Source of the DNA: Spirochaetota bacterium
GTDB taxonomy: Bacteria > Spirochaetota > Spirochaetia > Treponematales > Rectinemataceae
DNA length: 34,276 nt
Direction: 5' to 3'
Assembly: GCA_029778945.1 (NCBI GenBank)
Contig: JAKPBN010000417.1
Location: forward strand, 1 to 34,276
Below are positions 1 through 34,276 of the stretch, one piece after another (the first letter of the stretch is position 1; the number at the start of each line of letters is the position of its first letter). Position numbers and translations under genes: made by a program. The notes under the pieces were generated by a model. The model did no database searches and was not told the DNA's origin. It worked only from the letters and a program-made list of their open reading frames with translations.

Positions 1-33
1 GTAAACGCCGATGGATCGCCGCATAGCGGCGGG

Positions 34-98
34 GGTGGCATGGACGACGCGGGGGGCCGAGCGGAGCGAGCGCGCCTCCCGCGCCTTCCATGCCAGGC
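34..98. repeat. Long imperfect palindrome in intergenic DNA
   Basis: A nine-base arm TGGCATGGA (36-44) is matched by its exact reverse complement at 87-95. Pairing continues inward with GCGGGGGG against CCTCCCGC (one mismatch) and outward, after a two-base bulge, with GGGTGG against CCCACC. A separate small hairpin, CGCCGC-ATA-GCGGCG, lies just upstream at 17-31. The element sits downstream of the minus-strand cupin-like gene that ends at 167. It could act as a transcription terminator without a U-tract, or be a dispersed palindromic repeat. No second copy is visible in the window. I see no gene in bases 1-166. Confidence 0.45.
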
Positions 99-166
99 CC
101 ACCGCCATGAAACGTCCATCTTAGGTTTCAGGATTATCCGGCGCGGGACGGTTTTTCGTCGGCCCC

Positions 167-703
167 TCAGGAGGGGTACTGATCCAGCTTCCCCTCTCGT
201 ATCACCTTGTGCTCCCCGGTGGCGGTGTCCAGGTCGTAGACATCGAAGGCCGTGTTGATGTCAAAGCCCGGATGGCGGACCGCGAAGTTCAGGGAAGCCG
301 AGCCCTCGGGCCCGGAGACAATCCGGTGGAAAACCCTGCAGGGCCAGACCACCATGGCCGCCCCTTCATAGACCACGACGCCGTTGTGGATAATCCTGTC
401 CGGCCTGACCACAAAGGTCTCGATCCGCTTGTGCTCGAGGGTATAGATCTCGGCGGTCCGCTCGCCCTGGAGGACGAGGAGGTTGTCCTCCTGGTGGTAG
501 TGGATATACCAGGGCCGGGCAATGTCGCCGACCGGTCCGGGAGAGATGGCCGAGTGGGCATGGATCACCCGGTCTATGCCATCGATCCGGGGCAGGAGCT
601 TCATGGGCAGGATGTCAAAGGAGACGCCCTCGGTCTTGCGGAAGGGCCTGAGCTTGATGATCTTCCAGAAGCCCGGGACTTCATCGACTATGTATTCCGC
701 CAT
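167..703 (-). CDS. Cupin-like hypothetical protein (178 aa)
   Basis: A complete 178-residue soluble protein without signal peptide or membrane segment. The motif HYHQED (H68, H70, E72) followed by a glycine about eight residues later (LVLQGE) resembles cupin motif 1. A later FHRI (H126) could supply the fourth metal ligand. This suggests a small beta-barrel metal-binding protein or sugar epimerase/isomerase relative, but I do not recognise the family and assign no reaction. The ATG at 703 follows AGGAGG at six bases, so the start is secure. It lies 86 bases downstream of the acyltransferase-like gene on the same strand and may be cotranscribed with it. Confidence 0.7.
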   Translation of the reverse strand: MAEYIVDEVPGFWKIIKLRPFRKTEGVSFDILPMKLLPRIDGIDRVIHAHSAISPGPVGDIARPWYIHYHQEDNLLVLQGERTAEIYTLEHKRIETFVVRPDRIIHNGVVVYEGAAMVVWPCRVFHRIVSGPEGSASLNFAVRHPGFDINTAFDVYDLDTATGEHKVIREGKLDQYPS

Positions 704-789
704 GGATTCCTCCTAGGCAGAGTGTAGACCGGGTCGGCCAAGGGGACAAGCGCGGAATTCGCCGGAATGGAAAAGCCTGGGTCCGCGGC

Positions 790-1644
790 CTAGCCCTCGA
801 CCGTGGAGAGGTCCGGGACTTCCTCGAGGAGCTCGGGGTGGAGGATGAGGCGGCTGAAGAGGGCCGCGGCGTGGGCAAAATAGATGCCGTCGGCTATGCG
901 CTCGTCCACGGTGACTTTCATGTTGATAAAGTGGTGGAGGCCTCCGCCCGAGGACTTGGGCGCTTCGGACTCAAAGATCCTTCCCAGGACGATAAAGAGG
1001 CTGGCCGTCCCCCATTCGTAGAGGTGGTGGAAGGGGGTCTCGAGGCCTATGGATCCCAGGTTGGCAAAGTAGGCCGAGGTAAAGAGGGGGTCGTTGCGCA
1101 GCAAGGACGCCGGGGCGATGTTAAAGCGATCCAGGGCCCGGAAAATGCGGGTAAAGAGGGCCCGTCCCCCGGGAAAGGATGCCACAAAGCGTATCTCCCG
1201 GTCATCCGGGGCCAGGGCTTCGCTGCGGGCCAGGTCCACCGCCGCGTTAAAGCGATCCGTCACCGTGTCCAGGGTGTCCTCGGCCTCAAAAAAGATCTTG
1301 GCGTTGGACTCGGCGGATTCCTCGGTGAGGCGCTTCTTTACGATAAAGGAAAAGGCCAGGTGCTTGCGCTCGTAGATGGACCGTCGATGGACAAAGCGGT
1401 TGAGCCGGGGCTTGAGGGCAAAGGTGCGCAGGCCCGCGGCAAGGATGAGGGCAAAGAGGGAATAGCGGTTGTTCCCGGCTTGGGCGTTTTTCCGCTTTAC
1501 ATAGCCCATGGCGTTTTCTATATCCAAGTCCCGGGAAAAGAACACCGAGGATTCGTTTCGCCGGGTCATGATGTAGGGCATGACCGCGCTATAGCCTTGG
1601 AGGTCCCTGGCCTTGGTTCCATCACTGCGGTCGCGGAAGAGCAT
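790..1644 (-). CDS. 2-oxoacid dehydrogenase E2/CAT-fold acyltransferase-like protein
   Basis: The protein resembles stand-alone versions of the catalytic domain of E2 lipoamide acyltransferases and chloramphenicol acetyltransferase, which move acyl groups from CoA. The N-terminal stretch RDRSDGTKARDL...VMPYIM is what I associate with anaerobe homologues. The C-terminal VTVDERIADGIYFA aligns with the E2 active-site motif DHRxxDG, but the catalytic histidine is glutamate here. There is no lipoyl domain. I chose ATG at 1644, where family similarity begins. The frame stays open to a TTG at 1749, but that extension would run through the znuA promoter and nearly meet the znuA start. No good ribosome site precedes 1644, so the start is uncertain. 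True substrate and activity are unknown. Confidence 0.65.
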   Translation of the reverse strand: MLFRDRSDGTKARDLQGYSAVMPYIMTRRNESSVFFSRDLDIENAMGYVKRKNAQAGNNRYSLFALILAAGLRTFALKPRLNRFVHRRSIYERKHLAFSFIVKKRLTEESAESNAKIFFEAEDTLDTVTDRFNAAVDLARSEALAPDDREIRFVASFPGGRALFTRIFRALDRFNIAPASLLRNDPLFTSAYFANLGSIGLETPFHHLYEWGTASLFIVLGRIFESEAPKSSGGGLHHFINMKVTVDERIADGIYFAHAAALFSRLILHPELLEEVPDLSTVEG

Positions 1645-1690
1645 GGCCAGACTATAGACCGGGGCGGGGAGGGGCGTAAAGCCTAGCCCC

Positions 1691-1719
1691 TTGACCGACC
1701 TAGTATTACTTTGTAATAT
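1691..1719 (+). promoter_or_regulatory. znuABC promoter with overlapping palindromic operator
   Basis: TTGACC (1691-1696) and TAATAT (1714-1719) are separated by exactly 17 bases, a good sigma-70-type promoter for znuA. A perfect inverted repeat TATTAC-TTT-GTAATA (1704-1718) covers the spacer and most of the -10 box. A repressor bound there would block RNA polymerase. It is an AT-rich island in very GC-rich DNA. By position and symmetry it is a candidate site for a Fur/Zur-type or other metalloregulator. The regulator itself is not identified. Confidence 0.6.
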
Positions 1720-1750
1720 TGCCCTGCCCAAGCGCTCCTGGAGGGACAAT

Positions 1751-2697
1751 ATGGCGTTTCCAAGCTATCCCCGCTTAAGTCCGATGCGGCTAGGCCTCGC
1801 GGCCTTGGCCCTGTCAGGCCTCCTCCTCAGCTCCTGCGGCCGCCCCGGTCCGGCCCCGGCCGCGGGAGGCAAGAAAGCCATAGTTGTGACTTATTCCATC
1901 CTGGGCTCCCTCGTCTCGGACCTGGTGGGCGAGGCGGCGGGGGTCAAGGTCCTCGTGCCCAACGGTCTCGATGTCCACGAGTGGGAACCCTCGGCCCGGG
2001 ACATGGAAGCCCTGATGGGGGCCGACCTTGTGGTGGTCAATGGCCTGGGCCTGGAAGGGGGCCTGGAAAAGAGCCTGGCCCAGGCCAGGGCCAAGGGCAT
2101 TCCCTTCTTTGTGGCCGCCGACCATGTCCAGGTGAGGCGGGTAGGCGAGGGGGAGGGCATTCCCTCGGGGGACCCCGACCAGGCCTCCGGCGCCCAGGAT
2201 CCCCATATCTGGACCGATCCTGTGGCCATGGAGGCCGTGGTCCTAGCCCTCGCGCCAGCCCTCAAGGAAAGCCTGGGCCTCGAGGTCCAGGACCGGGCCG
2301 CCTCCCTGGCGGCTCGGCTCCGGGACCTGGATCGCGAGATCTCCGCCCAGGTCTCCGCCCTGGCCCCGGCCCGGCGCAGGATAGTGACGGGCCACGAGTC
2401 CCTGGGCTATTTCGCCCAACGCTACGGCTTCCGCCTCGTGGGGGCCCTTGTGCCCAGCCTCTCCTCGGAGGCCGAGACCTCGGCGGCCTGGCTTTCGGGC
2501 CTCAAGGGCCTGATGGCCAAGGCTGGGGTGGATGTGATCTTTACCGAGGTGGGAACCCCGCCCCGGCTTGCCCAGGCCCTCGCCCGGGAGACCGGGCCCG
2601 GGCCATACCCCTCGCGACCCACCTCCTTCCTCCCGGAGGGGACTATGCGGCCTTTGAGAGGGCCCTCGCCCAAACCATCCTCAAGGGCCTAGAATAG
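1751..2697 (+). pseudogene. znuA: znuA-type metal-binding lipoprotein, reading frame interrupted by a 1-nt shift
   Basis: This is the substrate-binding lipoprotein of a zinc/manganese ABC importer (cluster A-I). The ATG at 1751 follows GGAGGG by about six bases. A hydrophobic leader ends in a lipobox LSSC (C29). Candidate metal ligands are H76 (GLDVHEWEP), H152 (DPHIWTDP), H215 (GHESLGYF) and E266. The initial frame leaves family similarity after ETG at about 2594-2599 and would end at 2692 with an unrelated tail. The expected tail (RAIPLATHLLPPGGDYAAFERAL...) continues in the -1 frame to a stop at 2697. Restoring one base within GGGCCCGGG would give a normal protein of about 315 residues. 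The cause could be a sequencing error in the GC run or a real late mutation. No obvious slippery heptamer supports programmed frameshifting. All likely metal ligands lie upstream of the shift. Confidence 0.8.
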
Positions 2698-2701
2698 GAC
2701 T

Positions 2702-3538
2702 ATGGACTTCCTCCTCGCGCCTTTCGCTAACAACGGCTTTATGCTAAACGCCTTGGCCGCGGGCATCCTGGTTTCCCTGGCTTGCGGCATCGTAGGCTCC
2801 TTTGTGGTCCTCCGGGGCCTGGCCTTCATAGGCGACGCCCTGGGCCACGGGGTCCTGCCAGGGGTGGCCCTGGCCATGCTTTTAGGCCTGCCCGGCATGC
2901 TCGGAGCCGCCGTGGGCAGCATCGTGATGATCGGGGGCATAAGCCTCGTGACCCGCAAGTCGAGCCTCTCCTCGGACACGGCGATCGGCCTTCTCTTTGT
3001 GGCCATGCTCGCCCTGGGGGTGGCCATAGTCTCCCGCTCCCGGTCCTTTTCCGGGGACCTCGTCCATATCCTCTTTGGGGAAATCCTGGGCATTTCCGCC
3101 TCGGAGCTCCTGGTCCAGCTCGGAGCCACGGTCCTGATAGGCCTTTTGGCCCTGGCCTGCCGGCGGCCCTTCCTCCTCCTCTCTTTTGGCCATGAGCAGG
3201 CCGATGTCTCGGGCTTTTCCTCCCGCCTCTACCACGGGATCATGCTGGGGATGATAGCCCTCACGGTGGTGGTCTCCTTCAAGACCGTGGGCACCCTCCT
3301 GGTCTTTGGGATGCTCCTTGCGCCGGCGGCCTCGGCGGCCCTCTTTGCCCGCCGGGTCGGCTCGATGATGGTCCTGGCCTGTGGCCTTGGGATAGCCTCG
3401 GTCTACCTGGGCCTCCTTGGGTCCTACTGGCTCGACCTGGCCGCGGGGGCGTCGATCACCCTGGTGGCGTCCATCATCTTCTTCTGCCTCTTTGGGGCCC
3501 GCCGCCTCATGCTGGCCCAGGAGGCCCACCATGGCTGA
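2702..3538 (+). CDS. znuB: Zinc/manganese ABC transporter permease
   Basis: A 278-residue polytopic inner-membrane protein of the ABC-3 (ZnuB/MntB/TroC-type) family. It is almost entirely hydrophobic, with about eight to nine helices. Family features include GDALGHGVLPGVALA near residue 40 and the late segment VVSFKTVGTLLVFGMLLAPAA. It would form the channel for metal delivered by ZnuA and be driven by ZnuC. It begins five bases after the restored znuA frame ends (2697), and its last eight bases overlap the znuC start, so the three genes form one translationally coupled operon. Metal specificity (zinc or manganese) cannot be settled from sequence. Confidence 0.9.
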   Translation: MDFLLAPFANNGFMLNALAAGILVSLACGIVGSFVVLRGLAFIGDALGHGVLPGVALAMLLGLPGMLGAAVGSIVMIGGISLVTRKSSLSSDTAIGLLFVAMLALGVAIVSRSRSFSGDLVHILFGEILGISASELLVQLGATVLIGLLALACRRPFLLLSFGHEQADVSGFSSRLYHGIMLGMIALTVVVSFKTVGTLLVFGMLLAPAASAALFARRVGSMMVLACGLGIASVYLGLLGSYWLDLAAGASITLVASIIFFCLFGARRLMLAQEAHHG

Positions 3539-4328
3539 GTCCACGCCCCTTGTCCTGGCCCGGGAGCTCACCGTGGGCTATGGCCTCGAGGCCGTGGTCC
3601 GGGACATCAACCTTGTCGTGGCTCCTGGTGAGAGTCTGGCCCTGGTCGGAGTGAATGGCTCCGGCAAGTCCACCCTCCTCAAGACCCTGGCCGGCCTCCT
3701 GTCTCCCCTGGCGGGACGGCTCGAGGTCCTGGGAGGCCTCGCCGGGGCCAGTCCCCGGAGGGTCGCCTACCTGGGCCAGTTCCACCCTTCCGGCCTCTCC
3801 CTGCCCCTCCGGGCCATCGACGTGGTCCGCATGGCCCGCTTCCCGGCCCTGGGCCTCTTACGCAGGCCCGGGCCCCAGGACGAAAGGGCGGTCCTCGAGG
3901 CCATGGAGGCCGTGGGCATCACCGGCCTCGCCGACCTGCCCCTCTCCCGCCTCTCGGGGGGACAAAAGCAGCGCGTCTTTATCGCCCAGGCCCTGGCCCG
4001 GGAGCCCGAGCTCCTCCTCCTGGACGAGCCGGCCTCGAGCCTCGACGCCGCGGCCATCTCCACCTATCGCGGGATCCTCAAGCGGGCGGCCGCCACGGGC
4101 CTCGGCTCGGTGATAGCCACCCACGACATAGACGAGGCCTCGGCCTGCGACAAGACCCTCCTTCTCGCGGGCAGGGTCGTGGCCTATGGGCCCTCAGCCG
4201 AGGTGCTCAAGCCCCAGGCCCTCCTCGAGACCTTTGGCATAGTGGGACGCTATGAAGAGGGCGGCCTTGTGGCCGTGGGCAGGGCCTGTGACCATTGCCA
4301 CGACGGCGGGCACGAGGGTGAGGACTAG
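3531..4328 (+). CDS. znuC: Zinc/manganese ABC transporter ATPase with His/Cys-rich tail
   Basis: The nucleotide-binding subunit of the metal importer, 265 residues. Walker A is GVNGSGKST (from residue 40), the ABC signature LSGGQ is at 131-135, Walker B is LLLLDEP around 161-167, and the switch histidine is in IATHD (H198). The ATG at 3531 is preceded by GGAGG and overlaps the znuB stop (ATGGCTGA). The frame is open further upstream, but that part shadows znuB. The protein ends in CDHCHDGGHEGED, a tail rich in Cys, His and acidic residues that could bind metal, as seen in some ZnuC proteins. The gene ends seven bases from the convergent PhzF-family gene. Confidence 0.92.
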   Translation: MAESTPLVLARELTVGYGLEAVVRDINLVVAPGESLALVGVNGSGKSTLLKTLAGLLSPLAGRLEVLGGLAGASPRRVAYLGQFHPSGLSLPLRAIDVVRMARFPALGLLRRPGPQDERAVLEAMEAVGITGLADLPLSRLSGGQKQRVFIAQALAREPELLLLDEPASSLDAAAISTYRGILKRAAATGLGSVIATHDIDEASACDKTLLLAGRVVAYGPSAEVLKPQALLETFGIVGRYEEGGLVAVGRACDHCHDGGHEGED

Positions 4329-4339
4329 GGCGGTCCTAG
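4325..4339. terminator. Small palindrome spanning convergent stop codons
   Basis: CTAGG (4325-4329) and CCTAG (4335-4339) form a five-base-pair hairpin with a five-base loop. The hairpin contains the TAG stops of both znuC (plus) and the PhzF-family gene (minus). There is no U-tract. A similar arrangement occurs between the convergent dgt and merR genes at 9852-9873. It might end transcription from both sides, but the stem is short. Confidence 0.25.
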
Positions 4340-5121
4340 ACCTCTATGCTGCCCTCGAGGTAGACCCTTGCCGTCCCGGAGACCAGGACCGTAGTCTCCA
4401 GCATCCGGCACTGGAGCTCTCCCGAGCGCCGGGAGACCTGCCGGGCCTGAAGCTGCTTTCTGCCTAGTCGCCCGCTCCACAGGGGTATGAGGGAGCAATG
4501 GGCCGAGCCCGTGACCGCATCCTCCAGGATGGTGGCCTGGGGGGTAAAGAAGCGGGAGACAAAATCGCAGGCCTCCCCCGGGGCGGTCACGCAGACTCCG
4601 CCCGGATCGAGGTTGATGCGGTCGAGGAGGGCCTGGTCGACCTGGAGGCCCCTGACCTCGGCCTCGGTCCCGTAGACCAGGACATAGTCCCGGGCCTTGA
4701 GGACTTCCTTGGGCTGGAGGCTTAAGGATTCGGCTATGGTCTGGGGCAGGCTCGCCGGGACCGGGGGCCGGGAGGGCAGCTCCATCTCGACCCTGTCTCC
4801 AGGAAAGCTGATCAATAAGGGGCCGCTCCTCGAGGAGAAGACCAGCTTATCGAGGTCCTGCCTGAAGTAGGTCTTGATCACAAAGGCCGTGGCCAGGGTC
4901 GCGTGGCCGCAGAGGTCCATCTCTATGTCCGGAGTAAACCAGCGGATCCCGAAGCCCTCGGGGGTTGGGATAAAGAAGGCGGTTTCCGCCAAGCCGTTTT
5001 CTCGGGCTATGGCCTGCATCGTAGCCTCGGGCAGCCAGGACTCGAGGGAGCAGACCCCGGCCGGATTGCCCTTGAAGAGCTCCGACGTGAAGGCATCGAT
5101 GTGGTAGTAGGGGATCCTCAT
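4336..5121 (-). CDS. PhzF family isomerase/epimerase-like protein
   Basis: A 261-residue member of the PhzF family, cytosolic enzymes with two diaminopimelate-epimerase-like halves. Visible family features are the start YYHIDAFTSELFKGNPAGVC, the catalytic-type glutamate in ENGLAETAFF (E46), MDLCGHATLA around residue 80, and the late EDAVTGSAH segment. PhzF itself isomerises dihydro-hydroxyanthranilate in phenazine synthesis, but most family members have unknown substrates and there are no phenazine genes here. ATG 5121 is chosen because GGGAG precedes it and homology begins there; the frame is open 22 codons upstream. It overlaps the upstream membrane gene by four bases and is the last gene of a three-gene operon. 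Confidence 0.88.
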   Translation of the reverse strand: MRIPYYHIDAFTSELFKGNPAGVCSLESWLPEATMQAIARENGLAETAFFIPTPEGFGIRWFTPDIEMDLCGHATLATAFVIKTYFRQDLDKLVFSSRSGPLLISFPGDRVEMELPSRPPVPASLPQTIAESLSLQPKEVLKARDYVLVYGTEAEVRGLQVDQALLDRINLDPGGVCVTAPGEACDFVSRFFTPQATILEDAVTGSAHCSLIPLWSGRLGRKQLQARQVSRRSGELQCRMLETTVLVSGTARVYLEGSIEV

Positions 5122-5963
5122 GGCTTTTCTCCCGCCGGCCCTGGAGTTCCCAGGCCGGGAAAATGCTTTTCCTTGCACTCCGGGCAAATCCCGTGGCTAA
5201 ACTCCGCGGCCGATCTTTCCTCGATATAGGACTCGATTGTCTGCCAGTTGTCGCCTTCATCCCGGATTTTCTTGCAGTAGGCGCAGATCGGGAGGAGGCC
5301 CTCGAGGCTCGCGAGGAGCTTTTCGCTCTTCTCGGCCCGGAGGCGCATCCTCTCCACCACCATGGCGACTATGCCCAGGGCGGCCAGGATCTGGAAACCC
5401 ACCAGGAAGCCAAAGGCCAGGTGGAGCATCGAGGGCAGGTGGACAAAGCCCGTGGCCAGGATGTAGAGGCCCCAGGCTATGAGGCTCCAACCCGCCAGGC
5501 TCCGGCCCAGGGGTCGGGGGTTGGCGGGCTTGGCCAGGATCATCCCTCCGGCCCAGACCATCAGGACTGTCCGCAGGGCCTTGAGGCCCAGCATGCCCAG
5601 GACGGGTATGCTACGGAGGACCAGGATCGAGGCGGCCCAGAGGGCTAGCCAGGCCAGGATGGCCACCAGGTTCCAGGCCTTATAGGCGTTGCCTGTGAAA
5701 CGGTAGGCCCCGCAGACGAGAAAGAGAAAGCCGCTGATGTGGAAGAGCTCGCCCAGGAGAAAGTATTGTCGGGGCAGAAGGGGGATGACCCCCGACCACA
5801 GCAGGAAGCCCAGGCTGTTGAGGAAAAAGCTGATCGCCCAATAGCCTGGCCCCACTTCTCCCTCGTCGACCCGCCTCAGGAAGAGAAAGCCCAGGCCCAG
5901 GCAGACAAAGATGGCCGCATAGCCCAGGTAGGCGGTCTTGAGATAGTCGTAGAACAAGGTCAT
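5118..5963 (-). CDS. Seven-helix membrane protein with cytoplasmic CxxC...CxxC domain
   Basis: A 281-residue integral membrane protein. About seven hydrophobic segments span residues 9-200. A short charged helix follows (VVERMRLRAEKSEKLLASLEG), then a cysteine domain, ICAYCKKIRDEG...FSHGICPECKEKHFP. That last domain recurs at the C-terminus of many bacterial histidine kinases, PAS and GGDEF proteins and looks like a small zinc-ribbon signalling module. There is no kinase or cyclase domain, so it may be a stripped-down receptor whose output partner is encoded elsewhere. Start ATG 5963 overlaps the preceding RHH gene stop (ATGA). The open frame upstream only shadows that gene. The role as a sensor is inferred. 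Confidence 0.72.
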   Translation of the reverse strand: MTLFYDYLKTAYLGYAAIFVCLGLGFLFLRRVDEGEVGPGYWAISFFLNSLGFLLWSGVIPLLPRQYFLLGELFHISGFLFLVCGAYRFTGNAYKAWNLVAILAWLALWAASILVLRSIPVLGMLGLKALRTVLMVWAGGMILAKPANPRPLGRSLAGWSLIAWGLYILATGFVHLPSMLHLAFGFLVGFQILAALGIVAMVVERMRLRAEKSEKLLASLEGLLPICAYCKKIRDEGDNWQTIESYIEERSAAEFSHGICPECKEKHFPGLGTPGPAGEKP

Positions 5964-6250
5964 CGGGGCAGAGGTCTTGGGGTCGTGCCGGGGTGGCCAT
6001 CGCAGTCGCAGACTAGGTGGAAGGCATGGCAATCCCCGCATTCCTCCACGTGGTGGTGGTGGGAAAAGTCCTCCCAGTGCTTTTTCTGCTCCAGGCTGAG
6101 GAGGCCCGAGCCACGGCAGAGGGGACAGCGGTTTTCCAGGGCCTGGAGGATGGCGTCCCGGATAAAGGCCGAGCGATTCGAGACCCCTTCCAGGGCCGCC
6201 ATAAGCTCGGCATCGGCCTTGAAGGTGATGATGTCTTCCTTGCGCGCCAT
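5960..6250 (-). CDS. Ribbon-helix-helix (CopG-like) regulator with Cys/His-rich tail
   Basis: A 96-residue protein. Residues 1-42 (RKEDIITFKADAELMAAL...NRSAFIRDAILQALE) match a ribbon-helix-helix DNA-binding domain: a beta-strand with alternating residues, then two helices. The rest holds CPLC (43-46), HHHH, CGDCHAFH and CDC, an obvious potential zinc or other metal site. The combination resembles a metal-sensing repressor, NikR-like in logic but with a different sensor. It lies beside znuABC and heads the operon with the seven-helix protein and PhzF. The ATG at 6250 has no Shine-Dalgarno sequence, which suggests weak or leaderless initiation. Binding of zinc and control of znuABC are inferences. 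Confidence 0.7.
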   Translation of the reverse strand: MARKEDIITFKADAELMAALEGVSNRSAFIRDAILQALENRCPLCRGSGLLSLEQKKHWEDFSHHHHVEECGDCHAFHLVCDCDGHPGTTPRPLPR

Positions 6251-6580
6251 GGGAGGAGTCTAGGGTCCAGGGCCCAGGACAGTCAAGTTCCGTATAGAAA
6301 CTGCATAAATATGCTAAAAATATGCATAAAGATACTTGACCTGGGACCTTGACCCCAATAAGATGATTTCCGAAGCTCAGCATTTCCCTAATGCCTCCTT
6401 AAAGCAGGCTATGGCTGGACTTCAGGAGAACCTAGCTTGTTTTCCCTCCACGCCCGCCTCCGTCGTCGCTAACCTCCCCCCCACCCACTGTCCAAGAACC
6501 CTACGCCGGCCCCACCCAAGCCCCCCGATGGGGGAGGAGGAGCCGCAGGATGCGCCATATTCGCGAACAAGGAGTGAACC
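6251..6580. promoter_or_regulatory. 330-base divergent control region between the RHH operon and argG
   Basis: No gene is supported here. The first 100 bases are AT-rich and full of symmetry. TCAAGT/ACTTGA (6283-6288, 6334-6339) and CCCAGG/CCTGGG (6273-6278, 6340-6345) make nested dyads around 6310. GCATA-AA-TATGC lies at 6303-6314 and the palindrome TATGCATA at 6321-6328. TGCATAAA is repeated directly at 6302 and 6323, 21 bases apart (two helical turns). A promoter toward argG reads TTGACC (6336-6341), 17 bases, TAAGAT (6359-6364), giving a leader of roughly 210 bases. A CCCCC-GAT-GGGGG hairpin (6522-6534) lies in that leader. The repeats are good candidate operators for the RHH protein. Confidence 0.5.
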
Positions 6581-7837
6581 GTGAGAAAGATAGCTTTAGC
6601 CTATTCCGGCGGTCTTGACACCAGCGTCATCGTGCCCTGGCTCAAGGAGAACTATGACTGCGAGGTGATCGCGGTCTGCGGCGATGTGGGCCAGGCCTGC
6701 GACTGGGCCAGCCTCGAGGGCCGGGCCCTCTCCGCGGGGGCCAAGAAGCTCATCGTCCTCGACCAGAAAAAGGAATTTGTCGAGGACTACCTCTGGCCCC
6801 TCATCAAGGCCGGCAGCCCCTATGAGGGCCGCTACCTCCTGGGGACCTCGGCCGCGAGGCCTCTGATCGCCAAGGGCCTCACCGAGGCGGCCCTGGCCGA
6901 GGGCTGCGACGCCATAGCCCATGGCTGCACCGGCAAGGGCAATGACCAGGTCCGCTTCGAGCTCGCGATCAAGGCCTTTGCCCCCGAGATGGAGGTCATA
7001 GCGCCCTGGAGGACCTGGGAGCTCCAGAGCCGGGAAGACGAGATCGCCTATCTCGAGGCCCGGGGGCTCCCGGTGCCCATGAAGAAGTCCGACGCCTACA
7101 GCCGGGACGACAATCTCTGGCACATCAGCCACGAGGGCCTTGACCTGGAGGATCCGGCCAACGAGCCCAAGCTGGGCCTCCTCCTCAAGATGTGCGTCCC
7201 TCCCATGGTCGCCCCGGACAGCGCGGAATACGTCAAGATCGACTTTGCCGAGGGCGTGCCGGTCGCCCTGAACGGGGTCAAGATGGATGGCGTGAGCCTC
7301 ATTGGGGCCCTCAACGTCCTCGCGGGCAAGCATGGGGTGGGCATCCTCGACATGGTCGAGAACCGGGTGGTGGGCATGAAGTCCCGGGGCGTCTACGAGA
7401 CCCCGGCGGGCACCGTCCTCATGGAGGCCCACACCAAGCTCGAGCAGCTCTGCCTGGACCGCAAGACCCTCTCCTTCAAGCTCACCGTGGCCCAGCGCTT
7501 CGCCGAGCTCCTCTACGAGGGCGAGTGGTTCTGCCCCCTCATGGACGCGATCAAGGCCTTCCTCGACTCCAGCCAGGCCATGGTGACCGGCACGGTCAAG
7601 TTGAGGCTCTGGAAGGGCTCGATCACCTGCGCGGGCATGGAGTCCCCCTATTCCCTCTACGACACCTCGATCGCGAGCTTCACCACGGGCCCCCTCTTTT
7701 CCCACAAGGACTCCGCGGGCTTTATCAACCTCTTTGGCCTGCCCACCAAGGTGAGGGCCAGGCTCAAGGCCAAGCTCGCCAAGGACGGCACCGCGGCCCC
7801 GGCCCCGGACAAGAGGGTGGCCGCCGCGGGGGACTGA
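6581..7837 (+). CDS. argG: Argininosuccinate synthase
   Basis: This enzyme condenses citrulline and aspartate with ATP to argininosuccinate in arginine synthesis. The 418-residue length is normal. The N-terminal ATP pyrophosphatase motif AYSGGLDTS (residues 7-15) is intact, as are GCTGKGNDQVRFE (about 115-127) and SDAYSRDDNLWHIS (about 170-183), which contribute to citrulline/aspartate binding. The start is GTG at 6581, six bases after AAGGAG. argH is not adjacent, so this is an orphan argG followed by mocA-like and dgt genes. Citrulline could in principle be linked to carbamoyl metabolism of the nearby purine cluster, but nothing directly shows this. Confidence 0.95.
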   Translation: MRKIALAYSGGLDTSVIVPWLKENYDCEVIAVCGDVGQACDWASLEGRALSAGAKKLIVLDQKKEFVEDYLWPLIKAGSPYEGRYLLGTSAARPLIAKGLTEAALAEGCDAIAHGCTGKGNDQVRFELAIKAFAPEMEVIAPWRTWELQSREDEIAYLEARGLPVPMKKSDAYSRDDNLWHISHEGLDLEDPANEPKLGLLLKMCVPPMVAPDSAEYVKIDFAEGVPVALNGVKMDGVSLIGALNVLAGKHGVGILDMVENRVVGMKSRGVYETPAGTVLMEAHTKLEQLCLDRKTLSFKLTVAQRFAELLYEGEWFCPLMDAIKAFLDSSQAMVTGTVKLRLWKGSITCAGMESPYSLYDTSIASFTTGPLFSHKDSAGFINLFGLPTKVRARLKAKLAKDGTAAPAPDKRVAAAGD

Positions 7838-7874
7838 CAGGCTCCCGGCGGGGAGGCTACACTCGAGGCCAGCC

Positions 7875-8513
7875 ATGGCCTTCGACTGCATCATCCCCGC
7901 CGCGGGGGCATCCTCCCGGATGGGCTCCTTCAAGCCCCTCCTTCCCTTTGGCCCGGCGGAGGCCACGGTGGTCGAGACCACCGTGACTTCCGCCCTGGCC
8001 GCGGGCCTGCGGGTCATCCTTGTCCTGGGCCACCGGGGCGGGGAGATAGCCCAGAGGCTTGGCTCTTGCCTTGGCCCGGGAGTCCTTGGCCAGGCTGGTC
8101 TCGTCCTCGTGGACAATCCGCGCTGGGAGGAGGGCATGATGAGCTCCCTCCAGGCCGGCCTTGCCCAGGTCACGGGAGACCATTTCTCCACCCTGCCGGC
8201 GGACATGCCCCTCGTGGACGCCTCCATCCACCTGGCCCTGGAGGCCGCCTGGAAGAGCGAGAGGGCAGCTGGCCTCCCTGCGGTCCCCCTATTCGCCTCC
8301 TGCCAGGGCGAGGCCGGCCATCCCGTCCTCATCCCCTCCACCCTGATCCCGGGCCTCCTCTCCCTTCCCGCAAAGGCCAAGGCCAGGCCCTTCCTCCTCT
8401 CCCAGGGCGGCCGCCTCGTGGACATCCCCCTGCCGGCCGGGGCAGCCACCCTCCAGGATCTTGATACCTATGCCGACTATCGCGCCGCAAGGAGGGCCCA
8501 TGGCCTGGACTGA
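7875..8513 (+). CDS. mocA: MocA-like molybdopterin nucleotidyltransferase
   Basis: A 212-residue MobA/MocA-family nucleotidyltransferase. The N-terminal nucleotide-binding loop is PAAGASSRMGSFKPLLPFG (from residue 8). NPRWEEGMMSSLQAGL and the metal-binding-type LPADMPLVD are typical of MocA, which transfers CMP from CTP to molybdopterin to make the dinucleotide cofactor used by xanthine-dehydrogenase-type enzymes. Two such molybdenum hydroxylases are encoded in the cluster downstream (16787-19672 and 31874-34156), so this is a likely maturation factor for them. It starts 37 bases after argG and its end overlaps the dgt start by 14 bases. Cytidylyl rather than guanylyl specificity is inferred from similarity and context. 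Confidence 0.82.
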   Translation: MAFDCIIPAAGASSRMGSFKPLLPFGPAEATVVETTVTSALAAGLRVILVLGHRGGEIAQRLGSCLGPGVLGQAGLVLVDNPRWEEGMMSSLQAGLAQVTGDHFSTLPADMPLVDASIHLALEAAWKSERAAGLPAVPLFASCQGEAGHPVLIPSTLIPGLLSLPAKAKARPFLLSQGGRLVDIPLPAGAATLQDLDTYADYRAARRAHGLD

Positions 8514-9855
8514 CTTCATAGAGCTCCGGGACGAGGAGAGGAAGACCACGAGCGGCCGCTCGGACTTCGAGCGCGACCAGGATCGCATAATCTTCTCCTC
8601 CTCCTTCCGCCGCCTCAACGACAAGACCCAGGTCCTGCCCATACCGGAGACCTATTTTGTCCATAACCGCATGACCCACAGCATCGAGACCTCCTGTGTG
8701 GGCCGCTCCCTGGGCAACGTGGTCGGCGAGCGGGTCCTGGAGCTGGCCGACCCGGCCTGGCGCAAGGAGGAGAGCCGCAACCTCGGGGACCTCATCCAGG
8801 CCGCCTGCCTGGCCCACGACATCGGCAACCCTCCCTTTGGGCATTCCGGGGAAGACGCCATCTCGGCTTTCTTCGAGCGCCGCCCCGAGGTCCTCAAGGG
8901 CCTCGACGAAGCGGAGAAGCGGGACTTTACCTCCTTTGAGGGCAATGCCCAGGGCTTCCGGATCATCTCCTCCCTCTCCCCGGGCATCCGCCTCACGGCC
9001 AACACGATGGCTGCCTTCACCAAGTATCCCAAGGAATCCGTCGTGGCCGGGGGCTATCTCAGGGCCGAGGATGAGAAGCGCCGGGACCAGAAGAAGTACG
9101 GGGCCTTCCGCTGCGAGGCCCCCCGCCTCGAGGCCCTGATGGCCTCCTTTGGCCTGCCCCGGCTTTCCACGACGGGCCTCGCCTTTGCCCGCCATCCCTT
9201 TGCCTATCTCGTGGAGGCCGCCGACGATGTCTGCTACCTAGTGATCGACCTGGAGGACGCGGTCAGGCTGGGGATCATCCCCCTGGCCGAGGTCGAAGAG
9301 GCCCTTCACACCATCATCGAGGCCAACCCCGACGACCGGTCCAGGCGGGGCAAGGCCGAGGTGAAGCCCTCGGCGGACGACAACGAGAGGATAGCCGGCC
9401 TCCGGGCCAGGGCGATCAACAGCCTCATCTTCCAGTGCGCCGAGGTCTTCGCCTCCCGCAAGGAGGAGATCTACCGGGGGGCCTACGCAGGCTCCTTTAC
9501 CCTCGAAATACCCAGCGCCGCGGCTCTGGAGAGGATCCGGGAAGTGAGCATGGAAAAGCTCTACTGCTACCGCCCGGTCCAGGAGATAGAGGCCGCGGGC
9601 TTTGAGGTCCTAGGGGGGATCCTCGACATCCTCGTGGAGGCCCTTCTTATGCGCCTGGAGAATCCGAGGGCCTATGGGGCGGACAAGCGGGCCAAGGCCA
9701 GGCTCGACCTCTTCCCCGAGCTGCCCCATGTGGAAGGGGAGTCCCGCTATATGGCCCTGCGCCGAATAACGGACTATGTGTCCGGCATGACCGACTCCTA
9801 TGCGGTCTCGGTCTACCGCCGCCTCCGGGGCATGGAGCTTCCCAGGATGTACTAG
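8500..9855 (+). CDS. dgt: Deoxyguanosinetriphosphate triphosphohydrolase (dGTPase)
   Basis: A 451-residue HD-domain nucleotide hydrolase of the Dgt family, which removes triphosphate from dGTP or other dNTPs to give the deoxynucleoside. The N-terminal signature FERDQDRIIFSSSFRRL and NDKTQV are typical. The metal-binding HD motif is visible as RMTHSIE (H60) and AHDIGNPPFGHSGE (H106, D107). ATG 8500 was chosen because AAGGAGG lies four bases upstream and homology starts there. It overlaps the mocA end by 14 bases, indicating cotranscription. It ends 14 bases before the convergent merR gene. Any link to purine salvage is speculative. Confidence 0.92.
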   Translation: MAWTDFIELRDEERKTTSGRSDFERDQDRIIFSSSFRRLNDKTQVLPIPETYFVHNRMTHSIETSCVGRSLGNVVGERVLELADPAWRKEESRNLGDLIQAACLAHDIGNPPFGHSGEDAISAFFERRPEVLKGLDEAEKRDFTSFEGNAQGFRIISSLSPGIRLTANTMAAFTKYPKESVVAGGYLRAEDEKRRDQKKYGAFRCEAPRLEALMASFGLPRLSTTGLAFARHPFAYLVEAADDVCYLVIDLEDAVRLGIIPLAEVEEALHTIIEANPDDRSRRGKAEVKPSADDNERIAGLRARAINSLIFQCAEVFASRKEEIYRGAYAGSFTLEIPSAAALERIREVSMEKLYCYRPVQEIEAAGFEVLGGILDILVEALLMRLENPRAYGADKRAKARLDLFPELPHVEGESRYMALRRITDYVSGMTDSYAVSVYRRLRGMELPRMY

Positions 9856-9873
9856 GAGCCCGCCGGGCCCTAG
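9852..9873. terminator. Palindrome spanning convergent dgt and merR stops
   Basis: CTAGG-A-GCCC (9852-9861) can pair with GGGC-CCTAG (9865-9873) around a three-base loop, leaving one bulged A. It includes the TAG stop of dgt and the TAG stop of merR on the other strand. There is no run of T on either side, so intrinsic termination is uncertain. Confidence 0.3.
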
Positions 9874-10679
9874 GCTACGGCCATCCTTAGGCTGAGGTAG
9901 TACTTTTGCCTGCCTCCCTCGCGGGAGGAATAGACGATCCACCCGAACATGTCGTCTATGGGTATGAGGCTCTGGGCCTTCAGGTAGTCCAGGAAGGGCA
10001 TGATATCCTTGCGGGTGATCCCCGCGAGGTCCTCGACCACGGCAAGGCCATTTATGCAGGTGTTTGGCGCCGAGTATTGAATGTAGTCCTGGGCCTTCTC
10101 CCCGAATTGGGCAAAATACCTTTCCAGCAGGCCAAGGCCAAAGTCCACCCGGAAGGGCCCCGGCGAGCCTCCCTTGATGTCGCTCAGGGGGATGCGCAGG
10201 GTCGTATGGGTGAAGGGCATATAGGAGAACCATCGAGCGGCGGTCTTCCCTATCTCCCGGTCCCCGGCCTTCCCGGCCTCGGTGAGGAAGAGGCGATAGA
10301 TGCCCCCGATATTCGCGGTGCTCACCGCAAAGTCCTCCTGGCTGAAGCGGGCAAAGCTCGTCTCGTGGAGCTTTACGCGCCCCAGCTTCTCGTAGAGCTC
10401 GCCAATCTGGGCCTCGATCGCCAGGCGCCTCATGTGAAGCAGGTTTCCCATCTCGGCAAGGGGCACCTCCCGGTCCTGGCTCGGCAGCTCCCCGAGGGGA
10501 ATCCCAAAATTGCTGTACTGGGTGATCTGGACCAGCTTGAGAAGATCCTCTTCCCCATAGGAGCGGTAGTCATTGCCCTCATCCCGGGAGGGGCTGAGGA
10601 GGCCCTTTTGCTCATAGAAGCGAAGGGTTGCCTCCGATAGACCGGTGAGATGCCGGAACGAGCCGATCCTGTATCGCAT
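9870..10679 (-). CDS. MerR family transcriptional regulator with GyrI-like effector domain
   Basis: A 269-residue regulator. Residues 1-70 are a MerR winged helix-turn-helix (YRIGSFRHLTGLSEATLRFYEQKGLL...DYRSY). A helical linker of about 50 residues follows. The rest resembles a small-molecule-binding GyrI/BmrR-type domain ending in WIVYSSREGGRQKYYLSLRM. MerR proteins of this class activate promoters when bound to organic ligands. Two adjacent ATGs (10682 and 10679) follow GGGAGG. The second, at better spacing, was chosen. It is divergent from the flavoprotein genes, the natural candidates for its regulation across a 275-base gap. The ligand is unknown. Confidence 0.85.
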   Translation of the reverse strand: MRYRIGSFRHLTGLSEATLRFYEQKGLLSPSRDEGNDYRSYGEEDLLKLVQITQYSNFGIPLGELPSQDREVPLAEMGNLLHMRRLAIEAQIGELYEKLGRVKLHETSFARFSQEDFAVSTANIGGIYRLFLTEAGKAGDREIGKTAARWFSYMPFTHTTLRIPLSDIKGGSPGPFRVDFGLGLLERYFAQFGEKAQDYIQYSAPNTCINGLAVVEDLAGITRKDIMPFLDYLKAQSLIPIDDMFGWIVYSSREGGRQKYYLSLRMAVA

Positions 10680-10892
10680 CATGTCCTCCCTTTTCACGCC
10701 AAAACCCAGGTGAAGATACCATAGCCCGCGGTTTCCGCGAAGAACTCTAGAGTGGACTCGATGCTTTTTTCGCGAATAAAAGCCCAATGCTCTTCTTATA
10801 TATGGGTTCTTATGCGTAATACGGCACCAATTGCGAAAAATAGGACGGCGCGAGTTCCTTACAGGCTGAAATTATCGAGTAAAAAAACACGA

Positions 10893-10921
10893 TTGACCCT
10901 CTTCTTGCCTAGGGGTATAGA
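10893..10921 (+). promoter_or_regulatory. Promoter of the flavoprotein gene pair
   Basis: TTGACC (10893-10898) and TATAGA (10916-10921) are separated by 17 bases, about 30 bases upstream of the ATG at 10955. The spacer holds an imperfect dyad, ACCCT...AGGGGT, where a MerR-type protein could bind. The 17-base spacing is not the 19-20 bases usual for MerR-activated promoters, so control by the neighbouring MerR protein is uncertain. The rest of the 10683-10954 gap is AT-rich and shows no gene. Confidence 0.55.
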
Positions 10922-10954
10922 CTCGGCACGACTTCGAAAACTCGAGGAGGATCC

Positions 10955-13006
10955 ATGAAGCTTCGAACCATCGCCGCCCTGGCGGCAGCCCTTATCCTGG
11001 CCGGCTGCAGCTCCAATCCCGGCGGCAAATCCGCCAGGATCGATGGGGACTACGAAGGCAGCGCCTATGGCATGCAAGGCCTGATCAAGGTCTCCGTAAC
11101 CCTCGCCAAGGGCAAAATCGAGGGGATCAAGATACTCTCGGCCAAGGAGACACCGAGTGTCACCAAGGTGGCCTTTGAGCGCATTCCCCAGCGCATCATC
11201 GAGACCCAGAGCCTCAAGGTCGACGCCGTCGTGGGGGCGACTCTTGCGAGCAATGGCATCAAGAACGCGGTGGCCAAGGCCCTCCAGAACGCCGGCATGG
11301 ACGCCGACGTCTTCCGGGCCAGGACGGTCAAGGCTGTGCCCAGGCCGGCCCAGGCCTGGAAGGCCGATGTCCTCGTGATGGGCGGCGGAGGAGCGGGGCT
11401 CACCGCGGCGATCAGCGCGGCCCAGCAGGGCTGCAAGGTGATCCTGATCGAGAAGGGCTCGGTGCTCGGCGGAAACACCATGATGGCGGGCTCAGCCTAC
11501 AATGCGGTGGATCCCGAGGCCCAGGCCACCATGGTCCTCTCCAAGGCCCAGAAGGAGATGCTTGACTCCTACCTGGCCCTCGACCCCGCCAGCCCGGCCC
11601 TCAAGTTCGACTCCTATCCCGAGTGGAAGCCTGTCCTGGCCCAGCTGAAGGAGGATATCGCGGCCTTCTATGCCAAGAACCAGGGAAAGACCGCGGGCCT
11701 CGACCTGCCGGGCTTCGATTCCATCGCCCTCCACATGTGGCATATCTATACCGGCGGGCTGCGCAAGCTCGATGACGGGACCTGGATCGCCCCGAGGCTG
11801 GACCTTGCCCGCACCCTGGCCTCCAGGTCCCTGGAGAGCTTCAAGTGGATGGATAGCGTGGGCCTCAAGGCCTCCTATGGCGGCAGCTCCAAGTACGGCA
11901 ATGCCCCGGGCCTGGGGACCGTCCTGGGAGCCATGTGGCCCAGGACCCATAGCTTTGCCTCGGGCGTGGAGAGGATCGCCCAGCTCGAGAAGAAGGCCAG
12001 GGAAGTCGGCGTGGAGATCTACACCGAGACCCGGGGCACGGAGCTTGTCATGGGCCCGGAGTCCAGGATCATCGGCGCAAAGGCCGTGCAGACCGACGGC
12101 AGCCAGGTCACGATCAGCGCGGCCAAGGGCGTCGTCCTTGCGACCGGCGGCTATTGCGCGAATCCCATCATGGTCAAGAAGTACGACAAATACTGGGGCA
12201 AGGACCTCACGGACCATACCCTGACCACCAACATGGGCACGAATACCGGTGACGGAATCGTCATGGCCGAGCAGCGCGGAGCCGCCCTCTTTGGGATGGA
12301 GATAGCCCAGATGATGCCCTCATCCTCCCCCACCAAGGGGACCATGACGGACGGCATCTGGGGTGACGCCTCGGAGCAGATCTGGATCGACGGCAAGGGC
12401 AAGCGCTTTGTCAACGAGTACGCGGAGCGGGATGTCCTGGCGAAGGCCTCCCTCCAGCTGGATCGGGGCGTCTTCTACATAATCTATGCCGGCCGCGGTG
12501 ACCCCACCAAGCCCGCCAACAAGCTCAAGGGCACCGACTACAAGTCTGTCGCCTCCATGGTCGAGAGCGGGGACATCTGGTATGGCTCGAACCTCGCCGA
12601 GCTGGCCAAGGCCAGCCAGAAGAGCGCCGCCGGGAGCGCACCGGCCTTCAGCGAGGAGGCTCTCCGGGCCACGATCGAGCAGTACAACAGCTATGTCGCG
12701 GCCCAGAAGGACTCCGACTTCGGAAAGGGCGTCCTGGCCGGCGCCATCGACCTGGCGTATATCGAGTCCCATCCCGAGGTCGGCATCTGCATCAGCCCCC
12801 GCAAGGCTTCCCTCCACCACACCATGGGGGGAGTCCTCATCGATACCGAGGCCCGGGTCCTGGACGGCCAGGGCAAGGCCATCCCCGGACTCTGGGCGGC
12901 CGGTGAGGTCACCGGGGGTATCCACGCCGGCAACCGCCTGGGCGGCAACGCGATCGCGGATATCTTTACCTTCGGAAGGATCGCCGGGCTCAACGCCTCC
13001 AAGTAG
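10955..13006 (+). CDS. Exported FMN/FAD flavoprotein of the fumarate reductase (flavocytochrome c) family
   Basis: A 683-residue lipoprotein: a short leader ends in lipobox LAGC (C18). Residues about 30-110 form an FMN-binding domain with an attachment-type motif DAVVGAT, which keeps the threonine that ApbE-type enzymes flavinylate. From about 130 on is an FAD-binding oxidoreductase (VLVMGGGGAGLTAAISAAQQG). Relative to Shewanella fumarate reductase, HHTMGGV (substrate histidine), NRLGGNA (substrate arginine) and the proton-shuttle arginine in NEYAERD are present. The position of the other substrate histidine reads TTNMGTNTGDG (Met for His). This suggests reduction of a C=C bond in an acid other than fumarate, outside the cytoplasmic membrane. 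ATG 10955 follows GAGGAGG. No heme motif is present. Confidence 0.85.
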   Translation: MKLRTIAALAAALILAGCSSNPGGKSARIDGDYEGSAYGMQGLIKVSVTLAKGKIEGIKILSAKETPSVTKVAFERIPQRIIETQSLKVDAVVGATLASNGIKNAVAKALQNAGMDADVFRARTVKAVPRPAQAWKADVLVMGGGGAGLTAAISAAQQGCKVILIEKGSVLGGNTMMAGSAYNAVDPEAQATMVLSKAQKEMLDSYLALDPASPALKFDSYPEWKPVLAQLKEDIAAFYAKNQGKTAGLDLPGFDSIALHMWHIYTGGLRKLDDGTWIAPRLDLARTLASRSLESFKWMDSVGLKASYGGSSKYGNAPGLGTVLGAMWPRTHSFASGVERIAQLEKKAREVGVEIYTETRGTELVMGPESRIIGAKAVQTDGSQVTISAAKGVVLATGGYCANPIMVKKYDKYWGKDLTDHTLTTNMGTNTGDGIVMAEQRGAALFGMEIAQMMPSSSPTKGTMTDGIWGDASEQIWIDGKGKRFVNEYAERDVLAKASLQLDRGVFYIIYAGRGDPTKPANKLKGTDYKSVASMVESGDIWYGSNLAELAKASQKSAAGSAPAFSEEALRATIEQYNSYVAAQKDSDFGKGVLAGAIDLAYIESHPEVGICISPRKASLHHTMGGVLIDTEARVLDGQGKAIPGLWAAGEVTGGIHAGNRLGGNAIADIFTFGRIAGLNASK

Positions 13007-13034
13007 GCCCCTGGCCTGCCTAGGTTCCTAGAAT

Positions 13035-13060
13035 GGCGGCCCTGGAAGGGGCCGCCTTTT
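13035..13060 (+). terminator. Intrinsic terminator between the two flavoprotein genes
   Basis: GGCGGCCC (13035-13042) pairs exactly with GGGCCGCC (13049-13056) around a six-base loop and is followed by TTTT. It lies 29 bases after the first flavoprotein stop, so much of that transcript probably ends here. The second gene may then be expressed by read-through or from its own promoter, which I could not locate confidently in 13061-13151. Confidence 0.75.
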
Positions 13061-13151
13061 CCCGCATCAAAGGACAAGCCGTGTCTCCGGGGCGCCACTA
13101 TCGAGGCTCTGGGAGGCGCAAGAAATTCGTAGTGATGAAATGGAGTTGAGC

Positions 13152-15398
13152 ATGAAGAAGAGCCTGGCATTTTTCCTTCCTGTGGCCGTCCTTTGCGCAT
13201 TATGTCTCGCAGGCCTGGGTTGCGCCTCCTCGGAGGCCGGGAAAGGCAGCTATACCCCGGGGACCTACGAGGCGGCCGCCGACGGGTTTGGCGGGGAAGT
13301 GAGGGTCTCCGTCACCGTCAATCGGGATCGCATAACCGCGCTTAGGGCCGATGGCCCGGCCGAGACCCCCGGCATCGGCTCTCGGGCCCTCGAGGAGCTT
13401 CCTGGGCTGATCGTGAAAGCCCAGGGAACCAAGGTCGACAATGTCTCCGGGGCAAGCTACTCGAGCCGCGCCGTGAAGACCGCCACCGACCTCGCCTTGG
13501 CGAAGGCCCGGGGGGAGAGCCCTGTCTCGGCCTCGTTGCGGGACGGAAACTATGCCGCCTCGGCCCGGGGCTTCAGCCTCACGAAGCCCCTGCCCGTGGC
13601 GGTGGAGATCAAGGGTGGCAGGATCGCCACGATTTCCCTGGGAGCCGGCGCGGAGACCGCGGCCATGGCCTTGGTGGTCGAGCGGACCCTCGTTCCCCGC
13701 ATCATCGAGGGGCAATCCCTTGCGGTGGACGCGATCACCGGCGCGACGGCCACCTCCAACGCGGTCAAGGCCGCGGTGCTCGAATGCTGCGTAAAGGCGG
13801 GGGCCAACCCTGCCGCCCTCTATGGTTCCAAGGCTTCTCCGGTAGCGGCCAACGTGGACTATGCCTGCGACGTGGTCGTCGTGGGCATGGGCGGATCCGG
13901 CACGGCCGCGGCCTTGAGCGCGGCCCAGGCTGGAGCCAAGGTCATCGCCGTGGACAAGGCCGCCAAGTGGGGGGGGACGAGCGCCATCACCTCTGGGCCG
14001 ATGGCCGTCAATGCCCCGAGCCAGGTTAAGGCAGAGATCCCCAATTGGATGGACCCCCTCACCAACAAGGCCAGGCTCAAGCCCGCGGGAGAGAACCTTG
14101 TGGACGGGGAAGCCTTGCTGAAGGACTGGCTGGCCTATACCACCGTAGATGGCAAGCAGGGAGCCAAGCCCGAGATTGTCCGGGAGCTCATCGAGAAGTC
14201 CGGGGATACCCTCGATTGGATATCCAGCCTTGGCTTCGCCTTCCAGCCTGCCCGGGGCTTTGTGGGCGGCAAATGGGCCATCTTCTCGCCCTATGTAGGC
14301 GACAAGGCCAGGACCGAGGAGTTTTTCGCCACTGCCTACCGGAAGTTCACCGAGGAACTGGGGGGACGCTGTCTCCTCGAGACTGAGGGGTCCGAGCTTC
14401 TTGTCCAAGGCGGCCAGGTGGTGGGACTCTTAGCCAAGGGACCCAGGGGTGAGAAGGTCACGATCAAGGCCAAGGCCGTCATCCTGGCCACGGGGGGCTT
14501 TGGCGGGAGTCCTGAGATGATGAAGCGCTATCTCGGGGAGGATTGGAAGCTGTATGGCATGGCCCAGAACCAGGGCGACGGGATCTCCATGGCCCTAGCC
14601 CAGGGAGGGGCCAGCTACAACATCGGCATGCCCCCCATGTCCCATTTTGTGGCCCCTCCCTCCATCATCACCAGCTTCCAGGACCCTATGGACAACGACC
14701 TGCCCTACGCGATGATCTGCAGCTCCGAGGCCCTCGCCGTCGACCGGACGGGCAAGCGCTTTACCAACGAGCTGGACATCGCGATGAACGCCTACAAGGT
14801 GGGCTCCCGCTTCTACACGATCTACTCAAAGGAGCAGATCGACATCCTGAGGGAGCGCGGCTTCGGCTTTGCCGCCGGCGGCCGCTACCTGTCCCAGGGA
14901 GGGGTCAAGGCGAACGCGGCCCTCGCGAACATCGATGCCGTCCTGGCCGAGGCCGGCAAGCAGGGCCTGGTCTTCAAGGCGGCGAGCCTCGATGGGCTCG
15001 CCAAGGCGATCGGCGGCGACATGAAGCCGAGCCTCCTCAAGGCCAGCGTGGCTGCCTATGGGGCCGGCATGTCGGCGGGAGACGAATTCGGGAAGCCTGC
15101 GGACCGCCTCGCGCGGCTCGGCGCGCCTAATCCCGGCAGCGAGTACTTTGTCGCCGTCGCGGGAGCGCCCTACATCTACAGCACCTGCGGCGGCCTCGAT
15201 GTTGACGCCACCATGAGGGTGCTCCGCAAGGACGGAAAGCAGATACCTGGGCTGTTCGCCGTCGGCACCGATTCGATGGGCGTGCTGTTCACGGGAAGCA
15301 AGGGCTACGCCAACTATGGCGGGGTCGCCCAGGGCTACGCCTTTGTCTCAGGCCGGATAGCCGGAGCCGCCGCGGCCTCAAGGGCCCAGGGCAGATAG
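13152..15398 (+). CDS. Exported flavoprotein with two FMN-binding domains and a divergent FAD oxidoreductase domain
   Basis: A 748-residue secreted protein, probably a lipoprotein through a relaxed lipobox LGC (about residue 24). Two FMN_bind-type domains follow. The first (about 30-115) has DNVSGAS, with serine where the flavinylated threonine should be. The second (about 125-215) has the canonical DAITGAT. The FAD domain starts at DVVVVGMGGSGTAAALSAAQAG (about 235). The fumarate reductase catalytic residues are missing: HHTMGG is YSTCGG, NRLGGN is GSKGYANYGG, and the shuttle arginine after RFTNE is not evident. It must act on another substrate. ATG 13152 was chosen because GGAG precedes it by seven bases; an in-frame ATG at 13140 lacks a ribosome site. 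Confidence 0.8.
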   Translation: MKKSLAFFLPVAVLCALCLAGLGCASSEAGKGSYTPGTYEAAADGFGGEVRVSVTVNRDRITALRADGPAETPGIGSRALEELPGLIVKAQGTKVDNVSGASYSSRAVKTATDLALAKARGESPVSASLRDGNYAASARGFSLTKPLPVAVEIKGGRIATISLGAGAETAAMALVVERTLVPRIIEGQSLAVDAITGATATSNAVKAAVLECCVKAGANPAALYGSKASPVAANVDYACDVVVVGMGGSGTAAALSAAQAGAKVIAVDKAAKWGGTSAITSGPMAVNAPSQVKAEIPNWMDPLTNKARLKPAGENLVDGEALLKDWLAYTTVDGKQGAKPEIVRELIEKSGDTLDWISSLGFAFQPARGFVGGKWAIFSPYVGDKARTEEFFATAYRKFTEELGGRCLLETEGSELLVQGGQVVGLLAKGPRGEKVTIKAKAVILATGGFGGSPEMMKRYLGEDWKLYGMAQNQGDGISMALAQGGASYNIGMPPMSHFVAPPSIITSFQDPMDNDLPYAMICSSEALAVDRTGKRFTNELDIAMNAYKVGSRFYTIYSKEQIDILRERGFGFAAGGRYLSQGGVKANAALANIDAVLAEAGKQGLVFKAASLDGLAKAIGGDMKPSLLKASVAAYGAGMSAGDEFGKPADRLARLGAPNPGSEYFVAVAGAPYIYSTCGGLDVDATMRVLRKDGKQIPGLFAVGTDSMGVLFTGSKGYANYGGVAQGYAFVSGRIAGAAAASRAQGR

Positions 15399-15443
15399 GC
15401 CACGCTCTGGAGACTCGCCTGTGGAAAGGCGACCCGGAGGCAA

Positions 15444-15478
15444 AAAAACGGCGGTCCCATACCGGGACCGCCGTTTTT
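15444..15478. terminator. Strong bidirectional intrinsic terminator
   Basis: A 15-base-pair perfect stem: AAAAACGGCGGTCCC (15444-15458) pairs with its reverse complement at 15464-15478 around the loop ATACC. It ends in five T on the plus strand, with A-runs on the other side that become U on the minus strand. It closes the plus-strand flavoprotein unit ending at 15398 and the long minus-strand purine operon ending at 15494. Confidence 0.93.
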
Positions 15479-15493
15479 CTTCGGGGCCGCTTC

Positions 15494-16690
15494 CTAGATC
15501 AGGGAGCGCTTCTTGCCGGCCTCGAGGAGGCCCTTGAGAGTCGCTCGGGGGTCCTTGGACTTGCACAGGAGGATCATCGCCGCGATGATGTAGGGCTTGT
15601 AGCTCGCCTCCATGTAGGTCTCGTCCCGGTAGCGGTCAAAGACCGAGGCCGCGACCTCGCCGGCCTTGCAGGACACGTCGGTGATGTCCGCGGGGAGGCA
15701 ATGCATGTACAAGGCCTTCCCGTTTTTGGTGAGCTTCATCTTCTCCTCGGTGCACTCCCAGTCCTTGAACCTGGCGTTGTTCTCCAGGCACTTCTTCTCC
15801 AGGTCCTTGAGGCCGGCGGAGTCGTTGGCGTGGAGGAGGGGAACCCTCTGCTGCATCACGGAGAAGGGGGCCCAGGACTTGGGATAGACGATGTCGGCGC
15901 CCTTGAAAGCCTCATCCATGGAGTTGACGTGGCTGAACTTGCCACCCGAGGCCGCAGCCTGCTTCTTGGAGAGCTCGACGACCTCGGGGATGAGGTCATA
16001 GCCCTCGGGGTGGGCGAGGACGACGTCCATACCCAGGCGGGTGGCCAGTCCTATGATGCCCTGGGGCACCGAGAGGGGCTTGCCGTAGGAGGGGGAATAG
16101 GCCCAGGTCATGGCGATCTTCTTGCCCTTGAGGCCCTCGAGGCCGCCAAAGCGGTGGGAGAGGTGGAGGAAGTCCGCCATGGACTGGGTGGGGTGGTCGA
16201 TGTCGGACTGGAGGTTGATCACCGCGGGCCGGGAGGGGAGGACTCCGGCCTTGACGCCCTCGTCGAGGGACTTGGCCACCTCGCGCTGGTAGGTGTCGCC
16301 CTCGCCCAGGTACATGTCGTCCCGGATGCCCACGGCCTCGGTGAGGAAGGAGATCATGTTGGCGGTTTCCCTCACGGTCTCGCCATGGGCGATCTGGCTC
16401 TTGCCCTCATCCAGGTCCTGGACATAGAGGCCCAGGAGGTCGCAGGCCGAGGCGTAGGAAAAGCGGGTCCGGGTGGAATTGTCCCGGAAGTTGGAGACCG
16501 CGATCCCCGAGTCCCAGAGGCGGGTGGAGACGTTGGAGTCCCGCAGGGCCCGCAGGGCGTCGGCCACGATAAAGGTGGCCTCGATCTCGTCCCGGCTCTT
16601 TTCCCAGGTAAGGAGGAAGTCCTTGCCCAGCATGTCGATCTTCTTGCCCGCGAGCCCGTCTATCAGGGCGCCTAGCTCTTTCTGGTTCAT
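15494..16690 (-). CDS. ygeW: Knotted carbamoyltransferase YgeW
   Basis: A 398-residue member of the aspartate/ornithine carbamoyltransferase superfamily. The carbamoyl-phosphate loop is STRTR (72-76) and MHCLPADITD (about 337-346) marks the second substrate region. Long insertions and the motif NLQSDIDHPTQSMADFLHL match the YgeW type, found next to selenium-linked xanthine dehydrogenases and purine catabolic genes. It is thought to remove a carbamoyl group from a purine-derived intermediate as carbamoyl phosphate, which can yield ATP through carbamate kinase; no kinase gene is in the window. ATG 16690 follows AAGGAG at six bases; the frame is open 13 codons upstream. It is the last gene of the cluster, 96 bases after xdhD. 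Confidence 0.9.
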   Translation of the reverse strand: MNQKELGALIDGLAGKKIDMLGKDFLLTWEKSRDEIEATFIVADALRALRDSNVSTRLWDSGIAVSNFRDNSTRTRFSYASACDLLGLYVQDLDEGKSQIAHGETVRETANMISFLTEAVGIRDDMYLGEGDTYQREVAKSLDEGVKAGVLPSRPAVINLQSDIDHPTQSMADFLHLSHRFGGLEGLKGKKIAMTWAYSPSYGKPLSVPQGIIGLATRLGMDVVLAHPEGYDLIPEVVELSKKQAAASGGKFSHVNSMDEAFKGADIVYPKSWAPFSVMQQRVPLLHANDSAGLKDLEKKCLENNARFKDWECTEEKMKLTKNGKALYMHCLPADITDVSCKAGEVAASVFDRYRDETYMEASYKPYIIAAMILLCKSKDPRATLKGLLEAGKKRSLI

Positions 16691-16748
16691 CCTTGTCTCC
16701 TTCCGAATGCCGGTATCCGCCTTGGGCAAGATACCTCTTTGTCGTGGA

Positions 16749-16763
16749 CGGCGCTACGCGCCG
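16749..16763. repeat. Hairpin in the xdhD-ygeW intergenic space
   Basis: CGGCGC-TAC-GCGCCG is a perfect six-base-pair hairpin within the largest gap (96 bases) of the downstream part of the operon. It has no U-tract. It could slow decay or tune relative expression of ygeW. Confidence 0.35.
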
Positions 16764-16786
16764 CCATGAGTGCCGGTGGTCCTTAT

Positions 16787-19672
16787 CTAGAGCTTGCCCA
16801 TGGCCCGCAGCACGCGCTCCGGCGTAAAAGGCCATTCCCTCACCCAGGCCCCGCAGGCGTCGTGGATGGCTATGGCTATGGCCGGGGCCGCGCCGTTCAG
16901 GCTTATCTCAGAGACTGACTTGCCGCCGTAGGGGCCTACCGGATCGTCCACGGGCACAAACTCCACGCGGAAGTCCGCGGGCAGGTCCCTGACCGTGGGG
17001 ATCTTGTAGTCGATGAAGTTGGGGTTGACGCAGTTGCCCTTGTCATCAAAGAGCATCTCCTCGTAGAGGGCATGGCCCACGGCCTTGAGGATGCCGCCAT
17101 AGACCTGGCCCAGGGCGAGCTCGGGGTTGATCGGGGTGCCGCAGTCCTGGTAGGCGTGGTAGCGCTCGAGGACTATCTCCCCGGTGCGCTGGTTGACCGC
17201 CACCTGGGCGAAGTGGGCCCCGTAGGGAAAGGCCGAGTGCTCGGTCTTGAAGGAGCCAAAGCCGCAGAGCTCCCCCGGGCCCTCGCCCGTGGTGGTGAGG
17301 TGGCCAAGCTCGGCATAGCTCATCGTCCGGCCCTTCTTGCCGGTGACAATGCCCCCGGGCAGGATGGACAGGTCGGCCACAGGCTCCCCGAGGATAGTGG
17401 CCACCTCGGCGAGGATGCGGCGCTTCAGGTCCTCGGCGGCGAGCTTGGCCGCGCTGCCTGAGAAGAAGGTGCCCGAGCTCGCGTAGGCCCCCTTGTCAAA
17501 GGGCGTCGTGTCCGTGTCCCCGGAGACCACGGCAAAGTCCGCAGGATCGGCCATCAGGACCTCGGCCGCGACCTTGGCCGCCAGGGTGTCGAGGCCCGTG
17601 CCCAGGTCTGCCCCGCCGGAGAGGAGCATAAAGCCCCCGTCGGCCATGAGGCGGATCTCCGCGTTGGCCGCATCCAGGCCCGGGAGGCCCGAGCCCTGCT
17701 GGATGACCACCGATCCCTTGCCCCGGCGCCAGCCCTCGGGGGTCACGGCCTCGTGGGGGCTGGCCCAGGAGAGGCTCTTCCTGCCCCGGGCGATCATGTC
17801 CCCCAGGCCGCATTCGCCCAGGGTCACCGCGGTTCCCTCGCGGCCCTCCCCGAGGCTCCTCAGGATCTCGAGGCGGCTCCCCGAGCGGACCCGGTTTTTC
17901 TCGATCAGGTCGAGCTGGTCCATTCCGAGCTCGGAGGCCAGCTCGGCCAGGGCCGTTTGGAGGGCAAAGGAGCCCTGGGGGGCCCCATAGCCCTGGTAGG
18001 CCCCCGAGGAGGGCAGGTTGGTGTACCAGGTCTTCACGTCAAAGTGGACATTGTCGCAAAGAAGGAGGGGCAGGCTCTTGGAGCAGGCATTCATGGGCAC
18101 CGTGAGGCAGTGCTGGCCGTAGGCCCCGGTGTCCGCGTTGACCCGCATCTCGATGGCGGTCAACTTGCCGTCCCTCTTGGCCCCGAGCTTGACCCCGATC
18201 CTCATGGGATGCCGGGTCCTGGCGGCGATGAATTCCTCGGCCCTGGTGTAGCGGAAGAAGACCGTCTTGCCCGTCTTCCAGGTCAGGTAGGCAGCCACCT
18301 CCTCGAGGCAGATGTCCTGCTTGACCCCAAAGCCACCGCCAACCCTTTCCTTGATCACGTGGACCCGGTTCTCCGCAATGCCCAGGACCCGGGCGGTTAT
18401 GCGCCGGAGGTGCCAGGGCACCTGGGTGGAGGCGTGCATCACAAGGCGGCCCCCCTCCATGCGGGTCAGGACGACATGGGGCTCCATGGGCGTGCAGTGG
18501 ACCCGGGTGGCAGAGTACTCGCGCTCGACCACGACCTCGGCCTCGGCAAAGCCCTTGGCGGTGTCGCCTATCCCGCCGGCCGTGGAGGCCGCCAGGTTGC
18601 GCGCCGGATCCGCGCCGATGGGGAACTGGTAGATGATCGGGTGGTCGGGGCCGCCATAGGCGCCCTCGTCGCCGGAGGTCGCCGATCCCGCCGGGGCCGA
18701 GCCGGCCTTGTAGATAACCTTGCCGGCGTGGACCGGGGCCGCCCCGGGGGCCGAGGCCTCCTCCATGGACAGGACTGGCTTCAGGACCTCGTAGTCCACC
18801 TCGATCGCGGCCAGGGCCGCCAGGGCCTCGGCCTCGCTGTCCGCGAGGACGGCCGCCACCCGGTCACCCACAAAGCGCAGGACCCGGGAGAACATGCGGA
18901 AGTCGTGGGGGGAGGGCTCGGGAAAGCCCTGGCCGGCGGTGTTGTAGACGAGGTCGGGGGTGTTTTCCCAAGTGAGGACCTCGTGGACCCCGGGCATGGC
19001 CTGGGCCCGGCTCGTGTCAATGCTCTTGATAAAGGCCCTGGCGTGGGGGGAGCCTGAGATCTTGAGGACGAGGGCGTCCGCCGGGACCTTGTCCTCCACA
19101 AAGGCGCGCTCTCCCCGGGCCAAGGCCGGGCCATCGAGCTTTTCCCTGCACTTGCCCACATGGCGCAGCTCAGGTCGGAATTCCTCCGCCGGGACCACGA
19201 CGAGGCCGGGGTCCTTGAGCCGGGCCGAGGCGAGGAGGGCCGCGGCGTAGAACTGCTCGTAGCCCGTGCAGCGGCACATGATGCTCGAGAGGGCATCGGT
19301 TATGTCGGCCCGGCTAGGCTCGGGCCGGCGCTCCAGGAGCTTGTGGAGGGCGAGGACTACCGCGGGGGTGCAATAGCCGCACTGGACGCAGCCCGTCTCG
19401 ACCAGGGCCGCCTGGACGACGGAGAGCTTCCTGTCCTTGGAGAAGAAGTCGACGGTATAGACCTCTGCCCCCTCGGCTTGGGGGGATAGGACCTGGCAGG
19501 AGTTGACGATCTTCCCGTCGAGGATCACCGAGCAGAGGCCGCAGGAGCCCTCGCCGTCACAGCCATTGCGGACCGTGGAGATGCCCGCCTTCCTGAGAAG
19601 GTCCCGGAGAGAGAGAGAGGGCTCGGCCTCGAGGCCGACCGGCCGGCCGTTGAGCCTGAAATTCACCTTCAT
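16787..19672 (-). CDS. xdhD: XdhD-like xanthine/purine hydroxylase, fused Fe-S and molybdenum subunits
   Basis: A 961-residue fusion like E. coli XdhD and the selenium-dependent xanthine dehydrogenases. Residues 1-75 form a plant-type [2Fe-2S] ferredoxin (C38, C44, C47, C59). Residues 85-150 hold the second [2Fe-2S] domain (CGYC at 98-101, CRC at 133-135). The rest is the molybdopterin-binding part, with GGGFGVKQD and a late GGKSVSEISLNGAAP where SE aligns with the catalytic glutamate region. There is no FAD domain; the adjacent YgfM-like gene supplies it. The reaction would be hydroxylation of a purine such as xanthine to urate, or the reverse under reducing conditions. ATG 19672 has GAGGAG upstream and overlaps the FAD gene stop by four bases. 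Confidence 0.9.
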   Translation of the reverse strand: MKVNFRLNGRPVGLEAEPSLSLRDLLRKAGISTVRNGCDGEGSCGLCSVILDGKIVNSCQVLSPQAEGAEVYTVDFFSKDRKLSVVQAALVETGCVQCGYCTPAVVLALHKLLERRPEPSRADITDALSSIMCRCTGYEQFYAAALLASARLKDPGLVVVPAEEFRPELRHVGKCREKLDGPALARGERAFVEDKVPADALVLKISGSPHARAFIKSIDTSRAQAMPGVHEVLTWENTPDLVYNTAGQGFPEPSPHDFRMFSRVLRFVGDRVAAVLADSEAEALAALAAIEVDYEVLKPVLSMEEASAPGAAPVHAGKVIYKAGSAPAGSATSGDEGAYGGPDHPIIYQFPIGADPARNLAASTAGGIGDTAKGFAEAEVVVEREYSATRVHCTPMEPHVVLTRMEGGRLVMHASTQVPWHLRRITARVLGIAENRVHVIKERVGGGFGVKQDICLEEVAAYLTWKTGKTVFFRYTRAEEFIAARTRHPMRIGVKLGAKRDGKLTAIEMRVNADTGAYGQHCLTVPMNACSKSLPLLLCDNVHFDVKTWYTNLPSSGAYQGYGAPQGSFALQTALAELASELGMDQLDLIEKNRVRSGSRLEILRSLGEGREGTAVTLGECGLGDMIARGRKSLSWASPHEAVTPEGWRRGKGSVVIQQGSGLPGLDAANAEIRLMADGGFMLLSGGADLGTGLDTLAAKVAAEVLMADPADFAVVSGDTDTTPFDKGAYASSGTFFSGSAAKLAAEDLKRRILAEVATILGEPVADLSILPGGIVTGKKGRTMSYAELGHLTTTGEGPGELCGFGSFKTEHSAFPYGAHFAQVAVNQRTGEIVLERYHAYQDCGTPINPELALGQVYGGILKAVGHALYEEMLFDDKGNCVNPNFIDYKIPTVRDLPADFRVEFVPVDDPVGPYGGKSVSEISLNGAAPAIAIAIHDACGAWVREWPFTPERVLRAMGKL

Positions 19673-20475
19673 GCCAGCTCCTCAGCCCCATAGAGGGCTT
19701 CCGCCACCAGGGCAGCTGCCCTGAGCTCCTTGTAGGCCGAGGAGCCCCGCCAATCCGTCCGGGCATGGAAGAGGGGCCTGGCCGCGGCCTCGATGGCCTC
19801 CCGGGAGGGCAGGGGCCGGCCCTCGAGGAGGCGGGAAAGCTCGGGGAAGAGCCTGGCCCGGGGGCCTAGGCCACCCAGGGCGAGCCGGACTCCCTCCAGG
19901 GCTCCCGTGGGAGCAAGGCGATAGGCGACCGAACAGGTCAGGACCGAGACGTCGCAGGCAGTCCTGGCCAGGCGGGCAAAGGCCGCCCGCGCGCCGGCCA
20001 TGAGGGGCAGCTCGAGCTCGAGGACAAGGCCCTGGGGGGCCTCGAGCCAGGCCTCGAGGGACATGGACTCGGCCTTGGCTGATCTCGTCGAGACCCTCGC
20101 GGTGGCGCCCAAGGCCAGGAGGACGGGGATCAGGCTCGCGCAGGACTTGGCCGCCCCAAGGTTGCCGCCCACGCTCGCCCGGTTGCGCACATTGCGGTTG
20201 ACCATGGATAGGGCCGCGTCCTTCAGGGCCTTGGGCAGGCCCTCGGCCTCCACCAGGTCCTGGAAGCTGGCCCCGGCGCCGATCCGCAGCATCCCGCCGC
20301 CGAGCTCGATCCTCCGGGGAAGGAGGCGGGAAAGGTCGATCAGGGCCTCGGGCTTGTCCCGGTAGTCCCCCGCGAGGAGGAAGGTTCCTCCCGCGAGATA
20401 GGCGGCGCCGGGATGGCTGGCCTTGAGGGAAAGGGCCTCCTCCAGGGAGGCGGGTCGTAGGTATTCTTGCACCAT
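19669..20475 (-). CDS. ygfM: YgfM-like FAD-binding subunit of molybdenum hydroxylase
   Basis: A 268-residue FAD-binding subunit of the CoxM/XdhB type. AAYLAGGTFLLAGDY (about 24-38) corresponds to the flavin phosphate loop and RNRASVGGNLGAAKSCA (about 97-113) to the second FAD motif. It passes electrons between the [2Fe-2S] centres of the XdhD-like enzyme and an acceptor. It lies directly before xdhD with a four-base overlap and starts one base after the upstream deaminase stop, so the three genes are translationally coupled. The ATG at 20475 has only a weak upstream purine run, consistent with coupling. Confidence 0.87.
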   Translation of the reverse strand: MVQEYLRPASLEEALSLKASHPGAAYLAGGTFLLAGDYRDKPEALIDLSRLLPRRIELGGGMLRIGAGASFQDLVEAEGLPKALKDAALSMVNRNVRNRASVGGNLGAAKSCASLIPVLLALGATARVSTRSAKAESMSLEAWLEAPQGLVLELELPLMAGARAAFARLARTACDVSVLTCSVAYRLAPTGALEGVRLALGGLGPRARLFPELSRLLEGRPLPSREAIEAAARPLFHARTDWRGSSAYKELRAAALVAEALYGAEELA

Positions 20476-20476
20476 G

Positions 20477-21853
20477 CTAGTTTAGCCCTGCCTTGGAAAG
20501 GAGTCGGCGGGAGGCCTTGTCGGCTTCCCTGCGGATCTCCTCCTCGTCTGCGCCAACAAGGCGCCGGTTATTGACAATTAGTTTCCCGTCCACGATGACA
20601 TGGTCGGCCCCGTGGTCGTAGCCCGAGAACAGGAGGGAGGCCACGGGGTCAGACATGGCCCCGGCATATTCCATCCTGGTGACGTCGAAGAGGGCAAGGT
20701 CGGCGACCCAGCCCTCGGCTATGGCGCCCACCTTGTCGAAGCCCAGGATCCTGGCCCCGCCCTGGGTCGCGATGGAGAGGACTTCCCGGGCCGTGATCCC
20801 CGCGGAGCCGTAGCGCACCCGCTGGAGGAGGAGGGCCTGCCTGGCCTCGCCGAGCATGTCCGAGGAGTCGTTCGAGGCCGAGCCGTCGACGGCGAGGCCC
20901 ACGGGCACTCCCCGGTCGATCATCTCCCTCACCCTGGCGACGCCCGAGCCCAGGCGCATGTTGGAGGAGGGACAGTGGGCGACCCCGGTCTGGGTCCGGG
21001 CCAGGAGATCGAGCTCCTCGTCATTGAAGTGGATCCCGTGGGCGAACCAGACATCCTGGCCAATGAAGCCGCAGTCCTCCATGAGGCGCAGGGGGCGGCG
21101 ACCGTACATCTTGACGCAGAAGTCGTCCTCGTCGGCGGTCTCCGCGAGGTGGGTGTGGAGCCTGACGCCCCGTTTGCGGGCCAGGTCGGCGGCGTCCCGC
21201 ATGGACTTCTCGGAGACCGAGAAGGGCGAGCAGGGGGCCAGGGCGACCTTGCGCATCGCGTCCGGGGCCGGGTCATGGTACTTCCCGATGGTCTCGTCGC
21301 AGGCCGAGAGGATCGCGTCCTCGTCCTGGACCACCGAGTCCGGGGGCAGCCCCCCGTCCTTCTTGGACCGGGACATGGAGCCTCGGGTCGGCGCAAAGCG
21401 CAGGCCCAGCCGGGAGGCGGCCTTGAACTGCAGGCCCGGGAGGTCGTCCTTGAAGCCCTGGGGGTAGAGGTAGTGGTGGTCGGTGGAGAGGGTGCAGCCT
21501 GTCTTGGCCAGCTCGGCCATCGCGAGCATGGAGGACCAGTAGACCGCCTCCTCGTCCACTCCCTTCCAGACCTCGTAGAGATAGAGGAGCCAGTCGAAGA
21601 GCTTGGCGTTCTGGACCGCCGGGAGGTTCCTGGTCAGGGTCTGGTAGAAGTGGTGGTGGGTGTTCACCAGGCCCGGCAGGACCACGTGGCGCGAGGCATC
21701 CACCACCTGGGCGCCCGCGGGAACCTTTAGCCCCGGACCTATCCGCGCTATGCGGTTTCCCTCGATGAGGATGTCGAGGCCGCCGCGGTCCACGGCCCCG
21801 GCCCCTCCGCCGATCGAGAGACCGACGGAGAGGCAGTCCTTGAGGAGGATCAA
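20477..21853 (-). CDS. Amidohydrolase similar to 8-oxoguanine deaminase
   Basis: A 458-residue ATZ/TRZ-type amidohydrolase with a metal-binding HxH in LPGLVNTHHHFYQTLTR (about residue 60), a histidine in LHTHLAET, one in WFAHGIHF, and the catalytic aspartate in LAVDGSASND. The VNTHHHFYQTLTR...TDHHYLYP pattern resembles characterised 8-oxoguanine deaminases more than SsnA, which is encoded separately at 25937-27328. Deamination of 8-oxoguanine gives urate, which fits the cluster. Guanine or another aminopurine is possible. The likely start is TTG at 21853, preceded by GAGGTGG and overlapping the preceding gene stop (TTGA). The frame is open further upstream without homology. Confidence 0.78.
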   Translation of the reverse strand: MILLKDCLSVGLSIGGGAGAVDRGGLDILIEGNRIARIGPGLKVPAGAQVVDASRHVVLPGLVNTHHHFYQTLTRNLPAVQNAKLFDWLLYLYEVWKGVDEEAVYWSSMLAMAELAKTGCTLSTDHHYLYPQGFKDDLPGLQFKAASRLGLRFAPTRGSMSRSKKDGGLPPDSVVQDEDAILSACDETIGKYHDPAPDAMRKVALAPCSPFSVSEKSMRDAADLARKRGVRLHTHLAETADEDDFCVKMYGRRPLRLMEDCGFIGQDVWFAHGIHFNDEELDLLARTQTGVAHCPSSNMRLGSGVARVREMIDRGVPVGLAVDGSASNDSSDMLGEARQALLLQRVRYGSAGITAREVLSIATQGGARILGFDKVGAIAEGWVADLALFDVTRMEYAGAMSDPVASLLFSGYDHGADHVIVDGKLIVNNRRLVGADEEEIRREADKASRRLLSKAGLN

Positions 21854-23307
21854 CGAGCCACCTCGGCGTTGAACTCCTCGATCATGGTGTCGAGGGCCTT
21901 GGCCTGGGCATGGAGGCCGCCCCAGTAGGCCCTGTGGTCGTCCCACTGGGCCCTGAGCTCGGGAAGCTGCTTGCCAAGCTGCTCGATCCAGGAGAAGTAC
22001 TTGAGGTTGTGGATGCGGCGCTTGTCCATCTGGGAGAGCTCAAGGACATGGTCGATCTGGATGCCCCGGAGCATGTCGAGGTCCCGGTCGGCCTGGCGCT
22101 GGTCATACTTGCCGCGCTCGGCGTTGAGCTCGTCCAGGCGGGAGCCATACATGTCCATGGAGTCGGTAAAGACCGTAAAGACCACATCGTGCTCATCGAG
22201 CTCGTAGTACTTGGCGAACTTGATCGCCGCCAGGGTGTTGCCCACCCCGGAGATGCCCAGCCAGTTGAGCTTGGAGAGGAGCTCGGGGCCGTAGCCGGAC
22301 TCGGCGAGGACCTTCTTTCCGGCCTCGTCGTTGAAGAGGCGGATGAGGCGGATCGGGAGCTCGTCGTCCACGCCGACCGCGGCGTCGGTGTCCCGGATGT
22401 TGTGGATCCAGGGGATGTGCTTGTCTCCGATGCCCTCGATGCGGTGGTCCCCAAAGCCGTTCTCAAGGATGGTCGGGCACTGGAGGGCCTCGGCCACGGC
22501 GACCTTCGCGCCGGGGAAGCTGTCCCGGAGGTAGGAGCCGGCCCCGAGGGTGCCGGCCGAGCCCGAGGAGAAGACACCGCCGGCGATGCGGTCCCCGGGG
22601 CGGGCGATGGCCTTGAAGGCCTCCTCCATCGCGGGGCCGGTCACGGAATAGTGCCAGAGGTGGTTGGGCAGCTGGTCGAACTGGTTGAAGATCACGGCGT
22701 CGGGCCGGGTCCTCTCAAGCTCGATGCACTTGTCGAAGATCTCCTTGACATTGGACTCGCAGCCCGGGGTCGCGATGACTTCCTCGGCCATGGTCTTGAG
22801 CCAGGCGAAGCGCTCCTTGGACATGCCCGCGGGGAGGATGGCCACCGAGGGGCAGGAGAGGAGGCGGGAGATGTAGGCGCCGCCCCGGCAATAGTTGCCC
22901 GTGGAGGGCCAGACGGCCTTCTTCGTCGTGGGGTCGAAGCGGCCGGTGACAAGCTCGGGCAGGAGGCAGGAGAGGGCGGCCCCGACCTTGTGGGCTCCCG
23001 TGGGGAACCACTTGCCGGAGATGCCCACGATGCGCGCCTTGGTGCCGGTCAGCGAGGAGGGGAGCTCCACGAAGTTGACGCCGCCGAACTTCCCGCCCTT
23101 CTCGACGGGCTCGTTGTGCCAGGTGACCCGGAAGAGGTTCCTTGGGTTCACGTCCCAGAGGCCGATCCCGGAGAGCTCCTTCTTGATCGACTCGGGCACC
23201 TTGGAGGGGTCCCTCATCTGGGCATAGGTGGGGAGGATGATGCCCTTTTCCCGGCAGCGCTCGATGTTCTTCTTCCTCTGCTTCTCTTCAACCTTGAGAT
23301 CTATCAT
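21850..23307 (-). CDS. Fold-type II PLP enzyme of unknown reaction (485 aa)
   Basis: A 485-residue pyridoxal-phosphate enzyme of the tryptophan-synthase-beta/cysteine-synthase fold. The Schiff-base lysine lies in PTGAHKVGAA (K107), the substrate-binding loop is STGN (135-138), and a glycine-rich phosphate loop follows (GGVFSSGSAGTLGAG). It is longer than YgeX diaminopropionate ammonia-lyase (about 400 residues) and does not look like it; it has a roughly 100-residue C-terminal helical extension. Position between the YgeY/threonine-synthase-like genes and the deaminase suggests a beta-elimination or ammonia-lyase step on the last purine-derived amino acid, an inference. ATG 23307 is preceded by AAGGTGG; a GTG at 23316 is an alternative. 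Confidence 0.78.
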   Translation of the reverse strand: MIDLKVEEKQRKKNIERCREKGIILPTYAQMRDPSKVPESIKKELSGIGLWDVNPRNLFRVTWHNEPVEKGGKFGGVNFVELPSSLTGTKARIVGISGKWFPTGAHKVGAALSCLLPELVTGRFDPTTKKAVWPSTGNYCRGGAYISRLLSCPSVAILPAGMSKERFAWLKTMAEEVIATPGCESNVKEIFDKCIELERTRPDAVIFNQFDQLPNHLWHYSVTGPAMEEAFKAIARPGDRIAGGVFSSGSAGTLGAGSYLRDSFPGAKVAVAEALQCPTILENGFGDHRIEGIGDKHIPWIHNIRDTDAAVGVDDELPIRLIRLFNDEAGKKVLAESGYGPELLSKLNWLGISGVGNTLAAIKFAKYYELDEHDVVFTVFTDSMDMYGSRLDELNAERGKYDQRQADRDLDMLRGIQIDHVLELSQMDKRRIHNLKYFSWIEQLGKQLPELRAQWDDHRAYWGGLHAQAKALDTMIEEFNAEVAR

Positions 23308-23370
23308 GTATTCCACCTTCCTTCCAGTATTGGGACCCGCCTACCGCAGGCTCCGTAAAGCATTCAATCA

Positions 23371-23520
23371 TTCACCACGGAGACACGGAGGACACGGAGA
23401 AAGAGGCAGGAAGAATAGAATAAAATATTACTATATCTATTAATTTCTCCCGCTTTTCCTCTCGGAGAATGGCGTTGGGCCTCTCCTTTCCGTGATCTCC
23501 ATGCCTCCGTGGTAAATTCA
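23371..23520. repeat. CACGGAG inverted-repeat element in an operon gap
   Basis: The left arm (23371-23400) contains three spaced CACGGAG units. The right arm (23482-23520) is its imperfect reverse complement over nearly 40 bases (TTTACCACGGAGGCATGGAG read on the minus strand). Between them lie about 80 bases with an AT-rich core (23416-23446), unlike the surrounding GC-rich genes. Similar CACGGAG intergenic repeats are known in many bacterial genomes. The element fills most of the only long gap (23308-23539) in the purine operon. It could be a MITE-like insertion. It might terminate, process or re-start the transcript. I could not identify a convincing promoter in it. Confidence 0.7.
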
Positions 23521-23539
23521 TTTATAGGTTCTCCTGTTT

Positions 23540-24730
23540 CTATTCCAGTCCGAGGCCCTTCATGGCGGACTTGATGTCCTTGAGGCCTGAGCCGGTTATC
23601 AGCAGCACCACGATCGCGTCCTTGGCTATCTCTCCCCGGGCCTTGAGGAAGCCCGCCAGGGCCGCGCTCGAGGAAGGCTCGGCGAAGAGGCCTGCCTTTG
23701 ACGCCAGGATGCCCTGGGCCTCCAGGATCTCCTCGTCCGAGACCACCAGGGCCCGGCCCCCATGCTTTTTCAGCTTGGAGAGGGCGTGGGCGCCGTTGCG
23801 GGGCACATCGACACTGATGGAGTCCGCGACCGTAGAGGACGAGACAGGCCTGCCAAAGCCGCCTTCCGCCAGGGCCGTGGCTATGGCCTTCGAGCCCTCG
23901 GCCTGGGCTGCCCAGATCCTGGGCATGCGCTTTATGCGGCCGAGCTTGATGAGGTCCTCAAAGCCCTTGTAGACGCCGGCTATGATGACCCCGTCCCCGG
24001 TGGGCACAAAAACCTCGTCCGGGGAGGCCCAGCCCTCGCCAGGGCCTGCGCCTCCGGCGGCGCCTAGTTGCTTTGCGATCTCAAAGGACACGGTCTTCTT
24101 GCCCTCGATGGTGAGGGGGTTGTAGGCCGTGTTCCTGGAGAGGGTGCCGGTCTTGTCCGAGTAGGCGAGGGACTCCTCGAAGGCCTGGTCATAGTTGCCC
24201 TTGACCGGATAGAGGTCGCCCCCGTACTGGAGGACCTGGACCCTCTTGGCCACCGGCGCCGCCTCGGGGAGGAAGACCGTGATCTTAAGTCCCGCCGCCG
24301 CCCCGACCCCAGCCATGGAGGAGGCCGCGTTGCCCGTGGAGGCCAGGACTATCTCCTTGATCCCCTCCCGCCGGGCAAAGGCGGCCACAAGGTAGCTCGC
24401 CCTGTCCTTGAATGAGCCCGTGGGCTCGCAGGTGTCATCCTTGAGGAAGAGCCCGGGAAAGCCCAGTTCGGCCCGCAATCGCTCGGGTGCCCAAAGTGGG
24501 GTATCCCCCACAGGAATGGCCGGGAAATAGCGGGGCTCGACCGGGAGGGGTATCGCATAACGGGTGTCCAGATAGTCGACCCCGCTAGGTTCCCCCTCCC
24601 AGACGCACTCGAGGACACCCTCGAGGGGCATGTCTACTCCGCGCTTGGCGGCGCAGGGACCGCAGAGGTAGCGGCTCTTCTCCAAAGGGTATTCAGCCCC
24701 GCAGGAGGGGCAGCGGTAGGACCATTTCAT
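23540..24730 (-). CDS. Threonine-synthase-like PLP enzyme with N-terminal zinc ribbon
   Basis: A 396-residue fold-type II PLP enzyme. An N-terminal zinc ribbon (C7, C10, C23, C26) precedes a threonine-synthase-type domain with the PLP lysine in GSFKDR (K108), the substrate loop STGNAA (131-136) and a phosphate loop VPTGDGVIIAG. Such proteins are annotated threonine synthase, but many with this zinc ribbon act on other beta-substituted amino acids. In this operon it is more likely a purine-pathway lyase than threonine synthesis, as no hom or thrB gene accompanies it. Start ATG 24730 overlaps the ygeY stop by four bases. The upstream open frame is a shadow of ygeY. Confidence 0.82.
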   Translation of the reverse strand: MKWSYRCPSCGAEYPLEKSRYLCGPCAAKRGVDMPLEGVLECVWEGEPSGVDYLDTRYAIPLPVEPRYFPAIPVGDTPLWAPERLRAELGFPGLFLKDDTCEPTGSFKDRASYLVAAFARREGIKEIVLASTGNAASSMAGVGAAAGLKITVFLPEAAPVAKRVQVLQYGGDLYPVKGNYDQAFEESLAYSDKTGTLSRNTAYNPLTIEGKKTVSFEIAKQLGAAGGAGPGEGWASPDEVFVPTGDGVIIAGVYKGFEDLIKLGRIKRMPRIWAAQAEGSKAIATALAEGGFGRPVSSSTVADSISVDVPRNGAHALSKLKKHGGRALVVSDEEILEAQGILASKAGLFAEPSSSAALAGFLKARGEIAKDAIVVLLITGSGLKDIKSAMKGLGLE

Positions 24731-25935
24731 GCGTGCTTGGCCAGGGAATAGGCCAGGGAGGCATAGAAGGCCGAGGCTATCTCGAGGTCGTCGATCCGGT
24801 TGATCTCGTTGGGGGCATGGGCCTGGGACTCGTCTCCGGGGCCAAAGCCAATGCAGGGGATCTGGTGCCGGCCGCAGACGGCCACGCAGTTGGTGGAGAA
24901 GGTCCACTTGTCCACGACGGGCTTCTTGGAGTAGAGGCCTACATAGGCTTCCTCTCCGGCGGCCACGAGGGGGTGGTTGGCGGGGATCTTCCAAGTGGGG
25001 AAGTAGAGCTCCTGCTTGTAGAGGAGGCCCGTGTAGGCGGGCTGGGCATACTCGGGCATCTTCACAGAGAACTTGTCCACTCCGGCGGCCGTGAGGGCCT
25101 TTTCGACCTGGGAGATGGCGAGCTTGTCGTCCTCCCCCCAGGTGAGGCGGCGGTCGCAGTAGAGCATGGCCTGGTCGGGGACGGCGCACTGGGAGGGGCC
25201 GTGGACCTTGATCTGGGAGACCACGATCGTGCCCTTGCCGAGGAAGCCGTCATCGTCGGGCTTGAGCTCGGTGTTGAGCTTCTCCAGGGCCAGGGCGGCC
25301 CGGGCGGCCTTGTAGGCGGCGCTCTCCCCGCGCTCGGGGGCCGAGCCGTGGCAGGAGATGCCCTTGATGTCTATCTGGATCTCCATGCGTCCCCGGTGGC
25401 CGCGGTAGAGCCTGCAGCTTGTGGGCTCCGTGGACACGAGGAAGTCGGGGACGAATTTCTCCTCCTCGATGAGGTATTTCCAGCAGAGGCCGTCGCAGTC
25501 TTCCTCGATGGTGGTAAAGGCGAACCAGACCGTGAAATCCCCGTCATAGGCCGCTTCCTTGAGGATCCGGGCCGCGGTGATCATCGAGGCGGCTCCGCCC
25601 AATTGGTCCGAGGAGCCCCGGCCATGGACAAGTCCGTCCTTTATGAGGCCCGAGTGGGGAGGGTTCTTCCACTGGCTGGGATCGCCAACCCCGACGGTGT
25701 CGATGTGGGCGTCAAAGACCAGCTTCTTCTTGCCCTTGCCCACCCGGCCAAGGAGGGACCCGAGGCCGTCGATATGGACATCCTCCATCCCGGCCTCTTC
25801 GCAGAGCTTCTTGAGGAGGAGGACCCTTTCCTTCTCAGTGCAGGAAAAACCCGGCACCTGGATCATCTTGGAGAGATTCTGCGCGCTGTAGTCCCGGTAC
25901 TTCTTCGCCTTCTCGAGAATGTCCTTGGAATTCAT
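24727..25935 (-). CDS. ygeY: YgeY family M20 metallohydrolase
   Basis: A 402-residue M20 peptidase/deacylase-type dizinc enzyme. Metal ligands are visible in FDAHIDTVG (H and the paired Asp), RGSSDQLGG (bridging Asp) and TTIEEDCDG (general-base glutamate), with GHRGRMEIQIDIKGISCHGS marking the lid domain. This is the YgeY selenium-metabolism-linked subfamily, a constant member of the anaerobic purine cluster, where it probably hydrolyses an amide of a ring-opened intermediate. ATG 25935 follows GAGGAG at five bases and lies one base after the ssnA stop. It overlaps the following threonine-synthase-like gene. Confidence 0.9.
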   Translation of the reverse strand: MNSKDILEKAKKYRDYSAQNLSKMIQVPGFSCTEKERVLLLKKLCEEAGMEDVHIDGLGSLLGRVGKGKKKLVFDAHIDTVGVGDPSQWKNPPHSGLIKDGLVHGRGSSDQLGGAASMITAARILKEAAYDGDFTVWFAFTTIEEDCDGLCWKYLIEEEKFVPDFLVSTEPTSCRLYRGHRGRMEIQIDIKGISCHGSAPERGESAAYKAARAALALEKLNTELKPDDDGFLGKGTIVVSQIKVHGPSQCAVPDQAMLYCDRRLTWGEDDKLAISQVEKALTAAGVDKFSVKMPEYAQPAYTGLLYKQELYFPTWKIPANHPLVAAGEEAYVGLYSKKPVVDKWTFSTNCVAVCGRHQIPCIGFGPGDESQAHAPNEINRIDDLEIASAFYASLAYSLAKHA

Positions 25936-25936
25936 G

Positions 25937-27328
25937 TTAGCTCCTCTCTTCCATACGTTTCCAGAGTCTTGCGGCCTCTTTCCTGGCCTTGGCGCCTATG
26001 GCCTCGGCGTCGAAAGCGGGTTTCCTGTCCTCTATGACAAATTTTCCATTGACCATCACTGACCTGACCGAGCGCGAGGAAAGGCCAAAGGCCAGGTGGC
26101 CGGCCAGGTTGCCGCCCTCGAGGGGGGTCGGGGCCTCGTAGTCCCAGAGCACGAGGTCGGCGGCCGCGCCTTTCTCGATCCGGCCATAGACGGCCGGCGC
26201 CCCGGAGCCGGCCCCGGCCGGATCGCAGGCAAAGTAGCGCTCCAGAAGACGGTTGCCCCGGTCGAGGCAAGCCAGGAACTGGTCGGGCCACCAGGGGCCC
26301 TGGGACTCGCGATGCCTGAAACAGGCAAAGCGGAATTCCTCGAGCATGTCGGCGCTCATCCCGTCCGTGCCCAGGACGACGTTGCGGTGGTCCGTAAGGA
26401 GGCCGTTGTAGCCGACGGCGTTGTTCATGTTGGACCGGGCATTGTGGGCCAGGAAGGCGTCCCTCTCGGCGATCAGCTCGACCTCGGAGGGGCTGAGCCA
26501 GACCCCGTGGCCCACAATGCTTTTGGGCGTGAGCAGGCCCGCTTTGTCCATGCGCACCGCCAGGTCGGCCCCGTAGCGGTGGCGGGAGTCGACGGCGTCG
26601 TATTTGTCCTCCCCGGCGTGGATGTGGGAGCCCCGGCCCGTGGTCCTCACGGCGTCTCCCAGGGCCCCGAGGGTCTCCTCCCCCAGGGTAAAGAGGGCAT
26701 GGCCGCCTATGGCCCCGTCCACGAGGGGGAAGGAAGAGCCTTCCTCGCCCCTGGTCCAGGCAGCCCTCTGGTGGTCGATCTCTCGGGCAAAGCGGATATT
26801 CTCCCTCACCCCGGCCCTGGCGCCCTCCATCCCGTTGCGGTCCGTGGTCTCGTAGCAGACCAGGCCCCGCAGGCCTATCGTGTCATAGGCCGATTTCAGC
26901 ACCGAGAGGCTGCCGTCGATGGCCTCGGGGCCGGCATGGTGGTCGACCACGCTGGTCACTCCGCAGGCCGCGGCGTCGGCCAGGCCCGCTAGGCCCGAGG
27001 CCTCGAGGATGGGCAGGTCGATGGCCCGGTCGAGGCGCCACCAAAGGTGGGCCAGTTGCTGGGCAAAGTCCTTGGAAGGCTTGATGTCGACCATGAGGCC
27101 CCGGGCCAGGGCGGAGTAGAGGTGGGTGTGGGAGCAGACGAGGCCCGGGGAGAGATAGGCCCCGCTTATCCTCCTGGCCCCGGGATGCCTGGCGGCCAGG
27201 CCCTGGCCGACCTCGAGGATGGTCGAGGCCGACCTTGGCCCCTTCGAGGCGTCCACGAGGACATCCATGGGAGGGGAAACCGAGGGCGGGGCAAAGGAGA
27301 TGACCCGGACACTTTCAAAGAGGATCAT
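25937..27328 (-). CDS. ssnA: SsnA family aminohydrolase
   Basis: A 463-residue amidohydrolase. It shows the SsnA hallmark GLVCSHTHLYSALARG (HxH metal site, about residues 64-79), LWWRLDRAID, VVDHHAGPEAIDGSLSVL, CYETTDRNG and the late TDGMSADML aspartate. SsnA sits beside ygfK and hyuA in E. coli and in anaerobic urate-degrading bacteria. It probably hydrolyses or deaminates a cyclic purine-derived intermediate; the exact reaction is not shown by sequence. The ATG at 27328 overlaps the ygfK stop (ATGA). It is distinct from the other amidohydrolase at 20477-21853. Confidence 0.9.
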   Translation of the reverse strand: MILFESVRVISFAPPSVSPPMDVLVDASKGPRSASTILEVGQGLAARHPGARRISGAYLSPGLVCSHTHLYSALARGLMVDIKPSKDFAQQLAHLWWRLDRAIDLPILEASGLAGLADAAACGVTSVVDHHAGPEAIDGSLSVLKSAYDTIGLRGLVCYETTDRNGMEGARAGVRENIRFAREIDHQRAAWTRGEEGSSFPLVDGAIGGHALFTLGEETLGALGDAVRTTGRGSHIHAGEDKYDAVDSRHRYGADLAVRMDKAGLLTPKSIVGHGVWLSPSEVELIAERDAFLAHNARSNMNNAVGYNGLLTDHRNVVLGTDGMSADMLEEFRFACFRHRESQGPWWPDQFLACLDRGNRLLERYFACDPAGAGSGAPAVYGRIEKGAAADLVLWDYEAPTPLEGGNLAGHLAFGLSSRSVRSVMVNGKFVIEDRKPAFDAEAIGAKARKEAARLWKRMEERS

Positions 27329-30300
27329 GCCTTGCCTCCAAGCAGATAGGGATGTTCCCTAAGCACGGTCGCGGCCAGGGCGGCCATGGCCGCGGCCTCC
27401 TTGCTCACCGAGCCCGCGGGCACCTCGGAGAGGTCCCACTCCTCGTAGGAGATCACCGTGGCCGGACCGTCGGGCTGGGCCCGCAGGGCCAGCCTCGGCT
27501 TGGACTCCCCTTGGCGGGCATTGGAATCGAGGAGGATGGCAAAGCCCGCGTTGCGCGACGCCTCGAGGTCGGCCTTGGTGGCGAAGAGGGTGGGCTTGCC
27601 CCGGAAGGGCTCGCCGGTATAGGGGCAGAAGAAGCCGCAGTTTCCGCACTCGTTGCACAGGCCGTCGATGTGGAGGATCTGGAAGGCCTGGGAATAGGGG
27701 GCGGCCCCTGAGGCGGGAATGGCCATGTTGGCCCGGTTCGGGCAGACCTCCACGCAGCGGAGGCAGGCCGAGTCGCACTCTAGGCAGCGGATGGCCTCCC
27801 TGACCACGGCCTCGTCCCCGGTGTCCTCCAGGGGGAAGGTGAGGAGGCCCCGGCTGGCCAGGGCGGCCGGATCGGGCGCCGGGGCGACGTAGGCCCTCTC
27901 CTGCGGCTCGATCCCTGCCTTGCGCAGGATGGCATAGGCGGCCTTCTTGCCGTCGTGGATGGCCGCGATGATGGAGGCGGGGCCGCGCCTGGCGTCCCCT
28001 CCCACATAGACCCCGGGGGCCGTGGTGGCTTCCCGGCTTGCCTTGACGAGGAGGGGCTTGCCGTCGGGGCCAAGGCCCACCCCAAAGGAGGCAAGGAGGG
28101 CCGCGTCCACGGACTCGCCCAGGGCCTCCACGAGGAGCTCGCAGGGGAGCTCAAAGCACTCCTGGGAGGGCTTGGGGGAACGGCGCCCCGAGGCGTCCCT
28201 CTCGCCCAGGACCATGCGCCTGAGCTTGAGCCTGCCCGGGCTCGCCTCCTCGGGGAGGGCCAACTCCAGGAGCTCGGCGCCTTCCGCGAGGGCTTCCTCG
28301 ATCTCTTCCCGGTCCGCGGGCATCTCCGCCCGGGTGCGGCGATAGACAAGGCTGACCTTTTCCATGCCCGGGATCCGCAGGGCCGCCCTCACGGCGTCCA
28401 TGGCCGTATTGCCGCCCCCGGCCACGGCTACCCGCTTGAGGCCAGCGAAGGGAGAGGCCTTGCCCTCGGCCCGGGAGACCTCCTCGAGGAAGGCCAGGGC
28501 GTCGATTCGCCTGACGCCCTCGCCCTTAAGGTCCATGGACCTGGGCACCGGGGCCCCCGTGCCCAGGAATATGGCGTCAAAGCCCTGGTAGCGGAGGTCC
28601 GCCAGGTCCTTGGCCTTGGTCCCGAAGCGGAACTCGGCCCCTAGGCTCTTTATGCGGTCGATGTCGTAGGCGAGGTCCTCCCGGGTTATGCGGAAGCGCG
28701 GGATGACGTTGGCCGGCACCCCGCCGGGTCCCTCGGCCTCCTCAAAGACCGTGACCGGCGCGCCCCAGAGGCCCAGGTAATAGGCGCAGGCGAGGCCCGC
28801 GGGCCCGGCCCCCACGACGGCCACCCGGCCTGGGAAGGGGGCGGCGGTCCGCTTGCGGGCGGGGATCGAGGCCGCCCGGGAGCAGGCGAGCTTGACATCC
28901 CGGATGCGCACGGTGCCCTCGTAGTCGAGGCGGGAGCAGGCGGTCTGGCAGGAGTGGTCGCAGAGCACCCCCGTGATGCGGGGCAGGGGATTGTCCGTTA
29001 CAATGGTCTCGAGGGCCTCTTCCCAGGCCCCGGCCTCGCCCGAGGCGGCCTTGGCGGCCAGCCTCAGGTATTCCGGGACCTTCTGCTTCGCCGGGCAGGC
29101 CTCGATGCAGGGGGCGGCAAAGCAGTCGAAGACCGGCAGGGCGCGGTCGATGTGGGAGTCGGACTCCTTGAAGCCCTTGCGGTATTCCGGGCGCTCCAGG
29201 GCGGCCTCGGCCAGGGCCTCGAGCTTGCTAGGGTTCGGGCTGGCGCTCGACTTGGCGAGGGCCTTGGAGGCGGCCTCGGCCATGGGCAGGAAGCGCAGGT
29301 AGCCGCCGGGCTTGAGGACATCGGTGGCCACCGTCAGGGGACCGAGGCCGGCGTCGACGAGCTCGTAGGCGTTCAGGGCCTGGACCCCGCCGCAGTAGGA
29401 AAAGCGCTGGCCGAAATCGGGCAGGGCCTTGGCCAGGTCGGCGGCGAGCCTCACGGTGATCGGGAAGAGGGCCCGGCCGGACATGTAGCGCTCGCCCCCG
29501 GGGAGCCTTGTCCCCGTGTTGGCGTTGGCCAGGGTGTTGGAGAGCTTGATCCCAAAGCGCTGGCCCCTGGCCTTGGCCTTGGCCCTGAGGGTCTCGATGA
29601 GGCCCAGGGCGTCCTTCCACTGGAGGTCGTGCTCAAAGCTCTCGCGCTTGATCTCGATGTCCTTCCAGCCCGTGGTGTCCAGGATGGAGCGGGCCCGGTC
29701 ATAGCCAAGGAGGGTGGGGTTGAGCTTTACGTAGACATCAAAGCCCTTTTCCTCGATGAGGTAGGCGCCAATGCGCTGGATCTCCGCGGGGGGGCAGCCG
29801 TGCATGGTCGAGAGGGTCACCGAGTGGACCGGGGCCGGGGGGAAGTCGGAGAGGAGGGTCCTGGCCTTGGCGTGGGCGCCGGCCCCAAAGGCCTGGCGGA
29901 AGGAAGGGCCCTCCACAAAGGCCTCAAGATCGCGCATCGCGGCGGCCCAGAAGGCTCCCTGGGCGGGGCTGCGCATGCCCTCGAGGTAGGCGTCGACCTT
30001 GGGGCCCTTGATCCCGTCCAGGGTGTAGCCCACGGAGATGTTGAAGAAGAAGTCCCGGGGGCGGCTCGACCAGATGGAGGACAGGAGGTTGACCGCGATC
30101 CAGGACCGGAGGTATTCCTCCCTGGCCTCGGTGAGGGAAAGCTCGGTCGACCACTCGACATTGTGGCCCTCGTCCAGGGCGTCGATGCAGGGCTTCTCGA
30201 TGTCGAGGCTGTCGTTCTCCTGGACCGTCTTGAGCTCGAAGACCCTGGAGCCCGCGAGGTAGGCGGCCACCACGTTGGGCGCTATCTGGCTATGGGGGCC

Positions 30301-30489
30301 GGCGGCGGGTCCCACGGGGAGGCTGGCCTTTCCGCCCATCACCTCGAGGCCGGGGCTGGCGGCCTCGAGCTCAAAGCCCTCCCGGAAGGCCCTTTCGGGG
30401 ATCTCGAAGATCGAGGATTTGGCGCGGAATTCCCCGGCCATGCGCTCGAGGAGGGAAGAGAGGCCTGTCGTCGTCATTACCTTGCTCAC
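27325..30489 (-). CDS. ygfK: YgfK, large Fe-S flavoprotein oxidoreductase
   Basis: A 1054-residue cytosolic oxidoreductase often named putative selenate reductase subunit. The N-terminal half (about 1-440) resembles a dihydroorotate/dihydropyrimidine dehydrogenase barrel (PVGPAAGPHSQIAPN, ELKTVQENDSLDIEKPC). Next come a GltD-like Fe-S domain (cysteines about 455-520), an FAD fold (VVGAGPAGLACAYY, about 560) and an NAD(P)H fold (VAVAGGGNTAMDA, about 690). The C-terminus holds ferredoxin-like cysteine clusters (CLECDSACLRCVEVCP about 900, CNECGNCGFFCP about 945). It likely performs the reductive step on the purine ring using NAD(P)H. Start GTG 30489 overlaps the hyuA stop (GTGA); ATG 30477 is the alternative. 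Confidence 0.92.
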   Translation of the reverse strand: MSKVMTTTGLSSLLERMAGEFRAKSSIFEIPERAFREGFELEAASPGLEVMGGKASLPVGPAAGPHSQIAPNVVAAYLAGSRVFELKTVQENDSLDIEKPCIDALDEGHNVEWSTELSLTEAREEYLRSWIAVNLLSSIWSSRPRDFFFNISVGYTLDGIKGPKVDAYLEGMRSPAQGAFWAAAMRDLEAFVEGPSFRQAFGAGAHAKARTLLSDFPPAPVHSVTLSTMHGCPPAEIQRIGAYLIEEKGFDVYVKLNPTLLGYDRARSILDTTGWKDIEIKRESFEHDLQWKDALGLIETLRAKAKARGQRFGIKLSNTLANANTGTRLPGGERYMSGRALFPITVRLAADLAKALPDFGQRFSYCGGVQALNAYELVDAGLGPLTVATDVLKPGGYLRFLPMAEAASKALAKSSASPNPSKLEALAEAALERPEYRKGFKESDSHIDRALPVFDCFAAPCIEACPAKQKVPEYLRLAAKAASGEAGAWEEALETIVTDNPLPRITGVLCDHSCQTACSRLDYEGTVRIRDVKLACSRAASIPARKRTAAPFPGRVAVVGAGPAGLACAYYLGLWGAPVTVFEEAEGPGGVPANVIPRFRITREDLAYDIDRIKSLGAEFRFGTKAKDLADLRYQGFDAIFLGTGAPVPRSMDLKGEGVRRIDALAFLEEVSRAEGKASPFAGLKRVAVAGGGNTAMDAVRAALRIPGMEKVSLVYRRTRAEMPADREEIEEALAEGAELLELALPEEASPGRLKLRRMVLGERDASGRRSPKPSQECFELPCELLVEALGESVDAALLASFGVGLGPDGKPLLVKASREATTAPGVYVGGDARRGPASIIAAIHDGKKAAYAILRKAGIEPQERAYVAPAPDPAALASRGLLTFPLEDTGDEAVVREAIRCLECDSACLRCVEVCPNRANMAIPASGAAPYSQAFQILHIDGLCNECGNCGFFCPYTGEPFRGKPTLFATKADLEASRNAGFAILLDSNARQGESKPRLALRAQPDGPATVISYEEWDLSEVPAGSVSKEAAAMAALAATVLREHPYLLGGKA

Positions 30490-31877
30490 CGGTACCCCCA
30501 GGTAAGGAATTTGCCGGAGCCAGGGCTGGCCAGGATGCGGCTGCCCTCCCCGGAGGATTCATGGACGGGCCTACCCCTGAGCCAGGTGGAGGCTATCCGT
30601 CCCTTGAAGGTCATGCCCTCAAAGGGCGTCATGTGGCCCTTGGAGAAGAGCTCCTTTCCCCGGATCGTCGTCGTGCCCGAAGGATCGACGAGGACGAGGT
30701 CGGCGTCCTTGCCGACCTCGAGGGAGCCCTTGCGGGCCGCCAGGCCGTAGCGGGCCGCCGCGGCCGAGGAGGAGACCTCGAGGAGCCTCGACAGGGAGAG
30801 ACGGCCGGCGAAGTAGCCTTCCGAGAGGAGGTAGGGGAGCATGGTCCCCGTGCCCGGAATTCCGCCATAAGCTGTCCAGGGATTGCCCGTGAGCTTTTCT
30901 TCTTCCAGGGAAGGCGCGTGGTCGCTGGTGACAAAGTCGATGCGGCCTTCCTGGAGGAGGGCCCAGAGGGCCGCCGCCTCGCCCTTGGCCTTGACCACCG
31001 GGGCCGTCTTGAGGCTGGGCCCCAGACGGGCAAAGTCCTCCCGGGAAAAGGCCAGGTAGTGGGAGCAGGTCTCGCAGCTCGCCGCGCTGGCCCCAAGGAG
31101 GCGGGCCGCGGCCGAGGTCCCCACATGGACCACATGGAGGCTGGCTTCATGGCCCGCAGCCAGGGCCAGGGCCGAGGCGACGGCCACGGTCTCCGCGGCC
31201 TCGTCCCGGGCCAGGGCGTAGTCGTCCCAGGAGGGGCTTTCCTTGCCCCGGGCGGCCTTGATCCGGGCGGTGGCGGCGGTCACATAGTCGAGGTCCTCGG
31301 CGTGGAGGAGGACGGGCCGACCCAGGCGGGCCGCCTCGGCGATGATCCGGGCAAAGTCGTCATGGCTCACCCGGGTAAAGGTCTCCATGCCGGAGATGAA
31401 GTAGCACTTGAAGCCCACGACGCCAAGGCCGGCGAGGTCGGCCATCGCGCCAGCCTTGCCGGCGGGCCCTGCCAGGCTGTCCTGGACCGTGTGGCCCGAG
31501 ACTCCGCCAAAGAAGGCAAAGTCGACCACCGCGGATTTTGAGACAATGCCGAGCTTGTTGTGGAAGGCCTCGGCGGTGGTCACCGGGGGGAGGGAGGTGC
31601 AGGGCATGTCTATGACCGTGGTCACCCCTCCCTTGGCCGCCTCCATCGCGCCGTGGAGAAAGTCCTCCCGGTGGCTAAAGCCGGGCTCGTCAAAGTGGAC
31701 ATGGGGGTCTATGGCTCCCGGGAGGATGAGGAGGCCCTCGGCGTCGACCTCGTCCTCGCCCCTGGCCGGTCCAAGCTCGGGGGCGATCGCGCTGATGCGC
31801 TCTCCGGTCACCCGGATGTCGGCCCGGAGGGGCTGGTCTCTTCCGGGGAGGGCTACAAGGCCCTTTCGGATTATCAT
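30486..31877 (-). CDS. hyuA: Cyclic amidohydrolase of the allantoinase/dihydroorotase family (hyuA-like)
   Basis: A 463-residue dinuclear-metal cyclic amidase. Motifs are GAIDPHVHFDEPG (HxH, about 53-65), VVGFKCYF with the carboxylated-type lysine (about 145), LHAED, LHVVHVG and TSDHAPS (catalytic Asp). It matches allantoinase (AllB) rather more closely than D-hydantoinase, but it occupies the place of hyuA in the purine cluster, so the symbol is by context. It would open a five- or six-membered ureide ring. ATG 31877 has GGAG eight bases upstream and overlaps the preceding Mo-subunit stop (ATGA). The upstream open frame of ten codons is shadow. Confidence 0.86.
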   Translation of the reverse strand: MIIRKGLVALPGRDQPLRADIRVTGERISAIAPELGPARGEDEVDAEGLLILPGAIDPHVHFDEPGFSHREDFLHGAMEAAKGGVTTVIDMPCTSLPPVTTAEAFHNKLGIVSKSAVVDFAFFGGVSGHTVQDSLAGPAGKAGAMADLAGLGVVGFKCYFISGMETFTRVSHDDFARIIAEAARLGRPVLLHAEDLDYVTAATARIKAARGKESPSWDDYALARDEAAETVAVASALALAAGHEASLHVVHVGTSAAARLLGASAASCETCSHYLAFSREDFARLGPSLKTAPVVKAKGEAAALWALLQEGRIDFVTSDHAPSLEEEKLTGNPWTAYGGIPGTGTMLPYLLSEGYFAGRLSLSRLLEVSSSAAAARYGLAARKGSLEVGKDADLVLVDPSGTTTIRGKELFSKGHMTPFEGMTFKGRIASTWLRGRPVHESSGEGSRILASPGSGKFLTWGYR

Positions 31878-34156
31878 GGCCTTTTCTCCTCTAGGTAGTC
31901 GAGGCATTTTTCCGGGGTAAGGGGCAGGTCGTAGAGGCCGGGGCCACCGGGCCTGGCCGCGTCGAGGGCGTCCAGGACCGCCCAGTAGCCCGCAAGGCCG
32001 TAGACCAGGGGGGGCTCGCCTATGGCCTTGGAGTGGAGGACGGCCTTGGGATTGGGCAGGCCCTGGAGGAACTCGATGTCCATCCGGGGGGGCATGAAGT
32101 GGAGGTCGGGCACCTTGTAGGTGGAGAGGGTGTCCGCAAGGAGGCGGCCCTTGGGGTCAAAGGCCAGGTCCTCCAGGAGGGCCCAGCCCAGGCCCTGGGC
32201 CAGGGCTCCCTCGACCTGGCCGCGGTCCACCGCGAGGTCGATGCTCTCTCCCCCGTCGTGGATGATCACGGCCCTGTCCAGGGTATAGCGCCCTCGCAGG
32301 ACGTCGAGGCTCACGGTCACCGCGGCGGCCCCGTAGACATGGTAGGCAAAGGGGCTGCCCCTCTCGGCCTTCATGTCGTAGACCAGGTTGGGGGTGGCGT
32401 AGAAGCCGTGGGCCGAGAGGTCGACCCTGGACTCGTAGGTCCTGTGGACCAGGTCCTCCCAGGATAGGGTGCTCGGGGAGCCGGAGCGCATAACCCGCCC
32501 CGCCTCTATGGAGAGCTCCTGGGCCGGGACGCCCAAGGCCGTGGCCGCCACTCCGATGAGGCGGGCCTTGATCTCCTGGCAGGCGGCCTGGGCCGCCATG
32601 CCGTTTATGTCCGAGCCCGTGGAGGCCGCGGTGGGGAAGGTGTTGGCCACCGTGAGGGTCGAGGTGCGCTCGACCTTGATCCGGTCGATGTCTATGCCCA
32701 GGGTGGCCGCCGCCACCCGGGCTATCTTGCGGGAGACCTGCTGGCCCATCTCCACGGCCCCGGTGGACACGCCCACCGAGCCGTCATGGTAGACATGGAC
32801 CAGGGCGCCGCCCTGGTTCATCATGAGCTTGGTGAAGGACACCCCGAAGCAGACGGGGACGATGGCCCCGCCCTTCTTCTCGAGCCTGTGGGCCTTGTTG
32901 AAGGCGGCCATCTCGGCCCTGGTCTCCTTCCAGGCGGCCTTCTCGATGAGCCGCTCCCAGCAGGTTCCGGCCTGGCAGGCCTCCACGGGCATGCCAAAGT
33001 GGAAGCTGTCCCCCTCCTTGAGGAGGTTTGCCCGGCGGATCTCCTCGGCGGGGATGCCGCTCTTGCGGGCTGCGGCGTCTATCGCGGCCTCGATCACAAA
33101 GAAGGCCTGGGGGGCCCCAAAGCCCCGGAAGGCGGTAAAGGGCGGGAGGTTGGTCCGGCACATGTAGCCCGTGACCCGGAGGTTGGGGATTCTATACGAG
33201 CCCGCGGCGTGGAAGAGGGTCCGGGAGAGGATGGCGGGAGATAGATCGCATATCGCGCCGGAATTCTGGTAGTAGTCGGCCTCAAAGGCCGTGATCATGC
33301 CCTTGGCGTCGAGGCCTATCCTGAAGTCGCTCGAGTAGGGGTGGCGCTTGCCCGTCATCGTCAGGTCGTCCTTGCGGGAGAGGACGAGCTTGACGGGCTT
33401 CCCGGAGATCCGGGCTCCCAGAGCGGCGAGGGCGGCCCAAAGGGCGGCCTGGTCTTCCTTGCCCCCAAAGCCTCCCCCCAGGCGCTGGGCCTCGACCTCG
33501 ACCTTGTGCATGGAGAGGCCCAGGACGGTGGCTATGCCCTCCTGGACCCCCGAGGGGTGCTGGGTGCCCGAGACCACCTTGACGGCTCCTCCCTCGAGGG
33601 GCCAGGCGTAGGCGCCCTGGGTCTCAAGATAGACGTGCTCCTGGCCCCCGGACTCGACCCGGCCCTGGACAACCCACTTGGCGGCGGCGAAGGCCGCCGC
33701 GGGATCCCCCATGGCCTGGGTGCGGGGCCCGAGGATGAGGAGGCCCTTTTCCTTGGCCACCCGGGGATCGGTCACGGGCTCGAGCTCCTCGTAGGCGAGC
33801 TTGACGAGGCCCGCCGCTTTCCTGGCCAGGGACTTGGACCCGGCGAGGACGAGGGCATAGACCTGGCCCCGGAAGCCCCATTCCGCGGCCGGGGACGCGG
33901 GGTCGTCCGCGACGAGGAGGGGCTCGTCGGGCACGGCCTGGCCAAGCTGGTTTGTCCCGGGTATGTCCCGGGCCGTGATCACCCGCACCGAGGGGTGGAG
34001 GGCCAGGGCCGCCGCGGCGTCAATAGAAGTTATGCGACCCCGAGCCAGGGGGGTGCCGCAGGGCACCGCGTGGAGGAGGTCCTTGGTCTCGGGCAGGTCG
34101 TCGATGTACTTGGTCTCCCCCCGCAGGTTGAGGAGGGCTTCGGGTATGCTGTTCAT
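31874..34156 (-). CDS. Xanthine dehydrogenase molybdenum-binding subunit
   Basis: A 760-residue molybdopterin-binding large subunit of the xanthine dehydrogenase family, without Fe-S or FAD domains. RLGGGFGGKEDQAALWA (about 236-252) and FRGFGAPQAFFVIE (about 345-358) contact the cofactor, and KAIGEPPL near the C-terminus carries the catalytic glutamate. Partners would be separate FAD and [2Fe-2S] polypeptides; the end of a likely FAD subunit overlaps its start by four bases at the window edge. It is a second molybdenum hydroxylase beside the XdhD-like fusion, so the operon probably oxidises more than one purine or purine position. ATG 34156 follows GAGGAGC. Confidence 0.9.
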   Translation of the reverse strand: MNSIPEALLNLRGETKYIDDLPETKDLLHAVPCGTPLARGRITSIDAAAALALHPSVRVITARDIPGTNQLGQAVPDEPLLVADDPASPAAEWGFRGQVYALVLAGSKSLARKAAGLVKLAYEELEPVTDPRVAKEKGLLILGPRTQAMGDPAAAFAAAKWVVQGRVESGGQEHVYLETQGAYAWPLEGGAVKVVSGTQHPSGVQEGIATVLGLSMHKVEVEAQRLGGGFGGKEDQAALWAALAALGARISGKPVKLVLSRKDDLTMTGKRHPYSSDFRIGLDAKGMITAFEADYYQNSGAICDLSPAILSRTLFHAAGSYRIPNLRVTGYMCRTNLPPFTAFRGFGAPQAFFVIEAAIDAAARKSGIPAEEIRRANLLKEGDSFHFGMPVEACQAGTCWERLIEKAAWKETRAEMAAFNKAHRLEKKGGAIVPVCFGVSFTKLMMNQGGALVHVYHDGSVGVSTGAVEMGQQVSRKIARVAAATLGIDIDRIKVERTSTLTVANTFPTAASTGSDINGMAAQAACQEIKARLIGVAATALGVPAQELSIEAGRVMRSGSPSTLSWEDLVHRTYESRVDLSAHGFYATPNLVYDMKAERGSPFAYHVYGAAAVTVSLDVLRGRYTLDRAVIIHDGGESIDLAVDRGQVEGALAQGLGWALLEDLAFDPKGRLLADTLSTYKVPDLHFMPPRMDIEFLQGLPNPKAVLHSKAIGEPPLVYGLAGYWAVLDALDAARPGGPGLYDLPLTPEKCLDYLEEKRP

Positions 34157-34276
34157 GGAAAGAGCTCCTCGGCGAGGCCGGATTCCGGGAAGAGTCTCAG
34201 GAAGTGGGCGAGGACGAGGCGCTCCAGGAGGCGGGCGCGATAGCCGGCCGAACCCCGAACGTCGCCCATGGGACTA
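34153..34276 (-). CDS. 3' end of a probable xanthine dehydrogenase FAD-binding subunit (partial)
   Basis: The minus strand reads open from the window edge to a TGA at 34155-34153, about 40 residues: SPMGDVRGSAGYRARLLERL...ESGLAEELFP. The DVRGSAxYR motif near the end is characteristic of the C-terminus of FAD-binding subunits of molybdenum hydroxylases, where it precedes a final helix. The stop overlaps the ATG of the Mo subunit (ATGA), so it belongs to the same operon. Whether it also carries a fused [2Fe-2S] domain cannot be seen. The gene start lies beyond the window. Confidence 0.7.
   Translation of the reverse strand, partial: SPMGDVRGSAGYRARLLERLVLAHFLRLFPESGLAEELFP

Follow-up and report, generated by a model that had tools for sequence, protein, structure and literature searches.

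Proteins that combine FMN_bind and fumarate-reductase-like domains are numerous, some 3,000 having been counted in 2021, and the excerpted text of the same study states that, for many of the superfamily's enzymes, the substrate is unknown (PMC8238504). The multi-flavinylated extracytosolic proteins described in those excerpts carry PF04205 and PF00890 domains, with flavinylation sites that follow the published ApbE motif, [S/T]GA[S/T]. Serine is an established site: in DUF3570 proteins it was revealed by Ser-to-Ala replacement (PMC8238504), and in two other classes either Ser or Thr is needed at the flavinylation position (PMC11334425, excerpted). For the urocanate reductase UrdA, replacements of R411, R560 and D388 abolish activity (PMC7921117, excerpted). 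VprA, an enzyme that reduces vinylphenols under LysR control, offers with VprR a precedent for a regulator beside an alkene reductase (PMC10295242, excerpted).

Here, we describe P0001, a gene for a flavoprotein with two FMN_bind domains and a FAD domain, found in a stretch of 34,276 nucleotides from a Spirochaetota genome (hereafter, the window; Table 1). P0001 encodes a real, intact and conserved flavoprotein, which has a known architecture and a distinct active site. Our searches of the open-licence literature, which could not name the clade to which P0001 belongs, found no description of it.

Table 1. Features of the window around P0001
Feature	Position	Strand	Basis or remark
MerR-family regulator, divergent from P0002	9873..10787	-	PF13411, 5.8e-12
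Promoter-like TTGACC-N19-TAGACT in the MerR/P0002 gap	10893..10923	+	By eye also N17-TATAGA
P0002, 683-aa FMN-FAD paralogue	10955..13006	+	Retains R/H/R: R492, H622, R661
GC hairpin then TTTT in the P0002/P0001 gap, possible terminator or attenuator	13035..13056	+	Sequence and folding
P0001, 748-aa FMN-FMN-FAD flavoprotein	13152..15398	+	ORF without inner stop
N-terminus of P0001 to Cys24, signal/lipoprotein-like	13152..13223	+	Read from sequence and homologues
FMN_bind domain 1	13284..13499	+	PF04205, 52.4 bits (cut-off 22); site DNVSGAS
Ser102, FMN site 1	13455-13457	+	DNVSGAS motif
FMN_bind domain 2	13587..13787	+	PF04205, 34.8 bits (cut-off 22); site DAITGAT
Thr199, FMN site 2	13746-13748	+	DAITGAT motif
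FAD domain of P0001	13869..15365	+	PF00890 residues 240-713; TIGR01813 residues 240-738
His498, hinge region	14643..14645	+	Invariant in 15/15 clade members
APYIYSTCGGLDV block replacing HHTMGG region, with Tyr676 (15/15)	15165..15203	+	Alignment
Block with DSMGVLFTGSKGYANYGG replacing NRLGGN region; Tyr719 15/15, Lys717 14/15	15264..15329	+	Alignment

Architecture and FMN Sites

The two FMN domains and the FAD domain of the original prediction were recovered by Pfam, as two stretches of PF04205 followed by PF00890. With two [S/T]GA[S/T] sites, P0001 has the composition of the multi-flavinylated fumarate-reductase-like proteins. An in-frame ATG at 13140 would lengthen the protein; we favour the start at 13152 because of a GGAG at 13142-13145. 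Judged by eye, the N-terminus is hydrophobic and contains Cys24, which is preceded by LG and thus forms an atypical lipobox, while more typical ones (AGC or AAC) are seen in several homologues, such as L064, L066, L067 and L111. A place on the cell surface, as had been proposed, does not follow from this: the lipoprotein-like N-termini of many homologues fit a periplasmic lipoprotein too, and in a two-membrane organism a lipoprotein may be merely periplasmic.

Serine at one of the FMN positions had been pointed out in the original prediction. The residue is indeed there, at the first site, and is no anomaly, since serine falls within the published ApbE motif and recurs in the clade: the first FMN domain is found in 12 of the 15 members, where the site ends in Ser in five (P0001, L046, L068, L110 and L113) and in Thr in seven. 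The idea that the double FMN array is peculiar to the class of P0001 was likewise rejected, as five proteins of 831-854 aa (L074, L076, L077, L079 and L080) have, by motif, two FMN sites ahead of a canonical HHTMGG/NRLGGN domain. The genome of P0001 gave three ApbE, three NQR2/RnfD and twelve FMN_bind matches, of which three are in P0001 and P0002. Covalent flavinylation of P0001 at its FMN sites is predicted.

Two Residue Classes in the Family

In the alignment, the HHTMGG region of P0001 reads YIYSTCGG and the NRLGGN region reads GSKGYANYGG with a short insertion. The column of the proton-shuttle Arg (UrdA R411) holds a gap in the MAFFT alignment and Ala544 in the profile-profile alignment. 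As the original prediction had it, therefore, the shuttle Arg, the HHTMGG His and the NRLGGN Arg are all missing from P0001; to call them lost is misleading, because the entire clade is without them. Given these absences, reduction of fumarate or urocanate by the known mechanism is unlikely.

This absence is wider still. We compared 63 related proteins, taken as ORFs at a BLAST E-value of 1e-10 with duplicates excluded; since they were collected for their similarity to P0001 and NF053717, with near-copies among them, the two residue classes are not fairly sampled by the following counts. All three residues (R/H/R) are present in 29 of the 63, and the His and the second Arg are missing from 33, 31 of which lack all three. 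In the other two, L023 and L024, which are among the best NF053717 matches, the first column is occupied by an Arg, possibly an effect of the alignment. One sequence (L021) is cut short. The tree of 61 rows was built by a quick method, with long-branch warnings, after removal of the R/H/R columns, of L021 and of a second L012 ORF. On this tree the residue class label needs a single change, with a support of only 74 for the dividing branch. P0001 is placed in a clade of 10 (SH-aLRT 100), and P0002 stands on the opposite side of the tree with all three residues. Such a topology indicates that the adjacent genes are deep paralogues with different active sites. We rejected the possibility that P0001 is a recently decayed fumarate reductase on two grounds, namely the class-wide absence of the residues and the single change on the tree.

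Paralogues of this kind also stand together elsewhere. At L073:408-4389 a clade member adjoins another FMN-FAD paralogue; the 2.7-Mb genome G053 has 27 stretches matching P0001, that is, many FMN/FAD reductase paralogues, and in one of its loci (L082) two of them stand in tandem. AlphaFold, run on an alignment of three sequences (P0001, P0002 and one L003 ORF), gave no usable model (mean pLDDT 38.2, pTM 0.38).

Conserved Residues of the Clade

For the clade itself we aligned 15 members from 13 genomes with six family codes; five of these, L113 being the most divergent, were added by profile and are absent from the tree. Positions invariant in all 15 members of the FAD part include Asn490, His498, Glu540, Tyr676, Asp683, Asp707 and Tyr719, while Lys717 is replaced by Glu in L109. 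Seven blocks were then compared with 2000 random windows of equal length in 14 sequences, the near-copy L112 being omitted. Mean conservation was highest in the ATGGF block (441-453; 0.80), followed by residues 700-730 (0.77), residues 672-684 (0.76), the hinge (487-500; 0.75) and two FAD-binding blocks (0.73 and 0.72); the former Arg loop had 0.57, and the FAD part as a whole 0.59. The C-terminal signature block (700-730) is thus second to ATGGF in its mean but ranks first when each block is set against windows of equal length: its value was reached by 0.15% of the random windows, that of ATGGF by 2.2%, those of the hinge and 672-684 by about 5%, and that of the Arg loop by 48%.

The FAD part also gave low dN/dS values (Nei-Gojobori), at 0.13 and 0.11 in two close pairs of a single genus; in P0001/L064, a pair whose synonymous sites approach saturation, the value was 0.25. 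The FMN part was laxer (0.21, 0.20 and 0.48). Missing catalytic residues and conservation of the clade's own are both read directly from the sequences, and the conserved C-terminal block argues for a functional active site rather than a pure relay.

Relation to Known Families

The curated models nearest to P0001 are those of vinylphenol reductase, followed by tricarballylate dehydrogenase and flavocytochrome c; among the matches listed (25 of 44 families), P0001 reached no family cut-off. For VprA (NF053717) it scored 171.7 bits (E 2.5e-50), clearly missing the cut-off of 600; for TcuA, 135.4 bits (E 2.4e-39) against 369; for TIGR01813, 133.8 against 285.45; and for the ketosteroid dehydrogenase PRK07843, 78.8 against 788. 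The VprA model was the best by E-value, or near it, in all ten scanned members (best 1.1e-54). A match over the NF053717 cut-off was found in none of 297 sampled genomes of the class, and the best NF053717 scorers of our set (L023-L025, 429-435 bits) are on another branch of the tree than P0001.

By sequence, the best solved relatives are UrdA (PDB 6t85; E 6.2e-23 with P0001 and 1.3e-43 with the profile of the clade) and flavocytochrome c3 fumarate reductase, from which P0001 differs in having neither counterparts of R411 and R560 (UrdA numbering) nor the HHTMGG His. Its FAD domain also resembles 3-ketosteroid dehydrogenases and TcuA by profile (3e-22 for a ketosteroid dehydrogenase model), although far below their cut-offs. 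3-Ketosteroid dehydrogenases and TcuA are not known to have FMN_bind domains. Like the multi-flavinylated proteins in the excerpts of PMC8238504, P0001 combines PF04205 with PF00890 and occurs in a genome with ApbE and Rnf/NQR-type genes; its clade differs from them in having its own active-site signature.

Regulators and Gene Neighbourhood

The MerR-family regulator of the window had a weak match as its sole NCBIfam hit (35.4 of 450 bits). In the gap between it and P0002, the TTGAC-N19-TA...T element at 10893 is the only N19 match on both strands of the window; it is outside the list of a sigma-70 scan that takes spacers of 16-18. A long spacer of 19 nt is typical of MerR-controlled promoters. 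The same pattern is found between the MerR and flavoprotein genes in 5/5 MerR loci (the window, L064, L065, L066 and the sister-group locus L071), once in each and nowhere else there, where Pfam identified the MerR gene of the window and those of L064 and L071, and alignment the other two. L064-L066 are all from one genus and therefore represent one case, not three. In these three, the spacer encloses GTGGT(N)ACCAC; the palindrome GTGGTNACCAC has one further occurrence, in L069, at a distance from the flavoprotein gene. Across nine other loci the N19 pattern occurred seven times, twice each in L068 and L069 and once each in L111, L112 and L113.

In the window, the gene directly behind this putative MerR-type promoter is P0002, and P0001 is preceded by a strong hairpin: segment 13030-13062 folds at -21.9 kcal/mol (z -3.91) and is absent from the list of the terminator scan. 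As a GC hairpin with four T, it makes read-through from P0002 likely to be partial, and P0001 would be under the promoter only if transcription reads through in this way. The regulator and promoter anatomy, like the presence of ApbE and Rnf/NQR-type genes, is a matter of sequence.

LysR genes adjoin clade members L046, L068 and L109, and TetR genes adjoin L111 and, by likeness, L112. Overall, 8 of the 15 members have a regulator gene as their immediate neighbour, and that of the window lies one gene further away; regulators were assigned by Pfam in the window, L046, L064, L068, L109 and L111, and by likeness in the other three. Among the neighbours scanned, no directly adjacent regulator gene was recognised in six members, two of which are on short contigs. 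At L068 (1281-8953), and only there, the flavoprotein gene is linked to Rnf genes, being followed on the same strand by those for RnfC, an FMN_bind protein and a Rnf-Nqr subunit, with the LysR gene divergent.

The ligand domains of all the MerR proteins, looked at together, gave matches to solved MerR regulators; the best stretches listed end within profile positions 69-134 of 277, which makes them of little help in guessing the ligand. Since BLAST found no significant similarity between the TIM-barrel gene that neighbours L067 and the one that neighbours L110, we claim no partner gene. At L069:10806-12779, the gene for a Cache-domain chemoreceptor, possibly sensing the same compound, is divergent from the flavoprotein gene.

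The rest of the window contains, at 15494-34156 on the reverse strand, a gene set of the purine/uric-acid type. Its genes for YgeW, a Mo/Fe-S subunit, 8-oxoguanine deaminase, YgeY, SsnA and YgfK exceed the family cut-offs; FAD-subunit, PALP, allantoinase-like and xanthine-dehydrogenase-like genes do not reach theirs. A tie of P0001 to this cluster was rejected, as the cluster is on the other strand, tail to tail with P0001. Metal ABC transporter genes like AztC, AztB and AztA, all three below cut-offs, occupy 1691-4328 on the forward strand.

Spread of the Clade

Our survey of the clade's spread covered genomes of one bacterial class. At an E-value of 1e-45, P0001 was matched in 15 of 291 genomes of the order, eight of which hold clade members by alignment; the clade profile, at 1e-120, was matched in 8 of 394 genomes of the class. 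Scans of viral contigs turned up no sequence of the clade and yielded two partial relatives of canonical type. A genome-contig scan gave one distant locus, from Azomonas, at 25% identity, and in plasmid records the relatives were under 60% identity in 173 of 173 records (29.4% for the best of the 30 listed).

Discussion

Taken together, P0001 is best explained, with a probability of about 0.6, as an envelope-anchored, ligand-induced terminal reductase, which is fed by Rnf/NQR and reduces an acceptor outside the carboxylate clamp. Electrons would exit a membrane complex of the Rnf/NQR type and pass through the two covalent FMNs to the FAD, which would reduce a small organic acceptor. In place of the Arg/His carboxylate clamp, the clade's own residues would hold this acceptor, with His498, Tyr676, Tyr719 and Lys717 as candidates, and it is tempting to suppose a compound of the enone or vinyl-arene type, as with vinylphenol reductase. 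A ligand-sensing regulator, here MerR, would turn on expression at the 19-nt-spacer promoter ahead of P0002, and transcription would read into P0001 past a partial terminator. Flavinylation, the direction of electron flow, the substrate class and operon read-through are all, in this model, predicted. Counted against it were the atypical lipobox, the likeness of the FAD domain to the TcuA and ketosteroid dehydrogenase models, which bears on the direction of the reaction, the hairpin ahead of P0001 together with a promoter that directly serves P0002, the six members in which no adjacent regulator was recognised, the Rnf link at a single locus, the N19 pattern and palindrome at other loci, the origin of L064-L066 in one genus, and the support of 74 for the branch between the two residue classes.

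The main competitor on the reductase side keeps the familiar substrate class: P0001 might still reduce an alpha,beta-unsaturated carboxylate with a clamp rebuilt from, for example, Lys717 and His498. The near-universal presence of both residues (14 and 15 of 15 members) would suit such a clamp, as would the location of His498 in the hinge, the region in which fumarate reductases have a substrate-binding His (PMC7921117, excerpted), and the adjacency of a carboxylate-type paralogue, P0002. Yet L109 has Glu at Lys717, and the register of His498 relative to the known hinge residue differs between two alignments. Moreover, P0001 lacks the HHTMGG His and the two Arg all at once, while in UrdA the replacements cited above abolish activity; we consider a rebuilt clamp unlikely.

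The flow might also be reversed, with P0001 oxidising an envelope substrate as a dehydrogenase of the ketosteroid/tricarballylate type and sending the electrons via its FMNs into Rnf/NQR. All ten scanned members match the TcuA and ketosteroid-dehydrogenase models at an E-value of 1e-20 or better, and the clade profile matches ketosteroid-dehydrogenase structures; P0001 nonetheless remains far under the cut-offs of these families, and the two flavinylated PF00890 enzymes named in the excerpted PMC8238504 are reductases. This reversal seems to us quite unlikely. Of the two roles that the original prediction had offered, a new substrate is the better guess, as the fumarate-reductase catalytic residues are missing. 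The other, a pure relay whose FAD domain stores or passes electrons without catalysis, is very improbable. Two FMN domains and the absence of known-type catalytic residues would fit it, but it is hard to reconcile with clade-specific conservation of the blocks standing at the active-site place (0.77 for 700-730 versus 0.59) or with the low dN/dS of the FAD part in the two close pairs; VprA, the nearest curated family by score, is also an enzyme (PMC10295242, excerpted).

Beyond the single gene, we would tentatively extend the terminal-reductase reading to the clade, at somewhat less than even odds: its members might form a flavin-wired reductase class in which conserved His, Tyr and Lys replace the carboxylate and proton-shuttle set, a neutral acceptor of the enone or vinyl-arene type is respired, sensing is by MerR, LysR or TetR regulators, and Rnf feeds the enzyme directly. 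Read in this way, the class would be an undescribed one, seen so far in six families of one bacterial class.

Overall, the clade of P0001 stands apart within a known enzyme family and can still be recognised as a branch of it; the R/H/R residues divide this family into carboxylate-clamp enzymes and others. For this family the clade offers a handle: its active-site signature is distinct and conserved, its regulator has a promoter that can be identified, and in one case the flavoprotein gene lies immediately before rnf genes. The ligand of the regulator is a route to the substrate of P0001.

What the first reader, a model, noticed from the sequence alone, without database searches (positions are those of the whole stretch)
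21850..24730. Two unusual PLP enzymes replace YgeX in the cluster
The canonical set includes the diaminopropionate ammonia-lyase YgeX. Here its place is held by a 485-residue PLP enzyme with a C-terminal extension, plus a zinc-ribbon threonine-synthase-like enzyme with no threonine-pathway neighbours. They may form a two-step or alternative route for the last amino-acid fragment, possibly on different substrates. The 485-residue protein looks functionally undescribed.
Basis: partly seen in the sequence, partly recalled or inferred. Interest (0 to 1): 0.65.

Follow-up and report, generated by a model that had tools for sequence, protein, structure and literature searches.

The report
Two-enzyme stand-in for YgeX
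In this spirochaete's uric-acid-breakdown operon, the single enzyme known to finish the job is missing, and its place is held by two other vitamin-B6 enzymes that travel together in many bacterial phyla, so the published pathway probably has a second, untested ending.

Summary
On the minus strand, a 396-residue zinc-ribbon threonine-synthase-like enzyme (ThrCl, 24730-23540) and a 485-residue cysteine-synthase/CBS-like enzyme (PLP485, 23307-21850) sit inside a complete reductive urate operon (xdh, hydantoinase, ygfK, ssnA, ygeY ... ygfM, xdhD, ygeW). No ygeX exists in the genome. ThrCl is not the housekeeping enzyme: a canonical thrC lies beside thrB elsewhere, and ThrCl lacks the Arg in the threonine-synthase phosphate loop.

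The two genes are co-inherited: 18 of 22 Spirochaetota genomes that hold either one hold both. Among 41 YgfK-positive genomes, PLP485 (18) and cut-off-level YgeX (20) never coincide, although most YgeX genomes are one lineage. In other phyla the pair sits beside other ureido-removing gene sets.

PLP485 carries an invariant GIG-Asp-Lys-His motif. Its Asp aligns with Asp232 of Fn1055, a solved cysteine (hydroxyl) lyase that makes L-serine. Pair operons in Betaproteobacteria end in L-serine dehydratase, and one Synergistales operon holds serine hydroxymethyltransferase.

Best reading: the pair replaces YgeX on 2,3-diaminopropionate; PLP485 may make serine and ThrCl may be the ammonia-lyase. No reaction was tested. 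In Anaerolineae the pair is common, often without urate genes nearby.

The parts
31874..34156 (-). xanthine-dehydrogenase-type molybdenum subunit (XdhB-like), start of the operon
   Evidence: TIGR02965 726 bits, below its cut-off of 849.5
30486..31907 (-). hydantoinase/allantoinase-like amidohydrolase, in the HyuA role by position
   Evidence: PRK06189 335 bits and TIGR03178 332 bits, both below cut-off
27325..30489 (-). ygfK, reductive dearomatisation flavoenzyme
   Evidence: TIGR03315 1016.7 bits, over its cut-off of 835
25937..27328 (-). ssnA aminohydrolase
   Evidence: PRK07203 464.7 bits, over its cut-off of 444
24727..25935 (-). ygeY ureido hydrolase (M20)
   Evidence: PRK13004 477 bits, over its cut-off of 321
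23540..24730 (-). ThrCl: 396-aa zinc-ribbon threonine-synthase-like PLP enzyme, one half of the pair
   Evidence: PALP 1.2e-68; PRK08197 209.8 bits, below its cut-off of 303; AlphaFold2 pLDDT 91.7, pTM 0.92; K108, Cys7/10/23 invariant in 34 sequences
23308..23539 (-). 232-bp gap between the two enzymes, with an imperfect inverted repeat
   Evidence: seen in the sequence
21850..23307 (-). PLP485: 485-aa cysteine-synthase/CBS-like PLP enzyme with a conserved C-terminal helical extension, other half of the pair
   Evidence: PALP 9.4e-15; AlphaFold2 pLDDT 90.4, pTM 0.92; nearest solved folds beta-cyanoalanine synthase Z 34.4, CBS Z 33.8, Fn1055 Z 33.3; D295 aligns with Fn1055 D232
20477..21852 (-). 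8-oxoguanine deaminase-type amidohydrolase, overlapping the end of PLP485
   Evidence: PRK08203 606.8 bits, over its cut-off of 532
19669..20475 (-). ygfM-like FAD subunit
   Evidence: TIGR03312 112.5 bits, below its cut-off of 241.5
16787..19672 (-). xdhD-like Mo/Fe-S subunit
   Evidence: TIGR03313 1147 bits, over its cut-off of 1101.9
15494..16729 (-). ygeW knotted carbamoyltransferase
   Evidence: PRK07200 685.8 bits, over its cut-off of 453

Best explanation
ThrCl and PLP485 together form an alternative end of the reductive urate pathway. They dispose of 2,3-diaminopropionate (DAP), which YgeX alone turns into pyruvate and ammonia in E. coli. Shown by sequence: ygeX is absent, both catalytic lysines are invariant, and the two genes are co-inherited and sit in urate operons. 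Inferred: PLP485 is a fold-type-II beta-replacement enzyme in which Asp295 activates water, so DAP + H2O gives L-serine + NH3, the way Fn1055 turns cysteine into serine. ThrCl is the ammonia-lyase of the pair, acting on serine or on the DAP isomer that PLP485 does not take, and giving pyruvate; where L-serine dehydratase or serine hydroxymethyltransferase sits in the operon, the serine goes there. My split: 0.7 that the pair replaces YgeX on DAP or its direct product, 0.35 that PLP485 makes serine, 0.5 that ThrCl is an ammonia-lyase.
For: No ygeX in the genome. In 247 Spirochaetota genomes 18 of 20 PLP485-positive genomes are YgfK-positive (Fisher p 3e-14), and within 41 YgfK-positive genomes PLP485 and over-cut-off YgeX never coincide (0 both, 18 PLP485 only, 20 YgeX only, 3 neither). 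ThrCl and PLP485 coincide in 18 of 22 genomes with either. The two PLP485 genomes without ThrCl (G106, G118) hold a diaminopropionate-ammonia-lyase-family protein over the PRK08206 cut-off, so ThrCl fills the YgeX slot. YgeX is absent from 36 of 38 PLP485-bearing genomes, nearly all from other phyla. ThrCl or PLP485 sits next to three different ureido-removal sets: YgeW+YgeY; aspartate/ornithine-carbamoyltransferase-like enzymes + carbamate kinase; and AllC-like + nitrilase-fold carbamoylases. Serine enzymes adjoin the pair: SdaA in 4 Betaproteobacteria loci, GlyA between ThrCl and PLP485 in L072. D295 aligns with the D232N site of Fn1055, which makes L-serine from L-cysteine (PMC12940168); GIGDKH is kept even in 42% identical homologues. 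hhalign aligns ThrCl RNTAY with YgeX QDTAW at D189.
Against: No activity data. The pair is common in Anaerolineae (117 of 199 genomes hold both), and 22 of 76 named loci show PLP485 with neither ThrCl nor a ureido/hydantoin gene nearby. Most YgeX-positive YgfK genomes are one lineage (family f22), so the exclusion statistic is not phylogenetically independent. G116 and G137 have YgfK but neither YgeX nor PLP485. If ThrCl were a serine dehydratase, SdaA in the same operon would be redundant; this genome also has its own SdaA. Both proteins carry Thr where YgeX has Asp120.
Confidence: 0.5

Rival explanations
1. Stereochemical split: YgeX takes both DAP isomers, whereas here one enzyme takes D-DAP and the other L-DAP, each by direct beta-elimination to pyruvate and two ammonia. 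No serine is formed.
For: Explains why two PLP enzymes are co-inherited. Neither has the YgeX Asp120, which by my recollection of the E. coli enzyme handles the D-isomer, so a single one may not do both. YgeX works on both isomers (PMC12507026); the configuration of the intermediates is an open question (PMC12990295).
Against: Does not predict the Fn1055-type water-activating Asp in PLP485 nor SdaA and GlyA beside the pair. PLP485 persists beside a DAP ammonia-lyase relative in G106 and G118.
Confidence: 0.22
2. The pair has a general amino-acid function (for example making or breaking serine or cysteine) that is not part of urate breakdown and sits in the operon only because urate nitrogen and carbon feed it.
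For: Pair present in most sampled Anaerolineae; many PLP485 loci have no urate or ureido genes within about 10 kb.
Against: In Spirochaetota PLP485 occurs in 18 of 41 YgfK-positive and only 2 of 206 YgfK-negative genomes. Of 44 loci with both genes near each other, 38 also hold a ureido or hydantoin gene. ygeX is missing, so something must remove DAP.
Confidence: 0.2
3. ThrCl is a true threonine synthase and PLP485 a true cysteine synthase or tryptophan synthase carried along by chance.
For: Nearest solved relatives by sequence and fold are threonine synthases and cysteine synthase/CBS.
Against: Below all NCBIfam cut-offs; the Arg of the threonine-synthase NP-x-R-x-EG loop is absent in 34 of 34 ThrCl; the genome has separate thrC-thrB, cysK and TrpB-like genes.
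Confidence: 0.04
4. ygeX exists in this organism but lies in an unassembled gap, so nothing is replaced.
For: The genome is a MAG in 504 contigs, 94.7% complete.
Against: ygeX is also absent, with PLP485 present, in 11 other YgfK-positive Spirochaetota genomes, several 95-99% complete, and from 36 of 38 PLP485-bearing genomes sampled by name.
Confidence: 0.03

Closest known systems
YgeX, diaminopropionate ammonia-lyase (E. coli b2871; TIGR03528)
   Same: Fold-type-II PALP enzyme at the end of the same gene set; ThrCl aligns with it over 254 columns (hhalign E 9.9e-12) and shares an [N/D]-T-A-[Y/W] loop.
   Different: Neither protein matches TIGR03528 at E 0.001; both have Thr where YgeX has Asp120; two proteins instead of one.
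Fn1055 cysteine (hydroxyl) lyase of Fusobacterium nucleatum (PDB 5B53, 5B55)
   Same: Same CysK/CBS-type fold (Z 33.3, 2.8 A over 314 residues); Asp295 of PLP485 falls on Asp232, the D232N site; Gln and Ser/Thr-Gly-Asn substrate loop kept.
   Different: About 24% identical; PLP485 has roughly 70-80 more residues at the C-terminus, a TGAHK lysine loop, and sits in ureido/urate operons rather than acting on cysteine.
Threonine synthase, archaeal/Thermus type (1UIM, 2ZSJ, 6CGQ; plant 2C2B)
   Same: Overall fold of ThrCl (2C2B Z 47.1, 2.3 A over 373 residues) and 33-35% identity to bacterial threonine synthases.
   Different: NPxRxEGQK loop changed to NPxTxEGKK (Thr, Met or Leu), so the Arg is lost in 34 of 34; no thrA/thrB neighbours; a separate thrC next to thrB in the genome.
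Reductive uric acid pathway of E. coli and C. difficile (PMC12507026)
   Same: XdhD-YgfM, YgfK, SsnA, a hydantoinase, YgeW and YgeY all present in one operon.
   Different: YgeX replaced by the pair. The published network marked YgeX by the generic PF00291, which would also colour this pair.

Membership tests
YgeX / diaminopropionate ammonia-lyase | Match to TIGR03528 over its cut-off of 532 bits | tested here: not met
   No match at E 0.001 for either protein or anywhere in the genome
YgeX / diaminopropionate ammonia-lyase | PLP lysine (K77) plus Asp120 in the TDGN loop | tested here: not met
   Lysine present (K108, K107), but Asp120 position is Thr132 in ThrCl and Thr136 in PLP485
YgeX / diaminopropionate ammonia-lyase | DAP to pyruvate activity | not testable with these tools
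   No assay possible
Threonine synthase (ThrCl) | NCBIfam equivalog cut-offs | tested here: not met
   TIGR00260 146 of 167.1 bits; PRK08197 209.8 of 303
Threonine synthase (ThrCl) | Arg in the NPxRxEG loop, taken from memory as the substrate phosphate ligand | tested here: not met
   Thr, Met or Leu in 34 of 34 ThrCl; Arg in the aligned bacterial threonine synthases
Threonine synthase (ThrCl) | Only thrC of the genome, or next to thrA/thrB | tested here: not met
   A separate thrC over cut-off lies next to thrB on contig C66
Cysteine synthase / CBS (PLP485) | Fold-type-II CysK/CBS fold | tested here: met
   Z 31-34 over about 300 residues to CysK, CBS and beta-cyanoalanine synthase
Cysteine synthase / CBS (PLP485) | NCBIfam cysK/cysta_beta cut-offs | tested here: not met
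   70.9 of 351 bits and 50.6 of 510 bits
Cysteine (hydroxyl) lyase Fn1055-like (PLP485) | Asp at the Fn1055 D232 position | tested here: met
   D295 invariant in 52 of 52 homologues; aligns with the residue changed in the D232N chain
Cysteine (hydroxyl) lyase Fn1055-like (PLP485) | beta-replacement giving L-serine | not testable with these tools
   Needs enzyme assay
Tryptophan synthase beta (PLP485) | TIGR00263 match | tested here: not met
   No trpB match at E 0.001 for PLP485; a TrpB-like protein is encoded elsewhere
Reductive urate gene set | ygfK, ssnA, ygeW, ygeY and xdhD over their cut-offs in one operon | tested here: met
   All five over an NCBIfam cut-off

The most novel reading that the evidence does not exclude
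PLP485 founds an undescribed enzyme family, a diaminopropionate hydroxyl-lyase that turns DAP into L-serine. Urate carbon would then enter serine, glycine and one-carbon metabolism, and this would be a second ending of the reductive urate pathway that pairs with a threonine-synthase-derived ammonia-lyase across many phyla.
Probability: 0.3. Interest if true: 0.75.

Novelty: new variant of a known kind. Interest (0 to 1): 0.58.

Why it matters
The reductive urate pathway was resolved only in 2025 and is of interest for gout and gut purine balance. Its last step rests on YgeX, and the published distribution map marked YgeX by the whole PALP family, which cannot tell YgeX from this pair. If the pair is the alternative ending, the pathway's distribution and end products change for Spirochaetota, Chloroflexota, Halanaerobiales and some Betaproteobacteria, and a very conserved, unnamed PLP enzyme gets a testable function: one assay with DAP decides between pyruvate and serine.

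Tried and rejected
ygeX hidden elsewhere in the genome: rejected. Housekeeping threonine or cysteine synthesis: rejected, since separate thrC-thrB, cysK and a TrpB-like gene exist. A tryptophan-synthase identity for PLP485 because of the TGAHK motif: no TrpB match. One region request failed for length and was repeated. Papers on YgeX structure and on threonine-synthase phosphate ligands were not in the library; the roles of Asp120 and of the loop Arg are from memory, although K77, D120 and D189 match the residue numbers in the sequence. Searches for a paper linking DAP to serine by beta-replacement found none. I considered albizziin as a direct PLP485 substrate (urea as leaving group) and dropped it here, since ygeY precedes ThrCl in the operon. 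Heteromer formation of the two proteins was not modelled. The hydantoinase call at 30486-31907 rests on sub-cut-off matches and position.

Full report
What is there. The window is the whole of contig C232 of a Spirochaetota MAG (kin named as Spirochaetaceae or Spirochaetota). On the minus strand, from 34156 down to 15494, runs one operon: xdh molybdenum subunit, hydantoinase-like amidohydrolase, ygfK, ssnA, ygeY, ThrCl, PLP485, 8-oxoguanine deaminase-like, ygfM, xdhD, ygeW. ygfK, ssnA, ygeY, xdhD and ygeW are over an NCBIfam cut-off; the hydantoinase, ygfM and XdhB-like calls are weaker. This is the gene set of the reductive urate pathway shown in vitro for E. coli and C. difficile (PMC12507026): urate to yanthine (XdhD-YgfM), ring reduction and opening (YgfK, SsnA), hydantoin opening (HyuA), removal of two ureido groups (YgeW, YgeY), then 2,3-diaminopropionate (DAP) to pyruvate by YgeX.

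The missing piece. YgeX is not in the window nor in the 4.07-Mb genome. Five PALP proteins are encoded: CysK, a TrpB-like protein, a canonical ThrC beside ThrB, ThrCl and PLP485. So the last two are extra, not housekeeping.

Co-inheritance. In 247 Spirochaetota genomes, 41 carry YgfK over cut-off, 20 carry PLP485 and 20 carry ThrCl. Eighteen PLP485 genomes are YgfK-positive (p 3e-14), and none of the 41 holds both PLP485 and an over-cut-off YgeX; 20 hold YgeX only, 18 PLP485 only, 3 neither. Most of the YgeX genomes are one family (f22), so the p value overstates independence. Six PLP485 genomes carry a weaker YgeX relative; in the two that lack ThrCl (G106, G118) that relative lies at a urate locus and passes the PRK08206 cut-off. 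ThrCl and PLP485 coincide in 18 of 22 genomes with either. In Anaerolineae 117 of 128 PLP485-family genomes also hold ThrCl, adjacent in 38 of 73 close orthologues. They therefore act as a unit, and ThrCl rather than PLP485 looks like the YgeX substitute.

Neighbourhoods. Of 76 named loci from many phyla, 44 have ThrCl near PLP485, and 38 of those also have a ureido- or hydantoin-cleaving gene within about 11 kb; ygeX appears in none. The ureido-removing genes differ: YgeW and YgeY in Spirochaetota; aspartate- and ornithine-carbamoyltransferase-like proteins with carbamate kinase in Chloroflexota, Atribacterota and some Spirochaetota; AllC-like and nitrilase-fold carbamoylases in Betaproteobacteria. 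What these share, by inference, is a diamino C3 product. In four Betaproteobacteria loci an L-serine dehydratase follows PLP485, directly in L035, and in L072 serine hydroxymethyltransferase lies between ThrCl and PLP485. Against exclusivity, 22 loci have PLP485 with neither ThrCl nor such genes in the flanks held.

The proteins. PLP485 is unusually conserved (72% mean column identity over 52 sequences). AlphaFold2 gives a confident model (pLDDT 90.4); the core matches beta-cyanoalanine synthase, CBS and Fn1055. The stretch 284-296, with invariant G284, G286, H288, R289 and E291-K296, is the one poorly modelled part, perhaps a lid. In it D295 aligns with D232 of Fn1055; the mutant chain 5B55 shows Asn at that very column. 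Fn1055 turns L-cysteine into L-serine and H2S, with Asp232, Ser74, Thr73 and Gln147 as key residues (PMC12940168); PLP485 keeps the Ser-Thr-Gly-Asn loop and Gln209. GIGDKH is kept in Rhizobium and Bosea homologues at 42% identity. ThrCl has a threonine-synthase fold (Z 47.1 to 2C2B) but lost the loop Arg in 34 of 34 sequences and has an RNTAYNP loop that hhalign places on YgeX QDTAWEG, with N200 on D189.

Mechanism and certainty. Shown: absence of ygeX, presence and conservation of both enzymes, co-inheritance, operon placement. Inferred: substrate DAP, water addition by PLP485 to give L-serine, ammonia-lyase action of ThrCl. The main rival is two stereospecific DAP lyases; the second is a general amino-acid role, favoured by the wide presence in Anaerolineae. 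No assay was possible.

Verdict. It is a new variant of a known pathway, with one enzyme family that I could not find described in the held libraries.

Noticed in passing
10955-15398 (+): Two flavocytochrome-c/fumarate-reductase-like flavoproteins with FMN_bind domains lie beside ygeW and converge on it; they may be an electron sink or unrelated.
   Followed up: no
L045, L059, L064, L068, L124, L134, L135: An aspartate-carbamoyltransferase-like and/or an ornithine/YgeW-like protein sit with carbamate kinase YqeA near the pair, suggesting ATP recovery from one or both ureido groups.
   Followed up: partly
L028, L029, L031, L032, L034, L035: Betaproteobacteria pair operons carry AllC-like and nitrilase-fold carbamoylases (only an AllC-like fragment is seen in L029); four of them also an L-serine dehydratase.
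   Followed up: partly
L039-L042: PLP485 followed by an 8-oxoguanine deaminase-like gene and preceded by an XdhC-family maturation factor, without ThrCl in the flank held.
   Followed up: no
23308-23539: The gap between ThrCl and PLP485 holds an imperfect inverted repeat (CCACGGAGGCATGGAG ... CTCCGTGTCTCCGTGG).
   Followed up: no
PMC12507026, Fig. 3g legend: The published SsnA network marks YgeX by PF00291, which covers all PALP enzymes and so may count ThrCl or PLP485 as YgeX.
   Followed up: partly
window 15494-16729: ygeW is present but no carbamate kinase gene (yqeA) was identified in the window, so the fate of the carbamoyl phosphate is unclear.
   Followed up: no
L160 (Rhodoferax genome G316): This genome holds both the ThrCl-PLP485 operon and, on another contig, a ygeX over cut-off next to a hydantoinase-like gene.
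   Followed up: no
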